Assembly (NCBI RefSeq): GCF_025685395.1
Contig: NZ_JAGSYA010000003.1
Coordinates: forward strand, 558,001-622,000
Direction of reading: 5' to 3'
Length of the DNA: 64,000 nt
Source: Terriglobus tenax
GTDB lineage: Bacteria > Acidobacteriota > Terriglobia > Terriglobales > Acidobacteriaceae
This document shows positions 1-64,000 of the stretch, piece after piece; within the stretch, counting starts at the first letter, position 1, and each line of letters starts with the position of its first letter. Under the pieces are notes generated by a model. The model did no database searches and had not been told where the DNA came from. It worked only from the letters and a program-made list of their open reading frames with translations. The position numbers were made by a program, and so were the translations under genes.

Positions 1-575
1 TGGCCAAGCGCTGGACGCCGATCCTGAACTTCTTCGATGAACAGGGCGTCGACGTTTGCTACGAGATCCACCCTGGCGAAGATCTACACGACGGTTCGTC
101 GTTCGAGATGTTCCTCGACCTGGTCAAGGGCCACAAGCGCTGCAACCTGCTCTATGACCCCAGCCACTTCATCCTGCAGGGACTCGATTACCTGGAATAC
201 ATTGATCTGTACCACGACCGCATCAAGATGTTCCATGTGAAGGATGCCGAGTTCCGTCCCAGCGGACGGCAGGGTGTCTACGGGGGCTTCCAGTCCTGGG
301 TAAACCGTGCTGGACGTTTCCGCTCGCTGGGTGATGGCCAGGTGGACTTCAAAGCCATCTTCTCGAAGCTGACGCAGTATGGCTTCGACGGCTGGGCCGT
401 GATGGAGTGGGAGTGCTGCATCAAGAGCTCCGAGCAGGGTGCGCGCGAAGGCGCACCCTTCATCCAGAGCTGCATTATCCAGGCTGTCGAAAAGGCGTTT
501 GACGACTTCGCCGGGGCTGCCACCGACCAGCAGATGCTCGACAACCTGCTGGGCCTTGGAAAGAAGGACGCATGA
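1..575 (+). CDS. Sugar phosphate isomerase/epimerase family protein, 3' part
   Basis: The reading frame is open from the first base (frame 3) to the TGA at 573-575, so the N-terminus lies outside the window. The visible 190 or so residues match the C-terminal half of an xylose-isomerase-like TIM barrel (AP endonuclease family 2): a metal-ligand region YEIHPGEDLHD, then NLLYDPSHF, KMFHVKDAEF, and a GWAVMEWE strand near the end. Family members isomerise or epimerise sugars or inositols with a divalent metal. The stop overlaps the ATG of the next gene (ATGA), which implies one operon with a Gfo/Idh/MocA dehydrogenase, a pairing common in sugar or polyol catabolism. The exact substrate cannot be read from the sequence. 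Confidence 0.88.
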   Translation, partial: AKRWTPILNFFDEQGVDVCYEIHPGEDLHDGSSFEMFLDLVKGHKRCNLLYDPSHFILQGLDYLEYIDLYHDRIKMFHVKDAEFRPSGRQGVYGGFQSWVNRAGRFRSLGDGQVDFKAIFSKLTQYGFDGWAVMEWECCIKSSEQGAREGAPFIQSCIIQAVEKAFDDFAGAATDQQMLDNLLGLGKKDA

Positions 576-1720
576 CGAAGAAGCTCGGACGGAAGCTGCG
601 CCTGGGCATGGTCGGTGGAGGCCCGGGGGCCTTCATCGGCGGAGTCCACCGTATTGCCGCGCGTTTTGACGGCAAGTTCGACCTGGTCGCCGCGGCTCTT
701 TCTTCCAACGCGGAGAAGTCCACCAGTTATGCTGCGGAGCTTGGTATCCCTCGCTCCTACGGCAGCTATGCGGAAATGGCCGAAGCAGAAGCGAAACGCG
801 AGGACGGCATTGACGTTGTCGCGATTGTTACGCCGAACGATACGCACTACGCCATCGCGAAGGCCTTTCTTGCCGCTGGCATACACGTGATGTGCGACAA
901 GCCGATGACCACCACGCTGGAAGATGCAGTGAAGCTGGCCGACGATGTAGAGCGTTCGGGGCTGATCTTCGGCCTGACGCACACCTACTCCGGTTACCCG
1001 GTCGTGCGCCAGATGCGCAGCATCGTGGAGAGCGGCCTTCTCGGCAAGCTTCGCATGATCAACGTCGAGTATGTGCAGGGCTGGCTGGCCACACCGCTGG
1101 AGACGACCGGAGCGAACAAGCAGGCCGAGTGGCGTACCGACCCCAAGCGCAGCGGTCCGGCCGGCTGCCTGGGCGACATCGCAACCCATGCTTATCACCT
1201 GGCATACTTCGTCAGCGGCCTCGACGCAGAGTTTCTCTCCTGTGACCTGAGCACCTTTGTCGAAGGCCGCAGGCTGGATGACAACGTGCAGGCGATGATC
1301 CGCTACGAAGGCGGAGCGAAGGCCAGCCTGTGGTCCTCGCAGATTGCCATCGGGAATGAGAACAATCTGAACCTTCGCCTTTATGGCGAAAAGGGCTCGC
1401 TGGAGTGGAACCAGGAGAACCCGAACTACGCCCGCTACACCCCGCTGGGTGAGGCCACGCAGATTCTGAGCCGTGGCGGTGGACAGTTGAATGCCGCGGC
1501 GGCGCGTCTGCCTGCCGGACATCCTGAAGGCTACTTTGAGGCCTTCGCGCAGCTTTACGATGACCTGGCCGAGCAGATCACCGCGCGCCTGGAAGAGCGT
1601 GAACCGTCGGTGACCGCCAAGCTGCTGCCTACCTGCCAGGATGGTGTAAAGGGGCTGCGATTTATTGAGGCGGCGCTCGCGTCCTCCTCAAAACAGTCGG
1701 CATGGACGCCGCTCAAGTAG
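572..1720 (+). CDS. Gfo/Idh/MocA family oxidoreductase
   Basis: This 382-residue protein has an N-terminal Rossmann fold with the dinucleotide loop [13 protein letters not shown] near residues 12-24, the family signature [12 protein letters not shown] around residues 108-119, and the C-terminal alpha/beta domain with a [10 protein letters not shown] metal or substrate histidine segment. It should oxidise or reduce a sugar, inositol or deoxysugar using NAD(P). The start overlaps the stop of the upstream TIM-barrel isomerase by four bases, so translation is probably coupled. With the ROK regulator and xylose genes downstream, a role in pentose or inositol-like sugar use is likely, but the substrate is inferred from context only. 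Confidence 0.9.
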
Positions 1721-1774
1721 CTATCAGTTCCCTGGGCGGCTGTCGTACCATGATTGCGGTACCCAAACGGTTTA

Positions 1775-3016
1775 ATGAGTTCGCTGAAGTCGAAGAAACC
1801 TCACGCACGGCAGACACACGGAGTACGCCAGATCGATCTGGCGTCCTTTCAGCCTGCCTCCAGCGAGATGGCGCGCGACATCAATCGCGACATCATCCTG
1901 GAACTCATCCGATTCAAGCAGCCACTGGCTCGCGCTGACCTGTCGCGTTTTTCGGGTCTGCGTCCAAGCACCGTTTCAGCCATTGTCGAGCAGTTGATCC
2001 AGGAGAACTGGGTGCAGGAAGGCGCGGTCATCAAGCCTGCGCGCGGACGTCCTTCCACCATGCTTTCGGTCAACGGAGACAAGGTCACCTTCGCTCTTGA
2101 TCTGCGCCCTGACCGCGTCATCCTCGCGGTGGTCGACCTGAGCGGACGCTTTCTCTCGCGCGAGACCATTCCCACCTCTGCTGACCTTCGCAAGACGGTC
2201 ACGCAGATCGGCAAGCGGATGCGCTCGCTGCGGGATGAGCACTCAAGCAAGTCGTTTGAAGGCATCGGCGTCAGTCTGCAGGGCAGGGTTCAGCCGGCGA
2301 CACAGCGCGTGCTGCTGGCGCCCAACATGAACTGGCACGAGTTTGACCTGCGCAAGGCTCTGGAAGATGTCTCCGGCCTGCAGGTGGAGATCGATAACGA
2401 CGCCAATGTCTGCCTGATCTCTGAACTCTGGTTTGGCCGCCTGCAGGGAGCGAAGGATGTTGCCCTGGTTGCAGTGGCGGAGGGCGTCGGCGCGGCGATA
2501 CTTGCCGGTGGCCACATGCACTCCGGCTACAACGGCATGGCGGGTGAGTTCGGCCACGTATCGGTCGACCCCAACGGTCCTCTCTGCCAGTGTGGCCAGA
2601 AAGGCTGCTGGGAGATGGTCGCTTCCTCCCGTGCTGCCATTCGTGCCTTCAACAACGTCAGCCGCCGCAAGGTGAAGGACATCTACGAGCTGCTGCAGCT
2701 CTCCGAAGAAGGCGATGAGCAGGCCGTGCAGGCACTCACCGAGCAGGCTCGCGCTCTGGGCCGTGGGCTGCGTCTCATCACCGCCACGGTAGCTCCGGAG
2801 CTGATCCTGGTCGTGGGGGACATCACCGCTTCATGGGATCGTTTTGGTCCCGTTGTTGCCCAGGAACTTGCTGCCTCCATGCTGGCCGGTCCGCCACCGT
2901 TGCTGCGCGCTGCAGGCGATGCTGAGCTCGCTCGCCTGAGTGGAAGCGCCGCCATGCTGATGCAGCGGCACGCCAGCTACCACCGCTCCACCCACGACTC
3001 AGTCCGCAGGGATTGA
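1775..3016 (+). CDS. ROK-family transcriptional repressor (XylR/NagC type)
   Basis: About 413 residues. The N-terminal part holds a winged HTH (RDIILELIRF followed by RADLSRFSGLRPSTVSAIV), and the rest is an actin-like ROK sugar-binding domain. The zinc motif of ROK proteins, CQCGQKGCWE, is present near residues 271-280, and EIDNDANV matches the sugar-binding region. Such proteins repress sugar genes until the sugar binds. The position directly upstream of xylB and xylA suggests a xylose-responsive repressor. The start is uncertain: ATG at 1775 was preferred over a TTG at 1754, and an internal ATG at 1868 sits just before the HTH. No convincing ribosome-binding site settles it. Confidence 0.85.
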   Translation: MSSLKSKKPHARQTHGVRQIDLASFQPASSEMARDINRDIILELIRFKQPLARADLSRFSGLRPSTVSAIVEQLIQENWVQEGAVIKPARGRPSTMLSVNGDKVTFALDLRPDRVILAVVDLSGRFLSRETIPTSADLRKTVTQIGKRMRSLRDEHSSKSFEGIGVSLQGRVQPATQRVLLAPNMNWHEFDLRKALEDVSGLQVEIDNDANVCLISELWFGRLQGAKDVALVAVAEGVGAAILAGGHMHSGYNGMAGEFGHVSVDPNGPLCQCGQKGCWEMVASSRAAIRAFNNVSRRKVKDIYELLQLSEEGDEQAVQALTEQARALGRGLRLITATVAPELILVVGDITASWDRFGPVVAQELAASMLAGPPPLLRAAGDAELARLSGSAAMLMQRHASYHRSTHDSVRRD

Positions 3017-3141
3017 GCCAAAAACGATTTCATTGACCATGGGAAGAACATGCTGATATATTTTTGGACGGAAAATAAAGAAGTCACGGCTCCCCAAGGC
3101 CTCCTTTCTTTCCAACTTCACGCCCGACGGGAGTTTTAGCG

Positions 3142-4623
3142 ATGTACTTGGGAATTGATTGCGGAACCCAGGGCACAAAGGCGCTCCTGATTACGGAAGA
3201 AGGCGCGGTCCGCGGACGCGGCTACGCGAAGCATCAGCTGATGGAGCGCCCCAGCGGAGCGCGCGAACAGGATCCGCAGTGGTGGGTCGATGCCTTACGC
3301 ATCAGTGTCAGCCAGGCAGTCGCGCATCATGGCGCGGAGGTTCTCGCGCTTGGTGTCAGCGGTCAGCAGCACGGCCTTGTCATCCTGGACGAAAACAAGC
3401 AGGTCATCCGTCCCGCCAAGCTCTGGAACGACACCGAGACCGCGCCGCAGAACGCTGCGTTAATTGAGCGCCTCGGTGGCAAGGCTGTGGTCATGGAACG
3501 TTACGGCATTTTGCCCATGACCGGCTACACCGTCTCCAAGCTGCTGTGGATCAAGGAGAATGAGCTGGAAAACTTCGCACGTATCCGCCATATCCTGCTG
3601 CCGCATGAGTATCTGAATTTCTGGCTTACCGGAAAGATTTGCGCCGAGTATGGTGACGCCTCCGGAACGGCCTTCTTTGATATCCGAACCCGCCAGTGGA
3701 TTGCCGAGATCCTCAACGAAATTGATGGCGGTACCGGGCAGTTGGCGGCGGCTCTGCCGCCGCTCGTAACGGTTGAGGAGATTGTCGGCACTATCCGTCC
3801 CGAGGTCGCGGCCGAACTGAAGCTCTCGCCCGCATGCGTTGTCTCCACCGGCGGTGGCGACAACATGATGGGCGCCATCGGCACCGGCAACGTGCATCCC
3901 GGCGTGGTCACGCTCAGCCTCGGTACCTCGTCCACGGTGTACTCGTATCTGGACAAGCCGCTTGCGAACATCGATCCCAGCGTCGCGCCCTTCTGCTCGT
4001 CGTCAGGCGGGTGGCTGCCGCTGGTCTGCACCATGAACGCCACCAACGTTCTGACGCAGACGCTGCAGTTGCTGGGCAAGAGCGTCGAGGATATTGATCC
4101 GATCCTTGCGGCAACCACAGTAGGAGCCGATGGCCTTACCTTCCTGCCCTTCCTGAATGGTGAGCGCACGCCGGACCTGCCCACGGCGCATGGAAGCCTG
4201 CACGGCATTACGGCCACCAACTACTCGGCGGCCAACCTGCTGCGCAGCGTTATCGAAGGCGTGACCTTCGGCGTGCTCAACGGCCTGGAGCTGATCCTGC
4301 AGGGTGCCCCCGCGACGACGATCCAGGTCATCGGCGGCGGATCGCGTTCGGCGGAATGGCGGCAGATGATCGCCGACGCCACCGGGGCCACCATCCAGGT
4401 GCCTATTGAAGAAGAAGCCGGCTGCCTGGGTGCGGCCATTCAGGCTATCTACGCCTGGAAGAGCCAGCAGGGAACACCCACCACCTTTGCCGCACTCTCT
4501 GCACATCTTGTCAGTGTGGATGAAGAGAAGACAGCACGCCCGCGGCCTGAGAATCGTGCTGCATACCGCGTAGCGCAGGATCGCTATAACGCTGTACTCA
4601 AAGTTCAGTTCCCGCAGTTATAA
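3142..4623 (+). CDS. xylB: Xylulokinase
   Basis: This 493-residue FGGY-family sugar kinase phosphorylates D-xylulose to xylulose 5-phosphate, which enters the pentose phosphate pathway. The N-terminus YLGIDCGTQGTKALL is the ATPase phosphate-1 motif. GVSGQQHGLV is the xylulokinase signature, and VTLSLGTSSTVYSY and VIGGGSRSAEWRQ mark the second actin-like domain. Length matches the family (about 490). A GGGAG-like site lies just upstream of the ATG. It is separated by only 36 bases from xylA, so both are probably one transcript, read after the ROK regulator. The 125-base gap upstream holds no gene and is the likely place for the promoter and operator. Confidence 0.95.
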   Translation: MYLGIDCGTQGTKALLITEEGAVRGRGYAKHQLMERPSGAREQDPQWWVDALRISVSQAVAHHGAEVLALGVSGQQHGLVILDENKQVIRPAKLWNDTETAPQNAALIERLGGKAVVMERYGILPMTGYTVSKLLWIKENELENFARIRHILLPHEYLNFWLTGKICAEYGDASGTAFFDIRTRQWIAEILNEIDGGTGQLAAALPPLVTVEEIVGTIRPEVAAELKLSPACVVSTGGGDNMMGAIGTGNVHPGVVTLSLGTSSTVYSYLDKPLANIDPSVAPFCSSSGGWLPLVCTMNATNVLTQTLQLLGKSVEDIDPILAATTVGADGLTFLPFLNGERTPDLPTAHGSLHGITATNYSAANLLRSVIEGVTFGVLNGLELILQGAPATTIQVIGGGSRSAEWRQMIADATGATIQVPIEEEAGCLGAAIQAIYAWKSQQGTPTTFAALSAHLVSVDEEKTARPRPENRAAYRVAQDRYNAVLKVQFPQL

Positions 4624-4659
4624 GTTCACGTTTTACCCAACAGCAGATTGGAGAACCAC

Positions 4660-5991
4660 TTGTCCGAGACCGTCTTCAGCAGCTTTTCCACGGTGAAGTA
4701 TGAAGGTGCAGCGAGCACCAATCCTCTGGCCTATCAGTATTACGACGCGGACCGCGTGGTGATGGGCAAGCCGCTCAGCGAGCACCTGCGTTTTGCCGTT
4801 GCCTACTGGCACTCCTTTGCCATGACGGGCAGCGATCCCTTTGGCGGACCGACGATCCACCGCCCCTGGATGGGCGCCGGCGACCCTATCGCTCTGGCAA
4901 AACAGAAGGCTGACGCGGCGTTTGACCTGTTCCGCGTGCTGGATCTGCCGTTCTACTGCTTCCACGACGCCGACATTGCTCCCGCAGAAGAGACGCTGGC
5001 CGGAACGCTGAAGAACTTCCACACCATCGTCGATTACCTGGGTGAGAAGATGCAGTCGTCCAGGACCAAGCTGCTGTGGGGTACGGCGAACCTGTTCTCG
5101 CACCCGCGCTTCATGGCCGGCGCCTCCACCAACCCTGACCCCGAGGTCTTCGCCTGGTGTGCGGCGACCGTGAAGCACTGCATGGACGCGACGCAGCAGC
5201 TCGGCGGATCGAACTACGTTCTGTGGGGTGGCCGCGAAGGCTATGAGACCCTGCTGAACACCGACATGAAGCAGGAACTGGAGCAGATGGGCCGCTTCCT
5301 CTCCATGGTTGTCGATTACAAGCACAAGATCGGTTTCAAGGGGCAGATCCTGATTGAGCCCAAGCCCAAGGAACCGACCTCGCACCAGTACGACTTCGAT
5401 ACGGCCACCGTCTACGGCTTCCTGAAGCGCTTCGGCCTGGAGAACGAGGTCCGCGTGAATCTTGAGGCGAACCACGCAACGCTGGCCGGCCACAGCTTCG
5501 AGCACGAGATTGCTACCGCAGGCGCTTTCGGCATCCTCGGTTCGCTGGATATCAACCGCGGCGACGCTCTTCTGGGCTGGGATACCGACCAGTTCCCGAA
5601 CGACCTGTGGACGATGACCATGTCGATGTACCACGTCATCAAGGCCGGTGGCCTGGGCGTTGGCGGATGCAACTTCGATGCCAAGGTCCGCCGCCAGAGC
5701 TTCACGCCGGAAGACATGGTCTACGCGCATGTTGGCGGCGTCGATCTGTGCGCCCGCGCCTTCCTTACTGCGGCGCAGCTGATTGAAGACGGGGAGTACG
5801 ACGCCATCCTCGCCGAGCGTTATGCGGGATGGAAAACCCCCGAAGCACAGGCCATGTTCACCGGTAAGATGACGCTGGACGAGATCGCCGCCAAGGCTGA
5901 GAAGGATGCCATCCAGCCCCAGCCGCGCTCCGGTCGCCAGGAGAAGATCGAGAATCTGCTGGCCCGCAAGATCTATCGCGACCTGAAATAA
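4660..5991 (+). CDS. xylA: Xylose isomerase
   Basis: About 443 residues, typical for class II xylose isomerases. It converts D-xylose to D-xylulose using two divalent metals. Family motifs are visible: FCFHD-like [44 protein letters not shown], and the metal site [17 protein letters not shown]. There is no ATG at the expected start. A TTG at 4660 is preceded by GGAG at 4650-4653 with good spacing and gives a natural N-terminus, whereas the more upstream TTG at 4648 overlaps that site. It follows xylB closely and ends before a strong hairpin terminator, so xylB-xylA forms a compact xylose catabolic unit. Confidence 0.95.
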
Positions 5992-6007
5992 GCCATCGCA
6001 ACTCTGC

Positions 6008-6040
6008 AAAGGCCGCCGGAGCGATGCTTCGGCGGCCTTG
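6008..6040 (+). terminator. Rho-independent terminator after xylA
   Basis: A 10-bp inverted repeat (AAGGCCGCCG at 6009-6018 pairing with CGGCGGCCTT at 6030-6039) with further pairing inside the loop lies 17 bases after the xylA stop. Confidence 0.8.
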
Positions 6041-6053
6041 TGTTGCGACAAAG

Positions 6054-6086
6054 CAAAAGGCCCGCCTCCTGTGAGACGGGCCTTCT
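6054..6086 (-). terminator. Terminator for the minus-strand secreted protein gene
   Basis: An 8-bp stem (AAGGCCCG at 6057-6064 with CGGGCCTT at 6077-6084) lies just past the stop of the minus-strand gene. Read on the minus strand it is followed by a T-rich stretch. It sits back to back with the xylA terminator. Confidence 0.7.
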
Positions 6087-6100
6087 GGTTGTGTGCGAAT

Positions 6101-6697
6101 TTAGTGAGAGTGCCAGGAAAGACCGAACGACAGCTTCATGTCGTTCTGTGTCTTGTTGGTTCCATTCGGGAAGTTCGTGCGGACGTACTCCAGTTGAACG
6201 ACCCGGAGACCGAAGCCATTCTTCAGAGGGACATCTGCACCGCCGCCAGGCGCGAAGGCAAACGCATTCGCGGTGGCTGCCGGCAGGTTCCCCGGCTGGC
6301 CCGGAAAGCGGCTGTTCCAGCCATGGGAATAACCGAACAGCACCTGTCCGAAGGGAACGAACTTCGGCATCTTGTACAGGGTGTAACGCGGTCCGCCTGC
6401 AAGCGTGAACTTGTTGAAGCCAACGCTTGAACCGACGTTAGGGGTGGTGGCGCCGGAGGCGGAGACCGCTGCCGACCAGCTATCCCGGACACGGAAGGCG
6501 GCCTCGGCGGTCGCTCCGTTCATCCAGAAGTAGTTGCTCGTGCCCGCGGCTTTGCTCCGCTCCAGCGAGTAGGTAACGGCAACATTGGCGAACGGTGTCG
6601 CCTTCGCTGCCGTTTTGGTTGCCGTCTGTCCGAAGCTAGCCACCCCGAACATCAACGACGCAGCGCAGACGGAAATGGAACGTACAAAATTGCGCAT
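6101..6697 (-). CDS. Secreted or outer-membrane beta-barrel-like protein
   Basis: This 198-residue protein begins with a clear signal peptide (MRNFVRSISVCAASLMFGVASFG, likely cleaved near residue 24). The mature part is rich in alternating aromatic and small residues and ends in aromatic and histidine residues (LSFGLSWHSH), like a small outer-membrane beta barrel. I do not recognise a named family with confidence. It resembles short conserved outer-membrane proteins of unknown function common in Acidobacteriota. It lies nine bases downstream of the large Ig-like repeat protein on the same strand, so both could be co-transcribed. Confidence 0.75.
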   Translation of the reverse strand: MRNFVRSISVCAASLMFGVASFGQTATKTAAKATPFANVAVTYSLERSKAAGTSNYFWMNGATAEAAFRVRDSWSAAVSASGATTPNVGSSVGFNKFTLAGGPRYTLYKMPKFVPFGQVLFGYSHGWNSRFPGQPGNLPAATANAFAFAPGGGADVPLKNGFGLRVVQLEYVRTNFPNGTNKTQNDMKLSFGLSWHSH

Positions 6698-6706
6698 CGT
6701 TTCTCC

Positions 6707-9643
6707 TTATTCAACTTTCAGGGTCAGGTTGACTGAGTGGGACAGGTTGCCGGAGGTACCCGTGACGGTCAAGCTGGATGTCTGCTCGCCGTGGCCATAC
6801 AGACCGCTTGCTGTACCGCAGCCGGTCAGTCCGGTTGTGGCAATCGCTCCTGCTGCAATGAACAGCAGCAGCGTCAGCAGACGTCCAAAGCGCTTACCCG
6901 AGCGCCGCATGCGTCCCGAGAAGGGAAGCAGAAGCAAGGCAAGAGCAATGGCCGCAGTCTTCGACGGATTCAGTGTGTCGTTCTTTGCGTAGGAGTTTGG
7001 CACGGTAACGGTCAGTGTCGCCGTCGTGGTGCCTGCTCCGGTCGCGATGGTGGTGGGCGACAGGGTGTAGGTCGCCCCAGCCGGCAGACCCGAGACCGAC
7101 AGGTTGACCGCGGACGGGAAGGTGGTTGCCGGGCTGTTCGGAGCGAGCGTCAGAACATAGGTTGCCGTCTGACCCGGGTAGATGATCTGCGTGGTGGAGT
7201 TGGTGGCGCTCGCGGTCAGGTTGAAGGTGAAGTCAATCACCGTCTCTGTCACGGGGCTGCTGGTCAGCGCGTTGAAGTTGTTGTCACCGCTATAGACCGC
7301 GGTAATGGAGTAGGTGGCCGCAGCTAACGAATTGAGGGTATAGGTTGCTGTTCCGTTGGTCAGCGGAACCGTTGCCAGCACGGTCGAGCCATTCATGAAG
7401 GTGATCGATCCGGTCGGAGTGCTGACCGTGGAGGAGACACCTGCGGTGAAGGTTACGTTGTTCTTCAACAGGACAACGGAGGACGAGGTGGACGGAGCCA
7501 CACCGGCCGGATTGATCTTGTTGACGGCCAGGGAGGCTGATCCGGTGGCGTTGTTGTAGTTGGTCGTGTCCGTGGGAACGAACGTGATATTCAGCGTGTA
7601 GCTGCCTGCGGGAAGAACCGCAGAGGAAACCACAGTTCCGGTCGAGGTCGTATAGGTGAACACGCCAGGAACGGCAACGGAGTTAGCCGAAGCTGTCGCT
7701 GTCAGAACACTGCTCAGGTTGGTTCCGTAGTTGATGGAAGCCGGAGGCGCCCACGAAAGTACGGGTGTAGTTTTGGTGACGGTGAGCGTTCCGTTGTTGC
7801 TGGTAACGCTGTAGTTGCTCAAATCGCCGGTCAGTGTCGGAAGGATGGAATAGGTTCCAATGGGCGAGGTCGTGGTGGCGGTCGTGGCATAGCTGGCCGT
7901 GATGTTGTCGCCAGTCACCACGCCCGTCAGCGTGCCGGTGAAGGTAGGATTGGCCACGCCGTAGGCGCGGGTTGCATTGGCGGCCGTAACCGTCAGGACA
8001 CGCTGTCCGATCGTAAAGGAGCGCGTGACATCCACGGCTGCGTTGTAGTTCCCATTACCGGCCTGGCTGGCCGTCACAGAGCAACTGCCAGCGCCATTCG
8101 CATGGATGGAGCCATTGATGATCGAACAGCTTCCGCTCGCCGAGAAGGTGACTCCCAGGCCGGAAGATGCCAGTGCCGACAGGGCTACGTCCGTGTCGCC
8201 ATAGTTCACGTTCGACAGCGCGGCAAACGTAATCGTCTGGTCTGCCTTGCTGATCGTTACAGGCGGGGTGCAGGTGGAGGTCAGGTTATCCGTGTTCGTC
8301 GCAGCAATGCTCAGCACGTGCGATCCAACGCTGAGGGTGTTGCTGTAGGACAGGTTGTTGGCAGACGAACTTGCGGCGACGTTGTCCGTCTGCACGACGT
8401 TGCCGTCCAGCGTCCAGACAACGGTGACCGCATGCCCCTGCGAGTCCGTTACGGTGAGAGGAATGCTGACCGGGGAACCATACTGACCCGTAACCGAAGC
8501 AGGGCAAGACAGAGTTGGTGGCTGGACGCTGGGAACGGTAATGGTCATGGAGCCGAGCGTCTGCTGGAAGGTATCGTTGGTGACTGTATAAGCCACAACG
8601 TAGGTGCCAGCATCGGCCAGGGTCGGTGTCCAGCTGAAGTTGCTGACCAACGGCGGAGACAGGAGCTGGTTCAGATTGGTAACAGTTGCATTTGCGGGCT
8701 GCCCGGCAACGGTAATGCTGACACGTGCATTGGTGGCAGAGTCATTTGCCGTAGCGTTGAAGCTGATTGTTGAACCAGGAGCAACCGTCAATGGGCTGGT
8801 CTGGTCAAAAGCCAGGGTTGGAGCAGGATTCGTGCCATCGACAAACTTCAGGATGAGGTCAACGGACACAGACGACAGGACGTTGTTATTGCTGTCGACG
8901 TCTTCCACCATGAAGTGGACCGGCCAGAGATCTCCGAGTTGGGGGGTGCCGTAACTGCAGCTTGAGGCGGCGATCTGCGACGTGTCCCAGGTGACGACAC
9001 CCGACTGGCTGACGCTCAGTCCAGGTGGTGGTTCATTACCGCAGTCATAGGAGGAGAGCCCGAAGGTCTCTTCAGCCGTGCCAAGCCGGTAATGCAGTGT
9101 GTTGTTGTCCGGATCACTGGCGATCAGCTGGAAACTCGGAGTTGCCGTGAGAGGTACACCCAGAATCGCCGGCATGGAGGCAACCGGAGGGTGATTGGTC
9201 GAGAACGGAGAAACCGTTGTCGAAAGCACGATATCGCCACTGGCTCCCGACTTCAGGTTCGAAAGACGGCAGCAATCGTTGTACTGGGCTGTATAAGGGC
9301 CAGTGCCGGTGTAGGTATGGGTAAATACAGCAACGGAGATCATGTAGTCGTCCGCGCTGTTCACTGACGTGACCGTGGCCGTCGGATACTCGTAATTACC
9401 GTCTCCCGTATCGATTTCGGTGTCGACGGTATCGCCAACCTCGCAGGGCTGATGCTCATTACATCCGGAAGATGCGCGGTAGGAGTACAGGAAGGTGAAC
9501 TGGACTGTGCCCGGTGTGGAAGTGGGTTGGTAGGTTAGGCTGATTCCGCGAAGATGGGATGCGAATGCAGGTGATGCTCCAAAAGCTACGACCCAAAGCA
9601 GCAGAACAGAGAGAATTCGAGCAGAGTATTTCAAGGATTTCAT
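6707..9643 (-). CDS. Large secreted Ig-like/MBG-repeat surface protein
   Basis: A 978-residue protein with an N-terminal signal peptide (residues 1-28, ending in AFASH). It continues into a beta-rich region with acidic loops, then Ig-like folds (about residues 270-460), two MBG-like repeats with the YGD..NPTFTGTLTG pattern (about 470-680), and an Ig-like repeat with GSITFMNGSTVLATVPL near 740. A hydrophobic segment near residues 880-930 contains a basic patch (GRMRRSGKRFGR) and a lipobox-like LTGCG. Such modular proteins are thought to work in adhesion or cell-surface display. Composition is Thr/Ser/Ala/Asn rich as usual. No catalytic domain was seen. The neighbour at 9653-10165 is also secreted. 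Confidence 0.8.
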   Translation of the reverse strand: MKSLKYSARILSVLLLWVVAFGASPAFASHLRGISLTYQPTSTPGTVQFTFLYSYRASSGCNEHQPCEVGDTVDTEIDTGDGNYEYPTATVTSVNSADDYMISVAVFTHTYTGTGPYTAQYNDCCRLSNLKSGASGDIVLSTTVSPFSTNHPPVASMPAILGVPLTATPSFQLIASDPDNNTLHYRLGTAEETFGLSSYDCGNEPPPGLSVSQSGVVTWDTSQIAASSCSYGTPQLGDLWPVHFMVEDVDSNNNVLSSVSVDLILKFVDGTNPAPTLAFDQTSPLTVAPGSTISFNATANDSATNARVSITVAGQPANATVTNLNQLLSPPLVSNFSWTPTLADAGTYVVAYTVTNDTFQQTLGSMTITVPSVQPPTLSCPASVTGQYGSPVSIPLTVTDSQGHAVTVVWTLDGNVVQTDNVAASSSANNLSYSNTLSVGSHVLSIAATNTDNLTSTCTPPVTISKADQTITFAALSNVNYGDTDVALSALASSGLGVTFSASGSCSIINGSIHANGAGSCSVTASQAGNGNYNAAVDVTRSFTIGQRVLTVTAANATRAYGVANPTFTGTLTGVVTGDNITASYATTATTTSPIGTYSILPTLTGDLSNYSVTSNNGTLTVTKTTPVLSWAPPASINYGTNLSSVLTATASANSVAVPGVFTYTTSTGTVVSSAVLPAGSYTLNITFVPTDTTNYNNATGSASLAVNKINPAGVAPSTSSSVVLLKNNVTFTAGVSSTVSTPTGSITFMNGSTVLATVPLTNGTATYTLNSLAAATYSITAVYSGDNNFNALTSSPVTETVIDFTFNLTASATNSTTQIIYPGQTATYVLTLAPNSPATTFPSAVNLSVSGLPAGATYTLSPTTIATGAGTTTATLTVTVPNSYAKNDTLNPSKTAAIALALLLLPFSGRMRRSGKRFGRLLTLLLFIAAGAIATTGLTGCGTASGLYGHGEQTSSLTVTGTSGNLSHSVNLTLKVE

Positions 9644-9652
9644 TCTGGGCCC

Positions 9653-10165
9653 TTAGAAGTTCAGTGACAGATAGCCATTGGAGCTGGCGCTGACGTTGAG
9701 CTGGCTGCCGCCGCCGCTGCCAGTGCCAGAAGACACCTGGGAAAATTCGCGGGTTGCTCCAGTAATAGAGAGCTGCAGGCCGCTCAGGTCCGTGACCTTG
9801 CCGGTTGAGCTGACGATGGCTCCGCCGGTGGTAACAGAGCCCTTCAGCACGCCCCGGGTGATCAGGTACTCCTCATGATCACCATCTGCGGAGATCGGGC
9901 CGAATTCAATGTAGGTGACATTGAGCGCCCATTCACCGCCGGTAATGGTTCCGTTTGCAGACAGGTTCAGACGCAGCGTCAGGGTGCCCGGCAGGTCGCC
10001 GGTCACGCGCGTGACAAAAACGGTGCGTCCCTCTTTATCCGTGCTTTGGATTGCATTTGCCAGAGTGAGGTTATGGGCCGACGAACTTGCATAAACCCTT
10101 CCTGACTGCCCGGACGGCAGCAAGGAAGCGAAGAGTATGCCAGAAACAACAAGGAGTTTGTTCAT
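9653..10165 (-). CDS. Hypothetical secreted protein
   Basis: About 170 residues starting with a signal peptide (MNKLLVVSGILFASLLPSG). The ATG at 10165 was preferred over one at 10222, because the longer form would put 19 polar residues ahead of the signal peptide. The body is beta-rich (LTLRLNLSANGTITGGEWALNV) with a glycine/serine linker near the end. I do not recognise a family. It lies 9 bases upstream of the Ig-repeat protein and is probably in the same operon, so a shared role at the cell surface is plausible. Confidence 0.65.
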   Translation of the reverse strand: MNKLLVVSGILFASLLPSGQSGRVYASSSAHNLTLANAIQSTDKEGRTVFVTRVTGDLPGTLTLRLNLSANGTITGGEWALNVTYIEFGPISADGDHEEYLITRGVLKGSVTTGGAIVSSTGKVTDLSGLQLSITGATREFSQVSSGTGSGGGSQLNVSASSNGYLSLNF

Positions 10166-10542
10166 GAGTATGAAAGCCACTTTTCTAGACAGCAAGCCGC
10201 GCCCCTGTTGCTTGCGCAACAAGGCTAAGCGTCGACAGATGAACCGTTTACGGCCTACGCGATCTGCTGATCAATGGTTGATATTTTTCAAGTACATCAG
10301 GTGACTTGGCCTCATGTCAAAAAAGCCATGCGGATAGAAACGGACAGGTTCCTGCTTCGACAACTTCCCAATGAAACCGAAAAACCTGAGCTGCCGGAGG
10401 CCATGATTCTGGACGAAAAAAGTACAGGACGAGCCTAAGTGATTGACATTTTGTTTTGAGACAAGACAAGACTGGTCTCACCTCTGTAAACTTCCGTGCG
10501 CCCGCAGTTCCTACCAATTCTGCGTACGGAGAAAAACGTTTT
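10166..10542. other. Intergenic stretch with divergent promoters
   Basis: This 377-base gap lies between two divergently transcribed genes. I see no convincing coding frame, RNA gene or repeat. It should contain the promoters of the minus-strand secreted-protein genes and of the plus-strand oxidoreductase. No clear -35/-10 pair could be chosen by eye. Confidence 0.4.
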
Positions 10543-11898
10543 ATGTCCCCATCTCAGACTGACCGCAGGGAGTTCCTCAAGCTCTCGACCGCCGCCCTTG
10601 CCACCTCTGCCATCTCGATGAACGCCCGCAGCTATGCCGCTGTTGTCGGAGCGAATGACCGTGTCCGTACTGCTGTTGTGGGTGCGGGTGACCGCATGCG
10701 GCAGGCGCTGATTCCTGCCTTTGAAGCCTGTAAGAAGGAGATGAACTTTGAGTGGGCCGCTGTCTCAGATATCTGGTCGCTGCGCCGTGAGTCTGGCCAG
10801 GCACTGCTCAAAAAGCTTTCCGGTGGAGACATCGCCATCTGCCGCAACAATGAAGAGCTCTACGCCCGTAAAGATGTAGACGCTGTTCTGATTGCTACCG
10901 CCGACTTTCAGCACGCGCAGCACGGCATCCAGGCCGTGAAGGCGGGCCGGGACGCCTACTGTGAGAAGCCGACGGCAGACATCATGTCCGACGCGCGCGA
11001 GCTGCTGAAGGCCGTCAAAGAGAGTGGCCAGGTCTTCCAGGTAGGCACGCAGCGCCGCTCCACCCCCTCCTACCAGAAGGCGTACGAGTACATTAAGTCC
11101 GGCAAGTTCGGCGAGATCAACATGGTCGAGATGACCTGGAACGTGAATCAGCCGGGCCGCTGGCGCCGCCCTGACGTTGTGCCCTTGCTGAAGGAAGCCG
11201 ACACCGACTGGAAGCGCTACCTGATCAACCGCCCGTATGAGCCGTTCGACGCCCGCAAGTACCTGGAGTTCCGCCTCTTCTGGCCTTTCTCCTCGGGCAT
11301 CCCTGACCAGTGGCTGGTCCACCAGATCGACACCGTGCACTGGTTTTCGGGGCATCCGCATCCGCGCTCGGTCGTCGCCAACGGCGGCATCTACCAGTGG
11401 CACGACGGCCGCCGCAACTGGGACACCTTTACCGCCGTCTTCGACTACGGCCCGGATGACGACCCGAACAAGGGCTTCCAGGTGCAGTACAGCTCGCGCC
11501 AGACCAACTCCGCCGGCGGCATCAAGGAGATCTATTACTCCAACGGCGGCAGCCTGAACATGGACACGCAGGAGGTCACGCCCGAGGGTGGTCTGACCGC
11601 CAAGATGGCCGCCGAGATGAAGATGCAGCCTAACCAGCTGCCCAAGTTCTCGCTGGCCGACAAGGCGGAAAAGGTCTCCACCGACGCCAACACCGGTGGC
11701 GACCCCATGACCACGGCCAACATGCACAACTGGATGGAATGCGTCCGCAGCCGCAAGACGCCGAACGCCAGCATTGATGCGGGCTATTCGCACTCGGTGG
11801 CGCTGTGCATGTGTATTGCCGCCATGCAGACCGGGGCGAAGGTCACCTTCAACCCGAAGACGCAGCAGATCATGGCCGGAGGCAAGGTCTATGCATAA
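10543..11898 (+). CDS. Gfo/Idh/MocA oxidoreductase with TAT signal
   Basis: About 451 residues. The ATG at 10543 follows ACGGAGAA at 10527-10534 and gives a twin-arginine leader (DRREFLKLSTAALATSAIS), so folded, cofactor-loaded enzyme would be exported. The Rossmann loop is VRTAVVGAGDRM and the conserved family motif is DAYCEKPTADIM. The C-terminal domain contains DQWLVHQIDTVHWF, as in the large export-type subgroup of this family. These act on sugars or sugar derivatives with tightly bound NADP. The stop overlaps the start of the following PmoA-like gene, a pairing often seen in sugar-degrading clusters of Acidobacteriota and Planctomycetes. The substrate is unknown. Confidence 0.9.
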   Translation: MSPSQTDRREFLKLSTAALATSAISMNARSYAAVVGANDRVRTAVVGAGDRMRQALIPAFEACKKEMNFEWAAVSDIWSLRRESGQALLKKLSGGDIAICRNNEELYARKDVDAVLIATADFQHAQHGIQAVKAGRDAYCEKPTADIMSDARELLKAVKESGQVFQVGTQRRSTPSYQKAYEYIKSGKFGEINMVEMTWNVNQPGRWRRPDVVPLLKEADTDWKRYLINRPYEPFDARKYLEFRLFWPFSSGIPDQWLVHQIDTVHWFSGHPHPRSVVANGGIYQWHDGRRNWDTFTAVFDYGPDDDPNKGFQVQYSSRQTNSAGGIKEIYYSNGGSLNMDTQEVTPEGGLTAKMAAEMKMQPNQLPKFSLADKAEKVSTDANTGGDPMTTANMHNWMECVRSRKTPNASIDAGYSHSVALCMCIAAMQTGAKVTFNPKTQQIMAGGKVYA

Positions 11899-12916
11899 GC
11901 TGTTCGCAACGGTCATGCTGCTGGTGCCCATTGCCTCGGTTGCACAGATGGTCAAGGTCGCGCCCGAGGAAGGTGCGCGCAAGGTCGATGTCACCATCGA
12001 CGGCAAGCCCTTCACCAGCTACCTGTGGCCCACCACGCTGGAGAAGCCGGTGCTTTATCCGCTCACCGCGCCGGACGGCACCATCGTCACGCGCGGCTAT
12101 CCGCTGAAGCCGGAGAAGAACGAGCGTACTGACCACCCACACCACGCCGGTCTCTGGTTCAACTACGGCAACGTGAATGGCTTCGACTTCTGGAACAACT
12201 CCGGCGCCATCAAGCCGGAGCAGAAGCCGAAGATGGGATCCATCCACCACACCCGCATCGTGAGCAGCCACAGTGGCAAGGGCAAGGGCGACCTGACGGT
12301 GGAGTCCACCTGGACCAATGGGCAGGGCAAAGACGTCATCAAGGAGACGACGGAGTATGTCTTCGGCGTAAAGGATGGCGTCCGCTACATTGACCGCATT
12401 GGTAAGCTCACAGCTCTCGACAAGCTGGTCTTCAACGATGACAAGGAAGGCGTGCTCGGCATTCGTGTGGCCCGCTGGCTGGAGTCGCCGACCGAAAAGG
12501 GCGGCATCTTCATGGATGCCAACGGAGTACCCACGCAGGTGGCATCCGTGGACAACTCCATCGCCACGGGCGTCTACCTGACCAGTGAAGGCGTTGAAGG
12601 CGACAAGGTGTGGTCCACGCGCGGCAAGTGGTGCCTGCTCAACGGCCACACGCCCGATGGCAGGCAGGAAACCATCGCCATCCTCGACCATCCGAAGAAT
12701 CCCGGCTATCCCACCTACTGGCATGCCCGCGGCTATGGCCTGTTCGCGGCCAATCCTCTGGGCGCTCACATCTTCAACCCCAAGGTAGAGCCTTTCAACT
12801 TCACCGTGGAAAAAGGGCAGACGGTGACCTTTACCTACCGTGTGCTGCTCTCTTCTTCCAGGTTGACGAAGGCAGATCTGGACAAAGCCTCAGCCTCTTT
12901 CTCCGCCCTGTATTAG
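11891..12916 (+). CDS. PmoA-like (DUF6807) family secreted protein
   Basis: About 341 residues with a signal peptide (MHKLFATVMLLVPIASVAQ) starting at the ATG that overlaps the preceding stop by eight bases. The motif RTDHPHHAGLWFNYG near residue 80, the mid-region histidines and HARGYGLFAANPLGAH near the end are typical of proteins annotated as PmoA family or DUF6807. Their biochemical role is not firmly known despite the methane monooxygenase name, and no membrane subunit features are present here. Coupling to an exported Gfo/Idh/MocA oxidoreductase suggests a periplasmic step in sugar or glycoside processing. Confidence 0.85.
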   Translation: MHKLFATVMLLVPIASVAQMVKVAPEEGARKVDVTIDGKPFTSYLWPTTLEKPVLYPLTAPDGTIVTRGYPLKPEKNERTDHPHHAGLWFNYGNVNGFDFWNNSGAIKPEQKPKMGSIHHTRIVSSHSGKGKGDLTVESTWTNGQGKDVIKETTEYVFGVKDGVRYIDRIGKLTALDKLVFNDDKEGVLGIRVARWLESPTEKGGIFMDANGVPTQVASVDNSIATGVYLTSEGVEGDKVWSTRGKWCLLNGHTPDGRQETIAILDHPKNPGYPTYWHARGYGLFAANPLGAHIFNPKVEPFNFTVEKGQTVTFTYRVLLSSSRLTKADLDKASASFSALY

Positions 12917-12939
12917 CAACCACAGCGTTCACACCCCTC

Positions 12940-12970
12940 GGCCCGTCCCTGTTTTGGGGCGGGCCTTTTT
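12940..12970 (+). terminator. Rho-independent terminator
   Basis: GGCCCGTCCC (12940-12949) pairs with GGGGCGGGCC (12956-12965) through a six-base loop and is followed by five T residues. It closes the oxidoreductase/PmoA-like operon. Confidence 0.85.
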
Positions 12971-12988
12971 ATCGTCCGGGGAAGAAAT

Positions 12989-13026
12989 TACGACGATTAT
13001 CGTTGACGTACGATAGTTGTCGTACT
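12989..13026 (+). promoter_or_regulatory. Probable BlaI/MecI-type operator
   Basis: The 35 bases before the BlaI-like gene contain the inverted repeat GTACGA-N6-TCGTAC (13008-13025) and, next to it, ACGAT-T-ATCGT (12993-13003). BlaI/MecI repressors bind such short palindromes in their own promoters. Autoregulation is inferred from position. Confidence 0.6.
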
Positions 13027-13038
13027 AAGCTTGCCACC

Positions 13039-13437
13039 ATGATGTTGAAGAAGAACCCGCCACCGGCTCCGCTGCCTACTGAAGCCGAACTCGAGATCCT
13101 GAACGTTCTGTGGAGCGCCGGACCCTCCACGGTGCGGGAGGTGCACGCAGCCGTCAGCCAGAAAAATACCGGCTACACCACCGTGCTGAAGCAGATGCAG
13201 GTGATGGTAGCCAAGGGGCTGCTGACACGCAGTGAGCGATTCCGTTCGCACGTCTATGAGGCCAGCGTCCCCAAGCAGGAGACGCAACAGCAGCTTGCCG
13301 GAAACCTGTTGCAGCGGGCCTTTGAAGGTTCTGCTGCCAACCTGGTGCTCGGTGCGCTCGCCTCAAAACCTGTTTCCGCGAAAGAACTCGACGAGATCCG
13401 CCGCATGCTCGACGAGTTTGAGAAAGGGAAGCTATGA
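13039..13437 (+). CDS. BlaI/MecI/CopY family transcriptional regulator
   Basis: About 132 residues. It has the winged helix typical of BlaI: LPTEAELEILNVLWSAGPSTVREVHAAV and TGYTTVLKQMQVMVAKGLL, then the C-terminal dimerisation helix. These repressors are cleaved or released when the partner membrane protease senses a signal such as cell-wall stress. The ATG at 13039 lies directly after the palindromic operator, and its 3' end overlaps the start of the M56 protease by four bases (ATGA), so the two are co-translated. Confidence 0.9.
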   Translation: MMLKKNPPPAPLPTEAELEILNVLWSAGPSTVREVHAAVSQKNTGYTTVLKQMQVMVAKGLLTRSERFRSHVYEASVPKQETQQQLAGNLLQRAFEGSAANLVLGALASKPVSAKELDEIRRMLDEFEKGKL

Positions 13438-14921
13438 ACCCGGCTCTTCATTCGTTCGCACATGTCCTCGGCTGGACGTTGCTGCATCTCTGTTGGCAGG
13501 CCTCTTTGATCGCTCTGCTGCTGGCGTGCATACTCTACCTGCTTGCCGGAAGACCGCCCCAGGCACGCTACATCGCTTCGTGCGTTGCCATGCTGCTTGT
13601 TCTTGGAGTCTTTGCCGTGACCTTCCATCGCATCGCGACCAGTGCGCGATCGGATGGACAGAACGTAGTTGCTGACACAACGATTGAGGTCTCCGGGAGT
13701 GCCGCGCACGATGCCGCACTGTTTCCCCTGGAACAGTTTCAACAGGTACTGGAGCGGGCCATTCCGTATCTCCTGCCGTTGTGGGGTTCCGGTGTGCTTC
13801 TCTTCCTTCTGCGTTTGAACGTGGGTCTGCTGGTAGCGCGGCGGATGGCGCTAAGCGCTTCGCTTGCTGTTGCGCGGGATCAGGGTGAGCTTTTCCAGAG
13901 TGTGGTGCGACGGCTTGGTGTCTCGCGTCCTGTGCGCCTGCTGCGATCGGCCTCGGTGCAGGTGCCGGTAGTGATCGGCTGGCTCCGACCGGTTGTGCTG
14001 CTGCCGCTCAACTCGCTGGCAGGGCTATCGACCACACAGATAGAAGCCATCTTTGCCCACGAGATCGCGCACATCCGCCGGCACGACTACCTGGTCGGCG
14101 TGCTGCAGTCCATCGTGGAAGCTCTGCTCTTCTATCACCCTGCGGTCTGGTGGATCTCCCGGCAGATCCGCAAAGAGCGCGAGCTTTGCTGCGACGATGC
14201 GGCCGTGCAGGTGACGGGAAATGCCGTCACCTACGCACAGGCCCTGTATCTGCTCGCCGAACGACGTCTCACCGCACCCGCAGTCACACTTAGCACCCAT
14301 GGAGGATTTCTCACGATGCGTATCAAACGTCTTCTTCATCGCCACGACACCCCGGTCCAGCCAACCGCCGCGGTCAGCGCGTTTGCACTCATGCTGATCG
14401 CCACCGGCATCGGCTTCCATACCGTGCAGGCGCAACGTCTCTCACCCACCTCCACCTCGCAGGCCGCTTTGCGTATCGCGGAGGTCGCAGGGAAGCATTC
14501 CTTCATCAGTACCATCCCCGTGGATGCACCCCCGCTGTTGCTGGCAAAGGTGGCTCCGCCCGCGCAGCCGGAACTTCATCCGGTCGAGCTTTCGTCGCTC
14601 GCTGCATCGGCGGTTGAAGAGGATAAGCCGAAGCCACGGGCGGTCTCACCCGGAGCTATGGCCGGCAACATTCTTACCAAGGTCGCCCCGGAGTATCCGG
14701 CGGAAGCACGCGCCGCGGGCGTGCAGGGAGCGGTTGTTCTGAAGGCCGTGATCTCAAAGGAGGGAGATGTCAAAGAACTTCAGGTCGTTAGCGGCCCGGA
14801 GCAGCTCTACAAGAGCGCGACCGACGCGGTACGGCAGTGGAAGTACAAGCCCTACCTTCTGAACGGCCAGCCCACCGAGGTGGAGACGACGATCACGGTG
14901 AACTACAGCATCGGCAGATAG
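13434..14921 (+). CDS. BlaR1-like M56 metallopeptidase with TonB C-terminal domain
   Basis: 495 residues. Several N-terminal hydrophobic segments (about residues 15-65 and 105-130) surround a cytoplasmic zinc protease domain with HEIAHIRRHDY (HExxH) and ERELCCDDAAV. A further transmembrane segment (about 308-325) precedes a proline-rich linker and a C-terminal TonB-like domain (GAVVLKAVISKEGDVKEL ... VRQWKYKPYLL). M56 proteases inactivate the partner BlaI-type repressor after sensing a periplasmic signal. Here the usual penicillin-binding sensor is replaced by a TonB_C domain, an arrangement common in Acidobacteriota. The signal sensed is unknown. Confidence 0.88.
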   Translation: MNPALHSFAHVLGWTLLHLCWQASLIALLLACILYLLAGRPPQARYIASCVAMLLVLGVFAVTFHRIATSARSDGQNVVADTTIEVSGSAAHDAALFPLEQFQQVLERAIPYLLPLWGSGVLLFLLRLNVGLLVARRMALSASLAVARDQGELFQSVVRRLGVSRPVRLLRSASVQVPVVIGWLRPVVLLPLNSLAGLSTTQIEAIFAHEIAHIRRHDYLVGVLQSIVEALLFYHPAVWWISRQIRKERELCCDDAAVQVTGNAVTYAQALYLLAERRLTAPAVTLSTHGGFLTMRIKRLLHRHDTPVQPTAAVSAFALMLIATGIGFHTVQAQRLSPTSTSQAALRIAEVAGKHSFISTIPVDAPPLLLAKVAPPAQPELHPVELSSLAASAVEEDKPKPRAVSPGAMAGNILTKVAPEYPAEARAAGVQGAVVLKAVISKEGDVKELQVVSGPEQLYKSATDAVRQWKYKPYLLNGQPTEVETTITVNYSIGR

Positions 14922-15073
14922 GGCTTTCGCGCAAAGCTTCTGAGCACCCCCCAAAAATCAATACTCCTGAACGGCCGTGAAGCAGACAATCGCTTCGCGG
15001 TCGATTTTTTTGCAGCAAGCGGCAAGGACATATGCACAATGCTGCCCGCACTCTCAAAAATAGATTGTCAGGG

Positions 15074-15092
15074 TGATTTGGTGGAGCTGAGC
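15074..15092. repeat. Left attachment-site repeat (tRNA-Ala 3' end copy)
   Basis: Identical to 17170-17188 over 19 bases; the flanking base differs on both sides. It is a truncated copy of the tRNA-Ala 3' end with no tRNA body next to it. Confidence 0.8.
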
Positions 15093-15296
15093 TCCATTGA
15101 ATACACTGGTGTAAGCGTAACAAAAATAATGACTAATTATTCTTGTTGCTTGGATGTTGCCCCCAAAGGTGCCCCCTTCTTCGGTTGAGGTGGTCCTACA
15201 TCTTTCGCGCCGCCCCAACTCAAACAAGTGGCTATTCTGCGATAATCTCGAACCGAGATTCCCCGCCAGTAGTCTTCAGTTAGCCGGATGGTTCAG

Positions 15297-15331
15297 GTAG
15301 GGAATGTCCGCTCGCTGCGGACATTCCCTAC
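15297..15331. repeat. Perfect 15-bp-stem hairpin
   Basis: GTAGGGAATGTCCGC (15297-15311) and its exact reverse complement (15317-15331) flank the five-base loop TCGCT. No T-run follows and no gene ends nearby, so it is not an obvious terminator. It may be a REP-like palindrome or a protein-binding site of the insertion. Confidence 0.7.
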
Positions 15332-15625
15332 ACTCAGTGCGATACATATATTGGAATCTGTCGGATCGGGCTGGAACCCGGTGCACACGCATATGGGGCA
15401 GCGCGGTCCGGGACCATTTTCCTCAGTGTACTGCTGTGAATCCGGTGGGCCCCATACTTTCAGTGAGATACGGATTAGGAAAACCAAACCAGATTCGCGA
15501 TAATCTTAGAAGTTGCGCGTGGTGCAACATTTTGGTCTTGCGAAACATCGCCGGACGGGTTAGAACGGTTCAACTGCGTAATCGGCGTCATTCTGCTGTT
15601 CAAGCTGACGCTAGGAGTGCTCCAT

Positions 15626-15859
15626 ATGATTAGCTCGACTCAGTACGAGATGGCGGCAAGTGCAGTCGCCGCCCGCAGAGAGAAGGAACAAGAAGAGACG
15701 TCTCTCGAGCAAGAGCGCCAGGTCGAAGCTTTCGCCAGAGTGTACCGGAAGTACGGTTCGGACATCTCTTCTTTTCTGCGAGATGTACAGGACGAACTTG
15801 CAGAGAAAAAAGAGGAGAGCCGGAAACCGCAGCGCCACTTGCGTATGCCGGCTGACTAA
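15626..15859 (+). CDS. Small helical protein preceding the ClpP-like gene
   Basis: 77 residues from an ATG with AGGAG eight bases upstream (15613-15617). The sequence is charged and alanine/glutamate rich (AVAARREKEQEETSLEQERQ), predicting long amphipathic helix or coiled coil. I recognise no family. It ends five bases before the TTG start of the ClpP-like protease, so translation is probably coupled. It could be a partner or adaptor of that protease, which is inference from context. Confidence 0.6.
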   Translation: MISSTQYEMAASAVAARREKEQEETSLEQERQVEAFARVYRKYGSDISSFLRDVQDELAEKKEESRKPQRHLRMPAD

Positions 15860-15864
15860 TAGGC

Positions 15865-16992
15865 TTGATCATCCCGGATCCAGATTATCGGCCCAACCCA
15901 CAAAGAGCAGTGTATTTGGACGGGGCTATAGACGATGAACAACTCTCAAAACTGACACCTCAGATTCTGAGGTTGTTGCAAGAGGGTCGTCAGCCTATCA
16001 CTATCTACATTCTCAATAGCCCCGGCGGCCGGGTTGCCACGATGGAGGCGATCCTTCGCTTAGTCAATTCACCTGGGCAAGATTTTCAAACTCCCTGCTC
16101 GCTCATAACGGTTGTCACCGATCATGCGGCCAGCGCTGCTGCTGACCTGCTTGCATCCGGAGACTATGCCGTTGCATATCCGGGAAGTTCGATTCTCTAC
16201 CACGGCATCAGAACTCCCCTCAGAGATGCCACCGCGGAACTCACATCAATGATGTCGCAGTGGCTCCGCTTGAGTAACGATCGATATGCAATGCGTCTGT
16301 CTCGACAGATTGAATTTCGCTTCATGTGGCGATTTGCAATCCTGAAAACGAGCTTTCAAGAGATCAGAACTGAACTCAATGACCCGCAACTCAGCAGCGC
16401 AGACTGTTTCCTTTACGCGATTCGCCAGAAGCTTTCGTCAAAAGCACAGAAACTTTTCTTGCGAGCGCAGACGAGGTATCAGCGGTACAGCAAGCTACTC
16501 TCGTATGTGAAACAGAATGCTGCCATAGATGCAGCGGCCCCAGAGCGCCAGATCGAAGGTGCTCATCTCAAAGCGATCATCGACTTTGAGATGGCGGAAA
16601 AGCAGAATGATGATGACTGGACATTCAGTGTGGGGGGCATTGCTCAAGTCCTCGACGATTTCTTCATCCTGAATGAATATCTCGAGATCCAGAAGTCCGA
16701 TAGGCTGCCGAGTTGGTGCACCCGCTATGGCGTTTTTGCGTTGTTACCTGAAGAGTACAAAGAAATCAACGCGATCGAGGATGAGGTAGCCAAAAAGCAA
16801 GCCGTTCTTGAAAAGGTGCGGCCTCTGCTGGAGCCGGTGCTGTCCTTTTTTGTGGCATTTTGTCATGCACTCCAAGAGGATGAAAACGAACTCACTGCCG
16901 TAGACGCTTATTGGCTCGGGTTGGTCGACGAAGTATTTGGAAACAAGGAACTCTCCGCACTACGCCTTGTAGGCGAGCACAAGGATGATTAA
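15865..16992 (+). CDS. Divergent ClpP-like serine protease with C-terminal extension
   Basis: 375 residues from a TTG start. The N-terminal half has the ClpP/crotonase fold: YILNSPGGRVATMEAIL (about 48-64) contributes the oxyanion hole. DHAASAAADLLASGD carries the probable nucleophile Ser90, and SSILYHG the probable His113. ClpP proper is about 200 residues; this one has about 180 extra residues with a helical region and an unusual tail (WLGLVDEVFG, the ClpP-like ending, lies near residue 350), so a long insertion separates the catalytic core from the final strand. It is not the housekeeping ClpP. It sits in a tRNA insertion with a small partner gene, so a role in an accessory or defence pathway is possible but unproven. 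Confidence 0.75.
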   Translation: MIIPDPDYRPNPQRAVYLDGAIDDEQLSKLTPQILRLLQEGRQPITIYILNSPGGRVATMEAILRLVNSPGQDFQTPCSLITVVTDHAASAAADLLASGDYAVAYPGSSILYHGIRTPLRDATAELTSMMSQWLRLSNDRYAMRLSRQIEFRFMWRFAILKTSFQEIRTELNDPQLSSADCFLYAIRQKLSSKAQKLFLRAQTRYQRYSKLLSYVKQNAAIDAAAPERQIEGAHLKAIIDFEMAEKQNDDDWTFSVGGIAQVLDDFFILNEYLEIQKSDRLPSWCTRYGVFALLPEEYKEINAIEDEVAKKQAVLEKVRPLLEPVLSFFVAFCHALQEDENELTAVDAYWLGLVDEVFGNKELSALRLVGEHKDD

Positions 16993-17174
16993 GGGTCCAA
17001 GTTCCAACATATGTGCGGTACGTCCGGAATTGCGGAAGCAAAAGATTGCGGAGGCATTCAGCACAAAGCCGGAAGGCGAATTGCCGATGCCGGAGTACGA
17101 CTACAACGCATCAGCCGATTCATCCGACTGAGTCGAGATTCGTGTAAGGCTCTGGAATTTGCTAGATGCTGATT
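16993..17174. other. Short gap between ClpP-like gene and tRNA-Ala
   Basis: About 180 bases containing no gene that I can support. The right end of the insertion (17170) falls here. Confidence 0.4.
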
Positions 17175-17188
17175 TGGTGGAGCTGAGC
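17170..17188. repeat. Right attachment-site repeat (tRNA-Ala 3' end)
   Basis: Second copy of the 19-bp repeat, overlapping the 3' end of the intact tRNA-Ala gene. Confidence 0.8.
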
Positions 17189-17250
17189 GGGATCGAACCG
17201 CTGACCTCCTCGTTGCGAACGAGGCGCTCTCCCAGCTGAGCTACAGCCCC
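17175..17250 (-). tRNA. tRNA-Ala (anticodon CGC)
   Basis: Read on the minus strand the 76 bases fold into a full cloverleaf: acceptor GGGGCTG with CAGCTCC, D arm GCTC..GAGC, anticodon stem CCTCG/CGAGG with loop TTCGCAA, T arm with GGTTCGATCC, and an encoded CCA. The acceptor stem contains G3-U70, the identity element recognised by alanyl-tRNA synthetase. Confidence 0.97.
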
Positions 17251-17312
17251 ACAAGAGAAATCCGCGCATCTGGTGGGCGCGGACGGTGGCACAACCAACG
17301 AGAGTTAGTTTA

Positions 17313-17352
17313 GCAGACAAAGGGCGCGTCTCTCAACGCGCCCTTTGTCTGC
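17313..17352 (-). terminator. Long hairpin terminator after the S41 protease
   Basis: A perfect 16-bp stem (17313-17328 with 17337-17352, core GGGCGCG/CGCGCCC) with loop TCTCTCAA lies 25 bases beyond the protease stop codon. It could stop transcription from both sides. Confidence 0.75.
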
Positions 17353-17376
17353 GATCTTTTGATTTCTGTGGAAGCT

Positions 17377-18987
17377 TTACCGCAGTGCTGCCTGCTTCTG
17401 AACGCTGGCTGCCTTGTCGGCCAGCGCCTGTGCCTGCGGCAGGTAGCCGACGGCCTTCTGAATCATCGGGTCCCATTCAGCGCGGACGTGAAGGCCTTCG
17501 GTCTGTCCGAACTGCGAGGTGAACAGCTCGGCCTTGATATTGGCCTGGATCCAGTCCTTTACCGCATCGAACTCGGCGTCGGTATAGGTCAGGCTCTGCG
17601 TCGGAGGGTTGGTCTTCAGGAAGCTCTTGAAGTCGCTGATCACCGCGTCATCCGCGGTAAACTCCTTGGTGACCGGCTTCGCTGCCAGGTAGTGCTTGGC
17701 GTAGTTCATGAAGGCATAGCCAATCAGCAGGCGATCCTGCAGCGGGGTGGACTTCGGCGTGTCGACCTTCTCATCCGGTGTAATACCGCCGCCGCCATAG
17801 ACCGTGCGACCGCTGTCGGTCAGCTTTACCTCGCGGTTGGCGCTGTCCTTCGGCGTGTCGCGTACGTAGTAGTAGTCGTACAGCGATACGTTGTCGTAGT
17901 TGCGCTGAATCAGGCGTCCGCTGGGCGTGTAGTAGTGATAGGTGGTCAGCGCCAGGCCGGTGTTCTCGCTCAGCGTGCTTACCGTCTGAACCAGGCCCTT
18001 GCCGAAGGTGGTCTCACCCACGATCAGGGCGCGGTCATGGTCCTGCAGAGCTCCGGAGACGATTTCGGCTGCCGAAGCGGTATTGCGGTTCACCAGGACG
18101 ACGATCGGGTAACGCTTGCCCTGCTCGCCGCGGGTGGCGCGGTAGACCTCATCCGGGAAGGCGCGGCCCTTCTGGCTGACGACAATCTGCCCCTTCTGCA
18201 GGAACTTGTCGCTCATGGCAACCGCTTCCTTCAGCAGGCCGCCGGGATTGCCGCGCAGGTCGATAACCAGGCCGTCCAGCTTGCCATTCTTCTCAAATTT
18301 GTCGAGCGCATCGCCAACCTCGCGGCTGGTGGTCTCCATGAAGCTCGAAACATGGACATACGCCACGCCCGGCTTGATCAGGTAGGCCAGGTCGACCGAG
18401 TAACGCGGAATCTCATCGCGAACCAGGTCAAAGGTCAAAGGCTTTTCAGAACCCTCGCGGGCCATCACCACGGCAACGTGGGTTCCGCGAGCACCCTTCA
18501 GCAGGGTAGCCACGCCTGCCGAATCCATGCCATCGGTCGATTTGCCATCGACGGAGACGATCTGGTCGCCGGGGCGAATGCCGGCCTTGAACGCCGGTGT
18601 GCCTTCAAACGGCGCGACAACGATAATCTTGCCGCCCTGCGGCTGGATGGACATACCCACGCCGTAGTATTTGCCGTGCTGGTCCTCGCGCATCTGCGCG
18701 TAGGCCTTCGGATCATAGAAATTGGAGTGCGGGTCCAGCGTGTGGAGCATGCCGGGAATGGCGCCGTCGTAGATCGCCTTGTCGATGCGGTCGCCCGTCA
18801 TCGGGTCGGCGTAGTTCTGCTCGACGATCGAGTAGACGCCGGTAAAGCTCTTCAGGCTGTCGCGGACCTTGTTTTCGTCGGTCGCCTGTTGCGCTCCGAC
18901 CTTCTGGTTAACGAACGAACCGGCAAGCGCGCAGGTCGCGAGAAAAACGGTGGCGGAAAAGGCGGCACGGCGGGTGCGAAGAGCCAT
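17377..18987 (-). CDS. S41 family C-terminal processing peptidase (CtpA/Prc-like)
   Basis: 536 residues. A signal peptide or membrane anchor covers residues 1-32. A PDZ domain (about 105-185, with GIRPGDQIVSVDGKSTDGM) is followed by the S41 core: VIDLRGNPGG (241-250), the catalytic serine in RNTASAAEIV (Ser305) and the catalytic lysine in GETTFGKGLV (Lys330). These periplasmic serine proteases cut proteins near their C-termini for processing or quality control. A C-terminal extension of about 120 residues beyond the usual core is present. It is transcribed divergently from the SurA-like chaperone gene, which also works in the periplasm. Confidence 0.93.
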   Translation of the reverse strand: MALRTRRAAFSATVFLATCALAGSFVNQKVGAQQATDENKVRDSLKSFTGVYSIVEQNYADPMTGDRIDKAIYDGAIPGMLHTLDPHSNFYDPKAYAQMREDQHGKYYGVGMSIQPQGGKIIVVAPFEGTPAFKAGIRPGDQIVSVDGKSTDGMDSAGVATLLKGARGTHVAVVMAREGSEKPLTFDLVRDEIPRYSVDLAYLIKPGVAYVHVSSFMETTSREVGDALDKFEKNGKLDGLVIDLRGNPGGLLKEAVAMSDKFLQKGQIVVSQKGRAFPDEVYRATRGEQGKRYPIVVLVNRNTASAAEIVSGALQDHDRALIVGETTFGKGLVQTVSTLSENTGLALTTYHYYTPSGRLIQRNYDNVSLYDYYYVRDTPKDSANREVKLTDSGRTVYGGGGITPDEKVDTPKSTPLQDRLLIGYAFMNYAKHYLAAKPVTKEFTADDAVISDFKSFLKTNPPTQSLTYTDAEFDAVKDWIQANIKAELFTSQFGQTEGLHVRAEWDPMIQKAVGYLPQAQALADKAASVQKQAALR

Positions 18988-19206
18988 CTGGCAGGTACCT
19001 CGTTAACAGGTAAGAAAAAAGCAGCTCAATAGGCGGGCCGCTCTATCTCCCGCGTATGACGGAGTATAGCACCGGAAGGTGAGCCGGAAGGGTCGCCCAA
19101 ATTACCCTCGCAACGCGTAGAATAAGCGGTGTCGATACCCGATTTCGTCCGTTCGCAGTCGAATCATGGTATGGCAGTTCAATCGGCAGGGAATCCGCTT
19201 CGACTT

Positions 19207-20973
19207 ATGACCATTCGCACCTCTATTCTGACCGGCAGCGCCAGCCTGGCAATTCTGGCTGTCTCGGCCTTCGCGCAGACCAGCGCGCCGCGTTACGTCA
19301 GCCCTATCGCCCAGCGTCAGCCGGCGTATTCGCCCGCACCGAAGGCCATTACGCCCGATGCCGAGGTGGTCGAGGACATGGTCGTCCGTGTGAATGACCA
19401 GGTCATTACCCGGTCGGACTACGAGCGCGCCCAGGCGCAGCTCGAGGGCGAAATCGGCCAGAACAAGCTCTCCCCCGAGGACGCTGAAAAGCGCCGCAAG
19501 GACCTGCTGCGCGACCTGATCGACCAGCAGTTGCTCATCTCCAAGGGCAAGGAGCTTGGCATCAACGCGGACGCCGAAGTCGTCCGCCGTTTGGACGAGA
19601 TCCGTAAGCAGAATCACTTTGACTCCATGGAAGCGCTGGAAAAGGCTGCTCGTGAGCAGGGTGTCAGCTTTGAGGACTTCAAGGCCTCCATCCGCAACAA
19701 CATTATTACCGGCGAAGTTGTCCGCAATGAGGTCAGCCGCAAGCTGCAGATGACCCACGCCGACGAAGTGCGCTACTACAACGCGCACAAGGATCAGTTC
19801 CAGCAGCCGGAGCAGATTCATCTTGCCGAAATTCTGATTCCTACTCCGGCCACGCCCAGTGAAGTGGAACTTGCCGCCTCGCAGAAGCGCGCCGATGAAG
19901 TCGCGGCGCAGCTTGCAGCCGGAGCGAAGTTCGACGAGCTGGCAAAGACCGTCTCCGGCGGCCCCACCGCGCAACAGGGCGGCGAACTGGGCATGTTCAA
20001 GCGCGGTGCTCTGGCCCAGGTGTTGGAAGACAAGACCTTCGTTCTGAAAGCGGGAGAAAACACCGCTCCCATCCGTACCCGCCAGGGATTCGTCATCCTG
20101 AAGGTCCTCGAGCACATCCCCGCCGGTGTTCCTCCGCTGGAGCAGGTGGAGGGCCAGGTGCAGGAGGCCATGTACTCCGAGCAGATGAACCCGGCTCTGC
20201 GTGCCTACCTGACCAAGGCGCGTGAAGATGCCTACGTTGACCTGAAGCCAGGGTATGTCGATTCCGGCGCATCGCCTCGCCAGACCTCGTTCGTCATGAC
20301 GGCCTATACGCCGCCGGCGCCGAAGAAGAAGGTGGAAAAGTCGCGTTTCGATACGACGAAGACCGGCCGTCTGGCACAGGCTCCGAATGCCCAGCCTGCC
20401 ACCCTTCAGCTGGACAAGAACGGCAAGCCGAAGAAGATCAAGCGTGAGAAGGTTCGCTACGGACAGGCTCCGCGTAATGCTCTGCCTGCTGCCCCTGAGG
20501 ACCAGGTAGCCAGCGGCACGCAGGAAGCTGCTCCGGGAGCGGCGATTGCTCCGGCGGATGCGAATCCTCTGGCTGCAGCCGATGCCGCGGCGGCCAATAA
20601 CGCTGATCCGTTGGCGCCAAAGGCTCCGGTCGTTGACCATAAAACCCGTTATTCCTCCAAGCAGCAGGAGTTTCAGAAGGCCAAGACCGACCGCAAGGTC
20701 GCCTTCGCCCGGGAAAAGGCTGCGGCCCTGCCGGACGCTCCCGCGGAAGAAGAGGTCAAGACCCAGCAGGTACAGTCCTCCGCACTGGGCCTGAAGGGTG
20801 ACACGCTCAAGAAGAAGAAGGTCAAGCGCAAGAAGGGCGAGGAAAAGAAGCGCATTCAGCAGACCGTCCAGGCGCCTTCAGAGACCCAGAAGGAAGTCGA
20901 AAGCCAGCGCAACGGCGACGGCACCTACAAGAGCCCCGTACCGCCGGGAACCGGCGACACCAGCAATAAGTAA
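19207..20973 (+). CDS. SurA-like peptidyl-prolyl isomerase (parvulin type)
   Basis: 588 residues from the ATG at 19207, which starts a signal peptide (MTIRTSILTGSASLAILAVSAFAQ); an upstream in-frame GTG at 19129 would hide it. Residues 60-210 are the SurA N-terminal chaperone domain (RVNDQVITRSDYERAQ, LLRDLIDQQLLISKGKELG). A parvulin domain follows (QIHLAEILI ... GGPTAQQGGELGMF, about 215-320). The last 250 residues are Ala/Pro/Lys-rich with basic clusters (KKKKVKRKKGEEKKR), a low-complexity tail not found in E. coli SurA. The protein likely helps outer-membrane proteins fold in the periplasm. Confidence 0.9.
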   Translation: MTIRTSILTGSASLAILAVSAFAQTSAPRYVSPIAQRQPAYSPAPKAITPDAEVVEDMVVRVNDQVITRSDYERAQAQLEGEIGQNKLSPEDAEKRRKDLLRDLIDQQLLISKGKELGINADAEVVRRLDEIRKQNHFDSMEALEKAAREQGVSFEDFKASIRNNIITGEVVRNEVSRKLQMTHADEVRYYNAHKDQFQQPEQIHLAEILIPTPATPSEVELAASQKRADEVAAQLAAGAKFDELAKTVSGGPTAQQGGELGMFKRGALAQVLEDKTFVLKAGENTAPIRTRQGFVILKVLEHIPAGVPPLEQVEGQVQEAMYSEQMNPALRAYLTKAREDAYVDLKPGYVDSGASPRQTSFVMTAYTPPAPKKKVEKSRFDTTKTGRLAQAPNAQPATLQLDKNGKPKKIKREKVRYGQAPRNALPAAPEDQVASGTQEAAPGAAIAPADANPLAAADAAAANNADPLAPKAPVVDHKTRYSSKQQEFQKAKTDRKVAFAREKAAALPDAPAEEEVKTQQVQSSALGLKGDTLKKKKVKRKKGEEKKRIQQTVQAPSETQKEVESQRNGDGTYKSPVPPGTGDTSNK

Positions 20974-20987
20974 AGCTGGACAGAAAC

Positions 20988-21017
20988 AAAAAGCCCCGGA
21001 GAGATCCGGGGCTTTTT
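20988..21017 (+). terminator. Rho-independent terminator
   Basis: A 13-bp stem (20988-21000 with 21005-21017) around the loop GAGA, core GCCCCGGA/TCCGGGGC, with a run of five T, lies 14 bases after the SurA-like gene. Confidence 0.93.
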
Positions 21018-21033
21018 GTTTCAGGCAGGGCTT

Positions 21034-21152
21034 CATCTGGCGATGCAAAGCCGGGTGCCCATATCTGGTGGCATGATCGCCAGATGTGGGAGGGGAGTGC
21101 CGCTGCTGTAATCCCTGCAAACCCACATCTCAGAATCGAGATGTGGGCCACC
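21034..21152. repeat. REP-like palindromic repeats
   Basis: Two palindromic units lie between genes. The first pairs CATCTGGCGAT (21034-21044) with ATCGCCAGATG (21076-21086) and contains CCGGGTGCCCA. The second pairs CCCACATCTC (21122-21131) with GAGATGTGGG (21138-21147) around AGAATC and is followed by CCACCCG. The pattern CCCA-stem-GAATC-stem-TGGGnCACCC matches a dispersed extragenic palindrome type that I associate with Acidobacteriaceae genomes; a related copy lies inside tsaB. Confidence 0.6.
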
Positions 21153-21221
21153 CGTTTCCTTGGTTTCATCCTGAGCAGAAGGACCTGCATTTGTCGCTAC
21201 CGGCTACACTAATCCCTATCC

Positions 21222-22214
21222 ATGAAGAGCTTTTTCATCGCCGACGCCCCACAGTATGAGAACCAGTCCATCACCACCTACTTCGCCCTGGCCTCCATCT
21301 CTGCCCGCGACAAGAAAGGTGGTGGGGGGCAGTATCTCGTCCTCACATTAGCCGACAAGACCGGCACCCTGGACGGGCGCATGTGGGAGGAGTTTGAAGA
21401 TGGTCTGCGAACCTGCCAGCCCGGCAGCTACGTGAAGGTGCAGGGGCAGATCACCAAGTACAACGGCAAGTTCCAGATCACACTTCAGAAGCTGCGCCTG
21501 GCCGCCGAAAGCGAAGTGGAGACGGCCGACTTTCTGCCGCACACCCAGTACGACATCGCGGAGATGTGGCAGGAGCTGCGCGCCACCGTCGATAGCTTCA
21601 CCAATCCGCACCTGCAGCGGCTGGTCAATGCCTTCCTGGACGACCCCACCATCGGCCCCGCCTTCATGAGCGCGCCCGCAGCCAAGGTGTTGCACCATGC
21701 ATGGATTGGCGGACTGCTGGAGCACGTCGTCTTCCTTCTGCGCATGTGCAAGCGTGTCGCTCCGCAATACCCTGAGGTCGACCCCGATCTGCTCTGCACG
21801 ACGGCCATCCTGCATGACATCGGCAAGACCCGGGAACTCGAGTGGAAGTCCAGCTTTGGCTATTCTGCTGAGGGCCAGATGATCGGCCACATCTCCATCG
21901 CCATGGGCATGCTCCGCGACAAACTCGCCCAGGTCTCGCAGGTGGAGCCTTTCCCGGACCGTCTCCGCATTCTGGTCGAGCACATGATCCTGTCACACCA
22001 CGGATCGCTGGAGTTCGGCAGCCCCAAGCTGCCCATGTTTGCGGAGGCGCTGGTCTTCCACGCCATCGACGACCTGGAAGCCAAGATGCAGAACCTGCGC
22101 ACCCAGCTTGCGAATCACGTAGCCAACGGAGCCCGGCCGGACTCCGTGACGGAGTGGATCAGAAGCATGGATCGGCAACTGGTCGATTCACGCGCGTACC
22201 TCAGGGAGGAGTAG
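21222..22214 (+). CDS. OB-fold/HD-domain 3'-5' exoribonuclease (YhaM-like)
   Basis: 330 residues. The N-terminal OB-fold (YLVLTLADKTGTLDGRMWE through GSYVKVQGQITKYNGKFQITL, about 40-90) binds nucleic acid. The HD phosphohydrolase domain (about 140-310) shows HHAWIGGLLEHVVFLL, then TAILHDIGKTREL with the metal-binding HD pair, and MILSHHGSLEFGSPK. This architecture matches YhaM of Gram-positive bacteria, a 3'-5' exonuclease acting on RNA or single-stranded DNA. The next small gene starts on the last base of its stop codon. Confidence 0.87.
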   Translation: MKSFFIADAPQYENQSITTYFALASISARDKKGGGGQYLVLTLADKTGTLDGRMWEEFEDGLRTCQPGSYVKVQGQITKYNGKFQITLQKLRLAAESEVETADFLPHTQYDIAEMWQELRATVDSFTNPHLQRLVNAFLDDPTIGPAFMSAPAAKVLHHAWIGGLLEHVVFLLRMCKRVAPQYPEVDPDLLCTTAILHDIGKTRELEWKSSFGYSAEGQMIGHISIAMGMLRDKLAQVSQVEPFPDRLRILVEHMILSHHGSLEFGSPKLPMFAEALVFHAIDDLEAKMQNLRTQLANHVANGARPDSVTEWIRSMDRQLVDSRAYLREE

Positions 22215-22407
22215 TGAATAAGTTCGCCTCTCTTTTGCTGGTCTCGCTATCCGTTTCAGCCTATGCAGGCACGCTTAAATGGCCATGTCCGCGGTCGACG
22301 CGTTCATCCCTCAATGCAGAAAGATCAAGGTTTCGAAGAATATCTTCGTAACATTCAAACTGAAGGGCGACGTGCTCGTCACAAGCAAAATCGGCGATAC
22401 CTTCTAG
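22214..22407 (+). pseudogene. Probable frameshifted small secreted-protein gene
   Basis: A GTG at 22214 with the ribosome site GGGAGGAG upstream opens a signal peptide (NKFASLLLVSLSVSAYAG). That frame then turns into low-quality Ser/Arg-rich residues and stops at 22351. In another frame starting near 22278, residues SAVDAFIPQCRKIKVSKNIF and then TFKLKGDVLVTSKIGDTF read on to TAG at 22405-22407, which looks like a real secreted-protein ending. The simplest reading is one small secreted protein interrupted by a frameshift around 22270-22290. It overlaps convergently with the stop of the TIGR03435 gene. Confidence 0.45.
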
Positions 22408-23186
22408 TTTCCCGTGGGCCGCTCCATCCGGTCCACGGACAGCATCATGATGGAAGCCTTGGTGTACTCCAGCTTTAGCCCTAGCTGCTCCTGCACCGCC
22501 GTGAAGATGGAGATCCCTTCCGCAGGCGTATCAGCCGTCTCCGAGGTTGATTTACCCGCAGCCCACTTCAGATCGCAATTGTAACGGCCTTCCAGACCGG
22601 TCTTGTCCAGCACGGTGATCTGCAGAATCTGCGTCAGGTTCATGGTCAGGTTCTTCATGTCCGCATTTCTGGCGGAGATGTGGCCAGGACTGTTTTGCAG
22701 GGTCGGCACGGTTCCTTCTTTGGCCGTTGACGGCTCCATCTTCGGGCCGCCCTTGCTCGGCAGCAGGAAGTAAACATGGCCTTCCTTCTCCACTTCGTGG
22801 GCTTGCAGGTGAAACCGTTCGCGCAGCAGGGCCTGCAGCATGGCGCGTTTTTCCTGAATACTGAGACGTTGAAAGGCCGGAGCATCCTCATCACTGACCT
22901 TGGCCTGGATATTGAAGCGCTCGTGCGTCGCCCACTCCGGAAGATTGAGAAAACGCTCACTGTCTGCGTTCATCATGTTGTAGGCGATGCGCAGCAGCAT
23001 CTGGGGCACGATGCTTTGGGCAAGATATCCGTTGGGCGTCATGCGCGAATAGGCATCCTCCTCATCGGAGACCTGAACCGGGCTGATGGAGACCACCTCG
23101 AACTTCACGGCAGGCGCAGGTGTCTGCTGCGCGGAGGCAAGAGTTCCCAAAAACAGCACGGCTGCGACAAAACATCTTGGTTTCAT
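22404..23186 (-). CDS. TIGR03435 family secreted protein
   Basis: About 260 residues, starting at the ATG with GAGGG upstream and a signal peptide (KPRCFVAAVLFLGTLASAQ). Features of the TIGR03435 family are visible: FEVVSISPVQ after the leader, ERFNIQAKV, the segment LQALLRERFHLQAHEVEKEG, YFLLPSKGGPKM, and VLDKTGLEGRYNCDLKW. The family is strongly expanded in soil Acidobacteriota and its function is unknown. An upstream in-frame ATG at 23315 was rejected because it would precede the leader by 43 residues and overlap aroC. Confidence 0.85.
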   Translation of the reverse strand: MKPRCFVAAVLFLGTLASAQQTPAPAVKFEVVSISPVQVSDEEDAYSRMTPNGYLAQSIVPQMLLRIAYNMMNADSERFLNLPEWATHERFNIQAKVSDEDAPAFQRLSIQEKRAMLQALLRERFHLQAHEVEKEGHVYFLLPSKGGPKMEPSTAKEGTVPTLQNSPGHISARNADMKNLTMNLTQILQITVLDKTGLEGRYNCDLKWAAGKSTSETADTPAEGISIFTAVQEQLGLKLEYTKASIMMLSVDRMERPTGN

Positions 23187-23298
23187 CCGGTTTTCCCTCA
23201 GTTGACAATAGGACGGGCAGGCGGCAAATTGGTCATGCTCTTGCGCTTGAATACCATCCATCCAACCATGCCACCATCTCGCGATAAAATCGTAGTTT

Positions 23299-24474
23299 AT
23301 GCTTCGTTTCTCCACAGCAGGTGAAAGTCACGGCGAAAGTCTCGTCGCGCTGGTAAGCGGAATGCCCGCCGGCGTGCCCATCGATCTGGAGTTCCTCAGC
23401 CATGAACTCTGGCGGCGCCAGCAGGGCTATGGCCGTGGTGGCCGCATGCGCATTGAGCGCGATACGGCGCACATCCTCTCCGGCGTGCGTCACGGCAAGA
23501 CCATCGGTTCGCCGATCGCCATGACCATTGAGAATCGCGACTGGAAGAACTGGGGCGAGATCCTCCCGGTGGAAGAGGGTGACCTCTCCAAGCACAAGGC
23601 CGTTGCTTCGCCGCGCCCCGGTCACGCCGATCTGGCCGGCGCCCTGAAGTACGACTTTCCCGATGCCCGCTACATCCTGGAGCGCGCCTCTGCCCGTGAA
23701 ACCACGGCTCGCGTTGCCGCCGGAGCTCTGGCCAAGCAGTTGCTGCGTGCCCTCGGTATCGAGGTGGCAAGCCATGTCATCCGCGTCGGCAAGGCTGAGC
23801 TGCAGCGCCCGGTGACCTGGGAGGAGATCTTCGCCCTGCAGTCGAAGACCGAGGTTCTGCTGAACTGCGCCGACCCTGAAAGCGAGAAGGCCATGAAGGG
23901 CGAAGTGGACGGCATTCTGCGTACGGGCGACACCGTCGGCGGCGTCTTCGAGGTGGTCGCGCACGGCCTTCCGCCGGGCGTGGGGACCCACGTGAACTGG
24001 GATGAGCGCCTTGATGGCCTGCTTGCCCAGGCGGTGATGAGTCTGCAGGCGGTGAAGGCTGTCGAGATTGGCCGCGGAGTCACCGCCGCCGAATCCAAGG
24101 GATCAGAGGTTCACGACGCCATTGCCTATGGCGAGCAGGACGGACCGTTCACCCGCTTTGAGCGCGACCACAACAATGCGGGCGGAGTGGAAGGCGGCAT
24201 CTCGAACGGCGAGGACGTGATTGTGCGCGGTTACCTGAAGCCGATCTCGACGTTGCGCCGCCCGCTGGGCTCAGTGAACTTTGAAAGCCGCGAGCCGGTG
24301 AAGGCGGCCTACGAGCGTTCGGATGTCTGTGTGGTGCCGGCAGCGGGGGTTGCGGCGGAGTCCATGGTGGCCCTGACGCTGGCAAAGCTGGTGGTTGAGA
24401 AGTTTGGCGGCGATTCTTTGAAGGAACTGAAGCGCAATTTTGACGGCTATTGTGAGCAAATCCGTAACTTTTAA
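23299..24474 (+). CDS. aroC: Chorismate synthase
   Basis: 391 residues. It converts 5-enolpyruvylshikimate 3-phosphate to chorismate, the last shared step of aromatic amino acid synthesis, using reduced FMN. The conserved blocks are intact: GESHGESLVALVSGMPAG at the start, RIERDTAHILSGVRHGKTIG, then RPGHADLAGALKYD, ERASARETTARVAAGALA and FERDHNNAGGVEGGISNGED. Length fits the long form of the family. It lies 23 bases upstream of def and may share its transcript. Confidence 0.97.
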   Translation: MLRFSTAGESHGESLVALVSGMPAGVPIDLEFLSHELWRRQQGYGRGGRMRIERDTAHILSGVRHGKTIGSPIAMTIENRDWKNWGEILPVEEGDLSKHKAVASPRPGHADLAGALKYDFPDARYILERASARETTARVAAGALAKQLLRALGIEVASHVIRVGKAELQRPVTWEEIFALQSKTEVLLNCADPESEKAMKGEVDGILRTGDTVGGVFEVVAHGLPPGVGTHVNWDERLDGLLAQAVMSLQAVKAVEIGRGVTAAESKGSEVHDAIAYGEQDGPFTRFERDHNNAGGVEGGISNGEDVIVRGYLKPISTLRRPLGSVNFESREPVKAAYERSDVCVVPAAGVAAESMVALTLAKLVVEKFGGDSLKELKRNFDGYCEQIRNF

Positions 24475-24497
24475 GCCGGTTTAAACGCGAAAAGACG

Positions 24498-25007
24498 ATG
24501 ATTTATTCCATTATTAAGTACCCCGATCCCGTGCTTCTGAAGCCCGCCGAGACTGTTACGGTCTTCGACAAGGAGCTGAAGCAGCTGGTCGCGGACATGT
24601 TCGAGTCCATGTATGACGCGCAGGGCATTGGCCTGGCCGCGCCGCAGATCAACATCTCCAAGCGCATCTGCATCATCGACCTGTCGTTCAAGAAGAACCC
24701 GGCCGACAAGATTGTGCTCATCAACCCGGAGATTATTGAGAAGGACGGCAAGCAGCACGAGGAAGAAGGCTGCCTGAGCCTGCCCGATATCCGCGAGAAG
24801 GTACACCGCGCCGTCTACGTGAAGGTTCGCGCGCAAGATGTTGATGGTAAATGGTTTGAGGTCGATGGGACGGAGTTGTTGTCGCGCGCCTTCCAGCATG
24901 AGATCGACCATCTGCACGGTGTTCTGTTCATCGATCACCTGAGCCGCCTGAAGCGCGACCTGGTGTACCGTCGCATCCGCAAGATGCAGAAAAACGGGGA
25001 GTGGTAG
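24498..25007 (+). CDS. def: Peptide deformylase
   Basis: 169 residues. It removes the formyl group from the N-terminal methionine of new proteins using a bound metal. All three family motifs are present: GIGLAAPQI (motif 1), EEGCLSLP with the metal cysteine (motif 2) and QHEIDHLHG with two metal histidines (motif 3). The fmt gene follows after only four bases, so the enzymes that add and remove the formyl group are made together. Confidence 0.97.
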   Translation: MIYSIIKYPDPVLLKPAETVTVFDKELKQLVADMFESMYDAQGIGLAAPQINISKRICIIDLSFKKNPADKIVLINPEIIEKDGKQHEEEGCLSLPDIREKVHRAVYVKVRAQDVDGKWFEVDGTELLSRAFQHEIDHLHGVLFIDHLSRLKRDLVYRRIRKMQKNGEW

Positions 25008-25011
25008 AGCA

Positions 25012-25938
25012 GTGCGGCTGGTCTTCTGCGGTACACCGCAGTTCGCTGTACCCACCCTGCAGGCGCTGATCGACGCCGGGCACGAGATTCCGCTGGTGGT
25101 CACGCAGCCGGACCGCCCGGTGGGCCGCACCCAGGAAATTGTGGCCCCGCCGGTCAAGCAGCTTGCGCTTGCGCATGGGCGGCGGGTGCTGCAGCCGGAA
25201 AAGATCAAGACCAACGAAGAGTTCCGCCGCGAACTGGAGGCGATTGCCCCGGAGGTAATCGTGGTGGTCGCCTATGGGCGCATTATCCCGAAGTGGATGC
25301 TGGAGTTGCCGAAGTATGGCAATATCAACGGCCACGCCTCGCTGCTGCCGAAGTATCGTGGCGCCGCGCCAATCCAGTGGGCCATCGCGAACGGTGAGAC
25401 GGTGACGGGGGTAACTACCATACTGCTGGACGAAGGGCTGGATACCGGGGCGATGCTGCTGAAGCGCGAGGTTCCGGTTGGGCCGGAGCAGACCTCGGTG
25501 GACCTGTTCCCGATCCTGTCGGAGATTGGCGCGTCGCTTATGGTGGACACGCTGCGTGGGTTGGAACTGAACACGATTGCACCGGTGCCGCAGAACGAAG
25601 CCGAGGCGACGCTGGCGCCGATCCTGTCGCGCGAGGATGGACGGATCCAGTACACGCAGACAGCCCAGTGGAACGTGAACCGCTGGCGCGGATTCCAGCC
25701 GTGGCCGGGGTGCTTCACCGTGTTTCGCGGCAAGAAGCTGACGGTACATGCAATGCGCGTGGTCACCGGAGTGGGTGAGCCGGGAGCTGTGCGCGTCGAT
25801 GGGGAAACATTGCTGGTGGCCTGCGCCAATGGCTCCATGCTGGCTCTGGGTGAGGTGCAGGTTGAGGGCAAGAAGCGCATGGCGGCAGCGGATTTTCTGA
25901 ACGGCTACCAGGTGAAGTCCGGCGAGGTGCTGGGGTGA
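25012..25938 (+). CDS. fmt: Methionyl-tRNA formyltransferase
   Basis: 308 residues from a GTG start four bases after def. It formylates initiator Met-tRNA from 10-formyl-tetrahydrofolate. The N-terminal Rossmann domain carries the catalytic Asn-His-Asp region (NINGHASLLPKYRGAAPIQWAI), preceded by QPDRPVGR. The C-terminal OB-like domain contains QTAQWNVNRWRGFQPWPG. The stop overlaps the GTG of tsaB (GTGA), so tsaB translation depends on ribosomes leaving fmt. Confidence 0.96.
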   Translation: MRLVFCGTPQFAVPTLQALIDAGHEIPLVVTQPDRPVGRTQEIVAPPVKQLALAHGRRVLQPEKIKTNEEFRRELEAIAPEVIVVVAYGRIIPKWMLELPKYGNINGHASLLPKYRGAAPIQWAIANGETVTGVTTILLDEGLDTGAMLLKREVPVGPEQTSVDLFPILSEIGASLMVDTLRGLELNTIAPVPQNEAEATLAPILSREDGRIQYTQTAQWNVNRWRGFQPWPGCFTVFRGKKLTVHAMRVVTGVGEPGAVRVDGETLLVACANGSMLALGEVQVEGKKRMAAADFLNGYQVKSGEVLG

Positions 25939-26600
25939 GCGGTCATCGTCTGCTGGTGATCGACACCTGCGGGCAGGGCGGATCGGTGGCTGTTGCTTCG
26001 GACGGGTTGTTGCTGCAGGAAGAGCTTGCGCCGCGCATGGCGGCATCGCATGGGCTGGCCGCGGTGCGGCGGTTGCTGGATCAGGCGGGTTGGCCGCTGA
26101 CGAGCCTGGGGGCCATTGCCGTGGTGCACGGGCCGGGATCGTTTACCGGGGTGCGGGTTGGCGTGGCGATGGCCAAGGGGCTATCGGAGGCCGCCGGTGT
26201 AGGGCTGATTCCGGTCTCGCGGCTGGATGTGCTGCGGCATATGCCCATGTCCGGGAATCCGGACATGGGGCACACGGCATCCTGTCAGTTTGCGGCGATG
26301 GATGCGGGCCGGGGTGAGTTTTACCTGGGCTCGGCCGAGCGGCAGGAACTGGTGACGCTGGAAGAGATGCTGCAGCAGGTGCCTGCCGGGGCGACGGTTG
26401 CGGTCTGTGAGGATCGTGTGGCCGACGCTCTGGATGCCTTTTCGCTGCTGCGTGTGGCGGAGCCGCAGGCAAAGGACGCGGTTTCGCTGGCATTCGCGGC
26501 ACTGGCTGCCGGACTTGTTCTGGGAGCCGAGGCGGTGGACGCGCTGTACCTGCGGCGTCCGGATGCGGAGCGGGCGCTGGGACGGGCCAGCCACGCATGA
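25935..26600 (+). CDS. tsaB: tRNA t6A modification protein TsaB, with internal palindrome insertion
   Basis: 221 residues from GTG. TsaB is the inactive ASKHA-fold partner that supports TsaD in making t6A at position 37 of ANN-decoding tRNAs. LVIDTCGQGGSVAVA at the start, VHGPGSFTGVRVGVAMAKGL and FAAMDAGRGEFYLG are family motifs. Between LDVLRHM and FAAMDAGRGEF an unusual segment PMSGNPDMGHTASCQ is encoded by a perfect GAAT-centred palindrome (26244-26269) of the same type as the intergenic REP-like repeats, which suggests a repeat inserted in frame in a surface loop. rimI follows by ATGA overlap. Confidence 0.92.
   Translation: MSGHRLLVIDTCGQGGSVAVASDGLLLQEELAPRMAASHGLAAVRRLLDQAGWPLTSLGAIAVVHGPGSFTGVRVGVAMAKGLSEAAGVGLIPVSRLDVLRHMPMSGNPDMGHTASCQFAAMDAGRGEFYLGSAERQELVTLEEMLQQVPAGATVAVCEDRVADALDAFSLLRVAEPQAKDAVSLAFAALAAGLVLGAEAVDALYLRRPDAERALGRASHA
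26244..26269. repeat. REP-like palindrome inside tsaB
   Basis: CCCATGTCCGG (26244-26254), loop GAAT, CCGGACATGGG (26259-26269), followed by GCACAC. Structure and flank resemble the repeat at 21122-21147. Confidence 0.65.
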
Positions 26601-27076
26601 TTCGCCAGGCGGGAGAGCAGGATGCTGCTGCTCTGTTTTCTCTGCAGACAGCCGCGCCGGGCATGCCGCCGTGGACGGAGATTCACTGGCTGGAGCTGCT
26701 GCACAGCGATGCGGTTGTCCTGATTGCGGAGATGGATGGGGTCGCGGCTGGGTGCGCGGTCGTGTCGATGGTGCGGATTCCCGGGGAGACGACCGCTGAG
26801 CTTGAGGCGATTGTGGTGACGGCCAAATACCGCCGGACCGGGCTGGGTGAGGCGATGATGCGGGAGATGATGGCCACGGTGCAGGCGGAGGGAGCGGTGC
26901 GGCTGCTGCTGGAGGTCCGAACCGGGAATTTACCGGCGATCTCGCTGTATCAGAAGCTGGGCTTTGAAAAAGAAGGTCTGCGGCGGCGGTATTATCGCGA
27001 TCCGGTGGAAGATGCCGTTCTGATGTCTGTGCGGTTTCCACAGGAGGCGGTTGCCCCGGAAAAAAGACAGGAGTAA
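26597..27076 (+). CDS. rimI: Ribosomal protein S18-alanine N-acetyltransferase (RimI-like GNAT)
   Basis: 159 residues with the GNAT fold: AELEAIVVTAKYRRTGLGEAMM carries the acetyl-CoA pyrophosphate loop (R/Q-x-x-G-x-G/A pattern KYRRTGLGEA). LEVRTGNLPAISLYQKLGF and KEGLRRRYY are typical of RimI. RimI acetylates the N-terminal alanine of ribosomal protein S18. Its start overlaps the tsaB stop by four bases, and tsaB-rimI pairing is common in bacteria, which supports the assignment over other GNATs. Confidence 0.88.
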   Translation: MIRQAGEQDAAALFSLQTAAPGMPPWTEIHWLELLHSDAVVLIAEMDGVAAGCAVVSMVRIPGETTAELEAIVVTAKYRRTGLGEAMMREMMATVQAEGAVRLLLEVRTGNLPAISLYQKLGFEKEGLRRRYYRDPVEDAVLMSVRFPQEAVAPEKRQE

Positions 27077-27106
27077 ATTCCTTGGCATCCGTTGAAGGAG
27101 GTTTTC

Positions 27107-27307
27107 ATGCTTCCTGCGCACACCCCCACGTCGTTCCGTCATGAGCAGCTGACTCGTCTCGAGATGGAGCACGCGCGCTACTCTGAACGTCTGAACCACA
27201 TTGTCACCAACCGTCTGCACTCGCCCTACGACCAGTGGGAAGAGGCCCGGCTGAAAAAGATGAAGCTGAAGTTGAAGGATGCGATGGAGCATCTGCGAGG
27301 GGACTGA
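27107..27307 (+). CDS. YdcH/DUF465-like small protein
   Basis: 66 residues starting at ATG with a strong AAGGAGG site 6-7 bases upstream. The pattern EQLTRLEMEHARYSERLNHI then EEARLKKMKLKLKDAMEHL is the usual YdcH (DUF465) arrangement of two antiparallel helices ending in LKKxKLxLKD. Its function is not established. It stands apart from rimI by 30 bases and could be read from the same transcript. Confidence 0.75.
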   Translation: MLPAHTPTSFRHEQLTRLEMEHARYSERLNHIVTNRLHSPYDQWEEARLKKMKLKLKDAMEHLRGD

Positions 27308-27510
27308 TTCCTGTCCCCGGGTATTTCACCATTTCCTGAACAGTGACAACGGTGCTCCCACCCGGGACGCCATGCTGTTTTTGTGTACTGCCGCAACTGG
27401 CGCTTCGCTAATTTTCGAAGGCCGGGAGGCGGAAGGCATGTCTTTTGTGTGAAGAGCAGGCCGCAGGCAACGTCCTTTTGCCGGGGCGGTTCTATAATCG
27501 GAAGAACTTT

Positions 27511-28140
27511 ATGGTGCGTGACGGTCTTCTTTATGCGCTCGGCCTTGTGGTCGTCGCCGTTTTACTTTGGTTCCTGGTTGGCTCGGCCTGGCTGGTCACG
27601 ATTCCGGTGTTGCTGGCGCTTTTCTTCCTGTGGTTCTTCCGCGATCCGTCGCGTACCGTGCCGCAGGGCAGAGGCCTGATTGTTTCCCCGGCGGACGGCA
27701 AGGTAACGGAGGCGGAGTGGATTGAGACCTCCGCCGGTTCGCGTCTGCGGATCAGCATCTTCCTGAACGTATTTGATGTTCACGTGAACCGTTCGCCGAT
27801 TGAAGGCACGGTCACGCAGGTGGAGTACCGCAAGGGCCTCTACAAGAATGCGATGGCTCCGGATTCTGCTGTTGTGAACGAGCAGTCGCTGATTACGGTG
27901 GAGAATCCGCTGTACCAGGTCAGCTTCAAGCAGATTGCGGGTCTGCTGGCCCGCCGCATTGTGTGCAACGTAAAGCCGGGCGACCGGGTGGAGCGGGGAC
28001 AGCGTATAGGCTTGATCAAGTTCGGTTCGCGCGTGGATGTTCTGTTGCCCTCTGAGGCTGTGCTGAAGGTAAAGAAGGGGATGCGGGTTAGCTGCGGGTC
28101 GACCGTGCTGGCTGAGATGCCCGCTGCACCGGAGGCCTGA
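27511..28140 (+). CDS. psd: Phosphatidylserine decarboxylase (short form)
   Basis: 209 residues. It makes phosphatidylethanolamine from phosphatidylserine at the inner membrane. Two hydrophobic helices at residues 7-42 are followed by [16 protein letters not shown], the histidine-containing [13 protein letters not shown], and [12 protein letters not shown]. The self-cleavage site is near the C-terminus: CGST (195-198), where Ser197 should become the pyruvoyl group. This is the archaeal-like/Psd-B short type of about 210 residues. The ATG was chosen over earlier in-frame starts because the membrane helices begin there. pssA starts on the last base of its stop codon, so enzymes for two consecutive steps are coupled. 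Confidence 0.95.
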
Positions 28141-28976
28141 TGGCTGAAGTGATCGAGCGCCGGAGGAAGCAGCCGCGCCGCGCGATGTACGTCCTTCCGT
28201 CGTTGTTCACCGCGGGCAATATTGCGGTGGGCTTCTACGCGATTCTGCAGAGTATGCAGGCGGTGACGACCGGGGACCATAACTATTTTGACCGCGCCGC
28301 GCTTGCGATTGCGTTTGCCATGCCGTTTGACGCGCTGGATGGACGCATTGCGCGCATGACGAATACGGCCAGCGAGTTTGGCAAGGAACTGGACAGCCTG
28401 GCGGATGTTATTACCTTCGGTGTCGCCCCGGCGATCCTGGCCTACCTGTGGGGCTTCCGTATGCTGCCGGAGCTGGGCAATCTGGTCTTCCGGCAGAAGG
28501 TGATGGACCTGGGAATGTTTATATGTTTCCTGTTCCTGATCTGCGGAGCCAGCCGCCTGGCGCGGTTCAACATTACGAAAGATCCGCAGCCACAGAATCC
28601 TGGCAGACCTGATCGCAAGTACTTTGTTGGGATGCCGATTCCGGCCGCGGCGGGTGTCGTGGTCTCCGTGGTGCATTGCTTCAATGGCAGCCCGGTAGAC
28701 AATATCTGGGTTGCGCTTTTGTGGCTGACGTTTGTGTCTTTTGTCGGTTTTCTGATGGTGAGCCGTTGGCGCTTCTGGAGCGGCAAGGAGATCAACCTGA
28801 GCCACGGACGTCCGTTTCGCCTGCTGATCCTGCTGACGCTGGCGATTGTTCCGATTTACCTGTTCCACCAGTATGTGCTGATTGCGCTGGGACTGGGATA
28901 TACGGTATACGGGCTATTCTCGCGCGTGAGCTATGGCTGGATGCGACGCCGCGCCTCGCATGCTGCATCGAATTAG
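28140..28976 (+). CDS. pssA: CDP-diacylglycerol-serine O-phosphatidyltransferase
   Basis: 278 residues, a multi-pass CDP-alcohol phosphatidyltransferase. The active-site signature D-G-x2-A-R-x8-G-x3-D-x3-D is seen as DALDGRIARMTNTASEFG continuing into KELDSLAD (about residues 62-87). The N-terminal LPSLFTAGNIAVGFYAI is the first helix of the PssA type, and at least six hydrophobic segments follow. It condenses CDP-diacylglycerol with serine to give phosphatidylserine, the substrate of Psd encoded directly upstream. Confidence 0.95.
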   Translation: MAEVIERRRKQPRRAMYVLPSLFTAGNIAVGFYAILQSMQAVTTGDHNYFDRAALAIAFAMPFDALDGRIARMTNTASEFGKELDSLADVITFGVAPAILAYLWGFRMLPELGNLVFRQKVMDLGMFICFLFLICGASRLARFNITKDPQPQNPGRPDRKYFVGMPIPAAAGVVVSVVHCFNGSPVDNIWVALLWLTFVSFVGFLMVSRWRFWSGKEINLSHGRPFRLLILLTLAIVPIYLFHQYVLIALGLGYTVYGLFSRVSYGWMRRRASHAASN

Positions 28977-28997
28977 CAGCAACAGGAAGGAAGCAAG

Positions 28998-30041
28998 ATG
29001 GAAGAACGTGTGTACCACGCGGGCATTGCCGGTGTGACGAGCCTGGCAGGCAAAGACCTGCATGAAGAACTTGGTCAGAGTGTGATGGCTGCGGCGGATG
29101 TTCGCTTGCTGGACCATGAGGAACTGGCCGGGCAACTGGAAGCCACCGATGACGAGATGAGCTTTATCCAGAAGATCGATGCCCATGCGTTTGAGGGGCT
29201 GGATGTCGTATTCTTTGCCGGCAGCGCTGCGCAGACTGCCGAGAGTTGGAACTTCGCCAGGAAGGCTGGCGCCAATATTGTGGACCTGAGCTATGCGCTG
29301 GAAAGCGAGCCGGAGACGCTGGTACAGGCTCCGTGGGTGGAGCAGGCATTGGCGGCGAAGGGGACGGGTACGCTTCCGGGATTGAGCACGGTTGCGGTGG
29401 TTGCCGCTCATCCGGCGTCATTGATGCTGGCGCTGATTGCCGCCCGTGCAGGGAAAAGCCTACCGCTGAAGAGCCTGGCTGCGGTGGTGTACGAGCCGGC
29501 CTCGCAGTTGGGCAAAGAGACGATGGACGAGCTGCACCAGCAGACGCTGAACCTGCTCTCCTTCCAGAATCTGCCGAAGGAACAGTATGACGCGCAGGCT
29601 GCGTTCAACCTGTTACCGGAGTTTGGGGAGAGCGCGCTGCAGCGGCTGTCCGTCACGGAAAATCGTATTCGCAAGCACTTTGATCTGCTGGCAGCAGGAC
29701 GTCTGCCGGAGGTTGCGCTGCAGGTCGTCCATGCCCCCGTTTTCCATGGCTACACAGCCAGCGTTCTGGTGGAGTTTGCCGAGCCAGTGGATTTGCCCTT
29801 GTTGGAGCGGGCGCTGGAAGGCGAACACGTGGAGGTCCTGCTGGGGGATGCCGAGCCGCCAAGCAATGTATCCGCTGCTGGCCGTAAGGAGATTCTGGTG
29901 CGTCTTCCAGAGGACGCGGGACAGGCTGTGTCGCGCGTATGGCTGTGGCTTGCGGCGGACAACCTGAAGCTGGCTGCACAGAATGCGATTGCCTGTGCAG
30001 TGGAGTTGGAAAAGCTGCGTCCGCAAGGGAAGGTGCAGTAA
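28998..30041 (+). CDS. Aspartate-semialdehyde dehydrogenase-like protein lacking the catalytic cysteine
   Basis: 347 residues with the Asd/USG-1 fold: an N-terminal dinucleotide-binding domain (HAGIAGVTSLAGKDLHEEL, DVVFFAGSAAQTAESW, ANIVDLSYAL), HAPVFHGYTASVLVEF corresponding to the Asd dimer/active-site strand, and DNLKLAAQNAIACAVEL as the family C-terminus. Where Asd has the catalytic N-C-S/T, this protein reads VVAAHPASLML, so the nucleophile is missing. The glycine-rich nucleotide loop is also degenerate. It is probably not an active Asd and is better compared with USG-1-like paralogs of unknown function. It lies between pssA and corA. Confidence 0.8.
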   Translation: MEERVYHAGIAGVTSLAGKDLHEELGQSVMAAADVRLLDHEELAGQLEATDDEMSFIQKIDAHAFEGLDVVFFAGSAAQTAESWNFARKAGANIVDLSYALESEPETLVQAPWVEQALAAKGTGTLPGLSTVAVVAAHPASLMLALIAARAGKSLPLKSLAAVVYEPASQLGKETMDELHQQTLNLLSFQNLPKEQYDAQAAFNLLPEFGESALQRLSVTENRIRKHFDLLAAGRLPEVALQVVHAPVFHGYTASVLVEFAEPVDLPLLERALEGEHVEVLLGDAEPPSNVSAAGRKEILVRLPEDAGQAVSRVWLWLAADNLKLAAQNAIACAVELEKLRPQGKVQ

Positions 30042-30043
30042 AC

Positions 30044-31024
30044 GTGCTGCGGTCGTTTCGGCTGGAAGCCGGGAAGCTGCGTGTGGATGAGACGGGAGAG
30101 AGTGTTCCCCTACACCAAGCGCAGTGGATTGACATGCTGTCGCCCACGCAGGAAGAGGAACACACGGTCGAGAGCGCGCTTGCGCTGTCTGTTCCTACGC
30201 GGGAAGAGATGGTGGAGGTTGAGAGCAGCAGCAACCTGTACCGCGAGAACGATGCGTCGTATATCACCATTCGCCTGCTGAGCCGACCTCGTGACCAGCA
30301 ACCCAAGCTGGCGGCGGTGACCATGGTGGTAACGCGGGATAAGTTTGTCACGCTGCGCTATGCCGATCCCACACCGTTCAAGCTGTTCTGTGCCCGTGTA
30401 GACAAGAACCCGAAGGTGATTGAGCGCCCGCGTGAGGCGGTGCTGACCTTTATGGAGACGGTGGTCGATCGCGTCGCGGACATACTGGAAGAGATTGGCA
30501 ATACTCTGGACCAGTTGGCCGGTGAACTCTTTGCGCAGGACGCGACCTCAGTGAAGAAGGACGTGGAGCAGGACCTGGCGCAGATGCTGCGACAGATTGG
30601 CCGCAGCGGCGACCTTGCCGGCCGTGCCCGAGAAAGCCTGCTGAGCCTTACCAGGGCGGCCGTATTCGTCGCCGGCGGAGAGGGCGGGGAAGAGCCTACC
30701 ACCAGCGAAGCCCTTCGCCTGAAGACCTTGCAGAGAGACATCAGATCACTGCTGGAACACGATGCGTACCTGCTGTCGCAGATCCAGTTCCTCCTGGACT
30801 CGAATCTTGGCATGATCAGCATTCAGCAAAACGCGATCATCAAGATCCTGTCGGTGGCCGCAGTCATCTTCCTTCCACCAACGCTGGTGGGGTCGCTCTA
30901 CGGCATGAACTTCGAGCACATGCCGGAGTTGAGGTGGCACATGGGGTACCCAATGGCGATTGTGATGATGGTACTGTCCGCAATTGTGCCGTATTGGTAT
31001 TTCAGAAAGCGCGGCTGGCTGTAA
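30044..31024 (+). CDS. corA: CorA-family magnesium/divalent metal transporter
   Basis: 326 residues from a GTG three bases after the preceding stop. The soluble helical domain covers about residues 1-260. Two transmembrane helices at the C-terminus carry the signature YGMNFEHMPEL (GMN motif) between IIKILSVAAVIFLPPTLVGSL and YPMAIVMMVLSAIVPYWYF, with a short basic tail. CorA pentamers form an Mg2+ (or Co2+/Ni2+) channel. The 12-base gap between its stop and the following tRNA-Leu fragment marks the end of core sequence before the mobile element. Confidence 0.92.
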   Translation: MLRSFRLEAGKLRVDETGESVPLHQAQWIDMLSPTQEEEHTVESALALSVPTREEMVEVESSSNLYRENDASYITIRLLSRPRDQQPKLAAVTMVVTRDKFVTLRYADPTPFKLFCARVDKNPKVIERPREAVLTFMETVVDRVADILEEIGNTLDQLAGELFAQDATSVKKDVEQDLAQMLRQIGRSGDLAGRARESLLSLTRAAVFVAGGEGGEEPTTSEALRLKTLQRDIRSLLEHDAYLLSQIQFLLDSNLGMISIQQNAIIKILSVAAVIFLPPTLVGSLYGMNFEHMPELRWHMGYPMAIVMMVLSAIVPYWYFRKRGWL

Positions 31025-31036
31025 AATCAAAAGTGC

Positions 31037-31077
31037 GCCGGGATGGCGGAACTGGCAGACGCAGCGGACTCAAAATC
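31037..31077 (+). pseudogene. tRNA-Leu(CAA), 5' half only, broken by element insertion
   Basis: Bases 31037-31075 give acceptor 5' strand GCCGGGA, T8, a complete D arm, and the anticodon stem GCGGA with loop CTCAAAA (anticodon CAA). The expected 3' stem TCCGC is replaced by TCGTC and no variable arm, T arm or CCA follows. The break sits right after GACTCAAAATC, a block also found in the complete tRNA-Leu at 56413-56423. Confidence 0.8.
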
Positions 31078-31088
31078 GTCCAAGACAG

Positions 31089-31123
31089 CGTTTAGAGTGC
31101 CATCAAATGACTAAAACTAAACG
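31089..31123. repeat. Inverted repeat near the left end of the element
   Basis: CGTTTAG (31089-31095) and CTAAACG (31117-31123) flank 21 bases, between the broken tRNA and the integrase. Such short inverted arms are often recombinase-binding sites; function is inferred. Confidence 0.4.
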
Positions 31124-31210
31124 GCTTATACGAAAATCCCCTTAAGGATTTCTGTTGCACAACCCTTTCACACTTTGGTGTATGTTGGAGGTGTCAGGAG
31201 GTGCTTTCGC

Positions 31211-32479
31211 ATGTCCGAACACCACACCATCCTCGGTGGCAAGGTCCACGTCTACAAACGTCCCAATAGCTCAAGCTGGCAATGCGCGACGTATTTAGCT
31301 GGGAAGAACCGGCGCACGACAACCAAAGAAGACAGCCTCTCGAAAGCAAAAGAGTTTGCTGAAGACTGGTACTTGCAACTGCGCGGTAAACTTCGCGACG
31401 GTGAGTTGAAGACCGGCAGGATGTTCCGCGATGCCGCGAAGTTATATCTGCGCGAGTTCGACATCATGACGCAGGGACAGCGAAACGCGACCTACGCGCG
31501 TGGCCAGCATGCGCGTACGAATGGTTATCTTGTGCCGTTCTTCGGCAGCATGGTTCTTCCCGAAATCACTGCGGGCAAAATCAATGAATACCGCATCCAT
31601 CGACTAGAAGAAGCCAAAGCGTCCCGTGGCAAGCCTCCAGCGCATAGCACGATGCACCAAGAGATCGTGACGCTACGACAGATTTTCAAAACGGCATTAC
31701 GGCACGGATGGATCGACCATATGCCGGACATGTCTGCGCCCTATCGGGCGTCGGCCAAGATTTCTCATCGAGCATGGTTTTCACCGGAAGAGTATAAGCA
31801 GCTTTACGAAGCGACCCGCAAACGGGCGCAACACCCGAAACAGCCACGATTCCGCTGGGAAGCGGAGCAGCTTCACGACTATGTTCTGTTCTCTGCGAAT
31901 ACCGGACTGCGGCCCGATGAAGCGATGTGCCTTCAGTTTCGTGATGTGAAGGTCATCGAAGATGAAGGCAGCGGCCAAACGATCTTGGAGATCGAAGTTC
32001 GAGGCAAGAGAGGTATTGGCTTCTGCAAGAGCACAGCAGGAGCAGTGAGGCCGTTCGAACGATTGAAGACCCGTCCTCGTCCTGACGGTGGACCGGGACG
32101 GACAGGAAGCCGTAAGGAAAACGGCGAATGGCAGCAACCAGGACCAACTGAACTTCTGTTTCCGAAGTGGTCGCGTGACTTGTTCAACGCAATTCTTGAA
32201 GAAGAGAAACTGCGGGTTGATCGTGATGGAAGGCCGCGAACGGCTTACAGTCTTCGGCACACCTACATCTGTTTGCGGCTGCTTGAAGGTGCCGACATCT
32301 ACCAGATCGCAAAGAACTGCCGAACAAGTGTAGAGATGATCGAGAAATACTACGCCGCTCACCTAAAGACTCAACTCGATGCTTCTGCGATCAATGTGAT
32401 GAGGCCACGTCCAAAGAAGGACGTGGCAAAGAAGGGTCCCAAGCGAGTAGAGCCGCAGCCGTTAGCCGAAGCGATGTAG
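31211..32479 (+). CDS. Tyrosine recombinase/integrase
   Basis: 422 residues from the ATG at 31211, chosen because AGGAGGTG lies seven bases upstream (31196-31203). The N-terminal and core-binding regions (about 1-190) are followed by the catalytic domain: the first arginine in NTGLRPDEAMCL, the box YSLRHTYICLRL (histidine and second arginine), and the nucleophile in MIEKYYAAH. The first histidine of the usual HxxR box is tyrosine here. It likely integrates the element at the tRNA-Leu anticodon region. The C-terminus is basic and proline-rich. Confidence 0.93.
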   Translation: MSEHHTILGGKVHVYKRPNSSSWQCATYLAGKNRRTTTKEDSLSKAKEFAEDWYLQLRGKLRDGELKTGRMFRDAAKLYLREFDIMTQGQRNATYARGQHARTNGYLVPFFGSMVLPEITAGKINEYRIHRLEEAKASRGKPPAHSTMHQEIVTLRQIFKTALRHGWIDHMPDMSAPYRASAKISHRAWFSPEEYKQLYEATRKRAQHPKQPRFRWEAEQLHDYVLFSANTGLRPDEAMCLQFRDVKVIEDEGSGQTILEIEVRGKRGIGFCKSTAGAVRPFERLKTRPRPDGGPGRTGSRKENGEWQQPGPTELLFPKWSRDLFNAILEEEKLRVDRDGRPRTAYSLRHTYICLRLLEGADIYQIAKNCRTSVEMIEKYYAAHLKTQLDASAINVMRPRPKKDVAKKGPKRVEPQPLAEAM

Positions 32480-32486
32480 TTGGTCT

Positions 32487-32511
32487 ACCCGGATGGAAGC
32501 ATCCGGGTTTG
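32487..32511 (+). terminator. Terminator after the integrase
   Basis: ACCCGGATG (32487-32495), loop GAAG, CATCCGGGT (32500-32508), then TT. It lies 7 bases after the integrase stop. Confidence 0.8.
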
Positions 32512-32516
32512 CTTTG

Positions 32517-32557
32517 GCACCGGATCAGGGCCGCTCCGGCCCGTTTTGATCCGGTGC
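32517..32557. terminator. Nested hairpin between integrase and nucC
   Basis: GCACCGGATC (32517-32526) pairs with GATCCGGTGC (32548-32557), enclosing GGGCCG/CGGCCC. It lies between convergent genes and probably ends transcription from one or both sides. Confidence 0.6.
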
Positions 32558-32605
32558 TGTCTCTGCACACGAGCGTGTGCCAAAACTAACAACCCTTAAT
32601 CGAAG

Positions 32606-33331
32606 CTATTGAGATAGCCATTTGGCATAGGCCATAACATCAATCATCGGAACTGTCCCGCTAAATTGAAGTTCTGAGATGAGCTTCAAAAGGAACGCCG
32701 TTGCAGGCTTGCCCTCTCTAACAAAAGCATAGCTGGCAGAAGTCCGATCACGGAAAAAGTGGCCGTGCGATGCGACACAACCAATATCCAGTCGCCCGAG
32801 ATGCTGATCCTTCTGTAGGCTGGCTTTGATCGGATCGCCAAAGCATGGGGACCAGTCACTCTCGAACGTGAGCAGCCCTCCCAGAATAGTGATGGGATTT
32901 TTAGGTGGATAGACTCCACCGGCATGAGGAATAGGCAAACTTGTCCTGTGCAGGCGTCGGATGCTGCTCAACTTCGCTTGTGCGTAGGCTACCTGTTCGG
33001 CTGAAATTGCTTGTTTTGCCTCGAAGGCGGCGTAGACGCTTTCGGCTGGTACGACGAGTTGATCTTCATACTTTAGGATGAAGGGTGAATACTGACGATC
33101 GAAGATAATTATGTCGATCTGATCGCTGAATGAGCCTTCGCTGTCGACTACGTGGCCAGTCTCAGCAGCATAGCGCTGCGGAAGGTACTGCTGGAGAAGT
33201 TTGAGCCATACTCCTTCTGTTGCGTTACCCTTCGTCGTCGAATGACCGAAGGACTTTCGCGACGCTTCCAGCCTTCGATGGATGTCTTCATGCAAGGTCG
33301 ATAGAAGTTGCCCTAATGACCATTCGCTCAT
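32606..33331 (-). CDS. nucC: NucC, CBASS effector DNA endonuclease
   Basis: 241 residues, very similar along its length to E. coli NucC as I remember it (SEWSLGQLLSTLHEDI at the start, RRLHRTSLPIPHAGG, LGGLLTFESDWSP, GCVASHGHFF, TVPMIDVMAYAKWL at the end). The nuclease residues fall at Asp73, Glu104 and Lys106 (DQIDIIIFD and FEAKQ), the same positions as in the E. coli enzyme. NucC trimers bind cyclic tri-adenylate, form hexamers and cut double-stranded DNA to kill the infected cell. It is the last gene of the CBASS operon and overlaps the ATPase gene by four bases. Confidence 0.96.
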   Translation of the reverse strand: MSEWSLGQLLSTLHEDIHRRLEASRKSFGHSTTKGNATEGVWLKLLQQYLPQRYAAETGHVVDSEGSFSDQIDIIIFDRQYSPFILKYEDQLVVPAESVYAAFEAKQAISAEQVAYAQAKLSSIRRLHRTSLPIPHAGGVYPPKNPITILGGLLTFESDWSPCFGDPIKASLQKDQHLGRLDIGCVASHGHFFRDRTSASYAFVREGKPATAFLLKLISELQFSGTVPMIDVMAYAKWLSQ

Positions 33332-34263
33332 TGCTGTACCTCCTTGAATGGTGGCGTTGGAACCATTTTCTTCGCGAGTTCGATTGCCCTCTTTGGATGG
33401 ATGGCTTTATCTGGATAGGCGTCCAAGATGAGGTTGGGAAGAAATCGTTGGGTCAGGTCTGAGAATGTGAACCCATAGTTGTGCTTCGTATTCGGTCCCG
33501 TAGCATTGACTATCGCATCGAGATCGTGTGCGGAGAACCCTGCTTCCACTAGGGCACCGCTCAATACAGCCTTCCGCTGCGCATCGTCGGGTCTATAAAA
33601 CTCAAGGATGTCTGCTGCTCTCCGTCGTACAGCAGGGTCCAATGCTCCGAGACGATTGGTGCACATGATGACCGCGGCTGGCAGGTTGCCCGTGGCAAGC
33701 CGGTTGATCCCACGGATCAGAGCATTCACGCCAGCACGGTCTTCATGGTGCATCTGAGCCGCTTCTCGGGATTGCGCTAGCGCGTCCGCCTCGTCGATCA
33801 GTAGGATGACCCCGCCCCGCGTCTTTCCGCCATTGCCTTTCAGCTTTGTTGCCTCGGCCACCGTGTGATCAAACGCAGCAGAGATGAGTTGGGTCATCTC
33901 TCCTACTCGTCCCTGCCCACGCGTCGATAAGCTCAGAGGGAGGAGGGTGATTTCGATGTGCTCTTGCCGCGCAACGGCATCACCAATCGTTTCGGCCAGC
34001 TCGGATTTGCCAGAACCAACATCTCCGGCCAAGATGACCAGAGGGGGGCGACTTGTAACAAGTGCAACAAGCCTTTCCGCATGAGGATGGTGCTTGTTAG
34101 CCCAATCGTGAAGATGCTTGGAATTGACCAAGAGCCCAAGTATCTTCGTCAGGCGCAGCTTGTAGTCGTCGAGTCCTACGAGGCGATCTAGTCGTTCTCT
34201 ATATTCGAAGTCGGGATACGTCATACGACGCTCGAATAATTCGTCTAACGATAGCTGGCTCAT
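33328..34263 (-). CDS. cap6: TRIP13-like AAA+ ATPase of CBASS (Cap6)
   Basis: 311 residues. Walker A GDVGSGKSELAE (80-91), Walker B VILLIDEADAL with Asp157-Glu158, and sensor region VIMCTNRLGALDPAVRRRA identify an AAA+ remodeller of the Pch2/TRIP13 group. In type III CBASS it disassembles the complex of the HORMA protein with the nucleotidyltransferase and so keeps signalling off until infection. Its ATG overlaps the HORMA stop by one base and its end overlaps nucC by four, which fits a tightly coupled operon. Confidence 0.93.
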   Translation of the reverse strand: MSQLSLDELFERRMTYPDFEYRERLDRLVGLDDYKLRLTKILGLLVNSKHLHDWANKHHPHAERLVALVTSRPPLVILAGDVGSGKSELAETIGDAVARQEHIEITLLPLSLSTRGQGRVGEMTQLISAAFDHTVAEATKLKGNGGKTRGGVILLIDEADALAQSREAAQMHHEDRAGVNALIRGINRLATGNLPAAVIMCTNRLGALDPAVRRRAADILEFYRPDDAQRKAVLSGALVEAGFSAHDLDAIVNATGPNTKHNYGFTFSDLTQRFLPNLILDAYPDKAIHPKRAIELAKKMVPTPPFKEVQQ

Positions 34264-34775
34264 TAGTAGCTCCGTACTGTGGACCTGTTGAGGGCTTTGC
34301 CGCCCGATGAATACGTACGATCGGATTCCAAGTAACCCGCCACTGTCGGTTCTTCAGATCCGCCTCGATAGAAAGGCTGGCTTCTCTTGAAGGCATCTCG
34401 TTCCGCCGGGCTAAGAGCATTCCATTTAGCCGTGTAGGTGGCGTAGCTATTAAAGGTGGCACCGCTGACATCAGCGCCCGGACGGACTTTTCCAGGATCA
34501 TCATCGGCTGACTGCATACCTCCGAGGTCACGAGCTTTGTAGCGGAGGGTAGGTTCGATCCACTTCCCGTCACGTTGAAACCCGTGCGTCATCGTATCTA
34601 GGTAGCCGTTTTTCAAGAGTTCGATCAACTCAGTCTCATGCTGAGCAATCCAGCTATCTGACGGTTGACTGTAAAAACGCTGCATCCGCTTCAGATCTGC
34701 TGACACCTTGGAAGCAAGGTGCTTCGCGTGTGTCGCGGTAAATGTGACTTCATACGCAATCGAAAAACTTCCCAT
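34263..34775 (-). CDS. cap7: Bacterial HORMA-domain protein of CBASS (Cap7)
   Basis: 170 residues from the ATG at 34775, with GAGG just upstream and four bases after the nucleotidyltransferase stop; the longer frame upstream overlaps that gene and was rejected. The N-terminus FSIAYEVTFTATHAKHLASK followed by SADLKRMQRFY fits the first helix and strand of bacterial HORMA proteins. The identification rests on this pattern and on its place between a CD-NTase and a TRIP13 ATPase, the conserved type III order. HORMA proteins bind peptide signals of infection and activate the cyclase. A C-terminal Ser/Tyr-rich tail could be the closure segment. Confidence 0.85.
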   Translation of the reverse strand: MGSFSIAYEVTFTATHAKHLASKVSADLKRMQRFYSQPSDSWIAQHETELIELLKNGYLDTMTHGFQRDGKWIEPTLRYKARDLGGMQSADDDPGKVRPGADVSGATFNSYATYTAKWNALSPAERDAFKRSQPFYRGGSEEPTVAGYLESDRTYSSGGKALNRSTVRSY

Positions 34776-34779
34776 ATCC

Positions 34780-35745
34780 TCACCCCTGAAAAGAAGAACC
34801 GAAAATTTTCTGCCAGTAGTAGACCGTTTCGCCCTTGGTCGGAGCCAATAGCGCGGCGTCAATCGCATCGCCAGCATCGAGAGCGGCTTCCACAATCATG
34901 TCGATCTGTGCCTTCGTATATAGACAGCTCACGTTATTAGCGGCATTTACTGGGTCGATGATCTGCATCGGTTCAGTGAAGGAACCAACAGTCGAGGCTT
35001 TATAGCAATCTTCGAAGATGATCTTTTCGCGCAGCCCTGACTTGGCGATGAACGTAAAGAAGCTCTGTAACGCCTCCGGATAATCACTGAATGAATGGCC
35101 CAAGTCGCTCAGATGAGAAAAGATCAGCTCGATCATGAATGACTTGAAACGGAATCCCTCGCGCTCGGCCTTCATCTGCTTCGCCCAGGCCTTCGCCAAA
35201 CGCACTACTTGGGCGAAATCATTCGGGTGTGCCGTCTTCCTTTTCTTGGTGAAGCTGAGATGAAGAGGAATGCTCGTCTTAAGTAGGTGGCCGTCGTCCT
35301 GACTCACCAGATTGCCGTACCACTGCGGATCGTTATCGTAGAGGATTGGCACAATATCAACATCCAGGCCTGATCCCCTGAACGATACCGTTACGCTGTA
35401 CGTCTGCGGCTTCACTTGCTCAGGTGAGAAGTTGGGGAACGCCTTACGGAGTTTTTCCGCAAGGTAGTCCAGGAGAGCCTTGATTTCGTGAGGCGCTTCC
35501 GCGCCGCTGATGTAGCAGGCGACATCGATATCGTTGAGCGACCGTAGGGCAGTTCCTTTAGCCAAACTCCCCGAGATCAGCATCTTCTTGAGTGAGAAGT
35601 CGGGATGGTCGGAGACATATCCTTCCAGCTTCTCGCGCAATCTTGCCGCTTGCGCTCGATATTCATTTGCCTTTTCTCGGGGGAGATTTATGCGAGCCTC
35701 AGCGAAAGCACATATTTCCCTGTGATCGATATGCGTCCTACTCAT
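34780..35745 (-). CDS. cdnC: CBASS cyclic oligonucleotide synthase (CD-NTase, CdnC-like)
   Basis: 321 residues from the ATG with GGAGG five bases upstream (an in-frame start at 35796 lacks such a site). The nucleotidyltransferase core shows ISGSLAKGTALRSLNDIDV, giving Gly59-Ser60 and the metal aspartates Asp72 and Asp74, and the third acidic strand GLDVDIVP (Asp128/Asp130). The C-terminal helical OAS/DncV-like domain follows. With NucC as effector the product is expected to be cyclic tri-adenylate. It is the first gene of the four-gene operon and is divergent from the WYL regulator. Confidence 0.93.
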   Translation of the reverse strand: MSRTHIDHREICAFAEARINLPREKANEYRAQAARLREKLEGYVSDHPDFSLKKMLISGSLAKGTALRSLNDIDVACYISGAEAPHEIKALLDYLAEKLRKAFPNFSPEQVKPQTYSVTVSFRGSGLDVDIVPILYDNDPQWYGNLVSQDDGHLLKTSIPLHLSFTKKRKTAHPNDFAQVVRLAKAWAKQMKAEREGFRFKSFMIELIFSHLSDLGHSFSDYPEALQSFFTFIAKSGLREKIIFEDCYKASTVGSFTEPMQIIDPVNAANNVSCLYTKAQIDMIVEAALDAGDAIDAALLAPTKGETVYYWQKIFGSSFQG

Positions 35746-35923
35746 TAGTCCTCCAAAGCCCTCGCCAGCGAGTTCTGATCTAGAAGACTCGAACAAACGT
35801 GAGGAGCATCATTTCGAACCAGCATAGCAAAGATTCTCGTATGCGTATAGTTTCAATCCTAATAGATTGCATTTGGGATGCTAATGCTTGTGGATAACTG
35901 GTACAATCACGTATAAATATGAA
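35746..35923. promoter_or_regulatory. Divergent promoter region between CBASS and the WYL regulator
   Basis: This AT-rich 178-base gap separates the CD-NTase gene (minus) from the regulator gene (plus). It should contain both promoters and, by analogy with CapW-controlled CBASS operons, a palindromic operator. I could not fix an operator by eye with confidence. Confidence 0.5.
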
Positions 35924-36817
35924 ATGGGTGACCAAGATTCTGAGGTTCGGCGTGGTGTCAAGGAACGCCTTGAATTCATCGAGTTTCGACTTTTCTGGGA
36001 AGGCCGCATCAACCGGGCGGACATCATGGAGCGGTTTGCGATCTCAACTCCCCAAGCCTCAAAAGACCTGAGCCTTTATGAATCCCTCGCACCCGGAAAT
36101 CTTGCTTACGACGTGTCCGCAAAACGCTACTCTGCGTCCGCAGATTTCGTACCCCGGTTCATCGAACCGAACTCGAATACTTTCCTTAGTCAGCTCAGAA
36201 ATGTTGCCGATCGCAATTTGTCAGTAGGGGAAACATGGCTTGGGGTGGTTCCCCCTGCGGAAATCGTTCCGATTCCGACCCGCCGAGTGAATGTTTCTGT
36301 TCTTCGCTCTGTGCTTCACGCTATAGAGCACCGAACCGCCGTTCAGGTTTTTTATCAGTCGATGAACGAGAAGCGTCCTGGCCCCATGTGGAGATGGATC
36401 GCACCTCATGCGCTCGCTCATGACGGACTTCGCTGGCACGTTAGAGCCTTTTGTTCGATGACGAAAGACTTCAAAGATTTCCTGCTCTCGCGTTGCTTGG
36501 AAGTAGGAGAAGAGACTTCCACAGAAATTAAGGCGAGCCAAGATAGATACTGGAACGAATACTTTAGCGTTGTATTGGTCCCCAACCCCGCATTAAGCCC
36601 TGAACAACAAGAGGTTGTTGCTCAGGACTATTGCATGGAGTATGGCCAGGTGGCAGTACCTGTTAGGAAGGCGCTGCTCTACTACTTCAATAAGCGATTG
36701 CGTATCGATGTGGCCAGGGAGAAGGATCGCATCAAGGAAACGCCAGTCGTTGTATTAAACGACCGCGCATTCCAAGATGCCTTAGCTGAAATGGAACCAC
36801 ACCAGCCAGAAAAGTAG
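35924..36817 (+). CDS. capW: CapW/BrxR-like WYL-domain transcriptional regulator
   Basis: 297 residues from the ATG at 35924 (a TTG at 35888 is also in frame). An N-terminal winged HTH (RLEFIEFRLFWEGRINRADI, FAISTPQASKDLSLYESLAP) precedes a WYL domain (about 130-210, AVQVFYQSMN, LAHDGLRWHVRAF) and a WCX-like C-terminal domain. CapW proteins repress CBASS operons, and BrxR proteins repress BREX and related islands. Position next to the CBASS operon supports CapW. It also lies only 24 bases before the restriction gene on the same strand, so it may control both systems. Confidence 0.87.
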   Translation: MGDQDSEVRRGVKERLEFIEFRLFWEGRINRADIMERFAISTPQASKDLSLYESLAPGNLAYDVSAKRYSASADFVPRFIEPNSNTFLSQLRNVADRNLSVGETWLGVVPPAEIVPIPTRRVNVSVLRSVLHAIEHRTAVQVFYQSMNEKRPGPMWRWIAPHALAHDGLRWHVRAFCSMTKDFKDFLLSRCLEVGEETSTEIKASQDRYWNEYFSVVLVPNPALSPEQQEVVAQDYCMEYGQVAVPVRKALLYYFNKRLRIDVAREKDRIKETPVVVLNDRAFQDALAEMEPHQPEK

Positions 36818-36841
36818 GCAACAAGAGGAAGCCACGGAACG

Positions 36842-39800
36842 ATGCCGAGCAGCTTTTTTGAACATCCGATTCTCAACTCGCCCTACGAGTATCCAGCGCG
36901 CCATTGGGAGATGGACGAAAGCGGCCAGCCGACTCAGCAAATCATCGAGTCGCGCCGTATTGCTCAATTCGTTACGCCCATCCCCAAACCTCGCAAGCAT
37001 CGGCAACCAGCGATTCAGGAAGATATCGAGTTTGGCGACCATACTGGCGTCTCCACTCGTGCACAACGATACGAAACCATCCCAATCATCAACGAATTGC
37101 GGCAACAGGTTGATGAGTGGAGACGTCTGCCCAGTCCTTCCGACTGGTTGGTGACACCTGAAACGGCGCGATTACTCCAGCACTGGAGGCATCATTCGTT
37201 CCAAAGCATCCGCCCTTTCTTCTGTCAGGTAGAAGCTGTCGAGACGGCTATCTGGCTGACCGAAGTTGCGCCGAAGCGGCCGGCGTGGAAGAAATTTGTT
37301 GAGCATGTCGCTGCCGCCAATGCAAACGCCAACCCAGGTTTGAATCGCCTGGCTCTTAAGCTCGCTACGGGAGCGGGCAAGACGACTGTCATGGCCATGC
37401 TGATCGCTTGGCAAACGGTGAATTCGGTACGCCGTTCTGGCAGCACGAGCTTCACGCGAGGCTTTCTGGTAGTCACGCCGGGACTCACCATTAAGGACCG
37501 CTTGCGTGTCCTCCAGCCCAGCGACCTAGACAGCTACTATGCCAGCCGCGAGCTTGTACCGATTGACATGCTCGACGATATCAAGCGAGCGAAGATCGTC
37601 ATTACGAATTATCACGCATTCAAACTGCGTGAGCGAATGGAGCTTTCCAAGGGCAACCGGGCTCTACTGGAGGGCCGCCATGGGGATGCGATCAATACCC
37701 TCGAAACCGAAGGCCAAATGCTTCAGCGCGTGATGCCCGACCTGATGGGCCTGAAGAACATCATGGTGCTCAATGACGAGGCCCACCATTGCTACAAAGA
37801 AAAGCCTGGCTCCCCAGACGAAGAAGACCTTACCCGCGAGGACAAGGAAGAAGCAGAGCGCAACAAGGAAGCAGCTCGACTTTGGATCAATGGGTTGGAG
37901 GCCGTCAAACGAAAAATCGGCGTTCAGCGAATTCTTGACCTTTCAGCCACTCCCTTCTTCCTGCGTGGTTCTGGTTATGCCGAAGGCACACTTTTTCCGT
38001 GGGTGATGTCAGATTTCTCGCTCATGGATGCCATCGAGTGCGGCATCGTGAAGCTCCCTCGTGTTCCGGTGGCAGACAACAGCCCCGGCGCTGAGGTTCC
38101 CATCTTCCGCGAACTCTGGACGAACATCCGCAAGCTTATGCCGAAGAAGGGTCGTGGCAAAGCGGATGGACTCGATCCCCTGAGCCTGCCGACGCCACTC
38201 TATACGGCACTGGATGCGTTGTACGGCCACTACAAAGAAACCTTTGAAAAGTGGCAAGAAGTTGGTTACAGGGTTCCGCCGTGCTTCATTATCGTCTGCC
38301 AGAACACAGCCATCTCCAAGCTTGTCTACGACTATGTTTCGGGTTTTTTCCGCAACAATGAAGATGGTTCGACGCAACTCGAAAATGGGCGTCTCGAACT
38401 TTTCCGGAACTTCGATGCTCATGGAAATCCCTATGCGCGTCCCCGGACCTTGCTGATCGATAGCGAGCAACTTGAGTCCGGCGAAGCGTTGGATGAGAAT
38501 TTCCGCAAGGTTGCTGCATCAGAGATCGAGCAGTTCCGACGTGAACGCGTTGAGCGCACTGGCCTCCAGGAACGAGCGGAAGACATCGACGACGTTTCCA
38601 TCCTGCGCGAGGTCATGAACACCGTCGGTAAGGAAGGCCGCCTCGGCGCGGAAATCCGTTGCGTTGTCTCCGTCTCGATGCTTACGGAAGGCTGGGACGC
38701 GAACACCGTGACGCACGTCCTTGGTGTTCGCGCATTCGGAACACAGTTGCTCTGCGAGCAAGTCATTGGCCGTGCGCTTCGCCGCCAGTCGTATGAACTG
38801 AACGAAGAAGGGCTCTTTGATGTGGAGTATGCCGACGTGCTCGGCATACCGTTCGACTTTGCGGCAAAGCCTGTTGTCGTGACGGCTGTTCCGCCGCGCC
38901 AGACTATCCAGGTGAAAGCAGTCAGGCCAGAGCGTGACAAGTTGGAGATTCGCTTTCCGCGTGTGATGGGCTACCGCGCGGAGTTGCCCAACGAGCGGCT
39001 CACCGCAAAGTTCACGGACGACTCCAAGCTGCTGGTGACACCGGAGCTTACTGGCCCATCGCAGACGCAGAACTCCGGCATCGTCGGCGAGAGTGTAAAT
39101 CTCACGGTCTCGCATCTGCGTGACACCCGGCCCTCCACCATCCTGTATGAACTGACTACTCACCTGCTTTACACCAAGTGGCGCAACCCCGGTGAAGAGC
39201 CGCCGCTGCATCTCTTTGGCCAGCTCAAGCGCATCGTGAAGGAGTGGTTGGATACCTGTCTCATCTGCCGCGGCGACACGTATCCGGCGCAGGTACTTTA
39301 TCGCCATCTGGCAGACATGGCCTGCGAACGTATCACGGCTGCCATCAATGCGGAGTCTGGCGACCGCGCGACCATCAAGGCGCTGCTCGATCCCTTCAAC
39401 CCGGTCGGCTCCACCTCGCACGTCAACTTCGCAACATCGAAGACCACCCGTTGGCAGACCGATCCTCGGCGCTGCCAGATCAACTGGGTCATCCTTGATA
39501 GTGATTGGGAAGCTGAGTTCTGCCGCGTTGCGGAGAGCCATCCCCGTGTGCGCTCTTACGTGAAGAACCACAACCTCGGCTTTGATGTGCCTTACCGCTA
39601 CGGCTCCGACAGCCGCATCTACCGGCCAGACTTCATGGTGCTGGTAGAAGACGGCCACGGCGAAGACGACCTGCTGCACCTTGTGGTTGAGGTAAAGGGA
39701 TATCGTCGTGAAGATGCGAAAGACAAGAAAATCACGATGGAGACCTACTGGATTCCCGGCGTGAACAACACCGGCAAGTTTGGCCGCTGGAAGTTTGTCG

Positions 39801-39922
39801 AGTTCACCGAAGTCTTTGGCATGAACGCAGACTTTGCTTCCGTAGTCGAGAGTGAGTTCCAGAAGATGGTGGACTCCGTGACCGAACCCAATTCCGCTGA
39901 GAACCATTCTGTAGAGAATTAA
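36842..39922 (+). CDS. Type III-like restriction enzyme Res subunit (DEAD-type helicase plus nuclease)
   Basis: 1026 residues. The SF2 helicase core has Walker A LATGAGKTTVMAM (about 173-185), DEAH box NDEAHHCY (about 310), LDLSATPFF, MLTEGWDANTVTHVLGVRAFG and QVIGRALRRQSYEL. At the C-terminus a PD-(D/E)xK nuclease reads YRPDFMV (Asp930) and VVEVKGY (Glu950, Lys952). This is the domain order of type III Res proteins. It needs the methyltransferase for target recognition and ATP to translocate before cutting. It is followed by the methyltransferase after 10 bases. Confidence 0.93.
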   Translation: MPSSFFEHPILNSPYEYPARHWEMDESGQPTQQIIESRRIAQFVTPIPKPRKHRQPAIQEDIEFGDHTGVSTRAQRYETIPIINELRQQVDEWRRLPSPSDWLVTPETARLLQHWRHHSFQSIRPFFCQVEAVETAIWLTEVAPKRPAWKKFVEHVAAANANANPGLNRLALKLATGAGKTTVMAMLIAWQTVNSVRRSGSTSFTRGFLVVTPGLTIKDRLRVLQPSDLDSYYASRELVPIDMLDDIKRAKIVITNYHAFKLRERMELSKGNRALLEGRHGDAINTLETEGQMLQRVMPDLMGLKNIMVLNDEAHHCYKEKPGSPDEEDLTREDKEEAERNKEAARLWINGLEAVKRKIGVQRILDLSATPFFLRGSGYAEGTLFPWVMSDFSLMDAIECGIVKLPRVPVADNSPGAEVPIFRELWTNIRKLMPKKGRGKADGLDPLSLPTPLYTALDALYGHYKETFEKWQEVGYRVPPCFIIVCQNTAISKLVYDYVSGFFRNNEDGSTQLENGRLELFRNFDAHGNPYARPRTLLIDSEQLESGEALDENFRKVAASEIEQFRRERVERTGLQERAEDIDDVSILREVMNTVGKEGRLGAEIRCVVSVSMLTEGWDANTVTHVLGVRAFGTQLLCEQVIGRALRRQSYELNEEGLFDVEYADVLGIPFDFAAKPVVVTAVPPRQTIQVKAVRPERDKLEIRFPRVMGYRAELPNERLTAKFTDDSKLLVTPELTGPSQTQNSGIVGESVNLTVSHLRDTRPSTILYELTTHLLYTKWRNPGEEPPLHLFGQLKRIVKEWLDTCLICRGDTYPAQVLYRHLADMACERITAAINAESGDRATIKALLDPFNPVGSTSHVNFATSKTTRWQTDPRRCQINWVILDSDWEAEFCRVAESHPRVRSYVKNHNLGFDVPYRYGSDSRIYRPDFMVLVEDGHGEDDLLHLVVEVKGYRREDAKDKKITMETYWIPGVNNTGKFGRWKFVEFTEVFGMNADFASVVESEFQKMVDSVTEPNSAENHSVEN

Positions 39923-39932
39923 GAGAAGACCG

Positions 39933-42731
39933 ATGGCAAAGACCGCAAAGCCCAAACCGAAGAAGATCGTCCAAACCCTGGTGCATGAGGAGGCCTCGCG
40001 CAAGAACATCCCCACGGCGGAGTACCAGTCCGTCATGCGCGCCGAGGACCTTTCTCCCATCCGCGTGGCTTATGAGCGCCGCAACCGTGACCTGGACCCG
40101 CAACTGGTCTGGCGCGGCAAGGACGAGCAAGACTGGTCCGATCTCGTGGTGCCTGCGCCTCCGCTCTACATCCAGGAGAAGGTGCATCCCAAGGTTCTCA
40201 TCGACGACCTCGAACGCCAGGCTAAGGCCGGACAGTCCGCTGTCGAGTCCCAGTTCGATCTCTTTGCGGATTTCAACGGCCTACCCAGTGAAGAAGCCCG
40301 CACGGAGTTTTACCAGCACGATGCCCACTGGTCGAACCGGATGATTCTTGGTGACAGCTTGCAGGTAATGGCATCGCTTGCGGAGCGCGAAAGCCTACGC
40401 GGCAAGGTGCAGTGCATCTACTTCGATCCGCCCTATGGGATCAAGTTCAACTCAAATTTCCAGTGGTCAACGACCAGCCGCGATGTGAAAGACGGCAATA
40501 AGGATCACATTACGCGTGAGCCGGAACAAGTGAAGGCGTTCCGCGATACGTGGCGCGACGGTATTAATTCCTACTTAACGTATTTGCGAGATCGACTGAC
40601 GGTTGCCCGCGATCTCCTCGCTGAATCAGGTTCCATTTTTGTGCAGATCGGTGACGAAAATGTTCATCGTGTCCGGGCGGTGATGGATGAGGTGTTCGGG
40701 GATGAGAACTTCATTTCTCAGATTGTCTTTGAGAAAACGAGCAGCACTTCGACGGAGGAAATGGCTTCAATCAGCGACCACATTATCTGGTTCGCAAAGA
40801 GTCGCCCTTCGTTCAAATTTCGTGCGGCATACAGGATGAAAGTGCTCGGTGAAACCGGAACCACTCAATATGTCTGGTTCGACGAAGGTGGAGGTTTCGA
40901 CAAGAGGCTCAGTGCGGACGAATTGAGTGGCAACTCCTCTACGACTGATCGTAACCGCGTATTTGCTTGTGACAACCTTACGAGCCAGCGCCCAGCACAA
41001 GGTACAGATGTCACTTCATTTGATTACAACGGCGCTGCTTTCACTCCCGGTAAAGGAACGTTTAAGACCGACGCGATCGGACTGAGCCACTTGGCACGAG
41101 GCGGACGACTTCGACCAATCGGGAAATCGTTAATGTATCGCCGCTTTCTCGCCGATTTCCCCGTCGTCCCCATAGCCAACTATTGGAATGACGTGAAGAT
41201 GACCGGATTTTCTGAGGAAAAGACCTACATTGTGCAAACCGGGCAGAAGGTCATCGAACGCTGTCTCCTTATGGCCACCGATCCCGGCGACCTCGTGCTC
41301 GATCCTACCTGTGGTTCCGGCACCACCGCCGCCGTTGCCGAGCAATGGGGACGTCGCTGGATCACCATCGATACTTCTCGCGTTGCTCTTGCACTTGCTC
41401 GGGCACGCATCATGGGGGCGCGTTATCCGTTCTATTTACTCGCCGATTCGCGCGAAGGCCAAGTTCAGGAGGCCAAGCTCTCAGGTCGAGTACCATCGGA
41501 AGCCGCTACACATGATAATGTCCGCCTCGGCTTTGTCTACGAGCGCGTACCGCACATCACTCTCAAATCCATCGCCAACAATGTCGAAATCGACGTTATC
41601 TGGGAAGATGCACAGAAGACGCTTGAACCTCTACGCGAAAAGTTGAACGCCGAACTGAAGCAACGCTGGCAAGAGTGGGAGATTCCGCGCGAAGTCTCCG
41701 AAGGCTGGAGCGCAGCTGCCAAGGCCACGCACGCCGCATGGTGGGAAGCGCGCATCGCCCGTCAGAAAGCCATCGACGCCTCCATCGCCGCTAAGGCCGA
41801 GTTTGAAAACCTCTACGACAAGCCCTACGAGGATAAGAGCAAGGTCCGCGTCGCCGGTCCATTCACGGTTGAGAGCCTTTCTCCGCATCGCGTACTTGCC
41901 GTGGATGAGAGCGAAGATCTGATCGAGATGCCCGGCCTGAGCGACAGTGATACTCGCGACGCGCAGGACTTCGTACAGATCATTCTCGACAATCTGAAGA
42001 TGGCCGGTGTGCAGCAGGCGCACAAGGAAGACAAGATCGTCTTCACCTCGCTGGCTCCGTGGCCGGGCGACCACATCTGCGCCGATGGCCGCTACACCGA
42101 CGCCGACGACACAGAGAAACGTGCCGGCATATTCATCGGGCCAGAGTTTGGCACAGTCACACGCGAAGACCTGGTGGTGGCGGCTCGCGAAGCCGCCGAC
42201 GCTAACTTCGATGTGCTAATCGCCTGCGCCTTCAGCTACGACGCGCACTCGTCGGAGATGAACAAGCTGGGCCGCATTCGTGTGCTGAAAGCCCGCATGA
42301 ACGCCGACCTGCACATGGCCGAGGACCTGAAGAACACTGGCAAGGGCAATCTCTTCGTCATCTTCGGCGAGCCGGAGATTGAGATTCAGGACACGGGCAG
42401 CGGCAAGATCAAGGTGAAGGTGCTGGGAGTGGATGTCTTCGAGCCAAGCACAGGCAAGGTCCGCAGCAACGGCCCGGACGGCATCGCCTGCTGGTTCATC
42501 GACACGGACTACAACGAAGAAAGCTTCTTTGTGCGCCAAGCATACTTCCTCGGCGCAAACGATCCTTATAAGGCGCTGAAGACCAGCCTCAAGGCGGAAA
42601 TCAACGAAGAAGCTTGGGCCACGCTGAACAGCGAAACCTCCCGCGCCTTTGACAAACCCGAATCTGGTCGTATCGCGGTGAAAGTCATCAACCATCTCGG
42701 CGACGAGGTGATGAAGGTCTTCCGGGTATAA
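39933..42731 (+). CDS. Type III-like DNA methyltransferase (Mod)
   Basis: 932 residues. The catalytic motif DPPYG (165-169) precedes the AdoMet motif DPTCGSGTT (457-465), the order of beta-class N6-adenine or N4-cytosine methyltransferases, as in type III Mod subunits. Between them lies a long variable region that should hold the target-recognition domain. The C-terminal 350 residues are longer than in classical Mod proteins, with helical and beta segments of unknown role. It should methylate one strand of the recognition site and guide the Res subunit. It lies in one operon with res and the helicase gene (gaps of 10 and 9 bases). Confidence 0.92.
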   Translation: MAKTAKPKPKKIVQTLVHEEASRKNIPTAEYQSVMRAEDLSPIRVAYERRNRDLDPQLVWRGKDEQDWSDLVVPAPPLYIQEKVHPKVLIDDLERQAKAGQSAVESQFDLFADFNGLPSEEARTEFYQHDAHWSNRMILGDSLQVMASLAERESLRGKVQCIYFDPPYGIKFNSNFQWSTTSRDVKDGNKDHITREPEQVKAFRDTWRDGINSYLTYLRDRLTVARDLLAESGSIFVQIGDENVHRVRAVMDEVFGDENFISQIVFEKTSSTSTEEMASISDHIIWFAKSRPSFKFRAAYRMKVLGETGTTQYVWFDEGGGFDKRLSADELSGNSSTTDRNRVFACDNLTSQRPAQGTDVTSFDYNGAAFTPGKGTFKTDAIGLSHLARGGRLRPIGKSLMYRRFLADFPVVPIANYWNDVKMTGFSEEKTYIVQTGQKVIERCLLMATDPGDLVLDPTCGSGTTAAVAEQWGRRWITIDTSRVALALARARIMGARYPFYLLADSREGQVQEAKLSGRVPSEAATHDNVRLGFVYERVPHITLKSIANNVEIDVIWEDAQKTLEPLREKLNAELKQRWQEWEIPREVSEGWSAAAKATHAAWWEARIARQKAIDASIAAKAEFENLYDKPYEDKSKVRVAGPFTVESLSPHRVLAVDESEDLIEMPGLSDSDTRDAQDFVQIILDNLKMAGVQQAHKEDKIVFTSLAPWPGDHICADGRYTDADDTEKRAGIFIGPEFGTVTREDLVVAAREAADANFDVLIACAFSYDAHSSEMNKLGRIRVLKARMNADLHMAEDLKNTGKGNLFVIFGEPEIEIQDTGSGKIKVKVLGVDVFEPSTGKVRSNGPDGIACWFIDTDYNEESFFVRQAYFLGANDPYKALKTSLKAEINEEAWATLNSETSRAFDKPESGRIAVKVINHLGDEVMKVFRV

Positions 42732-42740
42732 GGAACGAGC

Positions 42741-44810
42741 ATGGAATTTCGAATTGCGGATACATTTACCGATAGCCTCGCTCGTCTGACCGGCGACGAG
42801 CAGAAGGCCGCGAAGATGGCCGCGTTCGACCTGCAGCTGAACCCCGCGCACCCGAGCCTGAGCTTTCACAAACTGGACAAGGCGAAGGACAAGAACTTCT
42901 GGTCGATCCGCGTGACAAGCGACCTCCGGCTGATCGTTCACCGCAACGACACCAGCCTGCTATTGTGCTACATCGGACATCACGACGATGCCTACCATTG
43001 GGCAGAGCGCCGAAGGATGGAAACCCACCCAAAGACCGGCGCAGCGCAACTGGTGGAGATTCGCGAACGCGTACAGGAGATCACGGTTCCGAAGTATGTA
43101 GAGGAAGAGCGGGCTGCCCCCAAGAGTAAGGCTCTTCCAAACATCTCGGAAGGCACGCTGCTGAACTACGGTGTGCCGGAAGAATGGGTGCAGGAAGTCC
43201 TGAACGCCAGCGAAGATGATTTGCTGGAGATCGCTGGTCATCTCCCGGCAGAAGCCGCCGAAGCTTTGTTGAATCTTGCAACGGGCATTCGCCCGCCGTT
43301 ACCGGAGTCCGTTGCGCCGGGAACGAATCCGTTCGAACATCCCGACGCACTGCGACGCTTCCGCGTCATGAACAACACAGAAGAACTAGCTCTGGCGCTC
43401 GATTATCCGTGGGAGCGTTGGGCAGTCTTCCTCCATCCCGAGCAGCGGAAACTGGTGGATAAGAACTTCAACGGCCCTGCTCGTGTCTCTGGCACTGCTG
43501 GTACGGGCAAGACAATCGTCGCGATCCACCGCGCCGCTCACCTTGCACGAACCCACCGCGAAGCTCGCGTGTTACTGACAACATTTTCGGTTCCACTTGC
43601 AAATGCTCTCCAGAGCAAACTTCGGCTGCTCCTAGCAAACGAGCCACGACTCGGAGAACGCATCGAAGTGTATTCGATGGATGCGATCGGAAAACGTCTG
43701 TACGAGTTGAATATCGGTAAGTCAAAGATTGCAACGACCAAACAGATTCAGGATCTATTGCGGCAATCATCCGCAAATGCCGGAGAGCACAAGTTTTCTT
43801 TGCGATTTCTGACTACGGAGTGGGAGCAGGTAGTCGATGGCTGGCAACTGGATTCGTGGGAAGAGTACCGCGATGTCAGCCGTCTAGGGCGCAGAACACG
43901 CCTGAGGGAGGAGCAGCGTAAGCTACTCTGGACCATCTTTGAAGACGTTCGGAACGGATTGCGTGAACAGGGACTCATCACCACTTCGGGGCTGTTCAAT
44001 GTGCTTGCGCACCACTATGCCAAAGGCGCTCCGTCGCCCTTTGATTTTGCCATCGTAGATGAGGCGCAAGACATCAGCATCGCGCAGATGCGCTTCCTGA
44101 CGAGTATGGTTGGCGGCAAGCCAAATGGTCTGTTGTTTGCAGGGGACCTCGGCCAGCGTATCTTTCAGCAACCTTTCTCTTGGAAATCAGCAGGTGCCGA
44201 TGTGCGTGGGCGTGCTGCAACTTTGAAGATCAATTACCGCACCTCACACCAGATTCGTTCCCAGGCGGATCGCTTACTCGATCCACAGATTTCTGACGTG
44301 GACGGAAATCTGGAGAATCGCAAGGACGCCGTATCGCTATTCAATGGACCGAAGCCGGATATCAAGACATTTGAATCGGATCAGAAGGAAATCCAGACGG
44401 TAGCTGCCTGGTTGCGAGAGCTTATCCAAACAGGCCTTCAGCCACACGAAATCGCATTGTTTGTACGTTCGATTGCGCAGGCGGAGAGGGCCATAAAATC
44501 AGCAGAATTGGCCGACATCCAATATCGAGTGTTGGACGAGCATGTCGAAGTTGTTTCCGGGAGCCTTTCCCTTTGCACGATGCACCTGACCAAAGGATTG
44601 GAATTCCGAGCCGTTGCGGTGATGGCTTGTGATAACGAGGTGATTCCTCTTCAGGAACGCATCGAGGCAGTTGCTGACGAAAGCGATCTGGAGGATGTGT
44701 ACAGCACTGAACGGCACCTGTTGTACGTCGCCTGTACGAGAGCGCGCGATCACCTTCTCGTAACCGGTATTGATCCCGCATCAGAGTTTCTGGAAGATAT
44801 GAAGCAGTAG
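42741..44810 (+). CDS. RelE-like toxin domain fused to SF1 (UvrD-like) helicase
   Basis: 689 residues. Residues 1-95 match the RelE/ParE toxin fold (FRIADTFTDSLARL, then FWSIRVTSDLRLIVHRND and CYIGHHDDAYHWAERR). After a linker (about 100-235) a UvrD-like helicase begins: Walker A SGTAGTGKTIVAIHRAAHL (about 247-265), DEAQDI (about 440), KINYRTSHQI (about 497), TMHLTKGLEFRAVAVM (about 613) and LLYVACTRARDHLLV (about 660). It ends the operon with the restriction and methyltransferase genes. Its job is unknown: it could process DNA after cleavage or act as a second, toxin-like effector. Neither activity can be shown from the sequence. Confidence 0.88.
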   Translation: MEFRIADTFTDSLARLTGDEQKAAKMAAFDLQLNPAHPSLSFHKLDKAKDKNFWSIRVTSDLRLIVHRNDTSLLLCYIGHHDDAYHWAERRRMETHPKTGAAQLVEIRERVQEITVPKYVEEERAAPKSKALPNISEGTLLNYGVPEEWVQEVLNASEDDLLEIAGHLPAEAAEALLNLATGIRPPLPESVAPGTNPFEHPDALRRFRVMNNTEELALALDYPWERWAVFLHPEQRKLVDKNFNGPARVSGTAGTGKTIVAIHRAAHLARTHREARVLLTTFSVPLANALQSKLRLLLANEPRLGERIEVYSMDAIGKRLYELNIGKSKIATTKQIQDLLRQSSANAGEHKFSLRFLTTEWEQVVDGWQLDSWEEYRDVSRLGRRTRLREEQRKLLWTIFEDVRNGLREQGLITTSGLFNVLAHHYAKGAPSPFDFAIVDEAQDISIAQMRFLTSMVGGKPNGLLFAGDLGQRIFQQPFSWKSAGADVRGRAATLKINYRTSHQIRSQADRLLDPQISDVDGNLENRKDAVSLFNGPKPDIKTFESDQKEIQTVAAWLRELIQTGLQPHEIALFVRSIAQAERAIKSAELADIQYRVLDEHVEVVSGSLSLCTMHLTKGLEFRAVAVMACDNEVIPLQERIEAVADESDLEDVYSTERHLLYVACTRARDHLLVTGIDPASEFLEDMKQ

Positions 44811-45141
44811 TGTGTTGGCACCTGTAATGGGGACGTCGATCCAGTTCATTGGTGTTTCTGGTGAGAGCCGCTGCCTCTGGCAGCGGGATGAAGGTTGACA
44901 CGTCACCCCCAAATGGGAACTGCACAGGTGCACCTGTGTTTACGCGGGTGAACATGTTTAGAAACAGCATTTTGCGAAACGCTTCTTCCGCGCCGTAAAC
45001 GCAGGGAATCGTGAGAATCCCTGAAATGGCCGAAATGCGTAAACACGGTGAATCGGAACGTACTTAGCCGCGATCAGCCTCAGAGCTGTACTTGACGCGG
45101 ATTTTGCAGTGGAGCATCTTGGAAGCAAGGCGGGCTTCCCC
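44811..45141. other. Gap before the mobilisation genes, candidate oriT region
   Basis: About 330 bases without a gene. It contains a perfect 16-bp palindrome CACAGGTGCACCTGTG (44923-44938), a 10-bp inverted repeat GTGTTTACGC (44936-44945) / GCGTAAACAC (45037-45046), and GGAAGC-N7-GCTTCC near 45121. Clusters of such repeats just upstream of mob genes are common at transfer origins. No nic site could be assigned. Confidence 0.45.
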
Positions 45142-45567
45142 ATGAGCACATCCCGCACGACCAATCCGGCATTCTCAGGCGCTTCGGAAAGCGCACAGGA
45201 AAAGCCCGGCTTCCGCACAAAAACCATCGCGACAAGGGTCACTCCAGAGGAACTTCGTGAGGTCGAAGCGGCTGCCGAGAAGAGCGGCAAAACGCTCGCG
45301 GAATGGCTTCGGGAACTATCGCTGAAGGCGGCGCGAGAGCACCCTGCCGACCCGGCCGAGCTGGTGCTTTCCGAGGTCGTGGCACTCCGCTACATGCTCC
45401 TGAACCTGTTCCATGCGACTGCCCAAGCGAACGCGGAGAGCAAGCATCTGCTGGCCGAGTCGGTGCTGAAAATCCGTGACCAGGCGAACGCCCGAAAGCT
45501 GGCCGATGCCCGCAAATTGCTCTCCGATTTTCTGGCCGGGGAGGATGGAACCGGAGGCCAGAAATGA
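45142..45567 (+). CDS. MobC/RHH relaxosome accessory protein
   Basis: 141 residues from ATG (an in-frame GTG at 45109 is possible). The ribbon-helix-helix pattern KTIATRVTPEELREVEAAAE followed by KSGKTLAEWLRELSLKAA is typical of MobC and related relaxosome proteins that bind oriT and help the relaxase. The C-terminal half is helical and alanine rich. The last four bases overlap the coupling protein ATG, so the two are coupled. Confidence 0.82.
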   Translation: MSTSRTTNPAFSGASESAQEKPGFRTKTIATRVTPEELREVEAAAEKSGKTLAEWLRELSLKAAREHPADPAELVLSEVVALRYMLLNLFHATAQANAESKHLLAESVLKIRDQANARKLADARKLLSDFLAGEDGTGGQK

Positions 45568-47540
45568 GTACCGGAGCGATGCGCTTTCCCAGCCGTGGGC
45601 GGTGGCTCCTGTGGCTGGTTTTGCTCTTCGTGCTGGGGCCGTTTCTGGTCATCGTTCCGGGGACGCTCTGGCTCGGCTGGACGATGAATCCCGTCCAGAA
45701 CTTTTACCTCGGAACCTATGCCGCTTGCTCCACACTGAGTCCTTATCCCACCGCTCTGACCACGGTACGGTATGTCGAGAAGACGGCCCCGGGGCGGAAG
45801 CCGGAGCCGCTTTTGCCAGAGGATGCGGTCAAGAGTTCCGATCCGAAACAACGATTCGCATTAAGCCCCAAGGCCATCGCGGAGGGCTGGCGCGGGATTA
45901 CGATCCTGCCACCCGGCAAAGTTCGCGCAGCAGAGCTGAAAGCATATCTCCAAGACACAATCTACGACGGGGATAGTGCGTGGTTGATCTTTCTTCGGCC
46001 ACCGCTTTACCTGACAGCAGCAGTGCTTTTCCTATACACACTGTGGCTGACGTTCGGCCATAAAGTTCGCATCAGCCGGAAGCATGAACAGCGTCACGGA
46101 CGACGCACTAAAGGCCCGGAGATGGTGGCCGCCTTCAACGTGTTCCGCCGCTCCAGTGAGGACGGAATCCGGTTCCGGATGGAGCGGGACGGCTTGCTCG
46201 GCAGGGTGATTCCAGGACCGAGCTTTTCGATTCCGAAGCGGCTGGAATCCAGTCATGTTCTGCTGATGGGTGACACGGGCTCGGGCAAGTCTTCAGCCAT
46301 CCGGCAGATTCTCCGCCAAGTTCAGGACAGGGGTGAAAGTGCCATCGTCTATGACCCGGCTATGGACTTCTTGGGCGAGTTCCACGATCCGAAAAGAGGC
46401 GACCTCATCCTGAACCCACTCGATCAGCGCTGTCCGTACTGGGGCCTTGGAGACGAGATCGACCGACCGGAAACAGCCACCACTATTGCCGCCGCGATGT
46501 TGCCGGAGAAGGAATATGAAAAAGCGTTCTTCACCGATGCGCCGCGCCGGGTGCTGGCTCATCTGCTGAGGAACAAGCCACAGCCTAGAGACATCCTGCG
46601 GATGATGGCCGACCCTTCATACATAGAGGCGGCGGTCAAAGGAACTCCACTTGCTGCCCTGCTCGATCCCGGCGCTCCCGCGCAGCGTGCTGGCGTTCTC
46701 TCCAGCCTGAACATGGTCGCCGATAGCCTGGAGTTGCTGCCCGAGTGGGAGCATACGCGCAAGACATTTGCGACTGCAGAGTGGTATACCGAACGCAAGC
46801 GTTGGGTCTTTCTGACATCCTCTGCCGCCTATCGCGAGAAGGTCCTGCCGCTGTACTCTGCATGGCTCGATTTGTTCATCCTGCGCATGATGGGTTACTG
46901 CGAAGACCCTGCGGTAAAGCCGGTCTGGTTTGTTCTGGACGAGCTGGCCAGCTTGAACAAACTGCCGCAGCTTCATACCGCCGTGACTGAGAATCGCAAG
47001 TACGGAAATCCCGTTGTCATGGGGATTCAGGGACGCAGCCAGATGGAGAAGCGCTACGGCCAGGACGCCGAGGCCATGCTCTCGCAGCCCGCGACGAAAA
47101 TCTTTCTGAAGACATCCGAGCCACGCGCTGCCAAGTGGATCTCCGAAAGTATCGGCGAGATCGAGGTCGAGCGGCTGAAGGAGTCACGCAGCATGGGGTT
47201 GCTGCGCTCAAAGAAAAGCTTTGCGATGGAGATCGCCACCAAACCACTCATCATGGCTTCCGAGATCGCCGGGCTTGCTCCGCTTACCGGCTTTATCCAG
47301 CTGGAGAATTATGTCGTTCCGGCAAGGTTCAGCCTGGCAAAGAAGCACAACAAGCAGCCGGAGTTTATCGAGCGAGCATTGGAAAAGCCACGACCGCGCA
47401 AGGTTGAGACTGTGAAGACCACGACGCCCACCAAGGCTCCTGCCCCCCCAAAGGCTGTTCAGGGCGTCTTGCCTTTGGATGAAACTTCTGCCGTGAAACG
47501 TGAGGGCTTCAGTTGGGATGAGAGCAAAGGCATCGAATGA
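45564..47540 (+). CDS. Type IV coupling protein (TraD/TraG/VirD4 family)
   Basis: 658 residues. Two N-terminal transmembrane segments (about 14-36 and 147-165) anchor it to the membrane. The cytoplasmic ATPase has Walker A MGDTGSGKSSAIRQIL (from residue 235) and Walker B-like WFVLDELASLNKLPQL. It should link the relaxase-DNA complex to a secretion channel and pump DNA. No channel genes are present here, so it would have to use one supplied by another element. The C-terminal tail is proline rich (TKAPAPPKAVQG). Confidence 0.92.
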   Translation: MSTGAMRFPSRGRWLLWLVLLFVLGPFLVIVPGTLWLGWTMNPVQNFYLGTYAACSTLSPYPTALTTVRYVEKTAPGRKPEPLLPEDAVKSSDPKQRFALSPKAIAEGWRGITILPPGKVRAAELKAYLQDTIYDGDSAWLIFLRPPLYLTAAVLFLYTLWLTFGHKVRISRKHEQRHGRRTKGPEMVAAFNVFRRSSEDGIRFRMERDGLLGRVIPGPSFSIPKRLESSHVLLMGDTGSGKSSAIRQILRQVQDRGESAIVYDPAMDFLGEFHDPKRGDLILNPLDQRCPYWGLGDEIDRPETATTIAAAMLPEKEYEKAFFTDAPRRVLAHLLRNKPQPRDILRMMADPSYIEAAVKGTPLAALLDPGAPAQRAGVLSSLNMVADSLELLPEWEHTRKTFATAEWYTERKRWVFLTSSAAYREKVLPLYSAWLDLFILRMMGYCEDPAVKPVWFVLDELASLNKLPQLHTAVTENRKYGNPVVMGIQGRSQMEKRYGQDAEAMLSQPATKIFLKTSEPRAAKWISESIGEIEVERLKESRSMGLLRSKKSFAMEIATKPLIMASEIAGLAPLTGFIQLENYVVPARFSLAKKHNKQPEFIERALEKPRPRKVETVKTTTPTKAPAPPKAVQGVLPLDETSAVKREGFSWDESKGIE

Positions 47541-47602
47541 CGCTAACGGCGTTTCACAGGATTAATTGCCCGGTGTCCACGCTATCATCGTCTTCTGAGC
47601 AA

Positions 47603-49708
47603 CTAATTCGCCAAGATAATCTGGGTGCATTCCTGCAAGACATATTCAGGAATGTTGTCAAATTTGTGTGGGTTGAGTTGCATCACATACTCGTTTTCGA
47701 TGTGGAAAGATTCATTCACAAATTTCTGGAGAATGCTGTTGTCATCGACGGTTGCCTGGTGAACCTGCCTGTATATCCTGAAGAGTTGCAATTTGTCATA
47801 TCCAACTGTTGCCGTCTGGAATCGGCGCTGCATTTCCCCTTTGTCACTAATGATAGAAAGCACGGCATCATAATTAAAATCCGGGATGGATTTCCTAATC
47901 TCAGCCAGTGCAGCTGCAATTTCTACGGTCGTCATTGCAACATCGCCAGAACTTGACTTCAGAACCGGAGTTGCTCTTCCGTGTAAAAGATTGGCGAGGT
48001 AGTTGTACTCAGACCCAAGATCATTAAGGATTTCGAAATGCCGCCTCAGGTAGATGCATTTGATGACCTCATCCGATAGGTCTCTGACATTTGCATCGCA
48101 TATCTGAGCGAAGGTCTGGATGTCGGAGTCTTTGATCTCAACCTCGGAAACAACACCGTCTTTTGACGCAAGAAAATATGCAGTCGGTTTTGGATGCTGA
48201 AACAGCCTTTTTACGCTTCGAATGATATCGATTGCAGGCTCTATGTCGTGCGTCAGCATGAGCACAGTTGCGTTTCGCAAACTGGCCTTCCCACGGAAAA
48301 GCTCATTCAGAATTGCAAACTTTTTCGTCTTATCGAAAGACGACACGGGATCATCTAAGATGGCAAGTCCGGGTTTCTCGCTCAGAACTTGATGCATAAA
48401 TAAGACAAGAGCAAAAGCATTCTTTTCTCCGTAGCTTAGGTGCTGTGCAGCGGCTTCCAGATGCTCACCGAAATCCTGGTGTACCAGCTTCATCTTGTAA
48501 GAATCGGCCTCTGGCTTAATAACCACGCTGTACTTGTAGCCGGCGGACTTCAGAAATCCATTGATACTATTCTGATTTTCATGAATGGACTGCTCAATGT
48601 GGCTCTTATGCCGGTTGATTTTTCCCTTAAGCTCTCCAATCTTAACTAATAGTTCCTGAAGTTTTTCATTTATAGGATCGATAACGGATTGCGTCTCTGA
48701 CGAGTTGAGTCTTGCCAACAATGAAAGATCAATCTTCAGCTTTGCAACTTCATCATCGATTTTGCCTGCATCACGAAGAGCGAAGAATGAGATGGACCGC
48801 AGCCCTTCGAGCTTGACGATCAGCGTTTCGACATCCCCGCGAAGTGCGCTCAGAAAATTTGTCTCTTCCAGAGATAACTCGATCTTCGATTTTGTTATCT
48901 TCTCCAGACTTTCCCGGCATGATTGTTCAAAGTAGTTGCCAAGCCTTGCAATGATCGCGCGTAAAGCACTTAAATGTTCAATAGATTTCGTGTCGTATTC
49001 TTTGGCAACTTGTTTGACTATGTCTTTCTTTTCGGGTTCCCGGATGTCTGATGCGCAGTAGGGGCAGTTGTCGGATAAATCCAGAAATACGTTTCCTTTT
49101 GTTTGCCATGCAATCCAACTGGCTGGCTGCTCACTCCTGATGAAAGCTTCAAACGGTTTGAGCTGGAGCGGAATGTTTTCAATTTTATTTCCAGAACCGA
49201 AGGCTTTGTAACCCTTACTGGATTTGGAGAGCGCACCGGACTTTGTGACGCCGAAGGCATCGCGAACTTCTTTTAGATCAGAAATTGTGTTGCTTAATGC
49301 TTCATTGCCTTCGAAAGCAGACTTGATACCCGCAAGAAGGCCTTCAATTTCTTGCATCGCGGCCTTATAAGTATCTGTTTTGATAAATATATCGAAGCTA
49401 TTTTTAAGGACCTCATCGCGCTGGAAAACGAACTGGGAGACATAAGATTCGTCAAAGACAAGAACTGATCCGATATTCTCGGCACCATGAACAACAGGCT
49501 CGTGCTGCCCGCTCGCTCCCCGGTGTTTGAATGGCTTCAAGGTTTGAAGCAAGCCGTTATTCGTCACAGTGGCGATAAGTGCTCGTGCAATCGTACTCTT
49601 ACCAAGTCCATTGGGGCCGTACTTGATATTAAGAGTCCCTTCACAAATGACGATTTTAGCGTTCTCGATGCAGTTGCAGTTTTCAATTGAGACTGTAAAC
49701 GAACTCAT
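47603..49708 (-). CDS. AAA_13/SMC-like ATPase with zinc-hook CxxC, defence candidate
   Basis: 701 residues from the ATG at 49708 (AAGGGG upstream). ABC-type ATPase parts are complete: Walker A KYGPNGLGKSTIARAL near residue 30, a coiled-coil middle with CPYCASDI (zinc-hook-like CxxC), signature LSYGEKNAFALVLFM, and Walker B LAILDDPVSSFD followed by VLMLTHDIEP. After the ATPase lies a C-terminal segment with LRRHFEIL (Arg-x3-Glu) and LANLLHGR, which recalls the Arg-Glu-His nuclease triad of PrrC and RloC anticodon nucleases, but spacing to the histidine is shorter. It is on the strand opposite to the transfer genes and is probably cargo. RloC-like activity is a guess. Confidence 0.75.
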   Translation of the reverse strand: MSSFTVSIENCNCIENAKIVICEGTLNIKYGPNGLGKSTIARALIATVTNNGLLQTLKPFKHRGASGQHEPVVHGAENIGSVLVFDESYVSQFVFQRDEVLKNSFDIFIKTDTYKAAMQEIEGLLAGIKSAFEGNEALSNTISDLKEVRDAFGVTKSGALSKSSKGYKAFGSGNKIENIPLQLKPFEAFIRSEQPASWIAWQTKGNVFLDLSDNCPYCASDIREPEKKDIVKQVAKEYDTKSIEHLSALRAIIARLGNYFEQSCRESLEKITKSKIELSLEETNFLSALRGDVETLIVKLEGLRSISFFALRDAGKIDDEVAKLKIDLSLLARLNSSETQSVIDPINEKLQELLVKIGELKGKINRHKSHIEQSIHENQNSINGFLKSAGYKYSVVIKPEADSYKMKLVHQDFGEHLEAAAQHLSYGEKNAFALVLFMHQVLSEKPGLAILDDPVSSFDKTKKFAILNELFRGKASLRNATVLMLTHDIEPAIDIIRSVKRLFQHPKPTAYFLASKDGVVSEVEIKDSDIQTFAQICDANVRDLSDEVIKCIYLRRHFEILNDLGSEYNYLANLLHGRATPVLKSSSGDVAMTTVEIAAALAEIRKSIPDFNYDAVLSIISDKGEMQRRFQTATVGYDKLQLFRIYRQVHQATVDDNSILQKFVNESFHIENEYVMQLNPHKFDNIPEYVLQECTQIILAN

Positions 49709-49975
49709 CTCGTTCCCCTTCTCGAAATCAGGGCCCAACTTCTGGCCACAATTCTATAGCTTTTGATCGTAGGCAATTTCAAGATTTGTGGCTGCTACGA
49801 GGATCTCACCCTGCATCTCAACCGGAAGGCCGCTGCGCCCGTATCCGCCAGAATCAAAGCTGTTATCCCAGCTAAGTTTGGAAGTGTTCGTGGGCGCCAA
49901 ATCGTCAATGCGCTCGGACCCATCGGATTAGCTGATATGTCGGCCTGTGTAGCTTCCCAAGCATAGAATCTCAAT
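49709..49975. other. Short divergent gap
   Basis: About 270 bases between the ATPase gene (minus) and the relaxase gene (plus). It holds no gene that I can support and should contain both promoters. Confidence 0.4.
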
Positions 49976-52732
49976 ATGCTGACGCTTTCCAAACCGTTGT
50001 CAGCGGGTCAGGTACGTACGTACCATGAGCGGGAGTTTGCGTCGGAGCGGCAGAACTACTGGAGCCGTAATCAGCAAGGACATAGCGAGTGGCAAGGACA
50101 GCTTGCAAGAGAGTGGGGCTTGTCTGGTCCAGTAGGCGACGAACACTTTGCGCGGCTAACTGAAGGCCAGCATCCGTTCACGCAAACGCAGATGGTGCAG
50201 CACCAGGTCTCGCGCACCTACGAAGGCAAGGATGGCAAAGACGTCACCAGCATGGAGCACCGTGCGGGATGGGATGCGACGTTCTCCGCACCCAAGTCCG
50301 TATCGCTGACCGCCTTGGTGGGCGGTGATGAGCGGGTGCGATTGGCACATCGCGACAGTGTTCGCGTGGCCTTGGGCGAGCTGGAGCATTACACGCAGGC
50401 CCGCATTGGCAATGTCCACGCGCCCGAGACGACTGGCAAATTCGCCGTAGCGACGTTCGAGCATGACACGGCCCGGCCCGTTGAAGGCTATGCCGCACCG
50501 CAGTTGCATACGCATTCTGTGATCTTCAATGTCACCGAACGCGACAATGGACAAACGCGCTCTCTGCAACCGCGTGAACTGTATGCTTCGCAGCATTTCG
50601 CCACGGCCATCTACCGGGCGGAGTTGGCAACACGGTTGCAGCAGTTGGGTTACGAGATCGAACGCGGCAAGTACGGCCAGCCGGAGATCAAAGGCTACAC
50701 GCGTGAGTATTTGGAAGCGTCGAGCCTTCGACGGGAGCAGATCAAAGATCATCTTCGGGAACAGGGATTGGATGGTGCCGGAGCCGCCCAGATTGCGGCG
50801 CGCTCCACCCGCGACAAGAAAGAATTGCTGTCGCCGGAGGAAGTCCAGCGGCAGCACCGCGAGTTGGCAGCTTCGTTCGGCCATCAGGCGGACCATGTTG
50901 TAGCAGCGGCGCGTGAGCGTAGCCAGCAACATCAGCAGGAAGGAAGCCCAGAGGTAGCTGCGCGGCAGGCCGTCACCTATGCCCGCGATCATCTCTTCGA
51001 GAAGTCTGCCGTGCAGGACCGCCGTGCTTTATACGACATCGCTTTGCAGCGCGGCATGGGTGAAGTGACCTATGGACAGGTGCGACAGGAGGTGAATCGA
51101 CGCTTTGAATCGGGTGAGTTCCGGCAGGCTCCGTCCTCTGTGCGTGGTCCGCAGATCACCACCGCCGAGATGGTCCGCACGGAACGCGAGATCGTCGCCA
51201 TCCTCGAAAATGGCAATCAGCGTGGGTACCACCATCCCATGCTCCTCGAAGGGAGGGAGCGCTTCGATACTGTGGAGCGGCACCCTGAACTAAATGCCTC
51301 GCAACGGCAAGCGGTCGAGCAGCTCTTCGCTTCGCGGGAGAAGATTGTCGGAATGGACGGTGTGGCCGGAGCTGGGAAGACAACCACACTGGCTGTAGTG
51401 CGCGAAGGTGCGGAGCGGGAGGGATACACAGTACAAGGCTTTGCTCCTACATCCCGCGCGGCACAGAAGCTTGGCGAAGCCGGAATCGAAACATCCACCC
51501 TTCAGATGCATCTTGCGCGAGGCCAGAAGCCGGATATCGGCGAGAGACGCCTGTACGTTTTGGATGAATCCTCACTTGCTTCTACAAAACAGATGCATGA
51601 GTTCCTGACACGCTTGCACCCGAACGACCGTGTATTGCTGGTGGGCGACAAGCGACAGCATGAGGCAGTCGAAGCAGGTAGACCGTTTGCGCAGTTACAG
51701 CAGGCTGGCATGAAGACGGTTTCGCTCGACCAGATCGTGCGCCAGAAAGACTCAGAGCTGAAGCAGGTTGTCGAACAGCTTGCTCAGGGTGATGTAGGTG
51801 TGGCTATTCAGAGACTAGAGCAACAGGGCCGAGTACATGAGTTCAAAGGGCGGGAAGAGCGGATCGAAGCCATTGCGAAGGAGTATGCCAGGAGCCCTGA
51901 AAACACCTTGGTTGTTTCTCCCGACAACCGTTCGCGCATGGAGATCAATCAGGTCATTCATGCAGAGTTGCAGGTGCGCGGCATTGTGAACCACGACGAG
52001 CACACCGTGCGAACGCTGGTGCCGCGACAGGAGCTTACCGGTGCGGCCCGCACCTGGGCGGAGAACTATGAAGTCGGTGATATTGTCCGCTACAGCCGCG
52101 CGTCGAAAGAAACCGGCATCGGCAAAGGCGAGTATGCTCGCGTGACCGATGTGGACGCGCGTAGTAACCATGTGACTGTGAAGACCAAGGACGGAATCGA
52201 GCGAAGCTACGATCCACGTCGGCAGTCCGGCGTCTCTGTCTATCGAGAAGAAGAGCGTGCCTTTTCCGTAGGAGACCGCGTACAGTTCACCGCTCCCGCG
52301 AATGAGTTGAAGGTCGCGAACCGTGAACTGGCGACAGTCGAGCGGATCGAGGATGGACGGATGAGTCTGCGCATGGACGATGGACGGAATGTCCAGATCG
52401 ATCCTGCCAAGCATCCGCATCTCGATCATGGCTACGCAGTGACCAGTCATTCCAGCCAGGGACAGACCGCAGACCGGGTGCTGGTCCATGTCGATACCGA
52501 GCTTGCTGCCAAAGACCTTCTGAACAACCGCATGGCCTATGTAGCTGTCTCGCGCGGCGCAGAGGATGCGCAGCTCTTCACCAATGACCGTAGCAAGCTG
52601 GGGCAAGCACTCGGACGGGACGTGTCGCAGCAGAGTGCCCATGTCCCAGAAGCCAAGCTGGAAAAGAGCACTGGGATAGAGACCCCGGAGATGAAGCAAG
52701 ACATCGGATACGGTCACGGCATTTCGATGTAA
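49976..52732 (+). CDS. MobF-family relaxase/helicase (TrwC/TraI type)
   Basis: 918 residues. The relaxase domain (1-300) has candidate catalytic tyrosines Tyr16 and Tyr28 and the histidine metal cluster His163, His178 and His180 (FEHDTARP, PQLHTHSVIFN). SAPKSVSLTAL is another TrwC-family block. The C-terminal RecD-like helicase carries Walker A VAGAGKTTTLAVV (about 463-475), LYVLDESSLAS, LVGDKRQHEAVEAGRPF and GYAVTSHSSQGQTADRVLV. It should nick oriT and unwind the transferred strand. Together with the coupling protein it makes the element mobilisable. Confidence 0.95.
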   Translation: MLTLSKPLSAGQVRTYHEREFASERQNYWSRNQQGHSEWQGQLAREWGLSGPVGDEHFARLTEGQHPFTQTQMVQHQVSRTYEGKDGKDVTSMEHRAGWDATFSAPKSVSLTALVGGDERVRLAHRDSVRVALGELEHYTQARIGNVHAPETTGKFAVATFEHDTARPVEGYAAPQLHTHSVIFNVTERDNGQTRSLQPRELYASQHFATAIYRAELATRLQQLGYEIERGKYGQPEIKGYTREYLEASSLRREQIKDHLREQGLDGAGAAQIAARSTRDKKELLSPEEVQRQHRELAASFGHQADHVVAAARERSQQHQQEGSPEVAARQAVTYARDHLFEKSAVQDRRALYDIALQRGMGEVTYGQVRQEVNRRFESGEFRQAPSSVRGPQITTAEMVRTEREIVAILENGNQRGYHHPMLLEGRERFDTVERHPELNASQRQAVEQLFASREKIVGMDGVAGAGKTTTLAVVREGAEREGYTVQGFAPTSRAAQKLGEAGIETSTLQMHLARGQKPDIGERRLYVLDESSLASTKQMHEFLTRLHPNDRVLLVGDKRQHEAVEAGRPFAQLQQAGMKTVSLDQIVRQKDSELKQVVEQLAQGDVGVAIQRLEQQGRVHEFKGREERIEAIAKEYARSPENTLVVSPDNRSRMEINQVIHAELQVRGIVNHDEHTVRTLVPRQELTGAARTWAENYEVGDIVRYSRASKETGIGKGEYARVTDVDARSNHVTVKTKDGIERSYDPRRQSGVSVYREEERAFSVGDRVQFTAPANELKVANRELATVERIEDGRMSLRMDDGRNVQIDPAKHPHLDHGYAVTSHSSQGQTADRVLVHVDTELAAKDLLNNRMAYVAVSRGAEDAQLFTNDRSKLGQALGRDVSQQSAHVPEAKLEKSTGIETPEMKQDIGYGHGISM

Positions 52733-52784
52733 CTCACACTGGGAGCTCGTATATCGCCCGCCTCTCGTCGTGGGTGCGAGCAGG

Positions 52785-53066
52785 CTATTTGGTCTTCTTA
52801 GGCGTTACCTTCCTGACAGCCGACTTCTTAACGGGTGCCTTTTGGGGGCCCGTTTCCTTTCGTGGCCTTCCAATGGGCATAGGTGTAAAGGCTTCAACCT
52901 CTGATCTAAGCACTAGCATCCGGCCACCGATTTTGCGTGCACTCAATCGCTCGCGCGCAATAAGTTTGGCGATGGCTTGCTTGGACACTCCACGTATTCG
53001 CGCAGCTTCAGATTGGGAAATCCAAGCGTCAAGGTTTTCTTCAACATTTATGGTTGACGACGACAC
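52785..53066 (-). CDS. Small HTH (excisionase-type) DNA-binding protein
   Basis: 93 residues. WISQSEAARIRGVSKQAIAK and the following RLSARKIGGRMLVLRSEVEAF make an excisionase/MerR-like winged HTH of the helix-turn-helix 17 kind. The C-terminal 25 residues are very basic (KKSAVRKVTPKKTK), which would add non-specific DNA binding. It could be the directionality factor of the element, but it lies far from the integrase, so regulation of the transfer genes is also possible. Confidence 0.7.
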   Translation of the reverse strand: MSSSTINVEENLDAWISQSEAARIRGVSKQAIAKLIARERLSARKIGGRMLVLRSEVEAFTPMPIGRPRKETGPQKAPVKKSAVRKVTPKKTK

Positions 53067-53184
53067 CTATTTTAGTTATTCTCCTTACTAGTTAATGGTC
53101 ACGGTTCCACTATAGCCGCGACGACGCACCCTCGTGCGCCTCGGCAACCCCTTGTTTCTAAATAGGTCTCTCAGGAGGTCTCCG

Positions 53185-53931
53185 ATGAAATGGGATTTTC
53201 GGCACCATCTGCTCTTGCAGATTGAAATGTTGCGGGGAGAACTCTCGCATCAGGAGTTAAGCAAGCGGCTCGGCGATATCCACGAACGCTGTCTGGCACG
53301 GTATATCGCTGGAAAGTCCCATCTGACTGAACGGGACTTCAACGAAATCGCCAAAGCATTAGGTGTGGGCTCCGATGTGTTGGCGCGGACATGGGCGTCC
53401 TCGCTTGGACTTTCTGTTTCCGGCGATGCGGTGACTTCGATGGTTCACGAGGCGCACATGCGATGGCTGAAATCCTCCCGCATCCACGGTGTTCCAAGCA
53501 GCCCTTCGCCCATGGCAATCATCCGGGCGAAGTATTCCGATCAGCTTTCTTGGAAGACGCCTCCTCTCTGGTTCGGGGCTCGTCGTGCGGAATGCAAGAG
53601 AAAGGGCACTCCTGAAGAACATGCGAGATTTGCACGCGCCTACGCGATGCTGATCGAGTCCGTGCATGGAGGTCTGTCTGCCCGTGAGATTGGCGCTATG
53701 CGCGGGATCAGCGCCAGCCGAGCAACGTACTTGATGGTGTGTGCTGCCTACAGATGGGCGGATAGCAAGAAGATCGACCTCCTATGTCGCTCTGTGCCAT
53801 TCAAGAATGAAGCCCTCTTCGTGAAGCAGCTCTATGCAGGGCTAGAGTTCTTCGCTCAGCAAAAGTTTCATGAGCTCGCGAAGGAAGCCAGGGCAGCGAG
53901 AGCAGCAGGCAACAACAAGGATTCTCTATGA
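53185..53931 (+). CDS. Hypothetical HTH protein
   Basis: 248 residues from the ATG with AGGAGG upstream (53173-53178); an in-frame start at 53134 was rejected. Residues 18-60 read as an XRE-like HTH (HQELSKRLGDIHERCLARYI). A second HTH-like segment appears near residues 180-205 (SARDIGAM-like GLSAREIGAMRGISASRATYL). I recognise no named family. It starts a compact run of three small genes and overlaps the next by four bases. It may regulate transfer. Confidence 0.6.
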   Translation: MKWDFRHHLLLQIEMLRGELSHQELSKRLGDIHERCLARYIAGKSHLTERDFNEIAKALGVGSDVLARTWASSLGLSVSGDAVTSMVHEAHMRWLKSSRIHGVPSSPSPMAIIRAKYSDQLSWKTPPLWFGARRAECKRKGTPEEHARFARAYAMLIESVHGGLSAREIGAMRGISASRATYLMVCAAYRWADSKKIDLLCRSVPFKNEALFVKQLYAGLEFFAQQKFHELAKEARAARAAGNNKDSL

Positions 53932-54239
53932 TGTCGCGGACGAATCCTGCCGCCTTTCAGCGGTATGTGAAGGAACATCAACGCTGCCTGGGCGTGGCAG
54001 TCTACGAGGCGCGTACGGAGAAAGGCTTGTCGCTGGAGGAACTGGCGAAGCGCGCAAAGATGTCCACACGATGGCTGAAGAAGTACGAGGCCAACCAGAT
54101 TCATACCAACTACTCGATTGGGAGGCTGGATCGGATCGCTCAGGCACTTGGTGCGGACTTGGTCGATATCTATAGCCGGGCAGGTGAGTTGACAGGGCCA
54201 CCACCGTGGATCACGAGGGAGGTCCCGAATGAGCGCTAA
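53928..54239 (+). CDS. XRE-family HTH protein
   Basis: 103 residues. A typical XRE helix-turn-helix covers about residues 22-78: ARTEKGLSLEELAKRAKMST, then YEANQIHTNYSIGRLDRIAQ. It overlaps the preceding gene by four bases and the next gene by eleven, so all three are translated together. Likely a transcriptional regulator of the element. Confidence 0.75.
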   Translation: MMSRTNPAAFQRYVKEHQRCLGVAVYEARTEKGLSLEELAKRAKMSTRWLKKYEANQIHTNYSIGRLDRIAQALGADLVDIYSRAGELTGPPPWITREVPNER

Positions 54240-54510
54240 ACCGAAACGTGCTGTCGTGGTACTTAACGAAGCTGCAGGAAAGCAGATACGCCAGCTCTCT
54301 CTGTCAGAGCCATACCCAAAGGCTCACGACATCTATCTGTCGATTGAGTTCGAGGATGGGACAGAGACGCTGATCGAGATTGCGTGCGTTCCATGTTTTG
54401 GGATCAATCATCTGATTCGGGATGCTGCGGGGGAGTTGCAGCCAACGAAAGAGCGGGTGGAAGGAACGATCAAAGAGCTTGTGAGGAAGTGGGATCATGA
54501 GGAACCGTGA
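54229..54510 (+). CDS. Small hypothetical protein of the element
   Basis: 93 residues without a recognisable domain. A beta-rich middle (DIYLSIEFEDGTETLIEIAC) and a helical C-terminus can be seen. It starts inside the end of the XRE gene, so it belongs to the same operon. It might be a partner of that regulator, which is inference from position. Confidence 0.55.
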   Translation: MSAKPKRAVVVLNEAAGKQIRQLSLSEPYPKAHDIYLSIEFEDGTETLIEIACVPCFGINHLIRDAAGELQPTKERVEGTIKELVRKWDHEEP

Positions 54511-54874
54511 ACCGCTGTCGTAGGAGCGTGCGTCGTTCTCTTGGTCGGAGGAAGTTTCCTCCGCGCTGCAACCGCTTCGCGTTCTTCGCTTCCACCTCTG
54601 CGGGCCGTTCCTTCCCGCAGCGCCCTCCCTATAGTTCTTGTACGCTGACGCGCACTGAATAAGGAATCCACGCATTGCTAAGGGGTCTCCCCTCGCGCAC
54701 TGCAAGGACATTCGCCCTGAAGGGTTTTGGCTCCCCCGCAGGCGGTCCCCCCAAAAAGCTTCGCTCGAAGACCTTTCCGTTTGCTACCCCCGCCTTCGCC
54801 AGGAGGCGTTCGGCATGTACATGCCGCGTTCAACGCGGACGTGCAAAAGCAAATGCCGACAAGGAGCCAACACC
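54511..54874. other. Gap upstream of the antirestriction gene
   Basis: About 360 bases, pyrimidine-rich in parts, with no gene I can support. It includes a perfect 16-bp palindrome CGGCATGTACATGCCG (54811-54826) about 50 bases before the start of the ArdC-like gene, a possible operator. Confidence 0.45.
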
Positions 54875-55780
54875 ATGAGCACCACAGCAAACACCGCAAT
54901 CCTCAAAACCAAAGAGCAGCCCAAGACCGCCCGCGAAGTCATCGCGGAGAACGTGCAGTTTCTCATCGAGCAACTGGAGGCCGGGCATTCCGAAGCACTC
55001 ACCGACTACCTCAACGCCATGAGCCGGTTTCACAACTACTCGCTTGGCAACATCCTTGAAATCGCACGGCAGCGACCGGATGCAACCCGCGTAGCTGGCT
55101 TCTGGACATGGAAGAACTTAGGCCGTTCCGTAAAGAAAGGCGAGAAGGGCATCCGCATCCTTGCGCCCATCATTGGCGTTCGCCGGAAGAAAGATGCCGA
55201 AGCCGAGAAGGACATCACCAAGCAAAACACCGCTGTGCTATGTGGCTTTCGTTCGACGTATGTTTTCGATGTCTCGCAGACGGACGGCGCAGATCTGCCC
55301 GACATGCAACAAGTATCCGGCGATCCCAGCGAGAACTCAGAACGTCTGGCCGCTTTCGTTCGGTCACGCGGCATCACCCTTGTCTATAACGCCAATATTG
55401 CCCCGGCGCTTGGCATGAGCTACGGCGGGCGTATTGCAATCTTGCCAGGACAGTCGAAAGCTGAAGAGTTTTCAACGCTGGTACACGAGACGGCGCACGA
55501 ACTGCTGCACAAGGCAGAGCGCAGGACAGCTACCACCAAGTCCGTGCGTGAGACTGAGGCGGAGGCCGTTGCCTTTGTTGTGGGCAAGGCCGTTGGCTTG
55601 GTGACAGGTACGGCGTCCGCCGACTACATCCACCTGTACCACGGCAATGCATCACTGCTGGCCGAATCACTGGAAGTCATTCAGAAGACGGCAGCGGTCA
55701 TCCTTGCCGCACTGGAGCCGACCATTGAAGAGGAGAGCGATACAGCCGCCACCGACGAATTCGAGGAGGTGGCGGCATGA
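54875..55780 (+). CDS. ArdC-like antirestriction protein
   Basis: 301 residues from the ATG at 54875, preceded by AAGGAG (54861-54866). The N-terminal ssDNA-binding domain (about 15-130) shows YLNAMSRFHNYSLGNILEI, TRVAGFWTWKNLGRSV and KKGEKGIRILAPI. The C-terminal zinc metallopeptidase domain carries LVHETAHELLHKAERR (HExxH) and a downstream ETEAEAVAFVV glutamate. ArdC proteins protect incoming single-stranded DNA from restriction during conjugation. Its presence fits a conjugally mobilised element that meets restriction systems in new hosts. Confidence 0.88.
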   Translation: MSTTANTAILKTKEQPKTAREVIAENVQFLIEQLEAGHSEALTDYLNAMSRFHNYSLGNILEIARQRPDATRVAGFWTWKNLGRSVKKGEKGIRILAPIIGVRRKKDAEAEKDITKQNTAVLCGFRSTYVFDVSQTDGADLPDMQQVSGDPSENSERLAAFVRSRGITLVYNANIAPALGMSYGGRIAILPGQSKAEEFSTLVHETAHELLHKAERRTATTKSVRETEAEAVAFVVGKAVGLVTGTASADYIHLYHGNASLLAESLEVIQKTAAVILAALEPTIEEESDTAATDEFEEVAA

Positions 55781-56190
55781 AGATCATTCTCAACATCCTC
55801 AAGAAAGCCGGAGGTTGGCGACCGAACCTCTATATCAAAATCGAGAACCCGCCCTATTTGCCGTTGGTCATCGAGGGAATGCCGGAGTCAGGCCCACTCG
55901 GTCTCCCTGCGCTGGCAGTCGCCCACTATGGCGAACAGAACGGCGACGCCATGCGCGACCCGGAAATGTGTTTCGAGCTTGGTCTCGCAGGAGGCGCACA
56001 CCTGATTCCGTACTTTTGGCGAAATGACTCTGTAGCAGTAGAGCAGGTCTCACGTGCCATCATCCGTGACCACTACGTCGCTCTTCTCGAATTGCAGAAG
56101 CGACACGAGAAGTTGGCGGAGATATGGGACAACAACCTGCGCTTGCAGGGCTACGAAGACGCTTTCACGAGCAAATGCATTCTCGGCTAA
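55777..56190 (+). CDS. DUF6908-like small protein of mobile elements
   Basis: 137 residues. KIILNILKKAGGWRPNLYIK at the start, IENPPYLPLVIEG, and AVAHYGEQNGDAMRDPEMCF in the middle match a short conserved protein often found next to ArdC-like genes on plasmids and integrative elements (DUF6908, from memory). Its function is unknown. It starts four bases before the antirestriction stop, so it is co-translated with it. The operon ends at a terminator 14 bases downstream. Confidence 0.65.
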   Translation: MKIILNILKKAGGWRPNLYIKIENPPYLPLVIEGMPESGPLGLPALAVAHYGEQNGDAMRDPEMCFELGLAGGAHLIPYFWRNDSVAVEQVSRAIIRDHYVALLELQKRHEKLAEIWDNNLRLQGYEDAFTSKCILG

Positions 56191-56203
56191 TAAGGGCAAT
56201 GGG

Positions 56204-56230
56204 GAGGCCGCGAATCTGCGGCCTCTTCTT
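56204..56230 (+). terminator. Terminator after the antirestriction operon
   Basis: GAGGCCGC (56204-56211), loop GAATCT, GCGGCCTC (56218-56225), then TTCTT. Confidence 0.8.
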
Positions 56231-56249
56231 AGCGCGCACTCATCGCGCG

Positions 56250-56279
56250 GCAGGGAGAAACCCGCCGGTTTCTCCCTGC
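56250..56279. repeat. Perfect 13-bp-stem hairpin
   Basis: GCAGGGAGAAACC (56250-56262) pairs exactly with 56267-56279 around CGCC. No T-run follows. It lies about 100 bases before the tRNA-Leu gene. Confidence 0.6.
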
Positions 56280-56382
56280 ACCCATTTCCGACTGTCTTCC
56301 GGCCCCCGCTCGTCGGCTGCGCGATGGAAGAGACGCTCAGAGCGCGCATCGGCTCATAGTACTGCGGTACAATCTAGAGGAT

Positions 56383-56469
56383 GGCCGAGTGGTGAAATTG
56401 GCAGCCACAGCAGACTCAAAATCTGCCGAAGGCAACTTCGTGTCGGTTCGAGTCCGACCTCGGCCACCA
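56383..56469 (+). tRNA. tRNA-Leu (anticodon CAA), complete
   Basis: 87 bases with acceptor GGCCGAG/CTCGGCC, discriminator A and encoded CCA, D arm, anticodon stem GCAGA/TCTGC with loop CTCAAAA, a long variable arm (class II) and T arm GTCGG-TTCGAGT-CCGAC. Its acceptor and anticodon stems differ from the broken tRNA-Leu at 31037, so it is not the missing half of that gene but a separate gene with the same anticodon. Confidence 0.95.
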
Positions 56470-56612
56470 TCCCTTCCACATCCTTTTCGACACCGACGCC
56501 AGATGTAGATTTAGCAGCCTCACGCTACAGCTTCAAACGTGAAAGATTTCCGTCTGAAAACCACGTTGTCATCTCTGCTGTGGGATCGAACAGGTATATA
56601 AATCGTCCCCAA

Positions 56613-57524
56613 TCATCTGTCAGCTCTCCCAAGATGAAGGTCTTGCCGCGTCAGGTTTGGGCGCGCTCCAAGACGTCTCCAGCCAGGGGGCAGACTCTTA
56701 AAAAGACGCTTCTGTGAAGATGTCGGCGCAGCAAGCTGAGCGTCATCCAAGCTCTGCACAGGAAGGCTGATCACTTGAGTAGCAAACATATCATTTCCGT
56801 CATGTCGATAGACAGTACGACGCCACGGCTCATAGTAGGGAGATACGGCAATGGAACCGCCAAAGAAACCTGTATTGCAAATGACCATATTGCAATACAT
56901 GGTGCGAGCTAGCGATTCCGCATGGTGTCTAAATGATTCGGTGTCCTGGTTGTATGCAATAACGAACATGTGATGCACTCGGCCTTGATACAGCAACGCT
57001 CTTTCAAGGTCCATTAAGTCGTAACATATGGACACACCGAAGTCTCCGATATCATCGGACCTGAAGAGCCACAGCTTAGGGTCACCTCTGAACCTCCATC
57101 CCGATTGTTGTAACTTCGCATGCTCCCCCGGCGCAGGGAACGTTTTCCCTATATTCACAAATGCTGGCACTTTCGGCGGGATACTCCTTCTCGATGCAGG
57201 AACCATAACCATTGCTTCATTCCATACGGTTTTGGTTTCGTGCTCGATCTTATAATCAAGTCCCGCGATAACTATGCTTCCCAATGAAGCAGCGGCTGTT
57301 CTTAAACTGTTAATTTGACCTCGAGGCAGTGCAAGCTCAGGTAAAAGGACAATATCGGGAGTTGGTGACAAGGCAGAAAAGCTGCGGAAGGCACTCCTGA
57401 TGTCTTCCCAAGTGCTCTCTTGCTCATCAGTGGTCATGCGTGGTCCCGCTTTCCATGCTGAGCGGGCATCGACGTTTGTCTGAACTAAGCCTACACGCAT
57501 ATATTCCACGTATCTTTTTGGCAT
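56613..57524 (-). CDS. Nitrilase/carbon-nitrogen hydrolase partner of the reverse transcriptase
   Basis: 303 residues of the nitrilase superfamily. The Glu-Lys-Cys triad can be placed: Glu63 in LLPELALP, Lys127 in NIGKTFPAPGEH and Cys167 in VSICYDLMD. The enzymes cut C-N bonds; no substrate is evident here. Its ATG overlaps the reverse transcriptase stop by one base, so both are translated together. In DRT1-type (UG1) defence reverse transcriptases a nitrilase is fused to the reverse transcriptase, and in related UG lineages it is a separate gene, as here. It probably acts as effector or signal enzyme of the system. Confidence 0.88.
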   Translation of the reverse strand: MPKRYVEYMRVGLVQTNVDARSAWKAGPRMTTDEQESTWEDIRSAFRSFSALSPTPDIVLLPELALPRGQINSLRTAAASLGSIVIAGLDYKIEHETKTVWNEAMVMVPASRRSIPPKVPAFVNIGKTFPAPGEHAKLQQSGWRFRGDPKLWLFRSDDIGDFGVSICYDLMDLERALLYQGRVHHMFVIAYNQDTESFRHHAESLARTMYCNMVICNTGFFGGSIAVSPYYEPWRRTVYRHDGNDMFATQVISLPVQSLDDAQLAAPTSSQKRLFKSLPPGWRRLGARPNLTRQDLHLGRADR

Positions 57525-60500
57525 TATTGGTCGTCATCCTCCGGGATTTCATCACGATTCTGTTCGATTGCCCATTCTTCCCGTGAAATCTGCTCCAATC
57601 TGAGGGGTATGAGCTGCCTCGGTTGGTGATTGTGAACTGTGATCTGACCTTGCTCTAGGACCTCAGTTGCTCTCTCTAAGTAATGCCGCAGGTCCCTTTT
57701 TGTAAAAATCCTAGGTGGATCGTATGCTGTATCGTCGTCTCCTCCGAAACCACTTAGTAGTTTGTGGTCAAACAGGAAGTTTTCTTTCTGACGTGGGATC
57801 AAACACGCTTCCAAAATCGCAGTCGTCCAAGACGATGCAGCGACTTGACGAATGAGTTCTCGAGATATTTCTCCGCTATCAGACTCACGCCCCGGCATGT
57901 TCCATGCCGCAGGCAAGGTGAAATCCCTCCTCAAGAGTCCAAGAAGAACGAGACCAAACTCCTGAAGATCAAGGAACTCTTTCTCCACTATCGGAACATC
58001 AATCCCAATCGGGTGTAACGATGCAGGTATATGCCTTGAAATAACCGTGCCCTTCTCTAACGCACTATTCCAGGTATCCCACCGCGGAATTGAGTCAGTG
58101 GGCTCGAGCCACATAGCTGGAATCCAAAACTCAGACCAATGTATCGGAGCTGCGCCACGTTTATGTTCAGTCACTGATAAGAGCTTCAGAGTTATTTTGA
58201 GCGCAGTCCACTCCCCGGTCCGCGGGTCGAATGGCTGGACTTCTGCACGAGCTCTTGTCCATTCGCACCACGCACTCAGGCTTATCATGTTAGTTTTTGG
58301 CTTTGTCACAAATGTGATCAATTGACGAAATCTACTATTTCTTGGATACAGGTTAATGCTTTGCGGATGATCAGATACGGATTCGAGCAACCAACCGATT
58401 GGATTCGAAGGCGGGATCATTCGACTAGACGGGATTGACTGACGCGAGAATTCAGCCAATGCGGCGGGATAGCGCGACAACATAGCCCAAGCAGATTGTT
58501 CTTTTGGATTGAGGTTGGGTGCGACAGTTTGCCACAGAAGACCCGGTTTGGTAGCTAGCTTGGGCTGAATTCTCGTGTCCGCCCACCATGCCCAGGTACC
58601 GAGTGAATAACCTGATTCACTTATCCATTCGGCAGGAACTCTAGACCAGTTCAGCGCTTCCGCCCTTCGTGCAGCGCGGCTTATCGATGCGATATCAGTT
58701 TTTGAAAGGACCTCGTCTGTTGAAGCATGTTGTATTTCGAGGCGTACGATTCCAGCAGCCGCCTGGCAGAGCAAAACGGATCGTCTTTCATAGAATTTTG
58801 GCATTTGCGAGGGGGAAAGCTTTTCAACCAGTTGGAAGCAAGCTCCGATGTATCTCTTTGCTGCTAAGCGTCGCCGACTCGGGTACTCGTCTGAAAGCAA
58901 TACTCGGACGGACACCAGAAGCTGTTTCGCCACTGTTTGGAGTAACCGTGCTCGCAACACACGACAACCCGTTGTCCCTTTTAAGGCCTGCCGGTTCAGC
59001 TCATCGATGATAGGCACGAGCTGGTCGTGGCCTGTCAGCCGACAGTATTCAAGAACCCTCTGCCAAAGTCGCAACTTCTCTGGATGATCTCTGACAGCTT
59101 TCATCAAAGTTGCGAATATGCGTGCTCTTTCCTTCCGCTCCTGAGAATCGATCCACTGACGAATCGAACGAAGTGATTCAGAGATACCAGATGAAAGAGC
59201 CTTATCCGCAGCTAATTGTTGACGTAGCGAGCGCTTCAGGTTGACTTCAACAGACCTATCTTTCAATCGCTCGCTTGTCGCACGAATACGGTCACTAATC
59301 GAAAGTAATTCTCGTTCTTTAGCGACAAGTTGTTGTTTAGATTCCTGCCTGTTCGAGGCAAGGCGTGCGATCTTCGTTGCGGCGAATGAGGCGCGGGTAG
59401 CAGCAGGCAGTTCTGTTTCTGGCAAGGGAGCCAAGAGAAGATGTTCGAGATCATGAAGAGCGGCATCTTCTTCTTTGCTGTCTAGTAAGTCGAAATCTAC
59501 GCGACCGATCTCAGATATCTTCGCCAGAGTCTTGGTCATAAGAGGGGTCGGAAAGCGAGGGTCCAGCTTAGAGGCTTCCGTTGCGCTTCTCTTTTGTATA
59601 GCTAGGGCTTCGAAGTCAATTTTCTTCCGTTGAAGCGAGTAGTAGTTTCCAAAGTCTTTCGGATCGAATTTGTCTGGATTGAATGTCGCTCCTATTGCGT
59701 GTTTTGAGAGAAGTTGGTCATACTTCCGCACCCAAGATTCAAGTTTTTCAAACGTCGGAGCCAAGACGACATGGTCATCAACATAACGGAAGTGTGCCAC
59801 TTGTGCGTCCGCCACCTTTCTGTTCACAATGCTGTCAATCTTCAGCATGGCGACGTTCGCCAGAAAACCGGCTACCATCAATCCAGTGGGTACGTGAGAA
59901 AAGTGCTCGTCTTTGCTGCTAAGACCTATTTGCATGAGCTCTTTGTCAGACCAATTCTTGTAATCAACCTTAAAGCGGAGCAGATCGTCTAGCAGAGAAC
60001 CTGTAATGTCCGAGGCGTCTTTGCAGTATGCGCGGATATTCGAGGCCACCGCTGAAGAGAGAAGACTGGGATAAAACTTTTCAAGATCTAGCGATACCCA
60101 GTACGAATTGCGGGTGCGTGTTCGCCAGTACCCGGCTTGCAGGTATGGCAAGCGATTTGACCGTCGCTCTTCAGCTTCGAGCGCAGCTCGCTCCGCATCG
60201 TTCAGAGCGACTTCGGCGTCGTACTTCTTTAAGCCCATTCTGCGAACAGTCAAATAGATATGTCTTCGGTAAAGAGGCCAACTATGTTGGAAGCGTCTGT
60301 ATAGCAAACCACCCGAGTTTCGAAAGGGACCGAAGCGAAGGGACATGCTGGAATCAGACGTGTCGTACCAAACAGGCCTGTAGAGACGATTACCGTAGCT
60401 CCACGTTGGCATCTGTTCTTCGAGCTCCGGACCTATCACATTAGTGAATGCCACCCACGCGACTTGGTCTCGCACCCGGACCCAGAACGCTTGACGTGCT

Positions 60501-60739
60501 CTGGGGCGCGCCTCCGAATCGGGCGCTTTGGGCTGTGGTAGCGGGACCAAAGGAGCCATGGTATAAGTCCCTTTTGCAAATTGCTTCCTGATTGAATCGA
60601 GTTCGACATCAAGATTGGCCTCAAATTGCGCTACCTCGAGTTCGTCGTACCATGCGTCAGTTGTTGTGTAGTAACGTCTGACCTTTCCCCACGCCCAATA
60701 GAAGTTTTCACGCAGGAGGAGATGTTCTAAGGCTGCCAT
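57524..60739 (-). CDS. UG-class defence reverse transcriptase (DRT, nitrilase-associated)
   Basis: 1071 residues. The polymerase domain occupies about residues 1-400: motif A VSLDLEKFYPSL with Asp218, PTGL (284-287) in the motif B position, and YVDD at 319-322 (HFRYVDDHVVLAPT). The first 120 residues contain WVRVRDQVAWVAF (palm/finger-like). Beyond residue 450 there is a long helical and beta region of about 600 residues with no recognisable domain. No group II intron maturase, retron or diversity-generating features were found. The adjacent nitrilase places it with class 1 UG reverse transcriptases, which protect against phages. Closest subgroup (UG1, UG5 or other) cannot be fixed by eye. 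Confidence 0.87.
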   Translation of the reverse strand: MAALEHLLLRENFYWAWGKVRRYYTTTDAWYDELEVAQFEANLDVELDSIRKQFAKGTYTMAPLVPLPQPKAPDSEARPRARQAFWVRVRDQVAWVAFTNVIGPELEEQMPTWSYGNRLYRPVWYDTSDSSMSLRFGPFRNSGGLLYRRFQHSWPLYRRHIYLTVRRMGLKKYDAEVALNDAERAALEAEERRSNRLPYLQAGYWRTRTRNSYWVSLDLEKFYPSLLSSAVASNIRAYCKDASDITGSLLDDLLRFKVDYKNWSDKELMQIGLSSKDEHFSHVPTGLMVAGFLANVAMLKIDSIVNRKVADAQVAHFRYVDDHVVLAPTFEKLESWVRKYDQLLSKHAIGATFNPDKFDPKDFGNYYSLQRKKIDFEALAIQKRSATEASKLDPRFPTPLMTKTLAKISEIGRVDFDLLDSKEEDAALHDLEHLLLAPLPETELPAATRASFAATKIARLASNRQESKQQLVAKERELLSISDRIRATSERLKDRSVEVNLKRSLRQQLAADKALSSGISESLRSIRQWIDSQERKERARIFATLMKAVRDHPEKLRLWQRVLEYCRLTGHDQLVPIIDELNRQALKGTTGCRVLRARLLQTVAKQLLVSVRVLLSDEYPSRRRLAAKRYIGACFQLVEKLSPSQMPKFYERRSVLLCQAAAGIVRLEIQHASTDEVLSKTDIASISRAARRAEALNWSRVPAEWISESGYSLGTWAWWADTRIQPKLATKPGLLWQTVAPNLNPKEQSAWAMLSRYPAALAEFSRQSIPSSRMIPPSNPIGWLLESVSDHPQSINLYPRNSRFRQLITFVTKPKTNMISLSAWCEWTRARAEVQPFDPRTGEWTALKITLKLLSVTEHKRGAAPIHWSEFWIPAMWLEPTDSIPRWDTWNSALEKGTVISRHIPASLHPIGIDVPIVEKEFLDLQEFGLVLLGLLRRDFTLPAAWNMPGRESDSGEISRELIRQVAASSWTTAILEACLIPRQKENFLFDHKLLSGFGGDDDTAYDPPRIFTKRDLRHYLERATEVLEQGQITVHNHQPRQLIPLRLEQISREEWAIEQNRDEIPEDDDQ

Positions 60740-60860
60740 ATTTCGAAGCTCCAGAGATAGCGGGTACTGCTGGGCATATCAATAGAATGATTCTTGAGCG
60801 GTCTTGTAACGGATAATAGAGTTTACCGCCATGCGCCCTTTTCTGGGGCGCGGAGGTAGT

Positions 60861-62312
60861 ATGTATCCGCACCCAACAGTTTCTTGCGCCTCCACACCTT
60901 TGGTTCTGACAAACGAACAAGGCAAGGAACTTGTTCGCCTTTGCCGCACTGGGAGACTCTACGAAGTGGACGCTTGGATAGCGTCGGGCAAGTCGCTTTC
61001 TGTCCCTTCGGGATTTAGGATGACGCCACTCCAGGTCGCTGTCGAGATTGGATTCCACAGCCTCATTCGATTACTCGCGTGCAACGACAGAGACGTAGCG
61101 AATCTAAACCGGGCGTTGTCGGATGCGGTTGCACTTCGGAACCTCGACAGCGTCTCTCTTTTGCTCGAACACGGCGCTGATCTGAAGAGCGTTCCTCTTG
61201 CGGATGTCTTATTGACCTGGGAACCAAAGCTTATCCAGCTATTTCTAGATGGCGAGGCCGAGGTCATCGAGGGTCTGCCGTTCACCGTAGCTTTCTGCGC
61301 AAAAGTCCGAACAGTTTTGCGCCCCTTCATGAACTTCAAACAGGCTCATCCTGAGCTTGAGACTGTACTACAAGAGCAGCTAGAGCGTGCCCTTCGCCAT
61401 TTCGCTCGTGAGGGCGATTTGAAGTGGGTGAGCTTGCTCCTTTGGGCGGGGGCCAACCCTCGATCGACGGGCCCAAGCGGCACGGACGAGGACGATCCAG
61501 AAAGCTATGTCTCAGCTCTAGAGCAGGCGGCTTCATCCGGTCATGTTGAGATCTTGAAGAAGTTCAAGCTCAGTCGGGAGCGAGATGACCTGTCTCATCT
61601 CCTGTGTGAAGCGTCATTTGGGCAATCGAGCGACGTTTTTGTCTATTTACTAGAGCTCGGGGCGCGACCAAATGATAGGCCAAATGGCGGGTCGGCTTCT
61701 CTTAGCCGCTGTTTAAACTTCATGCGCTTTGAGCGGATAGGTATCCACGGCCTTGTAGGAAAATGTGCAGTTTATTCCGTCTCTGAATCCCTGAGAAAAA
61801 TCCGTATCCTCGCCGAGCATGGAGCCATCTGGAATCCTGACGATGCCTATGAAATGAACTCGTTGCGTAGAACTCTGCTCGAATGCGAGCCTGAGGTCTC
61901 GATAGCACTTTTCAAAATCTTTGTTGCGAACGCTGTGTGTTCTCAGGACACCTGGAAGAGTCTTTTCTCAAGTGCGCGTTTTAGGCAGCATCTAGAGAAG
62001 GAGTCCTGGTGGCTGACTCGATTGAAGCTGAGAGACTTTGCTGATGGGCCGCCGGGTAAGAGCAAAAGGATGCCAGCATCTCCGCCACGGATTTCCCGCC
62101 AACTCTTGGCTCGTTACGACCGGGAGCAGCTCTATCGCCAGGTGTGGGAACAACCAATGCAAGAGCTGGCGAAGCAATATGGCATCTCTGACGTGGCTCT
62201 GTCTAAGACCTGTAGGAAGCTCCTAGTGCCGGTGCCGGGTCGAGGATTTTGGGCGAAGAAGGCGGCCGGGGTCCCGCTTCCAAAGAGGCCCAAGCTCCCG
62301 GCGCTTGACTGA
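60861..62312 (+). CDS. Ankyrin-repeat protein with C-terminal HTH-like domain
   Basis: 483 residues from the ATG with CGGAGG just upstream (an in-frame ATG at 60831 is possible). Ankyrin-like repeats start near residue 45 (TPLQVAVEIGFHSLIRLLA), continue with ALRNLDSVSLLLEHGADL, then VSLLLWAGANPR, ALEQAASSGHVEILKKF and VFVYLLELGARPND. The last 80 residues contain YDREQLYRQVWEQPMQELAK followed by QYGISDVALSKTCRKL, a helix-turn-helix-like module, then VPGRGFWAKKAAG. Ankyrin repeats bind proteins. The gene is divergent from the reverse transcriptase and might be a second defence gene, which is inference. Confidence 0.75.
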   Translation: MYPHPTVSCASTPLVLTNEQGKELVRLCRTGRLYEVDAWIASGKSLSVPSGFRMTPLQVAVEIGFHSLIRLLACNDRDVANLNRALSDAVALRNLDSVSLLLEHGADLKSVPLADVLLTWEPKLIQLFLDGEAEVIEGLPFTVAFCAKVRTVLRPFMNFKQAHPELETVLQEQLERALRHFAREGDLKWVSLLLWAGANPRSTGPSGTDEDDPESYVSALEQAASSGHVEILKKFKLSRERDDLSHLLCEASFGQSSDVFVYLLELGARPNDRPNGGSASLSRCLNFMRFERIGIHGLVGKCAVYSVSESLRKIRILAEHGAIWNPDDAYEMNSLRRTLLECEPEVSIALFKIFVANAVCSQDTWKSLFSSARFRQHLEKESWWLTRLKLRDFADGPPGKSKRMPASPPRISRQLLARYDREQLYRQVWEQPMQELAKQYGISDVALSKTCRKLLVPVPGRGFWAKKAAGVPLPKRPKLPALD

Positions 62313-62437
62313 AAGGGCGTCTGTCAGCCTCCAGTGCTGTCCGCAGTGAGGAGCCTACAAACCGCACTGCATGAGGCTCCGATGCGCAGAGCTACTCTCG
62401 GCCACCATCTACCTTCACGCGACTTTGACCTGCCCCG

Positions 62438-62725
62438 TCATCTCTGCTTTGAAACTGTTGAAGCAGTAAAAAGCCTCTCATTTTCGAGCATCAAGTCATC
62501 AAGAGTAGGCCGCTTGCTCGCTGCGACTTGAAGGTTGAACTCCAGGCCGAGTGAAATCAGGATGTTGTTTACTTTCATGTATCCCAGCTCGCCCATCCTG
62601 CCATTTTCAAGAGCGTCCAAAGTCGAACGGCTAACGCGCGCCATCTTCGCAAGTTCAGCCTGAGTCAAACCAACAGTCTTTCGCCTCTTTGAAATCTCTT
62701 CACCGATATCAATCAGTAACAACAT
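62438..62725 (-). CDS. XRE-family HTH protein (antitoxin-like)
   Basis: About 95 residues from the ATG at 62725; the frame is open up to 62806 but the preceding residues do not fit the family. The HTH is clear: LIDIGEEISKRRKTVGLTQA then ELAKMARVSRSTLDALENGR, followed by MKVNNILISLGLEFNLQ and a tail RPTLDDLM. Proteins of this type are often antitoxins (HipB-like), but no toxin gene follows on this strand. It lies about 90 bases downstream of the nucleotidyltransferase gene and may belong to that operon. Confidence 0.7.
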   Translation of the reverse strand: MLLLIDIGEEISKRRKTVGLTQAELAKMARVSRSTLDALENGRMGELGYMKVNNILISLGLEFNLQVAASKRPTLDDLMLENERLFTASTVSKQR

Positions 62726-62810
62726 GTTGCCCAGTATATCGGGCACTACGGAGTGCCAAATCACCTTTGACTCGTATACGAGGCAGGTGTCCATGTCGAA
62801 CCCCAAACGC

Positions 62811-63353
62811 CTATTTCTCTGCGAGCATTTCCATCCATAACTTCATCGTCAGATCTTCGCGGTCCGGCCTTCCAAGTTGCCAACGCAGCTCCGCTTCATA
62901 GCGTTGCTGGAGCGTTGGCAGGCTGAACGGCACCGTGCGGCTGAGATACCGAACGTCATCACGGTCTTTCTGACTGTTCCGTTCGAGTTTCGATAAGGCG
63001 ATATCGTATGGATCGAGAGCCATCAGTCTGAGGTGTCGATATGCTCCAGGGAACATCTCTGTGAGCCGTTCTTCGTAATTCTCCGGGATTGCAGCCACGC
63101 CGACGCGATCAAGGTAAATCCGATGCTTTCGATGAAGAGGGCCTCCTTGCATTGCAATCTGCATCAGCGCCTCGGACGCCTCTCTCGGTGCAAGTTCGAT
63201 GACGTCCACATCCGCCGTCGGGCGGGCGAGTCCATATAGCTGTGTGACAACAAACCCTCCGATGCAGTCCAGGCGAGCGGGCACTTGCAAGGCATCATCA
63301 AGATCGCGAAGGAACGAGTGCCAAGGTTCGGGAGGCCTTAACTCAGAAGACAT
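62811..63353 (-). CDS. DUF6036-type nucleotidyltransferase, probable toxin
   Basis: 180 residues. IGGFVVTQLYGLARPTADVDVIEL has the nucleotidyltransferase pattern of a Gly-Gly loop followed by the metal pair Asp-x-Asp (TADVD). LMALDPYDIALSKLERNSQKDRDDVRYL is the typical downstream helix-and-acid block of AbiEii/DUF6036-like proteins. Such enzymes are toxins of type IV or related systems or nucleotide-transfer effectors. It overlaps the upstream HTH gene by eleven bases, so they form one unit. Confidence 0.78.
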   Translation of the reverse strand: MSSELRPPEPWHSFLRDLDDALQVPARLDCIGGFVVTQLYGLARPTADVDVIELAPREASEALMQIAMQGGPLHRKHRIYLDRVGVAAIPENYEERLTEMFPGAYRHLRLMALDPYDIALSKLERNSQKDRDDVRYLSRTVPFSLPTLQQRYEAELRWQLGRPDREDLTMKLWMEMLAEK

Positions 63354-64000
63354 GCTGGAGGTCCTCGGCTTTCAGGTCAGTGAGCAAATTCCAGTGAGCT
63401 GCCGATGGAGTTCGGTGGGTGCGCAGCCATTTGCGTTCGGCCTGTGACATGGAACTTTTGGCGAGTGTGTCTTCGTTGGCTAGGCGAGAGCGTTCCAGCG
63501 CCGTCACACGAGAGTGCAGCTTCTCTGCTATCTGCGTGTCTCCGCGCTTTTGTGCAACGTCGCTTGCTAGCAGAGCGACGTATGCAAGCCGGTTCTGTCT
63601 ATCCCGAGATTTGCTCTCGGATGTAAGCCAGTTCCAGTTCATCTCTGGGAAGTGAAAAGGGAGCCAGGGCAAGGCTTCTGTCACCCGAGCATCAAGATCT
63701 TCGCTGTCGAGTGCAAGGAGAAGCAATTCGGCTGGATTGAGCAGTTGCTGACTCTCCATATAGGCAAACCCCGGATATCCCAGCTCTCCTAGAGCTCGCT
63801 TGAAGAACTCTTCTCCTGCCTTCGCGGCAGGACGATCTTCTATGGGGCGTGCCGTTGCAGGTAAAGGGAACACCTGAAGAGCTGCCGACGTGAGATCGTC
63901 TGAGACCGGCCTATTGCCGCGTTCAACCATGGAAAGGTAGGCCTGTGTGACGCCAAGGCGATGGGCGGCTTCGGCCTGAGTCCAGTTCGAAGCAGTACGA
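63343..64000 (-). CDS. XRE-type HTH regulator paired with the nucleotidyltransferase, partial
   Basis: The frame continues upstream past the internal ATG at 63930 to the end of the window. The 23 residues before it read TASNWTQAEAAHRLGVTQAY, and then LSMVERGNRPVSDDL follows, which is a complete XRE helix-turn-helix. The true start is therefore beyond base 64000. About 185 C-terminal residues are helical, with WLPFHFPEMNWNWL and no recognised domain. Its stop overlaps the nucleotidyltransferase start by eleven bases. The pairing resembles a toxin-antitoxin unit with the HTH protein as antitoxin. Confidence 0.75.
   Translation of the reverse strand, partial: RTASNWTQAEAAHRLGVTQAYLSMVERGNRPVSDDLTSAALQVFPLPATARPIEDRPAAKAGEEFFKRALGELGYPGFAYMESQQLLNPAELLLLALDSEDLDARVTEALPWLPFHFPEMNWNWLTSESKSRDRQNRLAYVALLASDVAQKRGDTQIAEKLHSRVTALERSRLANEDTLAKSSMSQAERKWLRTHRTPSAAHWNLLTDLKAEDLQHVF

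Follow-up and report, generated by a model that had tools for sequence, protein, structure and literature searches.

The split host gene and its complete counterpart

Why should an element that splits a tRNA gene of its host carry a complete tRNA gene with the same anticodon? This question is raised by the 64,000-nucleotide stretch analysed here (the window; C3:558001-622000 of a 4.36-Mb genome in four contigs), for which a first-pass annotation, made from the sequence alone, had proposed that a tRNA-Leu(CAA) gene in an accessory region could replace a broken one. Our reading, to which we assign a probability of roughly 0.87, is that the split host tRNA-Leu(CAA) gene has been replaced by the cargo of a probably mobilisable defence island.

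The broken gene does exist. Its 5' half (attL; 31037-31077, + strand; 100% identity over query positions 1-41) starts 12 bp past the stop codon of corA and ends at the anticodon loop, with no 3' half after it, while the 3' half (attR side) is located at C3:622182-622240, 182 bp beyond the right edge of the window. Both halves carry the same 12-bp att core, GGACTCAAAATC (31066-31077, + strand; identical copy at C3:622182-622193, equivalent to 64182-64193 and outside the window), so that the integrated element (31066 to 64000 and on to C3:622182) measures 33,116 bp from core to core. Joining the two halves over GGACTCAAAATC gave a perfect 88-nt tRNA-Leu(CAA). This 33.1-kb element holds the cargo tRNA; as a correction to the annotation, its right end is found past the window edge. 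A tRNA rebuilt at attL or attR was considered and ruled out, either half being incomplete: ARAGORN found no tRNA gene at attL and the attR sequence lacked a 5' part. The junction sequences, in the window as in the integrase family described below, place the attB site of the integrase inside the host tRNA gene, and with a core of only 12 bp neither junction can regain the whole tRNA. Another 3' fragment of a tRNA-Leu(CAA) gene, now decayed, occurred about 20 kb to the right of attR (C3:642474-642533; 92% identity over query positions 30-88), which suggests an older insertion into the same site.

The complete gene (56383-56469, + strand) was typed as tRNA-Leu(CAA) by ARAGORN and matched Rfam RF00005 with 52.4 bits, compared with a cut-off of 29, confirming it as a real tRNA gene. 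Its cloverleaf is complete, with a long variable arm and A73, and the CCA end is encoded. As annotated, it shares its anticodon with the host copy and is unlike it in sequence: 66 of 95 aligned columns were identical to the rejoined host gene, and the anticodon stem differed from that of the target by a single stem pair. A -10-like TACAAT (56368-56373, + strand) was read by eye, and the same place upstream of eight window-type cargo copies, again by eye, held TACAAT (six copies), TATAAT (one) or TATACT (one); a generic promoter scan returned no promoter for the cargo tRNA. The best-ranked matches of the cargo gene reached only 82% (a chromosome-sized Aeromonas record) and 80% (phiKZ-like phages), so that no close donor was found and a recent phage or plasmid origin was rejected.

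The tRNA inventory of the genome comprised 46 Rfam matches, all typed by ARAGORN, with one tRNA-Leu gene each for UAG, UAA, GAG and CAG in addition to the CAA cargo. Listing all tRNA-Leu genes, suggested in the first-pass annotation as a check, revealed no second intact CAA gene by Rfam and ARAGORN typing, by a pattern search, which returned the cargo, the 3' half of the split gene and nothing else, or by a tRNA-Leu covariance model, which gave no other CAA gene of comparable score. Loss of the cargo without precise excision had been expected to remove UUG decoding by this tRNA. The isoacceptor would disappear, but UUG decoding would not be wholly lost, as tRNA-Leu(UAA) is also able to read UUG by wobble. 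Since the genome keeps its tRNA-Leu(UAA), the cell might manage without the CAA replacement.

Gene content of the integrated element

The integrase gene (31211-32479, + strand) adjoins attL and is of the tyrosine-recombinase type; its product matched Pfam Phage_int_SAM_5 with an E value of 5.9e-4, just below the cut-off of that family, and one of its relatives is annotated as a tyrosine-type recombinase. It is followed by a type III CBASS system consisting of a NucC effector, TRIP13, HORMA and an oligonucleotide cyclase (32606-35796, - strand), and by genes for a WYL regulator, a ResIII-type helicase/nuclease, an N6/N4 DNA methylase and a UvrD-like helicase, resembling type III restriction-modification (35888-44810, + strand). 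Mobilisation genes code for a NikA-like mobilisation protein with a TrwB-like coupling protein (45109-47540, + strand) and for a TrwC relaxase-helicase (49976-52732, + strand). A low-GC gene (0.45), placed antisense between the coupling-protein and relaxase genes (47603-49738, - strand), encodes an AAA_13 ATPase that corresponds to PADLOC PDC-S06 and is a candidate defence protein; its matches to solved structures were all ABC-type ATPases. The relaxase, ArdC-N antirestriction and DUF6908 genes (the latter two at 54815-56190, + strand) precede the cargo tRNA gene, which the annotation had thus rightly located after mobilisation and antirestriction genes. Directly after the cargo tRNA gene lie a UG6-like defence reverse transcriptase and a separate nitrilase gene, an arrangement of the defence RT type (56613-60739, - strand), and an HTH regulator with a DUF6036 nucleotidyltransferase is situated near the right end (62438-63353, - strand).

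Neither phage structural families nor mating-pair genes were found among the window proteins scanned, although a relaxase and a coupling protein were present. The element thus has its own integrase and relaxase together with an incomplete conjugation apparatus, as is the case for integrative and mobilisable elements (IMEs), and differs from a temperate phage by its TrwC and TrwB proteins and the absence of any phage structural family among the proteins scanned; it probably represents an integrative, mobilisable defence island. The same TrwC/TrwB pair occurred in a related element that splits a tRNA-Leu(UAA) gene (genome G163; G and L numbers denote genomes and integrase loci, respectively). 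The integrase matched none of 50,697 phage records; matches were obtained to 24 plasmid records and, in a viral scan that reached close relatives only, to one viral contig. Three plasmid relatives that were read (L320-L322) had neither a cargo tRNA nor a tRNA half; the viral contig (L319) had no tRNA half either, and its sequence, ending 153 bp after the integrase match, is too short to judge cargo.

Comparison with relatives of the same genus

The comparison with relatives favoured replacement too, and neither of the findings that the first-pass annotation had named as refuting its idea was made. The cargo gene was matched at E 1e-16 or better in only four of 150 genomes, this genome included, and 11 of the 18 same-genus relatives contained a full-length, host-type gene of at least 88% identity to the empty-site gene; in six others, all drafts, matches were partial, weaker or lacking. 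The three relatives fetched (G001, G003 and G006) each had a complete gene typed as tRNA-Leu(CAA), with a relative of corA directly upstream in G006. In G005, the host gene was present as halves only, and these flanked the same integrase together with a cargo tRNA of 97% identity. The 17-kb element concerned coded for GmrSD and TIR/SLOG proteins, no relaxase being found among the seven proteins scanned, and it carried a DUF6036 gene at its right end as well.

Target genes and cargo in the integrase family

The integrase family was taken as the best 80 of 245 relatives from a scan of genome contigs, the nearest ones belonging to the Acidobacteriaceae. Upstream of these 80 integrase genes, 24 CAA halves, 42 UAA halves and seven complete tRNAs were found, the remaining seven loci having no recognised half (L097, L155, L157 and L161 were assigned to their target class by eye). 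Hence, in 66 of the best 80 loci the integrase gene had beside it one half of a tRNA-Leu gene, severed at the anticodon loop. Such halves came from Acidobacteriota and Pseudomonadota and, in one draft, from Binatota. In three planctomycete loci, a cargo tRNA-Leu followed the integrase gene but no half was recognised.

Cargo was found for most CAA loci. A CAA tRNA gene was adjacent to the integrase gene in nine of the 24, farther along the same contig in seven (L091, L092, L095, L096, L098, L100 and L103) and on another contig of the draft in five (L093, L094, L099, L101 and L109); no cargo was found for L089 and L090, nor for L121, where the tRNA was apparently rebuilt at attR. The cargo was seen flanked by the two junctions in the window, in G005 and in G153; in G157, G159, G164 and G162, it stood some 200 bp ahead of attR. 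Adjacent cargo occurred in 39 of the 58 split loci, compared with none of the six complete-tRNA loci with enough sequence, and intron-aware ARAGORN found no tRNA-Leu gene in the available sequence of all seven complete-tRNA loci.

The anticodon of the cargo agreed with that of the split gene in all 48 elements for which both could be linked (30 UAA and 18 CAA). This count is confined to the window, G005, same-contig and adjacent cargos, several of the same-contig ones being linked by contig and not by a located right end of the element, and leaves aside 34 of 82 rows for which the target or the linked cargo was unknown; L161 provided one further agreeing pair. Fisher's test gave p = 1.4e-13 for this agreement, with rows that are related by descent. 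On the integrase tree, target and cargo each required at least eight switches; independent pairs on well-supported branches numbered only four, all of them agreeing (sign test, p 0.125). Together with the cargo being the sole intact CAA gene found, this agreement supports the proposal that it replaces the broken one.

The same counts bear on the possibility that the cargo tRNA serves the translation of UUG-rich genes of the element itself, as in large phages, its match to the target being incidental. The ORFs of the element (31100-64000) were indeed richer in TTG (15.9 versus 6.0 per thousand codons) and TTA (6.1 versus 1.1) than the host ORFs of the window, but such a role predicts neither a cargo anticodon that follows the split gene in 48 of 48 cases, nor the lack of adjacent cargo at the complete-tRNA loci, nor a cargo that is the only intact copy found, making it very unlikely.

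The cargo was also the only CAA gene found, among the matches listed, in G000, G005, G152, G153, G156, G160 and G161, and in the drafts G150 and G151 the CAA gene was split and a complete one was not found among those matches. A complete UAA gene was present besides the split one in the draft G168, and G123 contained an 82% relative of the cargo tRNA. As for the integrity of these genes, 99.1% of the stem cells were paired in 18 distinct tRNA-Leu genes (14 cargo and four host-type), with 123 double-sided changes, compared with 66.1% and 40 in a shuffled control, a slid control being far lower as well. These data concern a further alternative, namely that the tRNA gene was acquired when the element excised imprecisely from an earlier host and has since been carried along as a neutral passenger. 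Genome G079 might be taken to indicate this, as it possesses a near-identical copy (97%) in another setting, without an integrase match at E 1e-20, in addition to a CAA gene of its own. A neutral passenger is nevertheless hardly probable, given the several distinct cargo sequences with well-paired stems in sister elements and the position directly after the integrase gene, which is kept in many lineages.

Intron-bearing cargo genes for tRNA-Leu(UAA)

Elements that split a tRNA-Leu(UAA) gene initially seemed to lack a replacement. This impression, stemming from searches for intronless genes, was discarded when intron-aware ARAGORN found a gene with a 210-bp intron. A tRNA-Leu(UAA) gene with an intron of 204-258 bp was located directly downstream of the integrase gene in 30 of the 42 UAA loci; nearly all adjacent UAA replacements were intron-bearing, and the intron was of group I where tested. 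Its placement between positions 34 and 35 follows from taking G as the last nucleotide of a group I intron. Seven of the other 12 UAA loci end too early after the integrase gene and five were without a call. In L115, the intron and the 3' exon were present and the 5' exon contained undetermined letters, while in L161 a UAA gene with an intron was found about 4.7 kb beyond the integrase gene, on the opposite strand. No intron-bearing UAA cargo was found in the available sequence of L097, L105 and L157: no cargo appeared within 11 kb in L097, and the complete UAA gene present in its genome (G158) was not linkable to the element, whereas the genome of L157 had an intron-bearing UAA gene elsewhere. 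An intron was also seen in a CAA cargo of an Acetobacteraceae draft (L149:11395-11715); it is of group I and separates positions 33 and 34.

Matches to the group I covariance model exceeded the Rfam cut-off in three of seven loci (L122, L149 and L130), and L102 scored 44.1 of the 50 bits required, with an E value of 4.7e-10 over the full model. Searched genome-wide, eight of 16 genomes contained a group I intron (G161, G163, G166, G169, G170, G197, G198 and G199); the UAA gene is split in every one of them, and three passed the Rfam cut-off (G197-G199). The intron lay at most about 200 bp from the integrase gene in six of these genomes, about 4.7 kb away in G199 and elsewhere in G198. The other genomes (G000, G001, G003, G005, G006, G152, G153 and G162) gave no group I intron genome-wide; among these, G162 contains the UAA-split locus L105, yet its UAA gene was apparently rebuilt at attR. 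Among the matches listed, not all of which were typed, no intronless complete UAA gene occurred in G163, G166, G169, G170 and G197, and the best UAA-like matches of G163, G166 and G170 were attR remnants (65-74 bits, compared with at least 92 bits for the complete CAA and UAA genes typed in this search). Only tRNA-Leu(UAA) reads UUA, and the intron-bearing UAA genes would therefore have to be spliced in those cells.

The intron interrupts the very sequence that the integrase would recognise. A 10-nt attL core was present in only one of 15 intronless CAA cargos (the cargos of L095 and L100 not counted), versus 23 of 30 mature UAA cargos, in the genes of which it is broken by the intron. The replacement thus seems to be hidden in one of two ways, by an altered stem or by an intron.

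Proposed mechanism

The following sequence of events probably accounts for these observations. The integrase recombines a core of about 12 bp inside the tRNA-Leu(CAA) anticodon loop, and the sequence shows that the host gene is split as a result, with neither junction rebuilding the tRNA. The cargo tRNA-Leu(CAA), preceded by its own promoter-like sequence, would then supply the lost tRNA, as is suggested by its being the sole intact copy, by its intact fold and by the family-wide match of cargo and target. Precise excision would restore the host tRNA-Leu(CAA). If the cargo tRNA were lost, or the element left imprecisely, the cell would be without this isoacceptor; integration and cargo would therefore be bound together. 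The changed anticodon stem of the CAA cargo may keep the integrase off the replacement, although for the window itself the evidence points weakly to such masking, since the anticodon stems of cargo and target differ by one pair only. In the UAA sister elements, an intron in the anticodon loop of the replacement gene interrupts the attachment core, so that the DNA no longer offers an unbroken site, and the mature tRNA can keep a host-like anticodon stem. As far as sequence data can tell, compensation of the split tRNA gene by the cargo is strongly supported; from the same data, we infer that the replacement would be essential, the intron spliced and the site masked.

A changed anticodon stem could also have another meaning, which the first-pass annotation had mentioned, the cargo tRNA acting as a decoy or resistant version against anticodon nucleases of the host or of phages. 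The stem is indeed unlike that of the host copy and the element carries the AAA_13 ATPase. This idea is nonetheless highly improbable: no nuclease or target was identified, mature UAA cargos often have a host-like anticodon stem, and the link between cargo and split gene would be left unexplained. To return to replacement, we regard as evenly balanced the broader proposal of a widespread non-phage family that integrates by destroying and replacing a tRNA-Leu gene, with the group I intron providing self-immunity to the replacement UAA gene: it would disrupt the core in the DNA and be spliced from the RNA, thereby concealing an essential tRNA gene from the integrase that the element itself encodes. 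If this reading of self-immunity is true, the hosts concerned can decode UUA only through a gene that belongs to a mobile element and splices itself, and bacteria may have acquired such introns partly by way of these elements.

Relation to known systems

The principle is already known as tRNA-dependent lysogeny, described with experimental proof in actinobacteriophages (Guerrero-Bustamante and Hatfull 2024, PMC10865867); the window element works likewise but is not a lysogen. Both share a tyrosine integrase, an attB site in a tRNA gene, a short core from which the gene is not regenerated, and a carried cognate tRNA; phage Gaia even targets tRNA-Leu-CAA, its core measuring 8 bp and a tRNA following its integrase gene (PMC10865867). 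However, the systems described there (PMC10865867) are temperate phages of Actinobacteria, whereas the window element is a non-phage element with a relaxase and a coupling protein, and the present family occurs in other phyla and has introns in its UAA replacements. The authors of that report cite a Lactobacillus prophage and ask how far the phenomenon extends beyond actinobacteriophages (PMC10865867). A replacing tRNA gene has also been reported for Sinorhizobium prophages (PMC11476347), while a report on phiLM21-like prophages states that no such features were found (PMC12429752).

Integrase-driven insertion into a tRNA gene is shared with classical islands and IMEs (Islander, PMC4383910; PMC5704250); anticodon-centred sites are common in Islander (PMC4383910) and mobilisation genes occur in IMEs (PMC5704250). 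In contrast to the window element, with neither junction rebuilt and a whole gene carried, these elements are described as rebuilding the tRNA at a junction from a carried fragment (PMC4383910, PMC5704250). ICEApl1 and ICEHin1056 target tRNA-Leu(TAA), as do the UAA sister elements, but are described with imperfect repeats of 66 bp, a gene that is complete though altered, and strains with three gene copies (PMC4908127). Group I introns in the anticodon loop of tRNA-Leu(UAA), as found in the UAA replacements, are known from cyanobacteria and plastids, and bacterial tRNA introns occur in a few alpha- and beta-proteobacteria as well (PMC4033280). Those genes are described as resident host genes (PMC4033280), whereas the UAA replacements adjoin the gene of an integrase that splits the same tRNA gene. 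For archaea, split tRNA genes have been proposed to impede integration (Randau and Soll, cited in PMC4033280).

No report of intron-bearing replacement tRNAs or of non-phage tRNA-dependent integration was recognised among the papers listed in searches of the open-licence literature. New here are the non-phage, at least partly mobilisable, defence-carrying elements of Acidobacteriota and Pseudomonadota and their intron-bearing replacements. They would extend tRNA-dependent integration outside phages and to phyla other than Actinobacteria, and make the dependence between host and element directly testable in culturable soil bacteria, among them Edaphobacter lichenicola M8US30, with an element of the UAA type, and M8UP30, with one of the CAA type. 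Moreover, linking bacterial group I introns of tRNA-Leu(UAA) to an integrase target would provide a concrete selective reason for their exact position. Island searches that look for a tRNA fragment next to a regenerated tRNA gene would miss islands of this kind.

Other junction arrangements in the family

Several loci deviated from the arrangements above. In L157 and L161, the junctions were chimeric, the UAA gene being split and a foreign 3' part lying at attL. L203 (G180) and L212 (G162) showed a complete host-type tRNA-Leu gene preceded by element-like sequence; in these genomes, the tRNA was apparently restored at attR by a 5' part borne by the element, an alternative way of rescue. One planctomycete locus (L154:11259-11343) had a tRNA-Leu(UAG) gene after the integrase gene, a matching half upstream not being found. 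Finally, the att core GACTCAAAAGC upstream of the integrase genes of L141 and L146 was flanked on its far side by near-identical non-tRNA sequence, perhaps representing a circular or non-tRNA-integrated form.
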